Assembly (NCBI GenBank): GCA_964019135.1 | Contig: OZ025248.1 | Location: 35,767,670 to 35,831,669, forward strand | DNA from: Arenicola marina | Taxonomy: Eukaryota > Annelida > Polychaeta > Arenicolidae | Direction: 5' to 3' | Length of the DNA: 64,000 nt | In this document: positions 1 through 64,000 of the stretch, in pieces | Layout: each line of letters begins with the position of its first letter | Numbering within the stretch: the first letter of the stretch is position 1 | Translations under genes and position numbers: made by a program | The notes under the pieces: model-generated | Told to the model about the DNA's origin: nothing | What the model saw: only the letters and a program-made list of their open reading frames with translations | Databases searched by the model: none

Positions 1-3000
1 GGGCAACAGGTCATGCAGGGCGCCGCCACCACCGTCGCTAAGGCGATGGCGGGGCAGCAGCAGATCATGTACACCACCCAGGGAGGTCAACAGGTCATGC
101 AGGGCGCCGCCACCACCGTCGCCAAGGCGATGGCGGGGCAGCAACAGCAGATCATGTACACCACCCAGGGGGGTCAACAGGTCGCGCAGAGCGCCGCCAC
201 CACCGTTGCCAAGGCGATGGCGGGGCAGCAGCAGCAGATCATGTACACCCAGGGGGGTCAACAGGTCATCCAAACCGCCAGCGGGCAGCACATCGTTGTC
301 AGCCAAGGCAACCTGGTGCAGCACAGTCAGCACGGCACCCAGCTGATGCAGCAGTCGCCGCTCGGCCAGCAGGTTGTACAGACGAGTAGCGGTCAGGTGA
401 TGGTGTCCAGTGGTCAGGCCCAGATACAGGCCCAGCAGCAGCAGCAGCAGCCACAGCCGCAGCAGCAGCAGCCGCAGCAGCAGCAGCCGCAGCAGCAGCA
501 GCAGCAGCCGCAGCAGCAGCAGCATCAGCAGCAGCCGCAGCAGCCGCAGCAGCCGCAGCAGCAGCAGCCGCAGCAGCCGGTTGTTCATGTCCATCCTGGT
601 CAACAGGTAGTCTATGTCCACCCCGGACAACAGATTGTCTACGTGCAGCCGGGCCAAAAAGTTGTCCAGCTGCAGTCTGGCCAGAAAATTGCGTGGCCAC
701 CATCAGCGGCTGCTCAGGGGCAGCAGGCCATGCAAGGGCAGCAAGTAGTTCAAGGACAACAAGCAGTTAAAGGACAACAAGTGGTTCAGGGACAACAAGT
801 GGTTCAAGGACAACAAGTGGTTCAAGGACAACAAGTGGTTCAAGGACAACAAGTGGTTCAAGGACAACAAGTAGTTCAAGGACAAGTTCAAGGGCAACAT
901 GTTCAAGGGCAACAAATTGTGCAAAGACAAGTTGTTCAAGGACAACAAGTTGTTCAAGGACAACATGTGACACAAACTCAGCAGGTAATGCAAAGCCAAC
1001 AGATGCAGGGTCAGCAGCAGATGGTCCAGAGGTCTCAGGTGATGATAGGCCAACAGCAGACGGTTCAAGGTCAGCACTTTGTGCAAAGACAGCAGCTAGT
1101 TCAGGGGCAGCAGCTGACCCCACAACAACAGCAGCAACTAGCCACGCACCAACAACAACAGCTAGCCACGCAACAACAACAACAACAGCTGACCCCGCAA
1201 CAACAGCAGCAACTAGCCACGCACCAACAACAACAGCTAGCCACGCAACAACAACAACAACAGCTGCAGCAGTGCACCGTGGCGGTGACCCAGGTTGCCA
1301 TGGGGACCACAGGGACGAGTCCGGCCCCCTCTGGGCTGGCTTCGCCCTCCCTACCGCAGCCGGGTAAGACCCCCCCGCGCAGCGCTTCCAAGAGCAAGAA
1401 GCGCGCAGGGGCAGCCTCGGACGAAAACGAGGCGCCGTCGTCAGCAAAGAAGAAGAAGTCCGGCTCGGCCACGAAGAGCCGCAGCAGCAGCACCGACTCT
1501 CGGCCGCCGTCCAGGAACCAGCAGCCCGGAGGCTCGTCCGGGGGTTCGCAGCCCGGCAGCGGCCAGCCCTCTCCCGTCGCCCCTCCCATCCAGTACATGT
1601 GCGAGTGGGTCGACTGCAAACAGTAAGTCAAACCAAATGAAATTGTTCAACATTATTGTCCGCGTTTAAAAAATGGTAGCGGAAATCTGGCCGTGGATTT
1701 TTTTTCGGCTCGTTCATCCAATGTAACCAATTGTAACAATTTATTATCGGTGACCTATTGTGCGGAAGATGGTTTTGAAACGTTGTGGGGTTTATTTTTT
1801 TGCCGCACAGGTACTTTGAGTCTTTCAAGAAGATCCATATCCACGTGATGCGCGAGCACGTGGACCGCTCGCGTCCGGCGACCACGTGTCTGTGGGAAGG
1901 CTGCGACCGGTTGTCCAGGCAGAAGTGGTCCTTCATTACACACATGCAGGTAATTGGCGTGCAGGCGACGGCCAATGCTCGCATCCCTTGCATAGCAACA
2001 GAGTTGTCCCGCTTCTCTCAACCAGGATCCTTCCCATTGTCGCGATATGACCTTCACATGTTAAGGCGTTCTACTTAAAACAAACTGAATTCCTATTCTG
2101 GTGTTCCAAGCCTCGTGCTATACATGGTCGGATCATTGCCACGTGACACGGGTCACCATATGGCGGGATGACCATAAACCGGTATTCGTCTATAACCCGG
2201 AATCTTCTTAATGAGCAATATGGACTCCGATAATGAATAGTAATGATAATAATAAGCTTAGTAATTAGGGTTCGCTTCTAATAAATGTGGGGACGATTTT
2301 TGTAAGGAATCCTGCTCGTTACTCGGAACTGTTAAAAACTAGCATGGTTTAATGTGTGCGTATGTCTGCTCTCTGTCCGTACACAGGACCGGCATCTGAA
2401 TGAAAGCGCCTTGAAGGTTGCGGCGCTAAGGCGCCAACAACTGGCGACGGCGCCAGCGGGCAGTGTGGAGAACCCCACCCCGCCGGCTGCGGCCACCGCC
2501 GCTCCCATCCCCGCCACCGTGCCTACCGTCCACCCCCCCGTGCCTACCCCAGCACCAGCCGCCGCGCCACCCCCGCCCTCCGGCCCGCCACCCGGCCCCC
2601 ACCCCGGCGTGCCGGCTGTCTACCCACAGGATGCCGCCTTCCAAGCCATAAGGAGGTTCTCAGCCAGACCGCCCTTTGGCGAACTCCAGGTCAGTCTAGT
2701 GTCTTCAGTCCAGCGCCATCGGCTCTGCTCACATGTTGGCCTACCTCTCGTCTGCCCCCCCCCCCCCCCCCCGCCTCCCGAATGACTTTGCGGCCTCTGG
2801 TTGTTATCTAAATACCCGGGGACATCGTTCGACTAAACCCGTGATCCTCCCATTAAAGGGAAGCGATTTCACTAACCCTACATATGCTATATGTTAAACC
2901 CGCACTAAACGATTCGAAGGAATGATTAACCAATGTCATCAACTATTTATTTTAACTACTTTGGCACTGATTTAATGGATTTGGAACGGTCTTGGAACGT

Positions 3001-3562
3001 AAAATAACCGCACAATGTCAATGTGTTACGTTGGTTAATATTTGCGAATAGCTTCGGTATATTGCTATGTCATGAATCCATACTTTATTGATAGCATCAT
3101 TGAAATCGTTTTTCAGTTTTCGAATTCTTTCTCACAGGAGGTCAAGGAGGGTCCAGTCACAAAGCACATCCGGTTGACATCAGCATTAATTCTCAGAAAC
3201 CTGGCCAGATACTCTTCTCTCGGGAGGAGGTAGGAGCCAATTATTGCCTTATGATAGAGTATTGCAACGCATTTATGATGCCGCTATAAATGTTATTATT
3301 ATTGAGTTTAAATGACGCATTTTTTGCTGTTAAACCTGCGTCACAAACGATATCGTCAAGTTTACATTTGTGAAAAGCAGTTGAATCAATTAAGGCTTCA
3401 GTAAGTTTATTATGCAGACAGGCGTGAGTTAACTGAAGAAAATTGTCTTTGATTTGCAGCAAAATCAAGCGTCACGAAGATATGTTAGCCTACGTGGCTC
3501 TAAGCAACGTCGAATCTTCAACGGCCGTCTCAAATTGTCTATGGGAGCTGCACCAGCATTAG
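1..3562 (+). CDS. ARID2: ARID2 (BAF200), C-terminal five exons, 5' partial
   Basis: Subunit of the PBAF (SWI/SNF) chromatin-remodelling complex, acting in the nucleus. Coding exons read as 1-1622, 1811-1949, 2387-2689, 3138-3229 and 3460-3562, all with GT-AG borders and matching phases, giving 752 residues from the window edge to TAG at 3560. The first exon is a glutamine-rich region made of repeats: three copies of a block containing [12 protein letters not shown], a CAG-type polyQ run, then GQQVVQ hexapeptides and QLATHQQQQ blocks. Two C2H2 fingers follow, CEWVDC in exon 1 continuing into exon 2 and CLWEGC in exon 2 continuing into exon 3. A Pro/Ala-rich stretch leads to the segment [19 protein letters not shown] and then [14 protein letters not shown], both close to the human ARID2 C-terminus as I recall it. 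The ARID, armadillo-like and RFX-type domains would lie upstream of the window. Identification is firm; the polyQ-region exon start is not visible. Confidence 0.95.
13..1265 (+). repeat. Coding repeats of the ARID2 glutamine-rich region
   Basis: Four repeat classes sit inside the first ARID2 exon. At about 13-275 there are three copies of an 84-87-bp unit (28-29 codons). At about 431-580 a CAG/CCG-rich polyglutamine tract is broken by prolines. At about 730-970 an 18-bp unit encodes GQQVVQ and variants. At about 1117-1265 a two-copy block of roughly 75 bp encodes [15 protein letters not shown] and its neighbours. Unit lengths are multiples of three, so copy-number change leaves the frame intact. 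Other-frame ORFs here (polyalanine on the minus strand, polyserine on plus) are by-products. Confidence 0.9.
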
Positions 3563-3670
3563 CCACGGCTCTGGTCTGGCCTGTAACTGTTTGTGGGAAC
3601 TGCACCAGCGTTAGCCACGGCTCTGGTCTGGACTGTGACTGTCTATGGGACCTACACCAGTATTAGCCAC
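3536..3670 (+). repeat. 52-bp tandem triplication of the ARID2 stop-codon region
   Basis: The last 27 coding bases of ARID2, encoding CLWELHQH and the stop, plus 25 bases after it are repeated at 3588 and again at 3640. The period is 52 bp with a few mismatches. The second copy would encode CLWELHQR and the third CLWDLHQY, each again followed by TAG. Only the first copy continues in frame from the exon, so copies 2 and 3 lie in the 3' UTR. Confidence 0.85.
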
Positions 3671-3671
3671 G

Positions 3672-4310
3672 GCCAGCCAGCCTACAATACTTTTGTGTTG
3701 GGTGGCTATCATCGGCCAGAACCAGCCTACAATACCTGTGTGTTGGGTGGCTATCATCGTCCAGGACCAGCCTACAATACCTGTGTGTTGGCTGGCTATC
3801 ATCGTCCAGGGCCAGCCTACAGTACGTGTGTGTTGGGTGGCTATCATCGTCCAGGACCAGCCTACAATACCTGTGTGTTGGCTGGCTATCATCGTCCAGG
3901 GCCAGCCTACAGTACGTGTGTGTTGGGCGGCTATCATCAGCCAGGACTGGCCTACAATACCTGTGTGTTGGCTGGCTATCATCGTCCAGGGCCAGCCTAC
4001 AGTACGTGTGTGTTGGGCGGCTATCATCAGCCAGGACTGGCCTACAATACCTGTGTGTTGGGTGGCTATCATCGTCCAGGACCAGCCTACAATACGTGTG
4101 TTGGCTGGCTATCATCGTCCAGGACCAGCCTACAATACGTGTGTTGGCTGGCTATCATCGTCCAGGACTGGCCTACAATACCTGTGTGTTGGGTGGCTAT
4201 CATCGTCCAGGACCAGCCTACAATACGTGTGTTGGGTGGCTATCATCGTCCAGGACCAGCCTACAACACGTGTGTTGGGCGGCTATCATCGTCCAGGTCC
4301 AGCCTACAAT
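3672..4310 (+). repeat. 45-bp minisatellite downstream of the ARID2 stop
   Basis: About 14 copies of a unit starting GGCTATCATCGTCCAGGACC. The first ones are 45 bp; from about 4090 some are 43 bp. Two subtypes (TACAATACC and TACAGTACG) alternate in the middle, indicating dimer-wise amplification. Because 45 is a multiple of three, several frames on both strands stay open for 100-300 codons. These frames are repeat artefacts and are not listed as genes. The array probably lies in the ARID2 3' UTR. Confidence 0.9.
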
Positions 4311-5009
4311 AGAAACATTCTACCAGCCAGCTATTTCGACCTTAACGTTCCCTTCGCTGGTTGCGATCTGTTTACCATGTGGCTGCTACGCGTCAACCAG
4401 GTGCTTACAAATCCTGACCTGCCACAACGGGGAACTTTCGACCGCCTCTTGGATCGCGCGACCGGTTACCTAGTGCTATCTGTCTGTGTATCAGCTTCGT
4501 TCACCGCCTGTCCCCAATACTATCTATCTAAACGAGACTCCTTTGCTGCTGTCAATACTCAAGAGGTAGTTATCCCGTGGTGCCAACAAATCTCGTCTTT
4601 CCTCCCGCCTCAGCCTCCTGCTTTATCCTAGTGGGCGGTCGGTCGCTTGTTTCTCCAGGGACTTTCTTTAAGTGAGCCACCGTTGCCTAAAGGTAGCAAA
4701 TTCGATTGCAGACAAACTGGTTCCAGGGTCTAACCCCACATGTGTTGGGGGGCGGGGGGGGGGGATGTTTCATTTCATGGGTCCCAGGAGTTCCTTGACC
4801 TAAGTCCATGTGTGCACAAAGAATTCATCCATCCGTTAATCCATTAGGGACTCCAAACCGAGGGAGCGAAAGGGCGCTGCGTTACTACCCGCATATGTGG
4901 ATACATTGCAAGATTGACGCACATGAACGGTTTGATAGCATGGCTTTCCATGAGTGGGTAGTGTGTAAGATGGTCTTACTGTTCGATGTAATGCGAAATA
5001 TATGAATTT
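4311..5009. other. No gene seen; possible ARID2 3' UTR
   Basis: Unique-looking sequence with a G-run near 4745-4763. There is no domain-bearing ORF, splice-consistent exon or RNA gene that I can support. It may be transcribed as ARID2 3' UTR if the first poly(A) signal after the stop (6102) is used. Confidence 0.4.
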
Positions 5010-5195
5010 CTGACTGAATCCATAGGATTTGAATGTACGACGTGCCGCGTGATTCTATGAGACTGGAATTACGAGGGGCTGATTGAATCCATGTGAACAG
5101 AATGTACGGCATGTTGGGTGAATCTATGGCGTTGGAATGACGACACGCTGACTGAATCAATCTGAATGTAATGTACCACATGTTGCGTGATTCAC
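5010..5195. repeat. Degenerate ~68-bp tandem repeat
   Basis: About 2.7 diverged copies of a unit starting TGACTGAATCCAT and containing AATGTACG and GTGATTC-like words. Copies begin near 5011, 5080 and 5149. Divergence suggests an old array. Confidence 0.6.
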
Positions 5196-8100
5196 AAATT
5201 GTAGACTCAATGGAATATTCAGGGTTAGGGACTCCTTATAGTTTCCAAGACTGTTTCGGGCAATATCCGCGTGTTTATTACTGTGGATTTGTAAGCAATG
5301 CCAGCCATAAAAAGAATGATAGTAATGGTGGCTATTTGTTTAACTCGTTTCTCCCTGTGTTCATCGTTTCACTGCCATACCGCGGGAACACCTCGCCTCT
5401 CTTTGGCTTTCTGCACCTTGAAGGTCGTTACTTCCTAATTGATGTCCCTATAATTCACACAAATTTCGTCTTGGAAAAGGTTCTATATTCTGTGTATCTC
5501 ATTAGCATTAGTTCTGGTCGGTGACAGCTTCAATGTTAGCGCTCAGTAAAGTCTGAACCTGTGTATAATAATAATAGTCCGGATACCGACTCGACAAGTC
5601 GCTATTCCTTTCCTGTATCTTTCACTGTTTTTGCTTCGTTGATGTACATTTTAGCACAGATTTATTTTTGTAATCTATGTAATGGCGTTAGAACGAGATT
5701 TATTTAATATTGCCTTCGGGAAGCCTGTGTACGAGCGTGAAGTGTGATCGTAGACAAACAGTACCAAACTGGTCCTTTAGAGGATGCAGTTCACGTTTAC
5801 GTTTTGTATGAAATCTTTATATTTATTCAGTGTGTACAAAAAGAGGTGAAACCGTCTGGATTTAATTTCGTACGGCATTTTCTGTGTATCGTATATGGAG
5901 ATAATTTGTATGTAAGCGACATGTTCAAGAAAGTTTAAATGCATACTTGTCGAATAGTTTTGTTACTCGTAAGTGCTTTATAAGTATTTGTCCATGAATG
6001 GAGAGAATTGTGAAGATCATCTATATCCACATTTCCATTTGGTGTGTGTATGATTTTCCGCGTCAGTTGGCAGAGGCTGTGAGATTGAAATCTTCAACTT
6101 GAATAAATTTTGTTTGTGTGCAAACCTATTTACGTTATTTCTGTCTGTATTGTTCAGTTTGCCATGTGCATGTTGCTACTGTGGTACGTTGTATTTTGTT
6201 TGGAGCGACTCTTCGATATGTATGTCGCACTAACCCTTGCGGTAAAGTTCGTTTTAAACGTTCCTTCGAATTAGGTTTCACTGGCTTTTACGTACCGTAA
6301 CTGGCACAAAATTATTGTGCAGACTGTTTGTGATGGGGTCGTCTTATTATATGCGCACTTATCTGACTGCTTCGTTTTCTAAAGTGTATATGCTGATATG
6401 CATTATGGCCGGTGGGATGCAGGTATTGAAAAACAGTTTGGGAAAATGTTCTTAAGCAGCACAGAATTATGCAGCAGCAGTTCATTGGTTCTACGTATGC
6501 TACTTAATAACTGTATAGTTTAATCCAAGTCAATCAGCTGATTCATAGGCTGTCACTTAATATTGCACTGTAAATTGCTGTATTTATTGGATATATTGGG
6601 ATAGACCTTAGAAGATTTGACTGTGAACTTGGGGCAAGAGATTTATAGTTTTCTATGCGGTCTTAGGAAAGGACGAATTACATGACAGCCGATGATTAAA
6701 TATGTTAAATAAGCTCTTGTGCTGTTTTGTGACTTTGTTTCTAGCATTTATCCTAACAAAGGATCGGTGCTTTATTCATCCTAATGAATTGTCGTTTTGA
6801 GTCTCCACAAAATACGCCATAACAAGTGGCATTTGTTCATTAGTCTTGATAAAATACACCATAGCAAATGGTACTTGCTCGGTAGTCTTGTTTACAAAAC
6901 ATTCCTTACCACAACATGTATCCTTCCCGCAATCTCAAAAAGTGTAACTGTATAATAATGTAGGAGCCATACACCAGAAGTCTTTTTGTGAGATAAATAT
7001 AAGCCCATAAGCAAATCGATCAAAAAAAAAGACAATAAAATTTAATGTCTTCTAACAAATTTGGATCATTTTTATTACAAATTCAAAAGTTAAAGCGGGT
7101 GTCCAACCTAATCTAATCGCGATATGCACCGAAAGTTTACATCTTAAAATGTAATTGGCGAGTGTAACGCTTCGTTTCGGCCGACTGGTAAGGAGAAAAT
7201 AATTTAAGGCAAGCCGCCCCCGTCAATGATGTCGAGCAGTGCGCCATTTTGCCGGAGCAAGTGACGTATATTGGGACCCTTCACGTGGCACCGCCTTACG
7301 TTCTAACTGGAAGTATCTCGCGGAGGGAACTCTTCACTGTAGAGGCACTCGTGAAACAAGATATCCGGGCTGCGTAACGTAGCACGATCGATCGCGATTG
7401 CACTCCTTACGGTACGACAAATAAGGAATTAAACTCGGCAGATTCGTCAAGGACGCGTGCAATTTCGATGTGACTAATGTCGTACCGTAGCAAGTTCCGA
7501 GTGACCACAAATGTTCGCGGCGGTCAATCGTGCTCCGGTACTCAGCCCAGGACCGCGATTTACGAATGAATTGCGGCAGTTCTAGGTGTGCAGTAGACCA
7601 TGATCTTAGTGTTTCATGGCAAATAACATCCAAACAAATCTATATGTCTTGCGACGATTGCCTTCGTAGAAAAACCATGCGCGATGATCACGCGCTCTTT
7701 TTTTTCTCACACAGTAGGCGTCATTTCCGGTTTTAATATAATTAGAGTATGGCCTCCTGATTAGTCAATCGCGGACACACCTCCAAACAGGGCTAGTTAA
7801 GCGGCGAAATTGTGGCTGGCGGTCAATCCTAAATTTTATTGGGAGATACAGACAGGACGGAAAATTCTTTAATATTGAGGAATAGACACTTGCGGTATTA
7901 TTATGAATTCGGTAAAGCAGCGTTAGAGCACAGGCTGGCGGCTTCCTTTAAGTCAAAAGCGTCTAGACTAAGCTTATATAAATTTCCTGCCGAATGAAAA
8001 ATAGTATTATAGGATCTATATTTACTTCAAAATGTAACTGTGACTGCCAGAAATGTATTTTTGGCTTTCTAGCTGCAGTTGAAAGCTGTGCACATGTGCA

Positions 8101-8320
8101 CTACGTAAGCTTAGTTAACATGATTTGCACTTTTTTGGATCTAGGCAGGGTGAGTGGTCTAACAACAGAAAACATCGCCATTGTTGAGAAATCCACACCC
8201 GGTGATCAGGCCGGTAGGCCTAATAGCATCCAGATCCTGATGGCGAACATGTCAAAAATCTATATCAACACAGTTATCATTAGGCTGTGAAAAATCGACA
8301 GTGGCCACTGGCACTAACAA
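5196..8320. other. Long stretch without a recognised gene
   Basis: AT-rich sequence with only short ORFs (under 120 codons) and no recognisable domains. The first AATAAA after the ARID2 stop is at 6102 and another lies at 7034. A small CG-richer patch at about 7200-7560 has no coding signature that I can defend. Confidence 0.5.
6102..6107 (+). terminator. Candidate poly(A) signal for ARID2
   Basis: AATAAA followed within about 20 bases by T/GT-rich sequence. It is the first exact hexamer after the ARID2 stop and would give a 3' UTR of roughly 2.5 kb. RNA data would decide between it and the hexamer at 7034. Confidence 0.35.
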
Positions 8321-8545
8321 GAGCGGATCCAGGGAGGGGCGGTCCAGGGGGTTCGCCCCTCCCCCCCCCCCTTTTTTTTTTAGGAAGAAAGCAGTTTTTT
8401 ACTGCAAAATTTAAGCCATCTGAGGTGTGGACCCCCTTCCCCCCGGGCGCAAGGTTGCAGTGGACCCCACCCCCCCCAACCCGGTCGTAAAAAATTATTG
8501 ATGGATCCCCTAGTCGCAAATTTGTTCAGAGCCCCCCGCCCCTGC
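8320..8545. mobile_element. GATCCAGGG-type short interspersed repeat
   Basis: G/C-homopolymer-rich segment that starts near GGATCCAGGGAGGGG and contains long C, T and G runs. It ends near a GGATCCCC box and CCCCTGCAC. It looks like a short high-copy non-autonomous repeat; related words (GGATCTAGGGGC) recur at about 17667 and GGATCTAGTGGC at 39138. The family is not established from this window. Confidence 0.35.
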
Positions 8546-9228
8546 ACTGAGAATTAGGCTATTAACGTGGACACTAGACCCTCCACCCCCTTGCCTGCCC
8601 CCTTAACTTGGCGGGAACGTGGCATGGCCTCGCTAGTTCGGGGTGAGACTGTCTTGGCAAATCTATGGCTAAAATACTAACAGGACAGTTTCTCTTCATA
8701 TTTTTCATGTATATGGCCATTATGCCGTTATCAGGGCCGTCAACTAGCGTCGGCCGGGAGACCAACTCAGAGTGGGTCTCCCGAGGCCCAGCTGAAGACA
8801 TGAACCAGCGTGGCAGCGACCTCTTACGGAGAACAAGTGACTGACATCAAAATCTGTCACTTAAAACCTTAACAACTGGTTGAGTGTTGAGTAGTATTAT
8901 ATACTCATCTCTTGGCCTGCAAACACTGATGTTGAGCGTTAGAGCAATTATTTTAAATATTACAAACAATCCACAAATTAAACTTTCTCGCCCTCATGTA
9001 TGTGAATTATTGAGTTGATGGGATAAGCGGCCCGTGGCAGGTGGAGGTTTTTCTGGCGCTGGTTTCAAACTGGCAGAGGTTGTCAGCCCCTCATATTGTT
9101 ATATTCTTTCATGGTCTCTTTGATGTGTTGTTTTCAAGCCAGGTGCGCAGATCCTGATCACTTGACGGTGATACATGACCACGAACATCCGTCACATGGG
9201 GTAAGCCTGGTTATCAATCAGGTCGCCC
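8546..9228. other. No gene seen
   Basis: No supported coding sequence or RNA gene. The segment lies between the GATCCAGGG-type repeat and the first foldback unit. Confidence 0.4.
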
Positions 9229-10689
9229 ACTTACCAGGCCTGTCTATAACACATCACGGGGTGCCGTTAGAGCCAGGCAGCATTTACTGTCTTTGCGGTG
9301 TAGCAGCGCATAATGGCGCGGGCTGGCGCTGATCGAATAAATGTGCCCAGAAAAAGCCCTGACATTGCAAGTTAGGACAATAAATCAAAGTATTTTCCTT
9401 CCGCCTGGTCAGTAAATTGCATAAGGATTCTGGAAAGATCCATATTTTGTCGGCTAGTTAAAAACTGTGCGCCCTATAGGCAGATAGGCTATACGCGAAA
9501 ATATGCGCTGCAACATCGCAAAGACAGCAAATGCTGCCTGGCTCTAACGGCACCCCGTGATGCGTTGGAGACAGGCCTGGTAAGTCGTCCACAGGCACAG
9601 GCCACAGGCAGTGACCAGGTGACACGGGCCATACCCACAGCCAGGCACAGCCCAGTAAATTAATCAGTTCATGGGCTTGGTGGGAGAGGGAGGCATGCTT
9701 CGATTCTCTATTTTTCTTAATATCTATTCACATGATGCCAAAATTGTTACAGTTTTATATGTAAGTGAAGTACCCTAATTTCCAGGGTATAAGTCACACT
9801 TACCAGGCCTGTCTCAAACGTATCACTGGGTGCCGTTAGAGCCAGGCCGTATTTGCTGTCTTTGCGGTGTTGCAGCGCATAATGGCGCGGCTGGCGCTGA
9901 CCGAATAAATGTGCCCAGAAAAAGCCCCGACATTGCATGTTAGGACAATAAATCAAAGTATTTTCCCTCCGCCAGGTCAGTAAATTGCATAAGGATTCTG
10001 GAAAGATCTATATTTTGTCGGCTAGTTAAAAACTGTGTGCCCTATACGCGAAAATATGCGCTGCAACATCGCAAGGACAGCAAATGCTGCCTGGCTCTAA
10101 CGGCACCCCGTGATGCGTTGGAGACAGGCCTGGTAAGTCGTCCACAGGCACAGGCCACAGGCAGTGACCAGGTGACACGGACCACACCCACAGCCAGGCA
10201 CAGCCCAGTAAATTAATCAGTTCATGGGCTTGGTGGGAGAGGGAGGCATGCTTCGATTCTCTATTTTTCTTAATATCTATTCACATGATGCCAAAATTGT
10301 TACAGTTTTATATGTAAGTGAAGTACCCTAATTTCCAGGGCATAAGTCACACTTACCAGGCCTGTCTCCAACGTATCACAGGGTGCCGTTAGAGCCAGGC
10401 CGTATTTGCTGTCTTTGCGGTGTTGCAGCGCATAATGGCGCGGCTGGCGCTGACCGAATAAATGTGCCCAGAAAAAGCCCCGACATTGCATGTTAGGACA
10501 ATAAATCAAAGTATTTTCCCTCCGCCAGGTCAGTAAATTGCATAAGGATTCTGGAAAGATCTATATTTTGTCGGCTAGTTAAAAACTGTGTGCCCTATAC
10601 GCGAAAATATGCGCTGCAACACCGCAAAGACAGCAAATGCGGCCTGGCTCTAACGGCACCCCGTGATGCGTTGGAGACAGGCCTGGTAA
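9229..10689. mobile_element. Three tandem copies of a foldback element
   Basis: Each copy opens with CTTACCAGGCCTGTCT and closes with its inverse AGACAGGCCTGGTAA. The arms are about 75-85 bp and include GGTGCCGTTAGAGCCAGGC. Copies span about 9229-9584, 9799-10137 and 10352-10689. The last two are exactly 553 bp apart and include the same spacer, so element plus spacer were duplicated together. The core holds AATAAATGTGCCCAGAAAAAG. There is no transposase ORF, so this is a non-autonomous (MITE-like) element. Confidence 0.75.
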
Positions 10690-12170
10690 AAGTCACACCA
10701 GTGTATAAGCTTCACCCGCTGATTTTGAAAAAAGTTGAGACTTGAGCTGTATATAAGTCAGTTGAAATAGCGTTGGTTATGTTATTGAAAAAATCGATTT
10801 GTGAATGTAGACAACAGATAAAGCATTGCTGGGGGTTGTTCCCAAAAGACTTTACCAATGTCTTAGTAAGTTGCTTCCTGTGCTAATGATTGTTTTCAAA
10901 GCCTGTAAGAATTGACGGATGTATATTTCCTTGATGGGTTAAACTTGTGACACAGTTTCAGCGGCACTGGCTTAACACCCCCCGGATTAGGCATTGTTTA
11001 TACAGGTCATTGACGCATCGCATGGTCAGTGAAGCCATGTTGCATTAGTAGGGGAGTGGAGCATGGTTTGGAAAGCGGCAGTTGGTGGTGTAACTTGATA
11101 CAGCTGCTGTTTTAGACTTAGTGGGCCAGACAGAAACTTGATACCATATAGGTGTGACCGGGCAATGAAACCATGCCAGAGTAATTGGCTTCTTGGCCTC
11201 TTAAGCCGGATGGGATTGGTACATCAGCAACTTCTGATCTCCCGGCTGGCAAAGTTGTTCTCTGAGAGACAAACTTCTAATTGGGCCATGTATAAGTCGC
11301 ACCCTTCGACTGTGACTTGTACACCGGAAATTATGGTAGATAAGTTTTAATATACCCACCAGTGGGTTTACCTTATCATCTGTCCTTTCCATGGGAGATA
11401 GTGTCATTGGTATTTTGGGAGGGGGGTTAGCTTTTGTAAATGCTGAGCTGTGACTCAAAAATAAAAATACATCTGTCAAAACACTTTCGTTATAAACTTT
11501 CAAGTGTCATAATTTCGGGTGTATAAGTTGTACCGTAAACTGCCTATTTGAAGCTGCATACATATTAGAAGCTGCACCCCAACTTTGGCCTCAAAGCCAG
11601 GTTGGCAGGCACCCAGAACCATTTCCGGAAAAATACATATTATAAGCTGCACCCAGACTTTGGCCTCTCAACCCCCCCCCCCTCTGTATCCCTGCTTAAT
11701 CCCATCCCGCCAAGCAAACTAATTAACTCTCCCTCTCTGATCGCAGCTCTTATCAAGCATCACACCAGTGGCTGGATCTCCTGGCCCCTACCTGGCCAAT
11801 TAATTGTTTATAAAAGCAGTCGCGACTACTAACAACATTCACCTCTCCCTCTCTGATCCAACCTTAAGTAGCTCATTGTCAGTCTTGAATGCCACAGTAA
11901 CACAATGCCTGGGAAGAGAACATCTTACGACACAGCTTTCAAGTTGAATTCCAGACTTGTATGACCTTATGACGCAATAAATTATTTTGGCAACAGCTGT
12001 AACTTTCATATTACTCCCCCCCCCTTCCCTGCTTGTCTTGCCACGCTCACTTGAAATTGGCAAAGGGCCTATTTAAAGCCGCACCCTGACTTGCGACTAA
12101 AACCCGGAAAGTGGAACATCCGACCCTAATATAAGCTGCAGCTTCAAATAGGCAGTTTACAGTACCTTTT
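10690..12170. mobile_element. Cluster of non-autonomous, possibly hAT-like repeats
   Basis: Repeated words of the kind TATAAGTCGCACCC and TATAAGCTGCACCCAGACTT, with CCGGAAATTATGGTA at about 11326, recall non-autonomous hAT repeats. A separate inverted pair, GTACCGTAAACTGCCTATTT at about 11531 against AATAGGCAGTTTACAGTACC at 12148, bounds a ~640-bp unit with ends of about 28 bp. No transposase ORF is present. The superfamily assignment rests on remembered end motifs only. Confidence 0.45.
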
Positions 12171-13026
12171 TTCTAGCACAGGAAGCCACACATGGCTTGA
12201 ATGCTTGGATAAATCTCGTACTGATGGTGTGACTTATTCACTAGTGCAAATTATACATGTTATAACCTAGAAATGTAACATGTAATAGAGTTCACAAATG
12301 TCTAAAATGGGCTGCAAATGGTGTACAGATAAAATGATTTACAAAAGTGAGGTGGTAGATATTAAAGATGCTGACTATAGTTCAATCTAAGAGTTCAGTC
12401 TGTTGCATAGGACCAGCCCTCTATCTGTGTACTGCTCCATTCCATTCATCTATGGACTCATCTTCTAACTACCTCTGTATGATGGAAATGATGGCATAAT
12501 TAGTGTCAACATAGCCCTATTTGATGTTGTAAATGGTTATGACTAACTGGTAAGCTGTCTGGTTCAAGCTGTCCATACTGCCACAGAGCTATATCAGCAT
12601 ATTGGATCTCAAAAATGGTGAAGTCAAGTAGTTGAGAGAGTATAAGTTTCATCAAAGTTGCATTAAAGTAATGTCGCCTCACACTGTTTAAAATCAAGAA
12701 TAGTAGATGATCCATAGCAAGCTATCTAAAAGGGCCATGTGTTGAACCATCTCTAGCACTCCAGAGGACATGTTTATGCAGAGTCAAATGTAATATGCCA
12801 CCGAGATAATCTTGCTGAAGCAGATGTTTGATCTTTTCATATTTTACTGGACATTTCACCACTTTCTGTCGGATCTATCTACTACCTTCTGCATGTGAAA
12901 GCCTGCTTCATACCCCTACAGGTATCTGCAGAGTGACAAAGATTGTGAAAAATACTACTGGGAACCTTTGACTAGGATTACCTGTTTGTAAGATAGATGT
13001 GTGCTATATTGCTTCTTACTCTTCAG
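12171..13026. other. No feature seen upstream of the unknown gene
   Basis: AT-rich sequence without repeats or ORFs that I can support. It ends in a pyrimidine-rich acceptor-like CTCTTCAG at 13019-13026, so it is probably an intron or the 5' flank of the next gene. Confidence 0.4.
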
Positions 13027-13044
13027 TTTTCATAAACTGCCAAC

Positions 13045-16000
13045 ATGAAGCCTGAAGAAATCCTGTCCTCTACAATGACAAGTGGCAGCGACACTGAAAA
13101 TGAAAATTTATCGGTGGCCTCCCCAATGTCTTACAGTGATCTGGGTAAGTAGGACTATCCTAAGATTGTCCTAAGAACATGGCTACTTATCTACTGATGA
13201 TGGCTGTCATATCAATATAGCAAAGATTTATCCACTTTATGAGTCTACATTATAAGGATCTGCCACATCATCTCTCCTTATGAAGGAAATTATCTTTAAA
13301 TGAAATAATTATTCGTTAGGGTTTCTTATTTTGTTAAATAATTCATGCTTTATATTATTTAGAGTGAATATATGTCCGCTATTGCATGTTCAACAGTTGT
13401 GTGATTAAATGGCTGCTGAAAGCCAACGTGACATGCATCTACACTAAATCTTACAGATAAGCTGTTGTTGATATCCTGATATCTGGTACTCTACAACTTC
13501 ATACCATAGATTTTAGGTGTAACAGTTTGCTTTCTGTTTAATTCCTGAAAGCAATGTAAGATCTGATTTTACAGCTGATGTAAGTGTTGTGTCAAAACAA
13601 CAAAAAACAGCAGCCAAAAAATGGAAAAAAGAGGAAGAGAAGAAAAAGAAGAAATTGGAAAAGAAAAAACGAAAGAGTAAGGAAATTATGTTTATTAATC
13701 TGAAATAGTGTCCATGTAATTCTAACAAATAGATCCTTCCCCTTGTACAATGTTTTGATTTATTCTGAGGCTTTTTAGTGTGTCATGAATAATGATTTCA
13801 TTTTGTATGTTCCATACTGGTACCGGTAGTAATGGCAATGGTCTCACAAGGTGTTTCTCATAAGCCACATTAAGTAACCTCTGTGTTGATGCGCGCATGG
13901 GGAATAGGTGTTTCATTACAAAATTAATATATGCGTGCTAGTGGTGATATGATAATGTGTTCAAATTTCAGATAAAATATCTAAAGAGGATTTTTACAGC
14001 AAAAGTCTTGAACTAAGAATCTGGCTATTGGAGGAGGTAAGCATTACTTAGTTACTGATGTCAAACTTAACCATCCAGGATACATTTATCCTTATTCCTT
14101 GTAACTAAATTTTGCGGTACGTAAGAGTAGAGAGCGTTTGAAACCAAACAGCAAGCAAATAAAATCTCGGGTTTAATATATGGATAATTATGTTGCCTCT
14201 ATTTGTAGAAAAATGTCAAGGTGGAGCATTTAAGCCCAGGCCATCAAAAACATTTCTTCAAGAAGTTTGTGAAAAAGTGGAACAACAGAAAACTGCCTCA
14301 GGTAATATAAAACAACATGCAGGGAGCAATATTTAGTTTATTTACAGCTCTATTACCTAGGTCTACTTTTTAGCCTTGCACTATTGTACCGGTAAATGAA
14401 ATTCGTCTGTTGATTAAGTTATGCACAATTTATGACTTTGAGACTAGGACTTGTCATTAGGAATGTCATTCCTGTTCGGTGCCGCCTCGATAGCTCAGTG
14501 GGTTAGAGCGCTCGCCCTGAGTGTTCTGGCCATCTGAGAGCCTAACGGCACAGTGGATCGGTGGTTCGCGCCCCGCTGTGGCCATGTCTGTGTAGTCGCA
14601 GGATAAAGATGTTTAAAACCTCCTGAATATACAACTCATAATTCCTGTTCAACCAATACTCCTTCGGCGCATTGTATCGTCGATTGCACCCTTTATGGTT
14701 TACAGAAGTACTACCGGGGGCTGGATATGTGGGCGGAGGCCGGCACCCCGACAGGGCAGCTCAACTGGACCCTACCAGGTCACGTGGAGGTCACCCCCGG
14801 CTCCATCCCGGAAGAGGCGCTGATGACTCAGTATGCGAGGCAGGTGGACGACGTGCAGTTTGGCACGTTCGGTCGCAAGCGGGGAGCCAAGACACGCGCC
14901 ACGCTTCAAGCCATGGAATCCCGGTACAACAGGTTGGTCGTTGTGTTATGTTTACAACGAGTTATCTGTGACGTCATAGTGGATGCGCACCCCAGATAAT
15001 TAATTAATCACGGGATAGAAATAATATCGGAATATTTTTTCTCTGAGAATCTTCAGCAGCAAATGGCGTTAGGCTGATCACGGTATCCCGCTTCGTGCAA
15101 ACCTTGTATTATTAGATACTTACTTGCCGCGGTTGCTTTAACAACATATGATAATACTTTTGCCATTAAATTTGCATGGCAGAATAACTGTTGTTCCTTG
15201 GCCCACCTCCCGCCACCGCCCATAACCTGCTTGCCCAGCGAACACGTGTACGCGGAGCCGGTGAGCCCCCGGCGACCAGCGGCCGACCTCAGGGTGGCAG
15301 ACCTCAGGGGGGACAAGGCAGAGAGGGACATCGCAGACCTGGAGGAGCTGGTACCACCGCCTGAGGTAACAACCAAGTCGCTACACGCACTCGGGGACCC
15401 ACTGATTGGGAGTTTCCATGGTATGGTATGGGGATAAAGACCAACTCACTACACACAAGTTGGGGGTCTGTCCCATGGTATAGAAATAGCGCACTGGATG
15501 ACAGACCAACCGGTTGCAGGTTGCAACCCTCTGTTTCATCTGTTTAACCCATTATTCCAAGAGTGGCTTAGCCTCGGTGTGCCCCACGTGGGCACCGATA
15601 TGGCCTAAGCACTAATCCACCATTATCATCATTGCTACGTGTATGTGAGTAATGTGACGAGTGTAAGTGTGCGATAGAGTAACGTCATCTCTATGGCGAT
15701 ATTTTTTGCATTGTGTTCGCCCCACAAGTAACTACATCAGTGACGTTGGCATCATTCTAACAGTTCTACATTTACCAGACGATAATAGAACAGGAGTTAC
15801 GTAACTTAACGCCAGTGTAAGAGCTATTACGTTGACGGCAGTATAAGTGTTACAGTTACTTGGCGCCAGTGTAATTGAGCAAGTTATCTGACGGCAGTAT
15901 AGGTGCTACAGTTACTTGACACCAGTGTAAGTGCCACAGTTTCTTGACACCAGTGTAACAGTGATCTTACGTCAGTATAGGTGCTAAAGTTACTTGACTT

Positions 16001-18562
16001 GTCATTATATCTGAGCTACTTACGTGACTTCCGTATTATAGTGCTACACTAACGTTGCTTTGTTGTCACAAAATAAAAGTTTTATATTATTTTCTTACTG
16101 TAGGATTCCATTCTTATGGCAAACTCACCGGCCGTAGGCGACAGCGAACGGCTCAAACAGAGTGACTCACAATCCGACGGTGTCTTCTCACCGGCACAAG
16201 TCGCGTTTAAGGTCAGTAAGTGCAATCCGCAACGATGTCTCAATCGCATAAACCGTTGCAAATACATTTAGATATAAAACAAAGACACAATAAAGGCAAC
16301 TCTATATATTAGCAGCATTACCATCTTGTAAATTAATTAACTATTGGCTTGAATACCTTCATTATCGTTTGTAATTGTACACAACAACCGTGTAGCTCTG
16401 TCAAAGTATAACTTCCCATTCCGTATTTCCGTCTAGTTGTGAAGAAAATGTTAAGACATTTCCAGTTTTCTACGTTATTATGCTCCTTTTTATATAGTGT
16501 GGCTAACATTTTGTATAATCTCAAAGAAATTAATCTGAGGTGTTTCGAACTTTAACTGTCGATTAAATTTGGCTTATAAAATGCAGACAAATACTGTAAA
16601 AAGAGAGTAATTATTAAAAGTATTTTGGAGTTACAATTGACGGGTGCATGGATTTGTGGAAAAAGGTTTTGGATTAAATTTGTTGACAGATAAATCTGAT
16701 TTGTTTTCCGAGACATGATAATTAATTAATTTATCAATATTACACCAAGACAAAAAAAAGTGGTTAAAGCGTCCTGAATATACAACCAACTAACCAAGAC
16801 AATATAATCTCCTTTACACTGATAATCTTCACACAATATAGATAATTTACTTGATGTCATATGATGTCGCCAAATCGATATCGCAGTCATTTAAATCCTA
16901 CTCCCCTTTAACTGTGATATTTATGTTCAGGTTCACCAGACGGCGCCCCACATAACGCCGGGCGGCAACCTCTACCAGCCGTTGACTGCCCTGAACCTGG
17001 CTGTCTCCTCGAGCGATCCCATGGTTCATATGGTCTACCTCGACGCCGACACGCCGCTCTCCGCCAAGCCCAAGGAGAAACCCAGGACCAGAAAGAGGTC
17101 AAAGAGCGTGCGCAAGGCGGACAAGGAGAAAGCGGAGGGCGACCCAGTCTATTGCAACTTGCCACCGGCCAAGAGGCGTTCCCCCGAAGGAGGTGCTATT
17201 GGAAGGTTGGTCAGCTTCACTGCGTGGGATCCCCGTGGAGTTACACACAGGTTACTGCCCGGGGGGTATCTAGATACAACAATTATATAAGGAGGTGCCG
17301 CTCTGAGCCCCAGAATCTTACCCATCCAAGTACCAAGAAATGTGTCTAATTTGGGTCCATCCACGTACCAGCTGTAAAATTGTATACTTTATATACAAGC
17401 CACTGGCTTGGCGCTTGCCTTATTTGACGTGGCGTGAGTTAAACCAACAAACTGTTTAATTTATTGTTGAGAAAAAACAAGCAAATCGGCCCCTTTCCAG
17501 CTTGAAAATTGCCCATTAGCGTACCATCTGCCCCCCATAGTAGACCCATGCGGGTACCAACAGTGCACAATTCAGGACCCATTGGCGTACCAAAATGCAT
17601 CAAAAAGACACCCTTTCCAGCGGCACGTCCCCAGCAGTCCGTGGCCCTGAGATACCTCTCCGGGGGCGGATCTAGGGGCACGTTTTAATTAAGGAATAGA
17701 TCAAATACAGTCTCGCAAAAAGTACGTGTGAAACATAAGTGCTTAAATTATTTACATTATGATTTGCTTATGGTTTATTTTTTGTTCATGATTGATTGAA
17801 TAGATTATCGATTATTCCGGTGATACCTTAACGTGCTAATGCATTATTGCCATGAATGTGTCTTGTTATTTCCTTTGGTCTTCAGATCAGAATACGTCGC
17901 CTTTCAACCGCGAAATAATAAACTCCTGAAGCGTGACTCGTACGCACAGAAACTCATGAAGTTAGTTATCTCATGCTGTGGAAGAAATACATCGTCGATG
18001 TGACGTCATTTTACTATTAACATGCGCGCTCGCTATATCATAATTCGTATCAGAAAGTGCCATGTTGCAATAGTTTACGCTGCGCGTTTTATTAAGAATC
18101 CCAGTTACTTCACCAAAGACGCGATAATCGTAAATAGTTTCATCGCTCTTCACCTTTGCTTGTTTTGCTCAACTTTTGGCAGCAATTAGGTCATGGGTTT
18201 GAACCCTGGCACCTGCATCTGGGAACATGTCTTATCCTACTCAATTTAATTGTCTCGGTGTTTTTGTTTTTTGCCTAGTTAGTCTTGTTAGTCTAGTTAG
18301 GGGCTCTGTAACACTTAAAACAAACCCATTTCCTTTCCGCAGCGTGAGCCCCGGCGTGTTGCAGACAATGACCCGAGGTAAGACTGCGGTGGATGGCGAG
18401 AGGGGGGTCACCCCTGTACGGCTGTCTGGCTACCGGCAGCGACTGACCACCCCTGCAGCCAAGCCCACCACCAAGCCCACCGCCAAGACGACCACCAAGC
18501 CGGCCGGGCAGTCCAGTCCCCAACTGACGCCGGGAAAGACTCACAAACCTACTCCCCTCTAA
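13045..18562 (+). CDS. Unrecognised basic, probably nuclear protein (10 exons, 463 aa)
   Basis: Exons: 13045-13144, 13575-13676, 13972-14036, 14209-14301, 14706-14932, 15239-15365, 16104-16211, 16931-17205, 17886-17960 and 18343-18562. All junctions are GT-AG and the phases agree throughout to TAA at 18560. The first ATG follows an acceptor-like CAG, so a 5' UTR exon probably exists upstream. The protein opens acidic/serine-rich, then has a lysine run (residues ~49-66) and a helical-looking stretch with KSLELRIWLLEE. HQKHFFKKFVKKWNNRKLPQ and KYYRGLDMWAEAG follow (~100-130). A middle part contains EHVYAEPVSPRRPA. A second basic patch, KPRTRKRSKSVRKADKEK, looks like a nuclear-localisation signal. 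The C-terminus is Thr/Pro/Lys-rich. I could not assign a family. Regular splicing and GC-rich codons argue that it is real. A nuclear role is inference from composition only. Confidence 0.8.
14480..14665 (+). mobile_element. tRNA-derived SINE
   Basis: The A-box-like TAGCTCAGTGGGTTAGAGCG at 14491 and B-box-like GGTTCGCGCC at 14563 are about 70 bases apart, too far for a normal tRNA with this short variable region, and the cloverleaf does not close. A tail containing CCTGAATATACAAC follows and recurs without the head at about 16771. It lies in intron 4 of the unrecognised gene. This is a SINE rather than a functional tRNA. Confidence 0.6.
15455..15640 (+). mobile_element. Possible second tRNA-like SINE
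   Basis: A B-box-like GCAGGTTGCAACCC is followed by a body with a GTGCCCCACGTGGGCAC palindrome and a tail of ATTATCATCATT. It lies in intron 6 of the unrecognised gene. The A box is poor, so the call is tentative. Confidence 0.35.
15770..16060. repeat. Degenerate ~30-bp repeats in intron 6
   Basis: Recurrent words of the form GTTACTTGACACCAGTGTAA and CAGTATAGGTGCTA at irregular spacing of about 28-32 bases. They are diverged and probably old. Confidence 0.5.
16750..16800 (+). mobile_element. SINE tail fragment
   Basis: CCTGAATATACAAC with flanking similarity to the tail of the SINE at 14480-14665, without the tRNA-like head. Confidence 0.35.
17300..17690. repeat. Decayed repeat with recurring GTACCA phrase
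   Basis: A phrase like CCCATTNGCGTACCA recurs at about 17320, 17357, 17512, 17546 and 17579, and the segment ends near GGATCTAGGGGC. It lies in intron 8 of the unrecognised gene. The type of element is unknown. Confidence 0.3.
18165..18245 (+). mobile_element. tRNA-like SINE fragment
   Basis: A B-box-like stretch GGTCATGGGTTTGAACCC is followed by CTGGCACCTGCATCTGGG. No A box is intact. It sits in the last intron of the unrecognised gene. Confidence 0.35.
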
Positions 18563-18838
18563 GTTCAGGAACCGTCATGATGTACCTCACTGTACTACGG
18601 GTCTGGTCTACGTGTGTATGGCCTGAATATATTCAGAGATATTTAGGAGAATTCAACATAGCTCCATTAAGAATGTATGATTATTGAGGATTACTGAACA
18701 AGGATCTGACAAAAAGCTTATTATTATTTAAAAAAGTGTTTACGATTCCATTTTAGCCCAGCAAAGTGAACACTTAACTCCACGGAGAAAACAGGCTTTT
18801 GGAATGATTCAAAGATTTTTCTTCGCAGGTTCGTAACT

Positions 18839-18844
18839 AATAAA
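18839..18844 (+). terminator. Candidate poly(A) signal of the unrecognised gene
   Basis: AATAAA 277 bases after the stop codon at 18562, the first exact hexamer downstream. Others occur at about 19585 and 20112. Confidence 0.4.
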
Positions 18845-20844
18845 ATGTTGCCAAATAATATAATTGGTACCAATTGAATTGTTTAAATGTCAACTATTGT
18901 CAAACCATGACGTGATCGTCTGAATCGAGACGGCCAGATGTTAAGGGTCGCCATCTGTTATTTTTAGAAGGCGACTGTTACCAATGTACTACACACCGGG
19001 CAATAACACGAGTGCCTAACCGTTACTAAGGTGCTGGCTGTGGCTTCGTCAGTCATCGCCTCACGCTGATTAATGTGTTTTAGTGATATACTTATACATG
19101 TGCGCTAGAATATTAGTCTCTGAGATTGTATTACATGTACGTGGCGCACGGACTCTTGTGAGCGTCTTCTATGTTTGTATAAAGTGTACAAAGTTTCCCA
19201 GTGGACCGTTGTTGGCATAATGTGAACCTATTCAATTATCTGGTTCTATAACGGTTATAGAAATCGTTACCTCGCTTGTCTATAGCTATTTTCATGTACA
19301 TGTGCTTGAGCGAACGTCAAGCGACTTGGTATGTTTACCATGGGGGACGAGGTTTTTTATACGCACATATTAACCTTCTCAAAGCTTGGGACACGCTAGA
19401 ACCGGTATTTCGCCTCTATTTGCTCCTTGGGATGTGACTTGGTTCAAGCATTTTTTGCAAATAGGAAGGTGTTTATGCGTACAAAAGTGACTTTTTGTTA
19501 TTCATACTATATATTATATAAAGTATAAAGGACTTCGGGTGAACTTTTTTGGGTTTGGTGAATCAGGTTCTAATAGCGATCTCAAATAAATAAAAGTGAT
19601 TACGCATTTGCACGGGACAGTCTTTTAATTACATGTTTACAATTGTAAACACATCTGGAAGATACAGAATCTCAAATGTTTTTAATCTGTTTTTTTTTTA
19701 TGAAAGTAAGTTGCTCAATAATGAACCTTAAATCTGTTGTTTTGATATCTCGAATAGTGCGGTATAGATATATATATAGTCTTTTATATTTGTCCGGCAA
19801 CGATTAATGTTCAGGAATTATTTGCAGGTGTAGCATTCCTGAATGAGACCAAATTTGGTTTGGAAGAAATTTTGTAGGTTAACCTTCCATATTTTCTACG
19901 AAGCTGTTTTTTTTACTAATATTTTGCGTCAATTAAAACTTGCCTAAGATTATAATGGACAACGGTGAATGTGAAGATAAGTGACCGATGGCGAAGTGCG
20001 GCTGACTGTATGCTAGAACACTCGACATTACAATGCTCATCTTGTAGAATGCGAAACGACTTGTGAGAGTGTGGAATACATGGCAGCCATGTGCTTTCTT
20101 ATGTGTATCAACATAAATAAATGATTATACATGTATCAGTGTAAAAACAGAAATGTCTTTCATTAATTAAACTGATGCTCTGACAATTGATGTTTTTCTT
20201 TGATTCCTTGCTTCCCCCAGTGCAATAGAGACAATAAATTGTGTTTTCATGGGAGGCATATCAATATTTCTGGAGACCGCTCATATAATTCTCTTGTTTA
20301 TCCTCTTTCATTCCTTACTCCTATTCTAACCCAAATAGTAAGCGGGGGGAGGGGGTGGTAATATTGTTACTGACGAAGCTTCCTAGTTTTTAAGCGGGAA
20401 AACACTAACATCAATGAGAAACACAAACCCAGGTGCTTTCAGAAATTTGTATGAAATGTTAACAGAAATATAGACCGCACCTCAGTTTACCATTTTGACG
20501 AATGCGTTTTAGTTATTTAATAGACTGTCTTACCAGGTGATTGAAACACGTTATTTGTTTATCTTCAATAAGCCGAGTTAACTTCTCACTAAATGAATAT
20601 GATGGTTCAACACGAACGATGACAACTGAACGCACAGTGATTAAGAGCAATTAAAGCAACAAATAATTGTTGTAGCAGTACCCATTAGCTTGGCGGGTTG
20701 GATCTCCGTCGTGTCTGAGAAATAGCAAATATTTTTGGTCATCGTGTATTTAATTATATATAAAGTGGCCCGAGGCTTATTCTGTGTTTGTGGTAAAAAA
20801 AATCTATAAATAATACCAAGCCAATCATTCTGGTGATTTCGCAC

Positions 20845-20850
20845 TTTATT
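20845..20850 (-). terminator. Candidate poly(A) signal of WDR3
   Basis: AATAAA on the minus strand (TTTATT on plus), about 287 bases past the WDR3 stop. It would give a short 3' UTR containing the 44-bp CRE/E-box repeats. Confidence 0.45.
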
Positions 20851-20889
20851 AATATACAATTCTAACATTCCCGACGAAGATATTTAGGA

Positions 20890-21048
20890 AACGTGTACCC
20901 TGTGTGACGTCACTGGCCGCGTCACATTTGAACCACGTGCACCCTGGGTGACGTCACTGGCCGCGTCGCATTTGAACCACGTGTACCCTGCATGACGTCA
21001 CTGGCCGCGTGGCATTAGAACCACGTGTACCCTCGGTGACGCCACTGG
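20890..21048. repeat. 44-bp repeat carrying TGACGTCA and CACGTG boxes
   Basis: About 3.6 copies with period 44. Perfect palindromic TGACGTCA boxes lie at 20905, 20949 and 20993, and the fourth copy has TGACGCCA. CACGTG occurs in the spacer of each repeat. It lies 90-250 bases past the WDR3 stop, probably inside its 3' UTR. Confidence 0.85.
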
Positions 21049-21136
21049 CATAGACGGCCGCACATTGTAATAGAGACATCAGCGCCCTCATCCGGGTTGT
21101 CCCCACATCGCCCAGCCCCAGACAGAAGTAAGCAGT

Positions 21137-24100
21137 CTACGTCTTGATGGCTAGTATAGCCTTTCGCTTCTTCTTCTTTTGCTTGAACTGGCCAGTGGCG
21201 TCGGCAAACATGGTCACCTGGTCTCGCTGCTCCAGCTGCTGCTTGAGGTGGCGCAGGGCCGCCAGGTTGAAACCCACGGTGTCCTGGTCAGCAAACAACG
21301 ACATGTTGGTGTTTTAGGCCACTTTTGTGCACATACAGGATACACTGAACAATGCAGCTTGGTCAGAGAAAAAACACAGAGGGTGGAGGAGGGGGGAGGC
21401 CCAGCACCAAATAGAACCTTGAGATGAGTTGTATTAAATAACTAGTGCTTCACTACATATCCACACGGCTTAACATGGAGGCCATGTCAACATATCATCG
21501 CTTTCGTAATGTAAGGCATTTATCGAATTGTATGCTATATTACATAATACATAAAGTACAACACACTTACCATCACCACGTTTGTCGTTTAGTCCATTGC
21601 AACGGAACAACTTTAAAGCAATTTATTTTCGGCCAGCACAACGTAAAAAAATGCCTGCACGCTGTCCATGTCCGTATCATAGACATGTCTAGATGGACAT
21701 GTCTATGATATGGACAAGTCTATGATATGGACATGTCTATGATATGGACATGTCTATGATATAAGACATGTCTATGATATGGACATGTCTATGATATGGA
21801 CATGTCTATGATATGGACATGTCTATGATATGGACATTATGATATAAGACATGTCTATGATATAAGACATGTCTATGATATAAGACATGTCTATGATATA
21901 AGACATGTCTATGATCTAAGACATGTCTATGATATAAAACATGTCTATGATATGGACATGTCTATGATATGGACATGTCTATGATATGGACATGTCTGTC
22001 TATGATGGCTATGATGTAGACATCAGCTTACCCTGAGCTGGCTGACTTTAGACGACGTATCTGCCCTCAGGCTGTCTAACACTGGTAGCAGGTCGCGGGA
22101 CACCGTTATCTGTCCCTGGTGCACCCTGCAAGAGAGAATCGATGGGTGAGTCAGGCCACTCTGGGGCACACATTGGATAAACCGGGCCATGGAACCACAA
22201 GGACAATAAAAAGCTAAATGGTGAAGAAATCATGTCACTTCTGAGCAGTTAAGGTAGGTCGTCATGCTCTACATATTTCCAGTAGATAAACCCGGGGGTT
22301 GTAGAGACGTGGGCAGGGGAGGGGATGGGCGGCGGAACGTATTTCCGGTATTAGGGTCCGAGCACGTGCTCAGGTTTCTATAATAGTTGGTGTGGCGGGT
22401 GTGCGCCATCTTGGATTTAGCGCGGTCCGTTTTGGCGACAACCTAAACTGAAGAGACATGCAAACTAGAATTTGTGACTGTATATAGACATGATATCGAC
22501 CAGTATACAGTATATAATAGTGGTATATAGACATGATATCGACCAGTATACAGTATATAATAGTGGTATATAGACATGATATCGACCAGTATACAGTATA
22601 TAATAGTGGTATATAGACATGATATCGACCAGTATACAGTATATAATAGTGGTATATAGACATGATATCGACCAGTATACAGTATATAATAGTGGTATAT
22701 AGACATGATATCGACCAGTATATAGTATATAATAGTGGTATATAGACATGATATCGACCAGTATATAGTATAAGTGGTATATAGACATGATATCGACCAG
22801 TATATAGTATATAATAGTGGTATATAGACATGATATCGACCAGTATATAGTATAAGTGGTATATAGACATGCTATCGACCAGTATATAGTATAAGTGGTA
22901 TATATACATGATATCGCCCAGTATATAGTATAAGTGGTATATAGACATGCTATCGACCAGTATATAGTATAAGTGGTATATAGACATGATAGCGACCAGT
23001 ATACAGTATATAATAGTGGTATATAGACATGATATCGACCAGTATACAGTATAAGTGGTATATAGACATGCTATCGACCAGTATATAGTATAAGTGGTAT
23101 ATAGACATGATATCGACCAATATACAGTATAAGTGGTATATAGACATGCTATCGACCAGCATATAGTATAAGTGGTATATAGACATGATATCGACCAGTA
23201 TACAGTATAAGTGGTATATAGACATGCTATCGACCAGTATATAGTATAAGTGGTATATAGACATGATATCGACCAGTATACAGTATATAATAGTGGTATA
23301 TAGACATGATATCGACCAGTATATAGTATAAGTGGTATATAGACATGCTATCGACCAGTATATAGTATAAGTGGTATATAGACATGATATCGACCAGTAT
23401 ACAGTATAAGTGGTATATAGACATGCTATCGACCAGTATATAGTATAAGTGGTATATAGACATGATATCGACCAGTATACAGTATAAGTGGTATATAGAC
23501 ATGCTATCGACCAGTATATAGTATAAGTGGTATATAGACATGATATCGACCAGTATACAGTATAAGTGGTATATAGACATGCTATCGACCAGTATATAGT
23601 ATAAGTGGTATATAGACATGATATCGACCAGTATATAGTATATAATAGTGGTATATAGACATGATATCGACCAGTATATAGTATAAGTGGTATATAGACA
23701 TGCTATCGACCAGTATATAGTATAAGTGGTATATAGACATGATATCGACCAGTATACAGTATAAGTGGTAGACATGCTATCGACCAGTATATAGTATAAG
23801 TGGTATATAGACATGATATCGACCAGTATACAGTATAAGTGGTATATAGACATGCTATCGACCAGTATATAGTATAAGTGGTATATAGACATGATATCGA
23901 CCAGTATACAGTATAAGTGGTATATAGACATGCTATCGACCAGTATATAGTATAAGTGGTATATAGACATGATATCGACCAGTATACAGTATATAATAGT
24001 GGTATATAGACATGATATCGACCAGTATATAGTATAAGTGGTATATAGACATGCTATCGACCAGTATATAGTATAAGTGGTATATAGACATGATATCGAC

Positions 24101-27100
24101 CAGTATACACTATATAATAGTGGTATATAGACATGATATCGACCAATATATAGTATAAGTGGTATATAGACATGCTATCCACCAGTATATAGTATAAGTG
24201 GCATATAGACATGATATCGACCAGTATACAGTATATAATAGTGGTATATAGACATGATATCGACCAGTATACAGTATATAGTGGTATATAAACATGATAT
24301 CGACCAGTATACAGTATATAATGGTATATAAACATGATATCGACCAGTATATAGTATAAGTGGTATATAGACATGATATCGACCAGTAGACCGTATATAG
24401 TGGTATATAGACATGATATCGACCAGTATACAGTATAAAGTGGTATATAGACATGATATCGACCAGTAGACCGTATATAGTGGTATATAGACATGATATC
24501 GACCAGTATATAGTATATAGTGGGCTTCTGACCTGAGAATGAAGAAGAGACAGCGACACGAGAGCTCCACCTCCCAGTCTGAGCGCAGGAAGCGGTGCAG
24601 CAGCCGCAGCAGCCTGGTGGTGTAGTCAAAGGGCAGCACTAGCAGGGCCTCCTCCAGCTCACTGCAGCACACAGACAGGCACAGCCATTGTCATCATAAA
24701 GCCCCTCATTTCGTATGTAAAGCAGCATGTAGCATATACCGTTAAGTACAAACAGCCTTCGACGTTTTAATCACAGGCTATATCGTTACGCTGTTTTGGG
24801 AAAACATTTTTGAAAAAGGTTTTAAATATTTTTGGTGAAACATAGTGAGTGTAACAGATGATATGGAACGGAACAGCCCTATTGGACGGAGAGCGGATGT
24901 GTTAACAAAGGGGCCATCGGCACGTGGTTTACCTGGATCTGATTTTCTTTATCATCAGTAGGACGAATTTGTCGGGTTCTGTGGCTCCATAGGCTTGAAT
25001 CAAGGGGTGCAACTGGGGAGGAGGGAGCTGGAAGACGCACGAACATCGTGATAAGACCATCACTACGATTTATTTACAAGCAGTGAAATCTAGACTTAAA
25101 TACAACTTCATAATCACTTTTCATAAGGTTTCGAAACACGCATGCGTCTAAATAGGTAAACAGTAAGTGCACGCACGATTCGAGACTTTTACCACGTTTT
25201 TGGCAAAAAACAACCACGTTTTAATACAGTTGAAAACAAGAATTTGACGCTACCCACTTTGCCAAAAGCGTCACCCCCTCCCGACATTACTCGTGTTTAC
25301 TCATCCCCTTACTGCTCCTATACACAGACCCCACACACACACACCTGTTTGCCCTGAGCCTTCTCGCTGGCCGCGTGCTCCTCTAACTTCTCACTCTCCT
25401 CCTTGTGGATGTCCAGTGCCTCCATCAGCCGCTCCGCCTGCCGGACACAGAGAGAGACGCCGTGAAGGTCAGAAGGAGAATGGAAGAATACGTTTCACAA
25501 AGTGTTATATCCCCTACGCCTGCCCGACAGAGAGAGAACGCCGTGAAGGTCAGGAGGGCAGTGGAGGAATACAGGGCTTTACAAAGTGTTCTAGCAGTTC
25601 AGCGTGCCGCACAGACAGACATGGAGATACTTGCCATACAGATCAGAGCAAGAGAGGAATACGTTATAGATAGAGATATACAGTGAACAGGAGGAACGAA
25701 CACGCAAGTGAAAGTCATAATACAGGATATACAGAAAAGGGGGTTTCCTATACTGGGGCTATAAAATATGTGGAGTTACTATTCGGGAGGATATTACAGT
25801 CTAACGATGTCTAACCAGAGACAAGGTCAGAGATCAGACTCACGGCCTTCACACTGTCTAACGTCTTCTTGCCAGCGATCGTAGTCTCCTTGTTCGTCTC
25901 TCCGGCGATCTAGGTCAGGTCAAAGGTGAAGTCAGTAACTAAGTAACAAATCACAGCTATATCAGAAAGAAAGAAAGAGGACCCAAATACAGACACTGGG
26001 TAATTAAGACGTAACTGGACACTCCAGTATTACCGATACATACACTAAGAAGCGTATTTACCATTAGATTACACTAGTAAATTAAAGATACATAGCAAAA
26101 ACAATCTGTTATAGACCTTGCCTGATTTCCAATTGCAACATAATAATATGTTTAAACCAAAGATAAGTCAAATCTCGGACCCAATATTCCTGCGTTAGAC
26201 ACACGTTGTCACATTTCCGACCCAATATCTCTGCGTCAGACATACGTTGTCACATTTCTGACCCAATATTCCTGCGTTAGACACACGTTGTCACATTTCT
26301 GACCCAATATCTCTGCGTCAGACATACGTTGTCACATTTCCGACCCAATATTCCTGCGTTAGACACACGTTGTCACATTTTTGACCCAATATCTCTGCGT
26401 CAGACATACGTTGTCACATTTCTGACCCAATATCTCTGCGTCAGACATACGTTGTCACATTTCCGACCCAATATTCCTGCGTTAGACACACGTTGTCACA
26501 TTTCTGAGCCAATACCTCTGCGTCAGACACACGTTGTCACATTTCTGACCCAATATCTCTGCGTCAGACACACGTTGTCACATTTCTGACCCAATATCTC
26601 TGCGTTAGACACACGTTGTCACATTTCTGACCCAATATCTCTGCGTCAGACACACGTTGTCACATTTCTGACCCAATATTCCTGCGTTAGACACATGTTG
26701 TCACATTTCCGACCCAATATTCCTGCGTTAGACACACGTTGTCACATTTCTGACCCAATATTCCTGCGTTAGACACGCGTTGCGGTCACCCCGCCGCTGT
26801 GTCTCTCACTTACCACTGCCTCCCCTTGTGCCAGAGATTCCTCGTGCGTCTTCTCTCGCTCCTACAACGAAAGCACGACATCGATAACGCTGGAACCATA
26901 TCTCCACGTGCAGGGCTATGTCGTTCCGCCAGCAATGAAGCGGGCGTCCATGTTTTAGTGCTCACGACGCAGGCTTGTTTTCGCTTAAGTAGAACAGGCG
27001 GTTACAATAATAATACATAATTAATGTCAGCCGTGAAGAGCAATTTTACAAGGAAATGAAAATGATGGGTTTTCGACGTAAAATTAATTCGCTTACTCCG

Positions 27101-30100
27101 GTTCTGTGATAATGACTGTGTCAGTATTAGTGCGTGTAAACAAATCGTACAAGGTTTACGTGTGGTTAAGCACAGGCATTCACGACCTATTTATCTAATA
27201 TTGCTTTCACACATGTCTATGTCCGGGCACTGGACCCACCATTTCCTTTTCCTCTCCCAGGACGAGCGGCTCTTGCGTCTTCTCCCAGAGTCTGAGGGAC
27301 TTGTCGTGGGAGGCGGACACCAGGAAGTTACCGCTGGGGCTGAGGGCGATGGTCCACACCTCACCCTGGTGACCCTAGCGACACAGGGGAAACAGTCGTC
27401 AGTAACCATGGCAACCGTGTCACTTATACTAATACAGTAGTGAACACAACATTTGTAGAAGTCAGCGATGAATACAATAAACTCATACTCTGCGGCACGT
27501 CTACATAATGAACACCAACAGCGAACTATGACACAGAATTAACGATTCATGTTCACAATGAACTTGGTATTTCGGTTGAGTTCAGGTACAAAGAACAGAG
27601 GTAGGTAAAACTAAATCATTAAGGTAGACGTCGTTGTGTTACCATGGTGAAGGAGTTTCTGCAGCTCGTCATTGTTACCATGGTGAAGGTTTATCTGTAG
27701 CAGTCGTTATGTTACCATGGTGACGGTGTACTTGTAGCACGTCGTTGTGTTACTATGGTGAAGGTGTATATGTAGCACGTCGTTACCGTGGTGACGGTGT
27801 ACCTGCAGCACGTCGTTGTTAGTTACCATGGTGACGGTGTATCTGTAGGACGTCGTTGTGTTAGTTACCATGGTGACGGTGTATCTGTGGAACGTCGTTG
27901 TGTTAATTACCATGGTGAACGTGTATCTGTGGAACGTCGTTGTGTTACCATGGTGACGGTGTATCTGTAGCATTTGTTCGTTACCTTGAGAGTCTGTATC
28001 TGCTGGAAGGAGTCCCCGTCCCACTCCTTCACCATGCCATCCTTGCCCGCCGTGAAGAACATGTGAGTCTTGGGTACGAAATGGACGCTCATAATGCTGT
28101 AACCGGCAGGGAGACATGGAAATGATACATCAGATACATATATCTCTGGTCAACAGTGGTATGGGGGTTAACAACTGTATTGATTATAACTGAGCAGAAA
28201 GCTGACGGAACAACAAACTTGCGGCAAGCTTGCAGAATATTTTAACAACACTAATCCATTAGTAAGACCGTAACCTTGCTCCAGAAGATCTAGACGGGGT
28301 TGCAGGTAGGTAATTTAATACCTGATAAATGATAAATAATCCTTTATATAGGTCCAAATGAGAAAATAAAATGTTGCGACAAGTCAAGAATCGTTTATTT
28401 GATAACAAAGGCACAGTTGATATAGATCCAACAGCAACGGGAGCAGAACGTGGTTCATGATGCTAAAACCAATTTAGGATGGTTGGCGATGGAGTTCCTC
28501 AGATTTAGTACATAGTAACACGGCAAATGAACTAGAAATTACATGATATAGGTGCCGTCGGATCTAGGGATCTCACCTGTCGTCGTGTGCGAACATTGAC
28601 TTGTGGCAGTCCCCAAAGTCGAGGCCCCACAATTTGACGTTTCTGTCCGCAGACCCCGTCACGAGGAGCGCCCCGTCTGTCGATATGTCCATGCACAGTA
28701 CGGGCAGCTTGTGGCCGTACAGCGACAGGAAGAACTGAAGACACCAGAACACAGTGCATTACAAGTATTGTATCAGCCCTATATGTATGTCCGTGCACAG
28801 TACGGGCAGCTTGTGGCCGTACAGCGACAGGAAGGACTGAAGACACCAGAACACAGTGCATTACAAGTATTGTATCAGCCCTATATCTATGTCCATGCAC
28901 AGTACGGGCAGCTTGTGGCCGTACAGCGACATGAAGGACTGAAGACACCAGAACACAGTGCATTACAAGTATTGTATCAGCCCTATATCTATGTCCATGC
29001 ACAGTACGGGCAGCTTGTGGCCGTACAACGACAGGAAGAACTGAAGAAACCAGAACACAGTGCATTACAAGTATTGTATCAGCCCTATATCTATGTCCAT
29101 GCACAGTACGGGCAGCTTGTGGCCGTACAGCGACAGGAAGAACTGAAGACACCAGAACACAGTGCATTACAAGTATTGTATCAGCCCTATATGTATGTCC
29201 ATGCACAGTACGGGCAGCTTGTGGCCGTACAGCGACAGGAAGAACTGAAGACACCAGAACACAGTGCATTACAAGTATTGTATCAGCCCTATATCTATGT
29301 CCATGCACAGTACGAGCAGCTTGTGGCCGTACAGCGACAGGAAGAACTGAAGAAACCAGAACACAGTGCATTACAAGTATTGTATCAGCCCTATATGTAT
29401 GTTCGTGCACAGTACGGGCAGCTTGTGGCCGTACAGCGACATGAAGGACTGAAGACACCAGAACACAGTGCATTACAAGTATTGTATCAGCCCTATATCT
29501 ATGTCCATGCACAGTACGGGCAGCTTGTGGCCGTACAGTGACAGGAAGAACTGAAGAAACCAGAACACAGTGCATTACAAGTATTGTATCAGCCCTATAT
29601 CTATGTCCGTGCACAGTACGGGCAGCTTGTGGCCGTACAGCGACAGGAAGGACTGAAGACACCAGAACACAGTGCATTACAAGTATTTTATCAGCCCTAT
29701 ATGTATGTCCGTGCACAGTACGGGCAGCTTGTGGCCGTACAGCGACAGGAAGAACTTAAGAAACCAGAACACAGTGCATTACAAGTATTGTATCAGCCCT
29801 ATATGTATGTCCATGCACAGTACGGGCAGCTTGTGGCCGTACAGCGACAGGAAGGACTGAAGACACCAGGATACAATGCAAAACATTACTTTATCCCGAT
29901 ATACATCAACTTATGCTACAAAGCAAATTTCTGAAAATTCTCACATCAAAACAATACATGAGAGAGTAGACACATTTTTTTTTCTTAAACATAAAAAAGA
30001 ACACGACATGAGCTATCTAACAAAAGTGATTGCGATGTGAAATATCTGACAATGCTTTACCTTGAGCGTATCGGCGAAAAACACTTTGACAGTGTTGTCT

Positions 30101-33100
30101 AGCAGGGATACGGCCAACAGCCTATGATCGGGACTGTAAATAACAGGCCAGGAGGAAATGGTCTCAGACATGGTAGAAGACGTAAGGATAATTCTACAAG
30201 ATCAATCAGATGGCTTAAGAGAGTGTTTTTATTTCTGCAGGCTTATCTTCGAAACCCTTATTATAACAATCTAGTTCATACATATATACATTGATATATT
30301 TTTTACATTTTGATTCGAATGCTACTAATGCTCGAAGACTTATATTGGGCCTAATCAGATGTTTATGTAGCTTAGTCGTCATCCACATCGGTAGTATTCA
30401 GATAAAAATATAAAACGTACACCCCAAATATATCAACGCATATGAACTGTTGGCAGACGTTGGTGTCTTATGCCGCTTTTATGCACATGAAGCATAAATT
30501 GGGCCATGAACTACTGTATCTTGTATCACTGGTATCTGCACATCGCTTTATCAATCTATTTACCTAATGTTTACCCAATATGATTCTGACCTGAATTTGA
30601 CGGCCAGGATACCCTCCGTCATCTTCAGGGTCCTCGTGTGGACCAGAGACAGCCGCTTGCTGTAGGCACAGACGCACGGAATCGTCCACATACAGCCATC
30701 ACACACTCATGAAATTTCCAAGTAACCGTAATCGATTACATTTACAATGTAATCGCCCCATGCCTGTCACACAGTCATCTAGTTGTCAAGATCTTTACGA
30801 CGAACGAAATTATGTTCTACCGGGCGAGGGGCTGTATAACCTTGAACTGTAGGTCAGTGACCTATATTTTGATATTTGATGTCAGTGCATGAGTTATTTA
30901 TTAGTTAGCGCGCGTCTCTACTGGGGGCGCTGTGGGTGAGGCAGCTGCCGCGCCCCACAGCGGCGAGCTGGGCCAGTGACCGCAGCGACTCAGCTTCCAG
31001 AAGGAACATGTATTTAGTGTTATATTTCTAACGATTAAAGTTATATTACTAAAGATTGCACTATAAGTATTACATTCGCGATAATCCGTTATTTAGGACA
31101 ATCCAATCAATATCATACCTGGTCGCAGAATATTCCTCGTCTGTGATGAGTTCAAAATCCCAGAACTTGACCTCGTGGTCTGCGCTGCCAGAGACGATGC
31201 TTCGCTGTAAACAATGGCACGTACAGGGTGGTAAGGCAACTACAGGGTGTTCACATATACATGCTTGATCATATACAAGGCGTATGTAATCAAAAAAAGG
31301 GCGGGGGGCAAATCATACAAGATGTTCAGTAAAATTACAGAGTCTAGTTCGATCAAGTACCACGTTCGTGCACTAAAAACATCACCCCCTCACCTTGTCG
31401 GGCGCCATGTTGATGGACCAGACCCCCCCCCTTGCCTTGTCGGGCGTCGGGTTGATGGAGCAGACCCTCCCCCCTGCCTTGTCGGGCGTCCGGTTGATGG
31501 ATCAGACCCCCCCCACCCCCTCACCTTGTCTGGCGCCATGTTTATGGACCAGACCCCCCACCCCCCCTCACCTTGTCTGGCGCCATGTTTATGGACCAGA
31601 CCCCCCACCCCCCCTCACCTTGTCTGGCGACATGTTGATACACCAGACCCCCCCCCCCCTCACCTTGTCTGGCGCCATGTTGATGCACCAGACCCCCCAC
31701 CCCTCCTCACCTTGTCTGGCGCCATGTTGATGCACCAGACCCCCCCCCCTCACCTTGTCTGGCGCCATGTTGATGGACCAGACCCCCCACCCCTCCTCAC
31801 CTTGTCTGGCGCCATGTTGATGCACCAGACCCCCCCCCCCTCACCTTGTCTGGCGCCATGTTGATGGACCAGACCCCCCCCCCCCCGCTCACCTTGTCGG
31901 GCGCCATGTTGATGGACCAGACCCCCCCCCCGCTCACCTTGTCGGGCGCCGCGTTGATGGACCAGACCCCCCCTCACCTTGTCTGGCGCCATGTTGATGG
32001 ACCAGACGGCGTCCGTGTGTGCGTCTATCGTCTCGATCAGCGTCCCAGACGCAAGGTCAAACACCTGCAGCTTGCCGCTCTGCAGTCAAAAGATACAACG
32101 GAAATATATCATTGCAAACCGCAGCCATATAGATATAATGATGTAAGTGTAACACTACAGTAACATGTGGTAGTACCGGTACTACAGATATAACAATAGA
32201 AGTAAAATACAAATATAATAATACAGGTATAATACTACAGTCAATACAAAATCATGGTTAAAGGCAATACCTGTGACAAAATAAAAAAAAAAGACGAGGA
32301 GTTTCGTCCGTTTCGGGCAGTGTTATAACGAACGCTTAACTTCTTCGTTCATTATTAGTCCCCACGCGGTCATCTGCACTAAGCCCCGCCTCTCATAGTC
32401 TATATATAGCAAGGAGAGGCGAGGCTTAGTGCAGATGACCGCGTGTGGACTAATAATGAACAAAGAAGTTAAGCGCTCACGGTCTATCCTGACTATATGA
32501 CCAAACAACCTGGTTACACATAGGTAAGACTTTCTATGAACGATATTTTTTTGTTATGCACTCAGCTCTAATGTATACGTCTACATGTCGTCTATAACTG
32601 CCAGTCAATGGTCTCAGTGGCTTGAAGAGCCACAGATGAGGACCTGAGTGTACCTTTGTTCCCAGCACAATGTGGCGATCACCAGGAGCGAAGAGCGAGC
32701 TCAGGGCGTAGTCACACTTGACCGTCCGGATACACTGCAGCGAGGACCTGGAAGGAAGCAGACTGCCGGATCACCAGGGGATCATTTCATTCAATTTCTA
32801 TTTTGTATCAATATTAAATTTCATTTCATCTTTTGCTCGTTAAATTGACATTGAGCAAGTGACATTGTAGACCCCTACCTGTTCCACACCTTGAGACTCT
32901 CGGCGCTGGCTGACAGCATGGCCGTGTTGTCAGAGCTAAAGGCCAGCGTTCTGACGTCACTCCGGTGTCCCGGCATGCTCAGCTTAGCCACGTCACTAGG
33001 GGGACTCTTTTTCTCGCTCATCGTCACCACACAGGTTTCGATGACGTTGTTGGTCAGCAATGCGGTGACCTATTTGCGATAAATAATGACCTATGCTAGT

Positions 33101-36100
33101 AATATATAACACAGATTTTATGCTTCTCTTACTACTAAATCCGACAAGTTCCAGATTTGTGTTTTAGTAATCAAACAGCGACGAAATGCATATTAATCAT
33201 AAAAACAGATATAATCAAGAGAGCGATATGAGACAATACAAATTACAACATGACAAAGACGAATCATGGCAATATTACAGTGCGAACTGTACACGACAAA
33301 ATAGAATTATAGAACCATAACCAAATCTTACCTTCACTTTATCCGCGTCTTCCACCTCGCAGGTGAAGGAGCGTAGCTTTGAGGACATCTTGATGTTGGT
33401 TACACGGCAGATCTGATCCCCCACCGCCTCCTGGACACTGTCCGGGGCGTCCTCCCCCTGATCCCTGTAACAGGGAGTGACAGCGGGGCCACGTGGGCAT
33501 TAGTACAGCGACCCCGTATATCTCAACATGCTATACTTATGTCTCGTTAGGAAACAAAAACATTTAAACATTCATTGAGAAGATTGAACTGAAAAAAAGT
33601 TTTAGTCGCGTCAACGCGCATGAGGCATAGTATTTAGGCTCTCTTCCAAGCCGACACCACGGTCCCCCACCACTACCCCCGCTGACCCCACGGTCCCCCA
33701 CCACTACCCCCGCAGACCCCACGGTCCCCCACCACTATCCCCGCTGACCCCCACCACTACCCCCGCAGACCCAACGGTCCCCCACCACTATCCCCGCTGA
33801 CCCCACGGTCCCCTACCACTGCCCCCGCTGACCCCCACCACTACCCCTGCTGACCACAAGGTCCCCCACCACTAACCCCGCTGACCCAACCACTACCCCC
33901 GCTGACCCCACGGTCCCCCACCACTACCCTCGCAGACCCCACGGTCCCCCACCACTCGCGTCGCTGACCCCACGGTCTCCCATCACTATCTTAGCGACCC
34001 GCTACGCTACCTGGCTCTCTTCCGAGCTTTCTTCTCTTTTTTCTGTAACCGCTTCTTCCGCTCGGCGTCTGACAAAATGCTGAAGAGTTCCAGAGTGGAG
34101 TCCGACCCCTAGAAAAAAATATCACGGCCTGAATCAATATATTTGCTACACATCTTCCAATTTGTTGAAAAGATAGCATCGCCCAGAGGTGAGCATAGAA
34201 AACATGATATTGTGTAGCCTCATATTGTTAATTGACTTTTCAGACAAACAAAGATTTAATATTTTGATAACAATACTGCTAATAATGTAGACGGCTGAGT
34301 AGCACACATTTGTACGTCATTAAATCAGATGTTTGTTTAACTCAAGTTGCCTTCCATAGGAAGTAACATTCACAACAAAATTACTAACATCCATTCCCCA
34401 AATATATCTATGTAGGTATATTGTACTCATAATATAGCAATTCTAAAATGAAATCTATATTGCAGAAGGAAAAATAGAACTCCCCAAGCATGCTTACTGT
34501 CGGCCATCTTGGATCACTTTGATATCAATAGACGTGAACCACTCACGTGAACGCCCAGGATTCTGCCGGTGCTATCCAGGTTCATGCTGACGACTCGGTC
34601 CCTGCCTTGTCGCAACACGGAACCAACCTTGGTACAAGTCAACACCGACTGCCAAGAGAGAAAAATAGACACAGCCATATATAGTCATCAGTAACATGTG
34701 CGCTAAGTAATAATTACCTTCAAAAGGAGTCTGGCTTATGGTCAGCTGCGACATGCTTCCTATTAACTAATGTACAGAATATATCAGCAAAATTGTTAGG
34801 TCTGGAGCACATGTTAATGTGAAGAAGTTGGAATATATGTAGACTAGGACTCACGTCCGCCTCCTCCTCCTCCTCAGCCTCGGAGTCGCTCCCCACGCCG
34901 TCCTCCATCTTCATCCGCTTGGCGGCCACGTCGTCCGTGCCGTCACCCTTAGCAACAAAAGGCGTACTCAGCAACACGAAGACAAGGCTTCTCAAGAGCA
35001 GGGCCAGTAATTCAAATCCTTCCGATAACTACGTGTGAAAATGCCTGTTTGTCATAGCCAGTCAAATTCAAGCGGTGATATATAAGATCCTATCTGGTTA
35101 CTTTGATTTGGGCACTTTTATGTTAAAGCAGGTATTAGGCATACGAGCTTAGCGGTATGTTGGTATTAATATACATTTCACATTTTATTAGACGGGTTGG
35201 TATTTATGTACAAAATTGTATTTGACGGGTTGGTATTAATATACAAAATAGGGTACAATATATTTATTATTCTTTACCACACTTAAATAGTTCCTGATTT
35301 CATTAACATCAGGAACTTCATGGAACATTTATCGGCGTTTACCTCTGAGATCTTCTGAATGCTCCAGATGCGGATGTCCATGTCGGCGGATCCAGTGACC
35401 AACCACTGCTCGTCCCGCGCCAGAACAAAGTCCCACACCTGCAGGGGTGATAGGGGAGGGGTGGTCAGTTACTGATCTCGTCTCGCGCCCAAACCAATTT
35501 TTTAGAACAATTTTAATTCAAGATTCAGTTCATTTATTTAACCAATACATAACATAAAGCATGCAATTAAACAACTGGAAACTATAGCCTTACGTTATGA
35601 GATCTAGGCTAACACCAGAGGTCGCTGTTGCCTGAACCAAGCCCTCAAGTTGTCTGAGAATGTGACAATTTGTAGTCTGTGTTTGGCTGACTGAGAATCC
35701 GACATGTTGTACTTTGTGATTGTCTGACTGAGAATCCTGCAAGTTTTACTTTGTGATTGGCTGACTGAGAATCCGACAAGTTGTACGTTGCGATTGGCAG
35801 CCTGAGGGTTGGCTAAGTGGGGACCTACCTCAGTCCTGTGTCCGACAAGAGTCCGGAAACAATGCTGTGTGTCGAGGTCCCAAAACTTAATGAACGTGTC
35901 TTTCGAACTGAAATTATATGCGAGGAAAATCTTCTTTTATGCGAAAAATCAAAAAAAAATTCACGACAAAATAACACAAGAGGATTTTTTACAGCTGACC
36001 TTTAAAAGAAAAATTGTCATCCAAAAAATGATCACGACAAAATAACACAAGAAGATTTTTTACAGCTGACTTTTAAAAGAAAAATTGTCTGTGTCGTTCC

Positions 36101-37542
36101 TTTATGGACTCCCGATATATCGTTTACTGCAGGGCGTATAGAAATATGGCAGAGCTATATGCCTGGAAGCCTGTAACGCGAGTAATGTATAATGACACAA
36201 AATGCCATGTAATACCCCTGACCTTGTGACGAGCACGTTGAGTCTGTCGATGAACCTGGCCTGTGTGATGATACCCTTGTGGCCGTGCAGGCGGTAGAGG
36301 CCGGCCTCGTTCACTATGTCCCACACAATCACAGCCGTGTCCTGTACACAACACAATAGACCGCACCTTCAGCACATAACACAATAGATCGCACCTTCAG
36401 CACACAAAGACAAGCATTAGCATTTGGGGCATGTTACACGAAACCTAATTTCAATACCGCGGGAGGTTTCTTTGCCCGATTTTAACGCTTTTGTGAACAA
36501 ATCGTGGACTCCCAACATTTGATTTCATTTCCGATCCAACCATGAATAGTTCTGAACAAAACGTGGACTTAAACCACAACATTTCGTTTCATTTCATTTC
36601 CGAGCCGGCCATGGAGTAGTGCCGATACCTTGGCGCCGGAGACCAGCCTCATGCCCTCCTTGTCGTAGTTGAGGGCCGTGACGGCAGACTTGTGTCCGCT
36701 GAAGGTGACGACGACGTCGCCGTTGGAGATGCTAAAGACCTTGACGGTGCCATCGCTGTAGCCGACCGCCAGGTGTGTCCTGTCCGGGCTGGGACTCAGC
36801 GCAGTCACCGCGTCGGCCTCACCCCGCAACGTCAATACCTAGGCACAGCGGTCATACAGGTCTTCAGTTTATTATTTATCCTCACCCCTCAAGGTCAACA
36901 CCTAGTCACAGCGGCCATACAGGGCTTCAGGCTATTCGGTGTATGGTGTTTACAAACCGTCATGGGCTGTGGTTATTGATAGTATAGCTTCAGGATGTAG
37001 ATAAATATTATACAAATAAAGGCTGATTATAGAAGTTTTGTATTACACTATATTACACTATATTCACTGCATTCCTGGATATCCAGAACATTTCAAAGGT
37101 TAGCGCTGATAGATGCTCCAAAAAGTTCCTCATGAGAATTAAATAAAGAAATTACTGTAAACCGCTTGTCAGAACATACACCATCAAAGTTCTGGAGCAT
37201 GTGTTCATTTCAGTTAAAGGTTATTAGATGCTGCAGTTGGACTTGGCCTTATACCCTTGTCACAACCCAAAATGACATGAAAGGAACAGCAAGTTCAGTT
37301 CACTGCTAGTTATTTGGCTATAAAATTGTTGGTTTCTTGCCAGACATTATGTCACGTGTTCTTACCTTTTCTCCCTTTCTAATATCCCAGATAAAGACAT
37401 GCTCGCATGCAGCTACAGCCACTAGCTGCCGCTGAGCGTGAGCACCTTTCAGATGTAATGGGACAAGTCCTGCCCGATGACTGCCCACAATGTTGAATAC
37501 ACCTGCTGGTGCATACCTCAGGTACTGTTTGGTTAATCCCAT
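21137..37542 (-). CDS. WDR3: WDR3 / UTP12, complete 25-exon gene
   Basis: WD40-repeat component of the U3 snoRNP/small-subunit processome, needed for 18S pre-rRNA processing in the nucleolus. Exons in transcript order: 37542-37366, 36838-36629, 36341-36223, 35907-35829, 35438-35343, 34947-34855, 34648-34547, 34108-34011, 33464-33332, 33069-32879, 32747-32654, 32079-31978, 31204-31119, 30659-30591, 30133-30061, 28734-28577, 28096-27985, 27374-27240, 26861-26814, 25909-25844, 25437-25345, 25012-24933, 24661-24533, 22125-22032, 21283-21137. All junctions are GT-AG with matching phase, giving 927 aa (human about 943). It starts [12 protein letters not shown]40 signatures include [28 protein letters not shown] and [13 protein letters not shown]. 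An acidic linker (EAEEEEEAD) and a lysine-rich helix join two beta-propellers. The Utp12 C-terminal domain ends in [13 protein letters not shown]. No break is visible. Confidence 0.97.
21690..22016. repeat. 17/18-bp minisatellite at the exon 24 donor of WDR3
   Basis: About 18 copies of GACATGTCTATGATATG, with ATAA variants of 18 bp. The array starts about 15 bases inside the intron after exon 24. The unit contains the palindrome GACATGTC. Confidence 0.9.
22478..24523. repeat. 2-kb minisatellite filling WDR3 intron 23
   Basis: About 50 copies of a 39-43-bp unit with GTATATAGACATGATATCGA and a 4-bp length polymorphism (AATA present or absent). Through the centre, units with GATATC and GCTATC alternate, a dimeric higher-order pattern. 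The array reaches to about 10 bases from the exon 23 donor (24532). Long open frames on the minus strand (up to 247 codons) are repeat artefacts. Confidence 0.95.
26190..26785. repeat. 41-bp minisatellite at the exon 19 donor of WDR3
   Basis: About 14 copies of a unit including GTTGTCACATTTCTGACCCA, with exact 41-bp spacing where checked (26203, 26244, 26285). It ends roughly 30 bases from the exon 19 donor at 26813. Confidence 0.95.
27645..27967. repeat. ~43-bp minisatellite at the exon 17 donor of WDR3
   Basis: About eight units built on GTTACCATGGTGACGGTGTA and CTGTAGCACGTCGTTGTG, with some length variation. The array reaches to about 17 bases from the exon 17 donor at 27984. GTTACCATGGTGAC resembles a palindromic X-box (RFX-type) site. 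Confidence 0.85.
28735..29870 (-). repeat. 102-bp repeat: amplified splice acceptor of WDR3 exon 16
   Basis: Eleven extra copies with period 102 bp (phrase starts at 28789, 28891, 28993 and on to 29809). Each contains, on the minus strand, the end of intron 15 with CTTCAG followed by about 47 bases matching the start of exon 16 (encoding [14 protein letters not shown]). The true exon is the lowest-coordinate copy. Because 102 is a multiple of three, spurious frames of 300-390 codons run through both strands. If a decoy acceptor were used, the exon 16 frame reads a stop soon after the duplicated segment. Confidence 0.9.
31385..31977 (-). repeat. Amplified splice donor of WDR3 exon 12
   Basis: About 13 copies, 41-49 bp each, of the last ~30 bases of exon 12 (encoding WSINMAPDK) plus the donor and a C-run of variable length. 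Eleven copies keep CAAG followed by GTGAGG on the minus strand; two have GCAAGG. The true exon end is at 31978. The exon 12 reading frame continues open for roughly 75 codons into the array, producing Gly/Arg/His-rich sequence. Confidence 0.9.
32334..32475. mobile_element. 142-bp hairpin MITE in WDR3 intron 11
   Basis: Two 60-bp arms beginning GCTTAACTTCTT, inverted, with only three mismatches, flank a ~22-bp AT-rich loop. There is no coding capacity. High arm identity suggests recent insertion or arm homogenisation. A clear target duplication was not found. Confidence 0.7.
33640..33990. repeat. ~34-bp C-rich minisatellite at the exon 8 donor of WDR3
   Basis: Irregular repeats of CCCACGGTCCCCCACCACTA and CCCCCGCTGA, with some partial units. 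It ends about 20-25 bases from the exon 8 donor at 34010. Confidence 0.8.
35685..35800. repeat. 37-bp repeat, three copies, WDR3 intron 4
   Basis: Three copies of TGACTGAGAATCCGACAAG with a TTGTACTTTGTGATTG second half. Confidence 0.7.
35961..36092. repeat. 71-bp tandem duplication, WDR3 intron 3
   Basis: Two copies beginning TCACGACAAAATAACACAAG at 35961 and 36032, 71 bp apart. Confidence 0.75.
36815..36930 (-). repeat. Duplicated acceptor edge of WDR3 exon 2
   Basis: The first bases of exon 2 and the adjoining intron end (plus-strand words CTCACCCC, GTCAATACCTAG, CATACAGG and CTTCAG) recur about 64 bases further into the intron as CTCACCCC, GTCAACACCTAG, CATACAGG and CTTCAG. A second acceptor-like CTAG followed by GTGTTGACC therefore exists upstream of the true one. 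Confidence 0.75.
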
Positions 37543-39958
37543 AACTCACAATGGACAATCATGAGAATAAATCTGAAAAGACCAAGTTATACATATCAGG
37601 GTAAATTGAACAAAGTTGCCATTGTTTACAGGTACCATATAAAAATGTCTATAAATTTATAATTTTAGATAGTTCTGATGTAAATTTAATAGAATAGATG
37701 ACATAAAAAATAATGCAACAAAAGACCGGGGATAGGGGTACGCAGTTGCACAAAAAGGGGTGTGGGTAGCCACTTCAAGCTGTATGCTCTAACTGCCAGG
37801 ACACATTACTTTTCATTAATAATTGTTTGCAAGGTACCCACTTCTGTGAGAGTATCATTCTGTCAGTTAAAAAAGGATGTCTCCAGGCACCAAGATATGT
37901 GTGAGGTAAATGCATGGGGTACCAAAGGCAAAGAAATACATTCTGTTTGTGTTTACTTCCTTTACCTCTATACACATGTACAGTAAATCACCAGAGAGAA
38001 AGGGCACATGTTTCATCTCTATATGCATGAACAGATATCTATAACCTGATAATACAATGTACCAAATGATTGCCTTTGGGTAGCCCTATATGACATTGTT
38101 GTTTTCACAGAATAAAGCTATAAAATCCTAAAATGTAATGCTCAAACATAAGTGGCAAGAAGTGATTATGATGATGAGTTTTTTTTTAGTGTGGCAAAAG
38201 TTTGTGGAAGTATGTATCTGGCAACTTACATTACAATTTGGTTAAAGTCTGTGATTATGGTGACATCCTTTATTGTTTGTCAAGTATCCAGTAGATATAA
38301 ATTTTAAGTATCATAGTACCAAATGATAATAGTTCAATGATTTGTAACATTAAGAACACTTAGTCAGCTATGCAAACAAATCTTACACCAGCCTTTCCTG
38401 CTTGTTGATATAAGATTGTATAGAGCAATAACTATCTCACTTGGCACTAGCCTTTGGATATCAATGAATAATATAATATGTATCACATTATATTTTACTC
38501 TATGTTAGAAACCTGGCATAATAGACAATTTATTTTCTTTTAATGATTACCAAATAACCAGACACGCTGTCGATGAAGTGATAACAGAGCCAAAAATTGC
38601 AGATAATTTGCTAATGTGTTGTTCACACCCTCGCTGTGGCTCGTCATCTAAACCTTCCACCCCCAACTAGCCTGCACTTAATATGACCCCAACCCCTACA
38701 CCTGCCAACTCCTGCCCAGGCTTCCCTAACCAGCACCAATCTTCAGCCCCCTTCTCCTCCCACCCTGGCTGGCGAAATTTTTACAAGGGTGCAACAGGCG
38801 ATATTAGTCATTTAAGTAATAGCCCTTGACAGAAGTGGATATAACTCGGTCAAAATGATACTAAATAAATTGCATTTTCATTTAGAGCTTTCAATTAAAT
38901 AAGTTTTTCTGATCACATTGATTATATGTATGTACCTGCCACCATCTTTACTACAAAAACCCTCTTCTGATTTTCCAAAGTTTTCCGTAGGATTCCAGGG
39001 CCAGTGTAAATGCCTGATATACTTTGGATCCTTCCGATCTTTTTTCGATCTACAGATTACGATGGGGCGATGTTAAAAAGAGTGGTTTATATGGATAGAA
39101 TACATATTCATTGATATTATACTCAGTTTTCAGGAAGGGGGATCTAGTGGCACGAAACCAGCTAGGAGTATTTTTCAGTTACGGCGGTTTCAGTTTTTTT
39201 TCTTGCGCTCTGGAACGTCTGACAACAATTCTACCACGCAAAATTAACGCTAATATCTTTTCCTGCAAGTTATATTGGTAAGAGAGTATTGTACAATGTA
39301 TAGATTTACTTAAGCGATGCAAAACGTCCCGAGTGTTATTGTCGCTTCGCTCTGCTAATGAGCGGGATGCGCTTGGAAGCCAGACGCTGTCGGTGGTAGC
39401 CACAGCGGCTTGCTTGCAGGACTAGGATTCCATAAGTATTCTGTGTTTTATGGAGGACTGCCCTAGACAGCTGCTGGAGTTGGACACATATAGAGGACAC
39501 ATAGTGCTATAGATGAATAATTGGCGCCTGCCCCTATCCCCGTTGATTTGCTGTGTCTGTGCCTCCCTTTGCGATGGCCTCAGTTTAGCAGTTTCTGTGT
39601 GACTGTGACACTGTGAGTAAGACTAGAAATTTAGGATAGAGATAAATGCTAGTTACCCTTATTATCGCTCAATAATTACAATCTGTTTATATTGAATATT
39701 TACACAGGGTTTCACTCTAACTATTATCCGATCCACATAAAAAGAAAGATATAATGAAAGTCGTCATCAATTGAAGATTAAAACCACCAAAATGTAAATA
39801 TAATACATGGTCAAAACCCCTACTCACATCGTACACGCCAACACGGTCAGCGCTGGATTTCCAAACCCTCCCACATGTGGACATCAATAAGATTTAACCA
39901 ACGACATTTTTCAAGTGATTCAAAATAAGAAGTGTTAGAGTGAGTGTTGGCGCGCGCT
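37543..39958. other. WDR3 5' flank; no gene seen
   Basis: Upstream of the WDR3 start codon. AT-rich with no recognisable exon or clear TATA/initiator arrangement that I can defend, and no long repeats. A mildly GC-richer patch at about 39180-39470 carries no supported ORF. Confidence 0.45.
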
Positions 39959-40109
39959 GGAGTCTGCCAGTTACGAATTACCAGTTATGGTCTGCCACTT
40001 ATGGAGAGAGCCGCGGCGTATGCCAGTTACTGTCTGTCTGCCACTTATACCGGGGAGCGAGGCGGGGGGAGGGGGGGGGGGGCGCTATATTATACATGAG
40101 TAATAATGT

Positions 40110-42187
40110 TCCACGGCACCAGCCGTCTCCCAATCTACCACTTACGCTAATTAGACTCTTTGGGGCCCAGGGCCAGGGCGAAATTAGGCAATGTATATGG
40201 TGGGAAACCGCCTCCTTACCCACCAGAGATGCATTTCCTCTCAATATGGGGCCTTTCTGTCCAAATTTATAACCAGCCCAACTCCCTAGCACTGGCCGAC
40301 TCCCAATCTGCCACTTACGCAAATTGGACTCTTTGGGGCACAGGGCAAAATTGGGCATTGTATATGGTGGGAAACTGCCTCCCTACCCACCGGAGATGCA
40401 TTTCCTCTCAATATGGGGCCTTGTTATCCAATTTTATAAGCAACCCTATTCCCTAGCACTGACCGACTCCCAATCTGCCACTTATGCAAATTGGACTCTT
40501 TGGGGCAAAGGGCAAAATTGGGCAATGTATATCGTGGCAAAGCGCCTCCCTACCCACCAGAGATGCATTTCCTCTCAATATGGGGCCTTTCTGTCAAAAT
40601 TTATAAGCAACCCTATTCCCAAGCACTGGCCGACTCCCAATCTCCCACTTACGCAAATTGGACTCTTTGGGTCCCAGGGGGAAGTTAAGCAAAGTATATG
40701 GTGGGAAATCCCTTCTCTGCCCACAAGAGATACATTTCCTCCCAATATAGCGCCTTTCTCTCCCATTCCATAAGCAAACCTATTCCTCAGCACTGACCGA
40801 CTCCCAATCTGCCACTTACGCAAATTGGACTCTTTGGGGCACAGGGCAAAAGTGGGCAATGTATATGGTGGGAAACTGCCTCCTTACCCACCAGAAATGC
40901 ATTTACTCTCAATATGGGGCCTTTCTATCCAATTATATAAGCAACCCTATTCCCAAGCACTGACCGACTCCCAATCTGCCAATTACGAAAATTGGACTCT
41001 TTGGGGCACAGGGCAAAATTAGGCAATGTATATGATGGGAAACCGCCTCCTTACCCACCAGAGATGCATTTCCTCTCAATATGGGGCCTTTCTGTCCAAT
41101 TTATATCGAGCCCTATTCCCCAGCACTGGCCGACTCCCAATCTGCCACTTACGCAAATTCGACTCTTTGGGGTCAAGGGCAAAATTAAGCAATGTATTGG
41201 ATGAGAAACCACCTCCCTGTCTACCAGAGATACATTTTCTTTCAAAATAGGGCCTTTCGCTCCCATTTCCAAAGCAACCCTATTCCCCAGCACTGGTGGA
41301 CTCTCAATTTGCCACTTACGCAAATTGGCCTCTTTGGGGCCCAGGGGGAACTATGCAATGTATATGATGGTAAACCATATCCCCGGTCACAAGAGATGCA
41401 TTTCCTCACAATATGGGGCCTGTCTATCTCATTCCATCGGCAGACTTATTCCCCAGATCTGGCCGACTCCCAATCTGCCACTTACGCAAATTCGACTCTT
41501 TGGGGTCCAGGGCAAAATTAAGCAATGTATTGGATGAGAAACCACCTCCCTGTCTACCAGAGATACATTTTCTTTCAAAATAGGGCCTTTCGCTCCCATT
41601 TCCAAAGCAACCCTATTCCCCAGCACTGGTCGACTCTCAATCTGCCACTTACGCAAATTGGCCTCTTTGGGGCCCAGGGGGAACTATGCAATGTATATGA
41701 TGGTAAACCATATCCCCGGTCACAAGAGATGCATTTCCTCACAATATGGGGCCTTTCTATCTCATTCCATCGGCAGACTTATTCCCCAGATCTGGCCGAC
41801 TCCCAATCTGCCACTTACGCAAATTCGACTCTTTGGGGTCCAGGGCAAAATTAAGCAATGTATTGGATGAGAAACCACCTCCCTGTCTACCAGAGATACA
41901 TTTTCTTTCAAAATAGGGCCTTTCGCTCCCATTTCCAAAGCAACCCTATTCCCCAGCACTGGTCGACTCTCAATCTGCCACTTACGCAAATTGGCCTCTT
42001 TGGGGCCCAGGGGGAACTATGCAATGTATATGATGGTAAACCATATCCCCGGTCACAAGAGATGCATTTCCTCACAATATGGGGCCTTTCTATCTCATTC
42101 CATCGGCAGACTTATTCCCCAGATCTGGCCGACTCCCAATCTGCCACTTACGCAAATTTGACTCTTTGGGGCCCAGGGCGAAATTAA
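40110..42187 (+). repeat. 167-bp satellite-like array, left arm
   Basis: About 12.5 units. Anchor CCGACTCCCAATCTGCCACT starts at 40296, 40463, 40630, 40797, 40964 and 41130, i.e. every 167 (once 166) bases. From 41192 to 42187 a 333-bp dimer is repeated three times almost identically. Frames of up to 149 codons here are artefacts. Confidence 0.95.
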
Positions 42188-42191
42188 GCTA

Positions 42192-45100
42192 CAGTTTTGC
42201 TACAGTTAGGAGGAGCTAAAAAGAACTCACTGGTCGAACTTTTAAACCCCAATAATGGTAATATCCGAGATGTAGACCCTGCTAACCAATATATTCAGCA
42301 TTCTCCGTATTATGAGTTAGATCAATTGGATCCTGTTCTGCAAAACAGGACCGATGATTTTTCCATTCTTAGTATGAATGTGGCCAGTATCAATGCCAAG
42401 ATCGATGAACTTCAAATAATGATTGATATGTTATATAAGCAAAATATTGTATTTTCCGCTTTATGTATACAAGAGTCCTGGTTAACCGACATGTCAGATA
42501 CATCCCTATTTCATATTGAGGGATATACACTTATATCCAAAGGTAAAACTTGCAGTGAGCATGGTGGGCTAATGATATATTTAAAAGATACTCTAAGCTT
42601 CACGGTCCTAGATATTCCTATTGATTCTGAAATTTGGGAAGGTCAATTTATAAAGGTAAAGGGATCTGATAAAACTATTATACTAGGAAATATATATAGG
42701 CCACCATGCGACATTAATGAAAATTACTGGACCTTTACTGAGGAATTTTCAAAAATCTTATCTCTCTTTGAGAGAAAGAGCGGTGAATTATTAGTAACCG
42801 GAGATTTCAATATTGACTTACTTCAAATCAATGAAAAAGCAGCATTTAGTAATTATTTTGACACTATCACATCCCTTGGCTTTTTCCCAAAGATTACATT
42901 TCCAACAAGACTTTCAAAGTATAAAGGAACCCTTATAGATAATTTTCTGGTACGAATATCTCCTGCCATGCAATCTGCTGTTTCTGGTATTTTAGTGAAA
43001 TCGATTTCAGACCACTTCCCGTATTTCCTCAGCCTAGACTTACAGCAAAAGGCATCGAGGAAATCACCCGCATACGTCACAATTAAAAATAATGACCCTG
43101 CTACAATTAATTTGTTTACTGATCATGTGGTAGATTTTGATGTGTTTAGTAGACTGAACCATGAAATGGGAACTGATCCTAACCTAAATTACGATATCTT
43201 ACAGGATATCTTAGTAAAATCTAAAGAAATGTTTTTGTCGGATAAAGTTGTGAAGTTTAATAAAAAAAAGCATAAAATGTCGAACTGGATTTCGAACGGT
43301 ATCATCAAATCTATTGCATTTAAGGATCGACTGTATAAGAAACTTAAGACGACTCCGTCTACCAGTTCACAATATAATACGTTAAAAATAAATTTTAAAA
43401 CTTATAATAATATCTTAAAACAATGTATTCGTACCGCAAAAAAAGATTACTATTATAATTACTTCGATAAGTGTAAGGGGGATATAAAAAGAACGTGGCA
43501 AGCGATTAACACAGTCCTGAATAACAATAGGGCGAAGAATAAATCATTGCCTGAGGAATTTAGCATAAATAGAGAACTTATTAGTGACAAAGTAGTCGTA
43601 ACAAATACTTTTAATGCATTCTTCTCTTCTGTTGGTTCGACAGCCTGTGAAGGACTTCGAACTGAAGACCATCCCTCTTTCTCTCAATACCTTGGATCGC
43701 CGGCTACTTCCAAAATGAACTTTGAGCTTATAAACAAAGCAACAGTTGAAAAAACCATCGATGGTCTCAAACCTAAACAAAGCACTGGGGATGATGGGCT
43801 ATCTGTGAAACTACTTAAGGTATTAAAATTCGATCTAAGTGAGTCACTGGCCTTAATCATTAATCAATCGCTTTCTACAGGAATATTCCCTGACAAATTG
43901 AAAATTGCAAAGATAACTCCGGTTTTTAAGAAAGGAGATGCTTCCAATATCGACAATTATAGACCCATCTCCGTTCTGCCTGCAATTTCAAAGGTATTTG
44001 AAAAGATTATTTATGATCAAATCTATGATTATTTCCAGAAAGAAAAATTATTTTACAATGGTCAATATGGTTTCAGAAAGAAACATTCCACCCAGCTTGC
44101 CGCGCTTGAATTAGTTGATCGAACTCTGCAAAAGCTGGACGAGGGCGAGGTTCCTATCAGTATATATCTGGATCTGTCGAAGGCGTTTGACACTTTAAAT
44201 CATAACATTCTTATCCATAAACTAAAACACTATGGTCTATCTGAACCAGCTATTTCTTTGCTAACGTGTTATCTCACAAATCGTTATCAATATGTGCACT
44301 TGGGAGATGTTAAATCAAATGTAACGAAAATATCTCGAGGGGTACCTCAGGGCTCTATTCTGGGTCCCTTGCTATTTATTATTTATGTAAACGACATGTC
44401 ACGCGCCAGTCAGCTATTTAGAGCTATTGTATATGCTGATGATACCACTCTGTGTAGCACGTTGACTGCGTCATCGTCTGATAACATGCTGGTTGATGAT
44501 ATATTAAACGACGAACTCTCTAAGATATACGGTTGGCTATGTGCAAACGAGTTATCGCTTAACGTTTCCAAAACCAAATTTATGATATTTTGTATGCCGC
44601 GAAAAATTGTTAGAATTCCGCGTTTATTCATAAATAACATACCTGTCGAGTGCGTAGAAGAGTTCGATTTTTTGGGTCTGACAGTTCAGAAAGATCTCAA
44701 GTGGAACGGTCATATTAATAAGATATCTTCAAAAATATCAAAGGTTATCGGGGTAATGAGTAAGTTAAAACATGCAGTTCCATCCTATGTTTTGAAAATT
44801 ATTTACAACTCTTTGATCCTACCCCATTTACACTATAATGTTCTGGCATGGGGCTTCCAAGCTGATCGTATAAGGTTATTGCAGAAAAAGGTGATTCGCA
44901 TCATAGCAAAGGGTTCATATCTTTGTCATACGGAACCATTATTTAAGCAATTAAGTGTGTTGAAGCTGACAGACATAATGTTCTCTCAACAACTGAAATT
45001 TTATTACAAGCATTTCCACGGGGATCTACCAGATTACTTTTTAACTGATATGCCTATCTCCAAAGTGTCGGATCTTCATAACTATGACACAAGACAAAAG

Positions 45101-45638
45101 GATGACCTGCTAGTTGCACGGGTAAAACATAAGTTTGCTGAACAATGTTTAAGATATCGATTTGCTAGAAATATAAACGAAACACCTGATATTATATTAG
45201 ATAAGGTCAAAACTCATGAATTGGACGGATTTTCAAAATATGTCAAACAGTTCTTGCTTAATAGGTATTCATTGGTATGTGATATGGTTAATTGTTATAT
45301 TTGCCAAAGAAATAATTAGAATATAAGAGGTCTCCCCCTTTGTTTACTTCTCGGTAAGAGCGACGTGTTAATATTTCATCTAATTCCCTCAAGACTCTCG
45401 CCTTTACATATACTTAATATAACTTTGTATCTTTGTGATGACGCGATGATTTTTTGTTGTTGTTTTTTTTTTTTTTTTTTTTCTTTTTTTCGTTTTTTTT
45501 CTTTGGTGGCTCCTATGCCAGCGGCCCTCGTGGTCTTAATGGGAGTCCCCAGAGCGAGAATTTTCTACGTTGCCATGTTTTTTGCCATCTAATGTTTGTA
45601 GTGGTTCTTGCTCAAATAAATGACATTGAATTGAATTG
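42192..45638 (+). mobile_element. LINE (APE-type non-LTR retrotransposon) inserted in the 167-bp array
   Basis: The element is flanked by a perfect 10-bp duplication AATTAAGCTA (42182-42191 and 45639-45648). On removal, the repeat unit is restored. The 3' end has a (GAATT)-type short repeat and an AATAAA, as in CR1/L2/Crack-like members of the jockey superfamily. The 3' UTR holds a long T-tract at about 45465-45500. There is no ORF1 and the ORF is already open at the junction, so the copy is probably 5'-truncated. Confidence 0.93.
42197..45319 (+). CDS. LINE ORF2: endonuclease plus reverse transcriptase
   Basis: Uninterrupted 1040-codon frame. It opens without ATG at the insertion junction; the first in-frame ATG is at 42374. 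The APE endonuclease spans residues ~56-280, with SMNVASINAK, CIQESW, GNIYRPP, VTGDFNID and SISDHFP catalytic or active-site motifs all present. The reverse transcriptase spans ~550-830, with NYRPISVLP, LDLSKAFDTLNH, GVPQGSILGPLLF and the catalytic YADDTT (residue ~745). The C-terminal part is divergent and carries only a CYICQ remnant at the end. The protein would nick target DNA and reverse-transcribe its own RNA. All key residues I can check are intact, so this is a young copy. Confidence 0.93.
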   Translation: MLQLGGAKKNSLVELLNPNNGNIRDVDPANQYIQHSPYYELDQLDPVLQNRTDDFSILSMNVASINAKIDELQIMIDMLYKQNIVFSALCIQESWLTDMSDTSLFHIEGYTLISKGKTCSEHGGLMIYLKDTLSFTVLDIPIDSEIWEGQFIKVKGSDKTIILGNIYRPPCDINENYWTFTEEFSKILSLFERKSGELLVTGDFNIDLLQINEKAAFSNYFDTITSLGFFPKITFPTRLSKYKGTLIDNFLVRISPAMQSAVSGILVKSISDHFPYFLSLDLQQKASRKSPAYVTIKNNDPATINLFTDHVVDFDVFSRLNHEMGTDPNLNYDILQDILVKSKEMFLSDKVVKFNKKKHKMSNWISNGIIKSIAFKDRLYKKLKTTPSTSSQYNTLKINFKTYNNILKQCIRTAKKDYYYNYFDKCKGDIKRTWQAINTVLNNNRAKNKSLPEEFSINRELISDKVVVTNTFNAFFSSVGSTACEGLRTEDHPSFSQYLGSPATSKMNFELINKATVEKTIDGLKPKQSTGDDGLSVKLLKVLKFDLSESLALIINQSLSTGIFPDKLKIAKITPVFKKGDASNIDNYRPISVLPAISKVFEKIIYDQIYDYFQKEKLFYNGQYGFRKKHSTQLAALELVDRTLQKLDEGEVPISIYLDLSKAFDTLNHNILIHKLKHYGLSEPAISLLTCYLTNRYQYVHLGDVKSNVTKISRGVPQGSILGPLLFIIYVNDMSRASQLFRAIVYADDTTLCSTLTASSSDNMLVDDILNDELSKIYGWLCANELSLNVSKTKFMIFCMPRKIVRIPRLFINNIPVECVEEFDFLGLTVQKDLKWNGHINKISSKISKVIGVMSKLKHAVPSYVLKIIYNSLILPHLHYNVLAWGFQADRIRLLQKKVIRIIAKGSYLCHTEPLFKQLSVLKLTDIMFSQQLKFYYKHFHGDLPDYFLTDMPISKVSDLHNYDTRQKDDLLVARVKHKFAEQCLRYRFARNINETPDIILDKVKTHELDGFSKYVKQFLLNRYSLVCDMVNCYICQRNN

Positions 45639-45850
45639 AATTAAGCTATGTATTTGATGGGAAACCACCTCCCTGGCTACCAGAGATACATCTTTCAATA
45701 TAGGGAATTTCTCCCCCATTCCAGAAGCAACCCTATTCCCCAGCACTGGCCGACTCACAATCTGCCGCTTACGCAAATTGGACTCTTTGGGGTCCATACG
45801 GAAATTAGGCAATGTATATGATGGGAAACCATCTCACTGGGCACCAGGTT
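45639..45850 (+). repeat. Left-arm 167-bp array resumed after the LINE
   Basis: The interrupted unit continues directly after the duplicated target site. About 1.3 units follow before similarity ends near the phrase GGGCACCAGG. Confidence 0.85.
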
Positions 45851-46640
45851 CACAGGGTATTACGTAATAAATTGTGGGATTGTAAACTTTGGGAGGGTTG
45901 CAGGAATAAATTGTCCCCCGCTCTCTAATTTTGCCCATAACAACAATCCGTTCATCGTGGATGGTACACTGCTGGCCAAGGATTTCGTTCGCAGTTCATA
46001 ATCAATCGAGCATATGAACACTCAGTCAGGGGAAATGTATGGTTTATAACTTCAGTCATTTAAAGAAAGAAGTAATAGTTTATTTTTACTTTTTTTATAC
46101 CACTCGAGTCTTGGTATTATATCGTCGTTAGAAATATTTAAAAAGATTATCGCGCGAGTGTAACCTATTTCCGTTTTGCACTTTACAAAAGGGTTACCTT
46201 TTTGTGAAATAGAAAATTGAAAAAGGGAAAATTCAGCTTTTGTAATGTTCAGAAGCAAAAGGAAAAACGAACAAACGGTATATCCAAGGATTTATCACAA
46301 CCGAAACGGCGATGATTATTAGGTTTCTGTATATATAGATTGTAACAATCGAGTTTCTGCAAATTGTGATATATATATATCGCCTGGGCTTAGATTTGGC
46401 GGGAAAAGCTCGATAAGTAGCTTTAAGTGCTTGAATAACAATGTTGTTTCGCATAGAATTATACACTGCTGTATAACACGTGAATGTGAAGAAAAAGATG
46501 AAAATCTCTTAAGTGATTACTATGAAGCCTTTACTTCAGGTCGAAGTTTAGGTCTTGGGCCCTGTAACCATTTATGGTGAACCATAAACGTATTTATGCG
46601 GTAGACCAATAAAGCGGACCTAGGCCTACTAACAAGCTCT
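45851..46640. other. Core of the 13-kb structure, no gene seen
   Basis: AT-rich unique-looking sequence with only short ORFs. It could be the original interior of the element. Confidence 0.4.
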
Positions 46641-46779
46641 ATGGGCACAAAATCATGCTTTTTACTTTCTCAGCTATTTACTACGCTTTTACGCTACACG
46701 CGTTTAGCATTGTCACAATACAACCTCTTATCAAAGGCGGAAAACAATCCCTCAATAATGGTGATAATTGTAGAGCTCA

Positions 46780-48742
46780 CTGGATGTTACAAGAGAAAAG
46801 CAGCGAAAGTCTAAGCACAGACAACTTACACTTCGGCTTTGCGTCAAGGAGCTCTACTAATGAACTTTTGCATTCTTAGAAACTGTCACATATCTTGTAA
46901 AAACCGATTCCCCTCCATATGTGCTACTGCTTGATGCATCTAAGGCTTCACATAAGGTAAATGATATAAAGTTATTCGACCTGTTGATAAAAAGAAACGT
47001 AAAAACATCTGGATACTGTTGCACCCTTGGTTATATGTACTGTGGTGCGTTCGGTTATGCAGTTTTTGTCTTACGTTTAATCCTTTGCTAATAATGCAGA
47101 ATTATACTTCAACAGTGAGATTGTCAAAACGGTAACAGGCGATATACCTCTCGTTCATATTATTGGCCCGAACGTCTCTAGTGACGTCAACAGCACATCA
47201 GGCGTCTTATGCGAACTGACGCGCCGCACGAATTATGTAATAGGCAATCACGTACTTGGTCCAAAGCCGCGTGTTATACAAAAGCATAATCCCCATAACT
47301 GGGGCCGCTCCTGTTTCTCATCTTTGTTAACGATATTGTGGAGGGCCTTGAATGCGAGGCTTATTTATTTGCAGATGACACGTCTCTCTTTTTGCACTAG
47401 ATTTTAATAATGATGTCGAAATCATTAATCGTGATTTAGAACGACTATCTCAGTGCGCCAAACAATGGCGGGTAACGTTCAATCCTGATAAAACTGAATA
47501 CATGGTGTTTAGCAAAAAGTTATCGCGACCAAATGATCTCGATCTATATCTGGACAATTCGAAGCTCCGGCAAGTAAGAAATCACTGTCACCTTGGTGTA
47601 ACCCTATCAGACTCAATGTGCTGGGACCTGCATATAAATAACACTATTATTAAGGCCGAGAAATCTGTTGCTCTACTAAAGCGTCTTCCTAAACAGGTAG
47701 GACGCAGAACTACATTAAATGTTTATAAAACATATGTTCGGCCTAAAATGGAATACTGTACTGCTGTCTTCCATGGCAATGTTACCAAAACCCAATCAGA
47801 GAGGTTGGAATGTGTACAGCGGCAAGCCCTTTGTCTGTTACTGGGGCAACCACTCGCTCTCAGACGTAAATGCATAAGTCTGTGCATTTTGTACAAAATG
47901 GTTAATAGTCTCACTCCGATGTATATGTCTTCACTATTACCTGTTTTGGTTTCCCAGTCTTCAGCATACTCACTACGGAACTCGTCTGACATAAGAATCC
48001 CGCATATAAAAAAATTATTACAAAAGTTCATTTGTCTGGAACTCAATCAGAGAGTGGAACTCCTTGCCACAGTGTTTTACACAGGCAACATCATTATCAC
48101 TTTTCAAGTCACTGTATAGGAAGTCATTTTCTTATCCCGGCAATGAATTGTACAACTATTTTAACAATCCTGAGGTTGTTCACCACACCAGACTCCGTTT
48201 GGGCTTGAGCGCACTTATTGGACCTCACAAAAGATACGGGTTTATTAAGGATTCTTATTGTAGCAAATGTAACGGGAAATCTGAAAACGAACTTACCTAT
48301 CTGTTAAAATGTCCAGAGTACGAGATGTATCGCGAAATCCTCATGTCAGACTTATCGTTTTTAAAATTGCATGGTATTAATATACATCCAGAAGGGAGAA
48401 ATTAATTTAATATCCTTTGTGAATTGTTGCTGTTCGGCCGCCCCGAGCTGTCTTTCGAAGACAACGTCGCTACAGGGCAGTTCATTTATTTATCCGCAAC
48501 TCAGCCAAGTTTTGTTGTTAAGTGTCATGGCGAACTCATAAATTATGTATTTGGTATTTATCTGAGTTTATAATATAATATATGCACTTCATATGTTGAC
48601 ATTACTATATTTATAGTATTACCTATTACCGTCCTTTGCTGTATATCCAATTTAATTTTTCTTTTCTTTTATGTTGAGGTGAGCATTAATATGTGTATTC
48701 GCTATTGCAAACCTCCAGAAATAAATGATAATTAAAAAAAAA
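46780..48742 (+). mobile_element. Decayed non-LTR retrotransposon (LINE) 3' half
   Basis: Reverse-transcriptase fragments in several frames: FGFASRSSTNELLHS near 46837; LLDASKAS near 46932; LGPLLFLIFVND and LFADDTSLF near 47300-47390; then a 205-codon open stretch (47502-48119) with thumb-region sequence, e.g. KTEYMVFSKKL. A downstream frame has LRLGLSALIG and a CSKC/LKCPEYE cysteine cluster typical of LINE C-termini. It ends in an A-run at 48732. At least three frame changes or stops interrupt it, so it is inactive. It differs from the LINE at 42192. Confidence 0.85.
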
Positions 48743-49200
48743 AGCCCCATAACCACCGACATGTTATGGGCAGAACAAGGGGTATTTGCCTTCCTCGGGA
48801 ATAAGCTTTTCATTTCACCGTGAACTGGGAAATGAGGAAATTAATTCTTCGCGAACTGGGAATGAGGTATTAGCCGACCCTCGTGATCAAAGATTTCCTC
48901 TTAGTGTGAACTGGAAATTTTGATATTAAATAGCCCGGAATCGGGACACCGCCAATTTATATAATACATCGGCCCTCATTATTGTATGCAGGGAGTTCAT
49001 CTTTTAATTCACCGTGAAGTGTGAATAAAGAAATTTATTATTCGTGATCTGAGAACATTAGCCCCCCCCCCTCCCCCCTGTATACTGTCAACTGGTCAAC
49101 TGTCAATAAAGTGGTACCATATATCCCACCTGCTGTGTTCGATTTGGCGAATTTATGAACAAGGAGCTGCGGACTCATAGCAACAATACCCAGCAAGCCA
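48743..49200. other. No gene; weak internal repeat
   Basis: A diverged duplication: TTTCACCGTGAACTGGGAA at about 48815 resembles ATTCACCGTGAAGTGTGAA at about 49006. There is no coding signal. Confidence 0.35.
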
Positions 49201-49460
49201 AACCACGTGGCGTTTTCTTTGCGCACGCGTTACTTGGCCACGTGGCCACAATGCGTTTTGTAATGGTAGCTGGAACGTGGCTACCACGTGGTGAAATCAC
49301 GTTTAAAATACCACGTGGCCACGACGCGATTTTGTATGGTAACTGGAACGTGGCTACCACGTGGCGAAATCACGTAGAAATACCACGTGGCCTCGACGTG
49401 ATTTTGTATGGTAGCCGGAACGTGGATATATCACGTGGCCACGACGTGATTTTTTTTTTG
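49200..49460. repeat. CACGTGG-rich degenerate tandem repeat
   Basis: Seven exact CACGTG boxes (49204, 49239, 49285, 49312, 49358, 49384, 49432) lie in a ~72-bp degenerate repeat. Its other words are GGAACGTGGCTAC and GATTTTGTATGGTA. Confidence 0.8.
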
Positions 49461-49547
49461 TAACTGACGTTACCCCATGTAATGTATAAATATTTAATGA
49501 TACTATTATATCCATGCATGTCATACTTATGCAAAAAATACGAAAAA

Positions 49548-49640
49548 ACACAGATTGCTCAGATATAGCTCTAACAATTTATTCATTAATTATTACCAAA
49601 AAACACAGACTGTTCAGATATAGCTCTAACAATTTGTTTA
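49548..49640 (-). repeat. 55-bp duplication of the 3' end of the zinc-finger ORF
   Basis: CAGATATAGCTCTAACAATT occurs at 49559 and again at 49614, 55 bp apart. The higher-coordinate copy is inside the zinc-finger ORF and the other lies just past its stop. Confidence 0.75.
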
Positions 49641-49828
49641 TTTAACCGGCCTCCCATATGTCTCAGAAGGAGGTGTTTCCTGAGTATGGCATCCGTTCCA
49701 GGCTTTGACTTGGACCCTGTACGGGAATCACACAGATTACATTCGAAACCTTCGCTCGCCAGAACCACCTGGTCCAGCCAGGCTCCGCGGCCATTTCTTT
49801 CGAAATGCGATTGGCGTTTCGCAATCAT
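49586..49828 (-). CDS. Small zinc-finger ORF or terminal exon inside the 13-kb structure
   Basis: 80 codons from ATG at 49828 to TAA at 49586. The ATG directly follows an acceptor-like TTGCAG, so this may be a last exon rather than a whole gene. It contains CNLC and HLLLRH spaced like a single C2H2-type finger with a long loop. A basic N-terminus (MIAKRQSHFERN) precedes it. AATAAA follows within a few bases of the stop (49578-49583). It could be a remnant of the element's own protein. I do not recognise the family. Confidence 0.4.
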   Translation of the reverse strand: MIAKRQSHFERNGRGAWLDQVVLASEGFECNLCDSRTGSKSKPGTDAILRKHLLLRHMGGRLNKQIVRAISEQSVFFGNN

Positions 49829-49904
49829 CTGCAAATGAATACATAACAATTAATTACAGTTGGAAAAAAAAAATTTCCCACTAATTATCTTGGTTTGTTT
49901 CACC

Positions 49905-51737
49905 CTTGGCCCCCACAGAGTCAGATTTTCGTAAGTGGCAGATGGGGAATTAGCGATTGGGTATGAAAGTTGGGTTATTTTGGCATGGCAAGGGCCTACA
50001 TGTCTAGAGAAGTGTTTTTCTACGCATTAGATTAGCATTAGCGACGAAAATATAAGATTTCGGTCATTAAGAAGACGATGTTTACATATATGAATTATTC
50101 TATTAAATTAAAAATTAAAAAGATGTTTCTATTTGCCTATGCATTTTAGTTTTGGGAGGGAAGTCACATCAAAGGAAAATACCAACGTATATATAGTCCA
50201 ATTTGCGTAAGTGGCAGATTGGGAGTCGGCCAGTGCTGGGGAATAGGGTTGTTTATGGAATGGGATAGAAAGGCCCCACATCGAGAGAAAAATGCATCTC
50301 AAGTGACTAGGGAGATGGTTTCCCATCATATACATTGCTTAATTTCCACCTGGGCCCCAAAGAGTGCAATTTGCGTAAGTGGCAGACTGGGAGTCGGCCA
50401 GTGCATGCCCAGGAATAGGGTTGCTTTTAAAATTGGATAGAAAGGCCCCATATTGAGAGGAAATGCATCTCTGCAGGGTAGGGAGGCAGTTTCCCACCAT
50501 ATACATTGCCCAATTTTGCCCTGTGCCCCAAAGAGTCCAATTTGCGTAAGTGGCAGTTTGGGAATCGGCCAGTGCTGGGGAATAGGGCTCCTTATAAAAT
50601 TGGATAGAAAGGCCCCATATTGAGAGGAAATGCACCTCTGGTGGGTAGGGAGGCGGTTTCCCACTATATACATTGCCCAATTTTGCCCTGTGCCCCAAAG
50701 AGTCCAATTTGCGTAAGTGGCAGATTAGGAGTCGGCCAGTGCCTAGGAATAGTGTTGCTTATAGTATTGGATAAAAAGGCCCCATATTGAGAGGAAATGC
50801 ATCTCTGGTGGGTAAGGAGGCGGTTTCCCACCATATACATTGCCCAATTTTGCCATGTGCCCCAAAGAGTCCAATTTGCGTAAGTGGCAGATTGGGAGTC
50901 GGCCAGTGCCCAGGAATAGGCTTGCTTATAAAATTGGATAAAAAGGTCCCATATTGAGAGGAAATGCATCTCTGGTGGGTAAGGAGGCGGTTTCCCACCA
51001 TATACATTGCCCATTTTTGAACTGTGCCTCAAAGAGTCCAATTTGCGTAAGTGGCAGATTGGGAGTCGGCCAGTGCTGGGGAATAGGGCTCCTTATAAAA
51101 TTGGATATCAAGGCCCCATATTGAGAGGAAATGTATCTCTGGTGGGTAAGGAGGCGGTTTCCCACCATATACATTGCCCATTTTTGAACTGTGCCCCAAA
51201 GAGTCCAATTTGCGTAAGTGGCAGATTGGGAGTCGGCCATTTCTGGGGAATAAGGCTCCTTATAAAATTGGATAGAAAGGCCCCATATTGAGAGGAAATG
51301 CACCTCTGGTGGGTAGGGAGGCGGTTTCCCACCATATACATTGCCCAATTTTGCCCTGTGCCCCAAAGAGTCCAATTTGCGTAAGTGGCAGATTAGGAGT
51401 CGGCCAGTGCTGGGGAATAGGGCCGCTTATATAATTGGATAGAAAGGCGCCACGCGGAGAGGAAATGCATCTCTGGTGGGTAGGGAGGCGGTTCCCCACC
51501 ATATACATTGCCCAATGTTGCCATGTGCCCCAAAGAGTTCAATTTTCGTAAGTGGCAGATTGGGACTCGGCCAGTGCCGGGAAATAGGGCTCCTTATAAA
51601 ATTGGATAAAAAGACCCCATATTGAGAGGAAATGCATCTCTGGTGGGTAAGGAGGCGGTTTCCCACCATATACATTGCCCATTTTTGCCCTGTACCCCAA
51701 AGAGCCCAATTTGCGTAAGTGGCAGATTGGGAGCCAG
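49905..51737 (-). repeat. 167-bp satellite-like array, right arm (inverted)
   Basis: About 10.5 units in reverse orientation relative to the left arm. Anchor GTCGGCC lies near 50225, 50393, 50563, 50731, 50898, 51065, 51232, 51399 and 51566. The outermost inner unit (about 49905) is diverged. Minus-strand frames of 80-149 codons are artefacts. Confidence 0.95.
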
Positions 51738-51738
51738 C

Positions 51739-52592
51739 TAGCCGCAGACTCCCCTCTGGGTCGTAGATTCAACCATACACACGCCATTAGAAAATGCCAA
51801 GTTCGGCAGTTCGGGTCAAAGCGCTCGTTCGTTTCACAATGTCTCGCCTTTTTAACTTCATATCTTGATAAAGTTATCTTTAATTAAACGACTTATCTAG
51901 TTTTCGCTTGCATATGTACCGGTTTAGTCTATATTCTTGCCACCAAAAACAACACTTTCGACCTGCCTGGCTGATTCAAAACAAATGTCGGAGGACGGAA
52001 ATGGTTCGATGCGCATGACCGGAAAGAAGGTCACCGTAAAACTGCGTAGATGCAATGCGGCGCTCCTCATATGCCAGCGTGCACTTAACATTTTAATGAT
52101 GTAACACTCAAGTGAAAATGCACTCAGTGCTAAAAAAAGACCGAACAAATAAAGTTTTGTGCATAAATACAATTTGTTTCACCAAAATGGCAGCGTTAAA
52201 TAATAATAACATAAATTTAAAACATCAAGTGCACGATAATCAACCACATGCTGTTATTGGCTATAAGGAGCGCCACGTTGCATCTACGCAGTTTTACGGT
52301 GACTCTCTTTCCGGTCATGCGCATCACACCATTTCCGTCATCCGACATTTGTTTTGAATCAGCCAGGCAGGTTGAAGGTGTTGTTTTGGTTGCCAGAATA
52401 TAAACTAAATCGGTACATATGCAAGCAAAAATTCGATTAGTCGTTTAATTAAAGATAACTTTATCAAGATATGAAGTTAAAAAGGCGAGACATTGTGAAA
52501 CCATCGAGCGCTTTGCCCCGAACTGCCGAACTTGGCATTTTCTAATGGTGCGTGTTGGGTTGGGGGGAGGGGTTGAGGGGAGTCTGCGGCTA
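51739..52592. mobile_element. 854-bp foldback element with 9-bp target duplication
   Basis: The ends TAGCCGCAGACTCCC and GGGAGTCTGCGGCTA are inverted. The arms extend about 330 bp and share e.g. AAAATGCCAAGTTCGGCAGT and AACAAATGTCGGA. The centre of ~190 bp is AT-rich. It is flanked by GGAGCCAGC at 51730-51738 and 52593-52601, and removal restores a 167-bp unit. Long arms with 9-bp duplication suggest a non-autonomous Mutator-like (MULE) element, although the exact boundary can shift by one or two bases. Confidence 0.8.
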
Positions 52593-52730
52593 GGAGCCAG
52601 CCAGTGCTTGGGAATAGGGCTGCTTATAGAATTGGATAGAAAGGCCCCATATTGAGAGGAAATGAATCTCTGGTGGGTCGGGAGGCGGTTTGCCATGATA
52701 TACATTGCCATATTGTGGCGCATTGTTTCC
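52593..52730 (-). repeat. Last right-arm 167-bp unit after the foldback insertion
   Basis: Resumes at GGAGCCAGCCAGTGCTTGGG and runs to about TACATTGCCATATTG. About 0.8 unit, more diverged than the inner copies. Confidence 0.8.
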
Positions 52731-53125
52731 CACCATACAGCCACTCTGGTAGTACAGCCGTCGATCCTGTCCATAGGCATAGGCATAGCGACAGTAATCA
52801 GGTTGTGCTTATTTCTACTACATGAACATCCCTATTATCGCCCGCCAAAAAATAAACTAAACCCTGGAGCGAAATAGGGTTACGGTACCGGTGTGTCTCT
52901 ATGACCAGTCGAAACATGACCAGTGCGTTTTTCTTTTAACAAATTAATAATGCAAATTCTCCACATGTTAAACGAATACTCACTTAACTTGTCCCACCAT
53001 GTCCACCACGTAACTCTGCACGGGCCGCGAGTAGGACTCACTTCCCGAAGCACTTACAGAAACCGTTTCAACGGCTTCAGTAAGTGGCAGATATTGTAAC
53101 TGGAAGATCACAACTGGCAGACTCC

Positions 53126-53469
53126 GGCGCGAGAGATACACACTTGAAGTGTTATGGTCATTGCTTATGGTAAACGCCCATCACTATACGCATTGCGTGC
53201 AGCTATACTTAGCCATACAGAAATTAATTTGGGATGTGTGAATTGCTGATGCAGTTATATAAAATGAAATTCAGTTGAGGTATATTGGGTGCAATTTTGG
53301 TTTTTCATGTCCATACGTCACATTTATTGATTTGGTATTCAACTATATCAGGCCGGATTATACTAGTATGTGGGCCCACTTGGCCTTAACTTAGCGAAGC
53401 TTTGCATCCAGCAATTAATGAACCTTTTTTTTTGATCCGGCCAGCTTGCATTATGAGTAGACTAGAAGT
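53126..53469. other. No feature seen
   Basis: Flanking sequence right of the inverted structure. No gene or repeat is supported. Confidence 0.4.
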
Positions 53470-54275
53470 GGGGGGGGGGGGGGGGGGGTCCAGCGTGCAT
53501 GCAGTGCACAGTCATTGTTTCAAAATTATCAGTACTACAGTTATAGTCGAATGTCGATTTTTCACGACATCCCTTGTCGCTTTTTAGCAACATTCGCTTT
53601 TTTTTCAAAAATTGGTGTCGATGTCGCTTTTTCAGATTCTAAGTGTCGGAATTTGGGGGTCAATGCATGTCGCATGTCGATTTATCGAATATGCCTGTGT
53701 CGCGTACGTGTCGCCATTTACCCCTTCCAGACTCCTATTATGAAGTCAAAAGCCTTCGTAAAATCAAAAAAGATGCATGGCATCAACCCAAACAGTACCT
53801 TCCCTTCGAATTCGCGCCAAGAATCCAGTATTGCAAGTACAAATTGGTGACAGGCGTTATGCTAAAGAGGAAGACATGTTCAGACGATGTTAGACTTCCT
53901 TGTATAACTGCCATGGGATTATCAATACCGGGCTTCTCCCAAAGCCGAGGATTGGGAAAATGTTTGCCCATGGTAAAGAGACTTAAAAAGGAAAAATGTT
54001 GGCCCATGTTGAAGATACTTAGAATGTGTAATGTTTGCCTATGTTGAAGAGACTTAGAATAGGGGTCTGGAAGGGGTATATATGGCGACAAGCGACACAG
54101 GCATATTTAAAAAAATTGACATTCGACATTGACCCCAAAATTGAGGGATCTGAGGATCAGAAAAGCGACATCGACACAGATAGTGGCATTTTTAACTAAC
54201 GGAACGTCGTGAAAAATCGACATCGAAATTGAGAATTTTGAAAGATCGACAATCGACACTGGACCCCCCCCCCCC
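53470..54275. mobile_element. Foldback element ending in G-run/C-run
   Basis: The left arm starts with a run of G followed by TCCAG. The right arm ends CTGGA followed by a run of C. The arms (~250 bp) share GTCGATTTTTCACGAC, GGGGTCAATG and ATATGCCTGTGTCGC in inverse orientation with many mismatches. There is no coding capacity. The interior contains the start of a CCATGTTGAAGA-type repeat, into which the right arm seems to have been placed. Confidence 0.65.
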
Positions 54276-54475
54276 TTTCCAAATCCCTTAGAATGGGTAC
54301 ATCTTTGCGTTTGCCCACGTTGAGGAGGTATAATGGGGTGATGTTTGCCTATATGGAAGAGTTGTGGAGTGGCCTAAGTTTGCACATGTTGAAGAGACTT
54401 GGAAAGTGGTAATGTTTGCCTACGTTGAAGAGACTTAATTAGAATGTGTAATGTGCGCCTATGTAGAAGGTTTTG
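53940..54475. repeat. Degenerate ~40-bp repeat interrupted by the foldback arm
   Basis: Words like ATGTTTGCCTATGTTGAAGA and GACTTAGAATGTGTA recur before 54060 and after 54285. Seven or so diverged copies. Confidence 0.55.
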
Positions 54476-57400
54476 AATGGATCTCCGCAATTGGCATCCA
54501 GGAATTCATGGAGGTTTGCGATCAGCTGTTGGTCATTTTGGGGGATCGTTATCTGTACCTGGTTCAACGCGAAGACGCTTTGCCTATTTACGGCGATCCG
54601 TTATAATAGTCTGTGAACTCCTCGATATCGCTATTAAGGATTTTTTTTTATTTTTGCGCCCAGCTTTAAAATATCCTAACCTTAAAGATTTCATATTTCT
54701 CTCCCTAATTCTTGGTGATTCGCGATTCAGAGGGGGTACCCCCTCACCCCCCCCCCCTATATAATGGGTTAATGCCTGCATCAATCTGTAACTGTGGGGA
54801 TCGAGTTACTTTCATTGAAGGTTTAGAGGCTTGCGTTATGATTTAGCTTGTTTGGCGTGCATCATCGACCAACACATTTCCTGCCACAGGCTAAGCAACA
54901 ATTTAGATAGCAACTTAGAAAGAATTGAGAAGCAAAGACGGAAATATATACTGTGTAATACTGTTATAACCAGGGCAAAGATAAACGATGTAAATTTAAT
55001 ATATAACCAATTTATAATTTAATATATATGGACATATATCTCCATGTGTGTATATATAATCGTTATGTCGATTTACATTGGTGTACATTTCACGCTTTAG
55101 CCTTCACAATAAATGAGAAACAATTCGCGTGAACAAAATCTGTGACACGTACAACAAAACACGTCCGGAGGCAATATGAAATAACTCCAGTTCCGAAAGA
55201 GTAATGACGGATCTTATTTATTGAGTTTCCTAATATATGTAAGGAATTTGTACTGAGTGATCACACCGGAAATGACGCTTCATCCTGCAAAACAAATCTG
55301 GTTTTCTCACATATATCAGATAAAGATAATTACATTTTGGTGTCTCGTGTTTCTTTTCTTTGGCCCTTCTATACTGGACGTTTAGCAGGGTTATATTTAT
55401 CCACGATTGGGTTTAGACATGACCCCCACCCCGTCGATTGCAGAAGTAAATCTCATTTCCATCCCTATTCGGAATCCATCTCTTCTGGGGATAATCGGTC
55501 ATTTAAAATGGGGGTAACTTCCCAGACGAATTTAATTGGGAATGATACCGATATTGAGCGGTAATGACAAGTTTTTAGCAACTACCGACGATTATCGATT
55601 TTGCCCACATTCTTTGAAAAAAATTATATATGCATAAATGATAAAACCGGTTTCGTGGATGTTTCACAGGAGACAGTTTGAAATTTTATCTAATCGTTCA
55701 ACATCACTGTCTGTCTGCGCTCTTACTAGTCTTTAACATCACTGGCTATAGCTCAGTTATCAAAGCTATAGAGTTATTACTGAAGTTTCTTTTATTCAGA
55801 TACGAACAGGGCTGAGTTAACTTCGGAATCATCCTTTATTTTTTAAACGCTTTTCAAAAGATTAACCTCAATATGTTACATTACGTTAAATCCCGCAATT
55901 AAAAGGCAGGAGAGATACTTCACTTACAGAACCGGAACCCAAAGATATTAAACGTTCTGTTGCATCTTTGGTGAAATATATGCTATTATGGGCTTTCAGA
56001 TTCGTAATGTCATTGCGTCGATATCTTTGTGAATATAATATTTGTTTGTGTTGACGTCTTCTCAATTCTTTTTTTCCTCTTGAATCACGGAGCAAATAAG
56101 CACCTTCATCCGTTCATTCCTTATGTCCATTTATGTTGGAATGAGGAAATAAAATTGAAATAAATATAGCTAATTCAGGGCTACTCCTTGTGAAGCGGAC
56201 GATGAAAGAAACAGAACAGATACAACGCATGACTACCAATTTATTGACTTTATTCCAGTATTGTCATTTTTGACGAAAAATAAGGTTACCGCAGCTTGAC
56301 CAGGGAGAGGCGAGCGGGGGAGACTATCACCTAGCTAAGGGCTACCATCAGTCGACAGAGCCACGCACTTCACCACAACGACGGCTCTCTAACGTTACAG
56401 CAACGTTACAGCAACGTTACAGAAACAACGTACACGTCAAGTACCAAGTACAACCATGGAAGCCAGGGACGCAGCACGTACAAACACCGACTGACGGATT
56501 GATCGACTTGCTGACTGACTCTTTTCATTGATAAACAGCTGCGGCATCCGCTAAATAAACGACACAATTAATTCACTGGTGTCTGTGCCATAGTTACGTT
56601 AAAAGTTATAAACTTTCAGGCGTAACATGGCAGACCTACCGTTTGCTACATGCAATATGGTAAAACAGGACTACCGTTTACATAATTAATTTCGCCACGT
56701 GAAACACAATGTGAATTGATAAACGGTCCCATCTACTTACTTATGTATATTGATCTTACATATTCGTTCTATAACTGGGAGACCACAAAAGGAAAATTTG
56801 TTCACCTGATCACATAGAAACTGTTTGCAACATTGCTACCAACTGATTATTACGCCAGATATCCCAGATATCAAAGTTATCTTACGCGCACGGATTTATG
56901 GCCCTATCCTCGAAGACTTCATCCATGTGTGCCAGGAAACATTCCGTTACCAAAATGTGATGCCTTTGTTTATGTCACATGTACTACGTTTTGGGAAAAT
57001 ACGGTTACCCCGGGTTGCCATGACAACGTTGAAATAACTGAGTAAAACCAGAGATTTTAAGACTTCTGGTAAAACTCGACGGGCGTTCATTGAGCGCGTG
57101 CGTACCAAAAGCAATGAGTCTTCTTGATATATACGTCACCAAAACGTCAGGACCGTGTGCACAAGACACTGCTTCAAACAGTAGACGTTAGCAATAGAGG
57201 CCATATACAAACTCGCCTGGGTGTACGTCAAACTCACCTTCAACATCATATATAAATTTAGATCTACAGCCACAATTTATTTCTCCGTGACCAGCTCGCA
57301 AAAATGTTGGTAACAGATTGTTCACGCGGCTTAAATAGCTGTACACGTGGGTTTACTAGGTTCACCAGGGTTTTAATACAAATACTCCATCGTCGCTATG

Positions 57401-58870
57401 GTAACCTAAAGTCCAAGCTTAGCATGTTTCCATTGTTATTTGAGCAACGTACTTAGTACGAAGCAAACGTAAATAGAACACGTCCTTGCGAAACAGATCT
57501 TGGTAAAGTGAGGATTCATCTTCCATGTTAGCAACACCTTGTATTTAGCTGTGCTTCCAGTTTTTTCTTTCGTGACGTGACGCAGATTTGCTTAGTTTTT
57601 TTCATCCTTGGTAAGAAATGAGTAAACGCAAAAGTAAGGGTAACAAAGGCGAAAATTATAATGATGAGTCACGTGGTAGCGGAGTACCAACAAGAGATTC
57701 CAATCTGAGAGGGGGGTGGGGTGGGGGGGGTCTCAGATGTCACAAATGCGAACACAATAAGTGGAAAGGTACAACGCAAATACCGATCAGACGTAAGTCA
57801 GAGAACAACATAAAACGGGTATAGCAAAACGATCCGTTAGGAATTGTTATTGCGTAATCAGCTACTGTTATATATATAAATATATATATATTCATCCAGG
57901 ACTTCTATAGATCTCAAATTCACCTGATTTACACGACATTTACACGTAAAATAATACACATTGCCATGGAAACATTGTACGGTTATTACTTGGACATAAC
58001 TAAACATGATTGATACACAGGTCTCATTTTACAGGTACGATACCATCAACTCATTGGCTGCAACTTCTTCAGGACACATACCATGCGGAAATTTAATCGA
58101 TATATATTGGGTATTTATATGAATACGTTTTAATGATTTAAACTCTGAATCACCTATTCTTATTTGATACTGCTAATTGCAGCAGCTTATGCTGCTATAT
58201 AAAGTGTTTTTGTTTTTTGGCCTCACTATGATACCGTTTTGGAGAAATCGATGAACCCAATTAAATTGGTCTACTATACATTTCAAGCATTTAAGTGTTA
58301 CTCATTCCAGCATTGGCGCTACCACGAAGTAACACCTCACAAGTTACACTGTTTATCCAACGGAATTACAGATAGCTAGCAGTTCACCAACGTTAACAAT
58401 ACTGTATAACGCAGCTTCACGACATAAATATGCGTTGACATAGAACCACCCCAATACCGGGAATTAGGGAGTAACTTATATCTCCGGATTGTAACGCAAT
58501 AACGAAACAATAATTACCAATGCGACAAGACAATATTGAACTTTACAAACAAAAGTGGAATAACGGCAAACTAGAAACACTTATAAAAAATATTTTTGTT
58601 CTTTTCTTGCGACAGCGAAGTTTGACTGGTCTTTAAGTAAGCAACCTAATTAAAATATATAAAGTCTTTCAAAAAAAGTACCATTGAAGTGGATTGTTCA
58701 AGTTTAAGTCGATCCAAAGCGGAATTTATAGATAAAGTTCCCCTTAATCTCCCACTTTAGCAATGTAGACCACGCCAAAGAGTGGCAGAGCTTGTTTTCC
58801 AAGCCTGGTTAGTTGCATAAAGTAGGACGTTTTATCTTGGAAAGTCATACTGCGACCAGAGAAAGGACCA
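54476..58870. other. 4.4 kb without a supported gene
   Basis: AT-rich, with ORFs below 100 codons, C-run rich patches (54745) and a short GCAACGTTACA triplication at about 56395-56425. I could not find conserved protein motifs, RNA genes or long repeats. Confidence 0.45.
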
Positions 58871-59123
58871 GGGGCCGTATTCATAATCTCCTCGTAAGTT
58901 ACGCTCGAAAAGTACATTTTCAACTTAGCCTCACCGGCTTGTTGCGGTGGTGCTCATGATTAAGAAATCCTCTTCAACAAAATGTTAACCCTTTCTTAAT
59001 TCAGAAAATCCAATTCTTGGGTGACTACTTATGTATTTTGAACCCGATAATCGCTCGACAAATCTTCCACTTAGCGCTAAGTCGAGTGGCGGAGCCTAAG
59101 TGGCGATTATGAAATACGGCCCC
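58871..59123. mobile_element. 253-bp MITE with GGGGCCGTATT termini
   Basis: The inverted ends GGGGCCGTATTCATAATC and GGGGCCGTATTTCATAATC (as read from each side) are about 18 bp. There is no ORF. Ends of this form are shared by short non-autonomous DNA transposons in other invertebrates, but the superfamily cannot be fixed from this copy. Confidence 0.7.
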
Positions 59124-59194
59124 GGGAGAGAAAAAGAGCTATGGGTATACTCCTCGTTCATTCGGAGAGACATGGAATCGTGAACCTGCGCAAA

Positions 59195-59300
59195 TATTGA
59201 CCTTTGCACAGGTTGGGTTCGAACCCCAAGCATCGACCTATGAGCTGATAAAGCAGAGCACACTCGACTCGACAAGAGTCGCGCGAGCTACCTACAAGGT
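59195..59300 (-). mobile_element. tRNA-like SINE or tRNA pseudogene (minus strand)
   Basis: On the minus strand, TGCTCTGCTTTATCAGCTCA resembles an anticodon stem-loop region and GGGGTTCGAACCC is a good B box and T-arm. The 5' half and acceptor stem do not pair convincingly, so it is not called a tRNA gene. Confidence 0.4.
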
Positions 59301-59678
59301 CACGCGCTTCCTTCCCCACCTAACCACCAGCAGGATTTTGGTCTGTGTCTTGGAATTACTGGAGCAATGCCACCGCGATAACAAAGCGAAAAACAACGCG
59401 CAATTGGTCACATGATCTACAAGAATAGCATCGCCCTTTGGAAAAAGCATTGACAAAACTTTGACTCACAGCTACCATGACTTCGTACCAATTATACATA
59501 TACATATAATTATAAATACTGTATAGTGCCTGTCCTAGAATATACCGTCACAGCTTGACGCAGCGCATTCACTGCCGACAGTTTACCGACGCACGTAAGG
59601 AGTCGTAAACGTTCTGCCGCAAGCGGACACAGCCAGCGGCAACGTCAAGTCGTTGTCAATGACCGATTGCGAAGTGTT

Positions 59679-59905
59679 CAACCGGAAGTGATTATCCGGA
59701 AGTGTCCAGCGGGGAATGTCCACCCGGAAGTGTCCAACCGGAAGTGTCCAGCGGGGAATGTCCACCCGGAAGTGTCCAACCGGAAGTGTCCAGCGGTGAA
59801 AGTGTCCACCCGGAAGTGTCCAACGGGAAGTGTACAGCGGGGAATGTCCACCCGGAAGTGTCCAACCGGAGGTGTCCAGCGGGGAATGTCCGTCCTGAAG
59901 TGTCA
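59679..59905. repeat. 14-bp repeat array of CCGGAAGTG (ETS-like) sites
   Basis: Built from 14-mers CCGGAAGTGTCCAG, CGGGGAATGTCCAC and CCGGAAGTGTCCAA in a 42-bp trimer. Eight exact CCGGAAGTG words occur from 59682 to 59859. CCGGAAGTG is the consensus of GABP/ETS factors. Frames through the array are artefacts. Confidence 0.85.
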
Positions 59906-60217
59906 CAAGCAGGACTCCATGGAATACAGTAATGCCCTTCTTTCCATGTTTTCACCAGACGCATATTCGCTCGGTATATCCCCTCCACTATTTAACACCC
60001 GTCATGTCATTCCCCACAATGCAACACTACCAATCGCGTGGAGATCGATCGATGTCTGATTTGCTTTGTATCGTGCGTCGGCGTCCAAAACCCGCAAATG
60101 GCCTTGACCGGCCCAGACAGCTTGAGACTCAAGGTCAAGGACGCGATGTCTGGCGATGTATATCAGTGGTTACAGCCACACGAACAGCAGCCCCCCTCCG
60201 GCCCACGGCGAGGCTGC

Positions 60218-62899
60218 CTATCCAAAGTCCTTCAGTATGTGCCACTGGGCCACTGGCTGGCGGCTCTTGGCGAACATCTCGTTCCAGTGCTTGATTTCCA
60301 TTGGTCCACTCTTGCTGCCCAGGATCAGCTGACCAATCAGTTCGTTGCGACCCATTCTATCGTAGTCCATCACAGATATATTGAGGCTCGTCTGCCGTAT
60401 TCGCTCGTATGGAACGTTGAATATGAAAGACTCGTTAAAGACTGGGTTTAACGTCTTTTCCTTAATGATTGTCTTCTTTTTCTCGACTTTTCTCCCGTCG
60501 TGCATCAGCCATATTTTGACGTATGGATCTGCAGCAGTAAGCATGATATTAAACATCTCATCAATGCAATATATAATGATACCTCGACTTGGTCGAAGGC
60601 GTCGTTACACAAAAGTCACACGAGGAACCCATTCACTAAAAATAATGTGTAGCGGAATCCGAGGTATATCGATGACGTCATTAATCAATCAATATTGTAA
60701 TCGATAATATATATAAAAATCCGATCGAGCTGCCAATGACCAACTACAATACTTCTCTAAATATGCATTGATACATTTCTACATAAACACGATTGAATGT
60801 TAAATATATATATATCATCATTACATCCCTTGAATTACGTATTCTTGTGATTTATCTTAATTATTTAATTGAGCATAGCGCCGGGGACAATGATCTACCT
60901 GATAGGCCGTTGATATCTTTGGCTTTGAGTTCCCGGGCTTTAATGATGGTGACGGTGATACGACCCACAGCCGGTTGGTAGCACAGCGACAAAAGCAACT
61001 CACCCAGCTTACCCTGAGGAAAAACATAGAGCAAGATCAAGTCACGAGACTGCAGATAAAGTGCTTGAGAGACGCCAAGGAAAACATGGAGGTTGATCGA
61101 CAAGGAGGAGATTAACAGGCGGAAAAACACCAGACCTTGATTGATTTATAGTCAAAACATGGTTTTAGTCGATTAATTTGAGAGCGAAAACAGGAAAAAA
61201 TTAAGGCAATCAATCAAGTTGAGTCAATCAACTAGATTCTTTCTCGCTTATCTGGTTTCATGGTAGGTGAAAACAGAGGCAACTGAGAGGTCTTCCATCT
61301 TTAAAGGACCTACGCACGAACCGCTCTATACAGCACATGAAACGGTGAGAGGACTTCCATCTTAAAGGACCCACACACAGACCGCAATATACAGCACAGG
61401 AGACAGTGAGAGGACTTCCATCTTAAAGGACCCACACACAGACGGCAATATACAGCACAGGAAACAGTGAGAGGACTTCCATCTTAAAGGACCCACACAC
61501 AGACCGCATTATACAGCACAGGAGACAGTGAGAGGACTTCCATCTTAAAGGACCCACACACAGACCGCAATATACAGCACAGGAGACAGTGAGAGGACTT
61601 CCATCTTAAAGGACCCACACACAGACCGCAATATACAGCACAGGAGACAGTGAGAGGACTTCCATCTTAAAGGACCTACGCACGAACCGCTCTATACAGC
61701 ACAGGAGACAGTGAGAGGACTTCCATCTTAAAGAACCTACGCACGAACCGCTCTATACAGCACAGGAGACGGTGAAAGGATTTCCATCTTAAAGGACCGA
61801 CACACGGACCGCTCTATACAACATTGGAAATGCTTAAAGAACTTCCATCTTAAAGAACCGACAAACAGACCGCTCTATACAGCACAGGGACGGCGAGAGG
61901 ACTTTCATCTTAAAGGACCGACCGACCACACGACCGCGTTGAATTTCTGATTTCATTCAGATTATGGGCAACATGTTTTCAGGATTAAAAATCATTGATC
62001 TTCAAATTCCATTGCCAGCGTCTCCCACTGTGGCAAGCCAGAATAGCGACCAATGACGTCCAAGATATTTATCTTCGGCGTGACGTCACTGGGAAGGAGT
62101 CGCCGCCAGATGGCGTAATTGTATGATAACAGTGATCATCATTAACTTATCACTAACGTATTGTTGCTTCCTAAAATGGCGCCGACATTTTGATAGAGAG
62201 ACATCACGCGGGGATTACCGCCAATCGATACACCAATACCATCAATTATCGCTCATAACAATAAATATATTATTACATTATTTTACGGACTTGTATTATT
62301 GACGGTAATGGTACATGAAAGAGGGTTAATGCATTGTTCAGTAATTAGCAGCTGCATTCGACCTTTTAAGGAGAGTTGTAAGGCACTGACGTAAATAAGG
62401 GACTAGTCTGGAACACATGAGAGACCGATGAACGACCTTGTAAGTCAGGGACACATGAGAGTCAGAGGAATGACCCTGTAAGTCGACCTTGTAAGTCGCC
62501 CATGAGTCGTCAAAACAATGGCGCCAATTCCGATAGCGAATTGCTTATTATTATCCACGATAGCCGATATCCAATTTCTGAAAATTCGCCATACACGTTT
62601 AAAACAAGCCTTGCCGTCAATGACATTCAACCCAGTATCGACCCTAGGTGGCGCTAGTAACAAATCATAATAAGGGCCCCGAGAAACACGCCCTGATCCC
62701 CCCTCCACTGGCCGGACACATGGACTCACCGTGTGCCCCTTGCAGGGCTGGAGATGCTTCCACATGGTCTGGCCTTGGGCCAAGTCCACATCGCTGAGGG
62801 GGAGACAGATCTCCCCGATGGGGTCATCCCGACTGAAACGGTCGTAGTCTAGCACCTGCATGTACAGTGTTCTGCTCATTAGCTTGCTGTAGGGAAAAC
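60218..62899 (-). CDS. SYT7: Synaptotagmin-7-like, last three exons, 5' partial
   Basis: Membrane-trafficking Ca2+ sensor for vesicle exocytosis. Exons in transcript order: 62899-62730 (end of C2A), 61013-60899 (start of C2B) and 60528-60218 (rest of C2B to TAG), with GT-AG junctions and consistent phases. C2A contains [18 protein letters not shown] with its aspartates, then the linker QPCKGHT. C2B has [15 protein letters not shown], the loop-1 aspartates in [12 protein letters not shown], the polybasic VEKKKT, and loop 3 [13 protein letters not shown]. The last position of loop 3 is Glu where most Ca2+-binding C2B domains have Asp. The C-terminus [12 protein letters not shown] matches the family's WHxL motif. 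Residues such as [14 protein letters not shown] and [10 protein letters not shown] point to SYT7 over SYT1. I found no earlier exon up to 64000, so the transmembrane and first C2A exons are outside. Confidence 0.9.
61265..61930. repeat. 61-bp minisatellite in the SYT7 intron
   Basis: About 11 copies of a unit with GTGAGAGGACTTCCATCTTA and CTATACAGCACAGGAGACA. Central copies are nearly identical and edge copies diverge. It lies within the intron between the C2A and C2B exons. Confidence 0.92.
61931..62729. other. SYT7 intron, remainder
   Basis: No repeat or ORF of note apart from the readthrough of the C2A exon. No other exon is seen. Confidence 0.4.
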
Positions 62900-64000
62900 C
62901 TGCAAAGATAAAAAACAAAACGTGGTCAGCGTATGTTAATTAACAAAATAGACACACAATACAAAAAATACACCGTCGTCGATCGTTGTTTGTCGCCTTC
63001 TGGAGACACAGACGCGCAGCCAGGCCGCAAGCATGGTTGTCATCAGGCCATCACAGAATAAAACATGCACAGAGACTCGTGTGCGAACGCACTTAGGATT
63101 GGCTCAGGGAAGTGTTGCAATATCGTGACTCAGTCAACCCATCCGTCCCGCCCCCCGCCCCCACCCCCCAAAAAAAATACTAAAAAATACTAATAAATAA
63201 CAGAGTATACATGTACATTGTAGTTTCGGCCCCTTTCGAATCTTAATCTATTTGTTAACTATCTCGGTCATCTGAATGTACACAGGTGGCCCAGAACACC
63301 ATCCATCTAACCCTTGTCGCAGCTTCCTCGATTTCCCTAATAATGTTTTCCTTCCCCAATAGCCGGTTATCCCCGTGCCGCGTTCGCTTTTAAAGAAAAG
63401 AGCAAAGTTGCCCGACCCTTTTCTGGCGAAACAAAGGGTGTGGACCAAAGCTTCCCGTACCACCCCCCGTCTCCTCCCCCCCCCCCCCCCCCGTACCCCG
63501 TCCCCTTCCCCGCCACTCTCACTCTGCGGGTTCCTTATTGACTTGACATTTCCGACTTCCGGGCGTGTCGCCCGGATCCATTTATCGGCAATATTACAGC
63601 GTCCAGGATTTATACGGGTCACTATCACCGGTGGTGCTGGTAATGGGCTATAGTCACGTCGTGAAAACTTGATCCTATCTGCACAACCTGTCGATCGGTG
63701 GCACAAAAACCCGGATGTAGTCTAAAACTATCCAGTCACCTCCAGTGGTAATACCTAATGCACACGTGGCTGTTTTTATGCCACCTTTCTGTACAGATGG
63801 CCTACATCTAGCCAATAAACCATATGAAACAAATGGAGATAAATGTTTCCAAAACCAGTTTGAACAGGAGACGACTTCTAAAGCGCTGGGAAAGTCAACG
63901 AAAGTATCACGGGGAGCCACGACGCTACTATAGACTTACCCGACGAGCAATACACTATATTTATATATTTTATTGATGAAGAAACGTATTTATGTTGAGA
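62900..64000. other. SYT7 upstream intron, no exon found
   Basis: Contains C-rich low-complexity tracts at about 63150 and 63475-63495. I searched the minus strand for the remainder of C2A (SDPFVK- and NPHWNE-like motifs) and did not find it. Confidence 0.45.

Follow-up and report, generated by a model that had tools for sequence, protein, structure and literature searches.

Within this stretch of Arenicola marina DNA lies a structure of about 13 kb with inverted edges and satellite-like arms, and the question that it raises is whether we are dealing with a transposon whose arms have become tandem arrays or with ordinary satellite DNA in inverted orientation. To answer it, the window, that is, the whole stretch of 64 kb that was analysed (C1:35767670-35831669), was considered together with the 867 Mb of genome searched. 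We conclude, with a probability of about 0.93, that the structure belongs to a family of non-autonomous DNA transposons with foldback architecture, of which it is one copy. The features that define such elements were found: inverted arms made of tandem repeats, conserved ends flanked by a target duplication whose length is constant, modular arms of variable length, and a middle that is mostly non-coding.

The original prediction had placed the edges (GGAGTCTGCCAGTT) at 39959, where one starts on the + strand, and at 53125, where the other ends on the - strand, and both are there. The span of the element had to be corrected. Because an 8-bp target duplication, AAGTGTTA, sits on both sides of positions 39938-53146, we take these 13,209 bp as the window copy. 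The true ends are thus located 21 bp beyond the edges, since the outermost bases of the two sides are unlike each other and invisible as an inverted repeat. The opposite arrays of a 167-bp unit were recovered as described (40122-42189 on the left, 50192-51737 on the right), and the same applies to the recurrence of the edge motif in them: the 11 forward copies of CTGCCACTTA are all located in the left part, the 12 reverse ones all in the right part, and the motif was not found elsewhere in the 64-kb window. The arms are inverted with respect to each other, the longest ungapped pair measuring 929 bp with 89% complementarity. As to the interior, it was said to contain only a small zinc-finger ORF besides later insertions; that ORF is present, but there is also a core common to other copies. 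The LINE and the palindromic element found in the arms are later insertions. The former carries an ORF of 1040 codons (42197-45319) with reverse transcriptase and endonuclease domains, and has a TGAATTGAATT-type tail. The parts of the copy are collected in Table 1.

Table 1. Parts of the window copy and its target duplications, in window positions.
Feature	Position	Strand	Remarks
Left target-site duplication AAGTGTTA	39930-39937	.	8/8 match with 53147-53154
Left end: GAGTGAGTGTTGGCGCGCGCTGGAGTCTGCCAGTT, then more motif copies (TGCCAGTT/TGCCACTT type)	39938-40121	+	
Left array, 167-bp unit, ~12.4 copies	40122-42189	+	
Later LINE insertion within left array	42190-45638	+	boundaries approximate
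Left array, resuming past the LINE	45639-45847	+	
Shared core, first part	45848-47299	.	
Dispersed-repeat fragment within core	47299-48735	.	reverse-transcriptase-like by eye, no Pfam match
Shared core, second part	48735-50191	.	
87-codon ORF, C2H2-like spacing (by eye)	49586-49849	-	
Right array, 167-bp unit, inverted	50192-51737	-	
Later palindromic insertion	51738-52601	.	arms 51770-51948 and 52384-52562; boundaries approximate
Right array, outer remnant past the palindromic insertion	52602-52714	-	
Right end, inward reading CAAGTGTGTATCTCTCGCGCCGGAGTCTGCCAGTT, three motif copies	52715-53146	-	
Right target-site duplication AAGTGTTA	53147-53154	.	

The edges of the window copy belong to a family, whose many copies occupy sites unrelated to each other. 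The exact 14-base edge was found 71 times genome-wide, compared with 2 for a reversed-pattern control, and a 19-mer edge with up to two mismatches was found 103 times, compared with 18 for the reversed pattern. Reading outward from many edges revealed constant and sharp outer ends, one being GAGTGAGTGTTGGCGCGCGCTGGAGTC and the other CAAGTGTGTATCTCTCGCGCCGGAGTC; these two differ, and therefore the inverted repeat starts ~14 bp inside them. In 26 of the 27 copies in which both ends could be read, one left-type and one right-type end were present; C8:8431, with a disrupted second end, and those copies for which no second end was found do not form part of this set. The 8-bp duplication matched at 8/8 positions in 14 of the 27 copies and at 7/8 in 3, while none of 702 mismatched flank pairings, used as control, reached 7/8. 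The ninth base beyond the duplication matches in 5/14 of the perfect copies on one side and in 2/14 on the other; being mostly unmatched, it sets the length of the duplication at 8. It should be noted that the remaining 10 copies, with 6/8 matches in one and at most 4/8 in nine, count against the transposon reading. They may be recombinants or wrong pairings, as for example C1:14620, which was paired over 47.7 kb. The inverted edges, expected by the original prediction at a spacing of 5-20 kb, were found 2.4-37 kb apart among the 17 copies with a good duplication, and the DNA transposon that it proposed is borne out by many copies with consistent edges, by the 8-bp duplication and by a core present in 12 of 15 copies. 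In the 17 good duplications, A is favoured at positions 2 and 3 (9/17 each). The copies C2:52328 and C14:20171 are inserted within ~3 bases of the same spot of the same genomic repeat (...TGTAATTCACACCCGGTT...), which could possibly reflect a target preference.

The alternative that the arms bring to mind is ordinary satellite DNA in a chance inverted block, with edges that would be satellite variants. The arms are indeed true tandem arrays, with up to 155 unit matches per arm. Even so, we regard this explanation as very improbable, and it was rejected on the array clusters, the edge counts and the duplications. A stand-alone satellite elsewhere in the genome, which the original prediction had set against its own proposal, was not what we observed: by inspection, an element end is present at 24 of 24 array clusters (29 of the 112 candidates were scored, and the cluster C5:15362283 was viewed only from where the array match begins). 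Furthermore, in 17 of the 27 copies the 8-bp duplications adjoin the ends exactly, and 12 of the 15 copies compared have the core in common.

Evidence for the movement of the transposon as a unit comes from comparisons between loci. The window copy and its sibling on contig 10 (C10:29066335-29074059) are surrounded by unrelated flanks and have different perfect duplications, AAGTGTTA and GCAAAGAC, respectively. They have in common a 4-kb stretch (97%) that includes the dispersed-repeat fragment of the core, a fragment also matched, at up to 89-90%, by many other genomic sites. The left arrays of both can be aligned along 2.1 kb (90.7%); against this, the unit-by-unit best matches between the left array of the window copy and the sibling do not follow strictly the same order. 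The LINE is absent from the sibling, which is continuous across that point, and consequently the LINE is younger than the split of the two copies. In another case, the joined flanks of C2:52328 match C1:19893250-19893410, which is element-free through the junction (83%, query bases 26-191). The latter is a diverged relative, in which 5/8 target bases match and a small gap is located nearby. The right flank of C2:52328 coincides with the border of a common repeat, and among the 40 matches listed for this search 38 correspond to the right flank only and one to the left flank itself.

Another aspect to consider is the relation between the arrays and the ends. The best conserved 12-mers of the 167-bp unit cover AATCTGCCACTTACG, with a value of ~0.98 compared with a mean of 0.90 over 607 full-length units. 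Since this model was built from motif-picked units of the fetched copies, the analysis was repeated after placing the cut of the bare unit at two different positions, and both re-cut models (535 and 557 units) presented the same best conserved motif. In the ends, with one mismatch allowed, there are 5 motif sites in the left 160 bp and 3 in the right 420 bp, and the copies begin at a spacing of 14-16 bp. Beyond the motif, the similarity between unit and ends is weak, as 10/300 and 3/300 shuffles reach the observed score, a point to be set against our reading. We propose that a transposase made at another locus would bind CTGCCA(G/C)TTA both at the ends and within the arrays, would cut at the outer ends and would insert the element with an 8-bp stagger. 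The extra motif copies in the arms would raise the local occupancy of the transposase, and unequal exchange within each array would lengthen or shorten the arms between transpositions.

The two arms do not appear to derive from each other. Units of the same arm type differ between elements by 15.3% (left) and 11.5% (right), and units of opposite arms differ by 18.3% in one element and by 17.7% across elements. Arm-to-arm copying as the origin of the arms was rejected on these last two values. When the nearest relative of each unit was determined, it came from an arm of the same type 573 times out of 600, and from the opposite arm of the unit's own element twice. Because the units are closest to those of the same arm type and not to those of the opposite arm, the left and right arrays are, to judge from the units, two old and separate lineages carried by transposition, not mutual copies.

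Apart from the arrays, the typical order of the family is an end region (~170 or ~430 bp), an array, a core of ~2-3 kb, an inverted array and the other end region. The core diverges by a median of 5.5%, ranging from 1.1% to 16%, over 187 pairs drawn from 21 sequences; for this estimate the repeat-rich part was masked and only pairs sharing more than 400 sites were kept. The modules can be missing: C336:191, of 2.4 kb, has ends and arrays, no core, and a perfect duplication; C10:29066 has no right array and still a perfect duplication; and C2:48075 has the ends but is without arrays, core or duplication. No long frame was observed in the core of the 11 copies checked, and no recognisable relic of a transposase was found in the core. 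Two other candidates for coding capacity were discarded, namely the long frame of C10:40875116, which spans a stretch of N, and the frames of C5:12275, which are nothing but an insertion, DIRS-like by eye and with all Pfam matches below the cut-off.

The zinc-finger-like ORF finds a match in 20 of the 25 sequences fetched. Genome-wide, its peptide gave 41 matches, some of which are fragments of a single copy; its sole Pfam match is below the cut-off. A functional gene was rejected, since the variants look unconstrained in 14 aligned copies. The 44 distinct variants comprise 8 synonymous, 32 non-synonymous and 4 stop changes, compared with 11.2, 31.2 and 1.6 expected without constraint; for this count, 6 of the 20 matched sequences were dropped (two gapped, four represented by short pieces only). 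Close to the right array, the core of the window copy also contains an isolated partial 167-bp unit of ~80 bp (49872-49951), and a piece of this kind is present at the matching core place in many of the fetched copies. It is possibly a relic of the origin of the arrays.

Copies with similar cores allow us to follow how the arrays change in length. In four copies with cores 1.1-1.4% apart, the left-type arms measure 3.7 kb (C8:8431), 6.8 kb (C1:5820), 10.5 kb (C4:18802) and 25.7 kb (C8:21112). The duplication is perfect in C4:18802, 7/8 in C8:21112 and absent in C1:5820, and C8:8431 is outside the scoring. In C8:21112, a copy of 36.8 kb, the left-type arm consists of blocks of 106 and 49 units, giving the 155 unit matches (151 full units). 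Its outer units 0-8 are found in the same order in both C8:8431 and C4:18802, and also, although interrupted by gaps, in C1:5820, and its innermost units 147-150 are in the same order in C1:5820 and C8:8431; the comparison with C4:18802 rests on 45 of its 61 matches listed. Furthermore, 217 near-identical unit pairs were observed within C8:21112, the commonest offsets being 42, 17, 34 and 21 units. This pattern is consistent with growth of the central part of the array, through the duplication of blocks or through unequal exchange, while its edges are retained, and the simpler reading of C8:21112 is that it has grown in place rather than moved at full size.

No transposase was found within any copy in the KDZ, MULE, P-type and hAT searches, which counts against the transposon reading. 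To look for a source nearby, 100 of the 103 counted edges were compared with the matches of these families genome-wide (at least 34 for KDZ, 103 for MULE, 43 for P-type and 22 for hAT). Within 15 kb of the 100 edges there were none of the at least 34 KDZ matches, none of the at least 103 MULE matches (150 of 197 candidates scored) and none of the at least 22 hAT matches, and a single one of the at least 43 P-type matches, at C20:6063, on the outer side of an element end. There, on the minus strand and in this order, are a THAP domain (7085-7399, E 3.9e-8) and a P-type RNase H domain (6066-6416, E 1.4e-8). The gene runs toward a left-type end of the family located 2.4 kb away, and just outside this end, at C20:3672-3814, there is a piece 72.5% like core bases 1247-1397. 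No second end of the family was seen in C20:1-7500. The THAP/P-type gene may be the source of the family, into which a copy jumped, or it may be there by chance; it is our best lead.

Because this THAP domain was found, our opinion of a P-superfamily foldback, similar to Galileo and with a THAP-type source not caught inside matching ends, was raised, to the level of a tentative assignment short of even odds. An 8-bp duplication fits the expected 7-8 bp, the long and internally repetitive arms of Galileo contain extra transposase sites (PMC3688188), and the C20 gene has both domains near a left-type end with its core-like piece. Nevertheless, this gene is outside the element and lacks the second end over the interval mentioned, the other 42 of the at least 43 P-type matches lie at distances of at least 82 kb from an edge or in contigs for which none is listed, and the core has no recognisable transposase relic. 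A MULE/Phantom-type foldback, as Tm1 is, or as Tetris would be following the suggestion of its authors, seems unlikely: foldback architecture is common there (PMC3169594; PMC4079207), and at least 103 MULE matches are present in the genome, but the duplication is of 8 bp here and of 9 bp in Tm1, and the nearest MULE match is 37 kb from an edge (150 of 197 candidates scored). We find a non-autonomous hAT or KDZ element distinctly unlikely. The 8-bp duplication would agree with it, but no listed hAT or KDZ match lies within 15 kb of an edge. The target signature of hAT elements is nTnnnnAn. It was not seen here, with T at position 2 in 2/17 and A at position 7 in 4/17 of the good duplications. 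That the family represents an undescribed superfamily, characterised by 8-bp duplications, an inverted repeat ~14 bp inside two unlike ends and satellite-sized arrays of transposase sites that are functional and not a by-product, is improbable in our opinion.

Pogo elements generate a TA duplication. A pogo-like DDE_1 frame in C10:32991 was rejected as the source, the locus having two right-type ends and no duplication. In C10:32991326-33001240, the frame beside the DDE_1 frame has a PHD match just below the cut-off, and a part of the DDE frame, with no Pfam match, bears by eye what we take to be a resemblance to OTU protease.

With regard to known elements, the TU elements of the sea urchin have inverted arms with tandem repeats, a short repeat unit and an 8-bp duplication. 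The non-autonomous foldback family of Arenicola is TU-like in its tandem-repeat inverted arms and 8-bp duplication, and unlike TU, in which the unit is short and the host belongs to another group. For sea-urchin foldback elements, the paper on Tetris cites Lieberman et al. 1983 (PMC4079207). It is Tetris, from Drosophila virilis, that presents the nearest known layout within the literature searched. As described (PMC4079207), Tetris is non-autonomous and consists of a flanking domain, an array and a middle domain without coding capacity; its repeat has a short stretch in common with the outer domain, its arrays outgrow to satellite, and foldback transposons are one proposed source of satellites. 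The Arenicola family is likewise non-autonomous, with the order end region, array and non-coding middle, with a short motif that recurs in unit and ends, and with arrays of satellite size. However, its unit is of 167 bp and that of Tetris of ~220 bp, the two being set apart here by their descriptions; its duplication is of 8 bp compared with 8-10 bp; and its arm reaches 25.7 kb in an end-bounded copy, compared with up to 1,735 bp in the three complete Tetris copies described (PMC4079207). In addition, 24/24 array clusters carry an end here (29 of 112 scored), whereas Tetris arrays occur also alone, and in the Arenicola family the left and right arrays are separate lineages.

In Galileo, also from Drosophila, the THAP-domain sites in the tandem repeats of the arms were proposed to give binding specificity (PMC3688188), and in D. 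willistoni 1 of 191 copies has tandem repeats, with 4-kb arms (PMC4168063). Long arms, internal tandem repeats and a duplication in the 7-8 bp range are shared with the Arenicola family, in which the role as transposase sites is putative. In contrast, Galileo has a known THAP transposase, and its left and right arms are nearly identical. Tm1, a Mutator/foldback element of root-knot nematodes (PMC3169594), is similar in its composite inverted arms of variable length and in having groups of elements without transposase; it differs in its 9-bp duplication, which is of 8 bp here, and in its Phantom-like transposase. The Arenicola family differs from known foldbacks in arm size, arm independence and ends. 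In the literature searched, with Repbase, Dfam and most subscription papers outside it, we found no annelid element of this kind and no relative nearer than Tetris, Galileo, Tm1 or TU. The term undescribed, used in the original prediction, is suitable only in part, since the foldback architecture and a Tetris-like layout were already in print (PMC4079207).

The origin of satellites has long been debated. The bounded copies of different ages make the growth of the arrays traceable, and the family, in which one arm reaches about 26 kb, illustrates how satellite DNA can be produced by a transposon. It also provides a natural experiment on the effect, favourable or adverse, that additional transposase sites in the arms have on transposition.

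Some minor observations are worth mentioning. The palindromic insertion of the window (51738-52601) has arms 90-92% complementary, its ends are TAGCCGCAGACTCC...GGAGTCTGCGGCTA, and a 9-bp repeat, GGAGCCAGC, is seemingly present on both sides by eye; this apparent repeat would point to a foldback MITE of MULE-like type. Minisatellites are abundant in the window, with arrays at 22480-24523, 28684-29880 and 61284-61919 and units of 39, 102 and 61 bp, respectively. The mitochondrial COX1, located on contig C762, has an open frame with genetic code tables 4, 5 and 9; to judge from its conserved residues, it probably follows table 5 and seems to be of annelid type. Finally, in C7:34854136-34858886 a related pair of edges, 4 kb apart, surrounds a different, GC-rich minisatellite, and this locus may represent a cousin family with another repeat.
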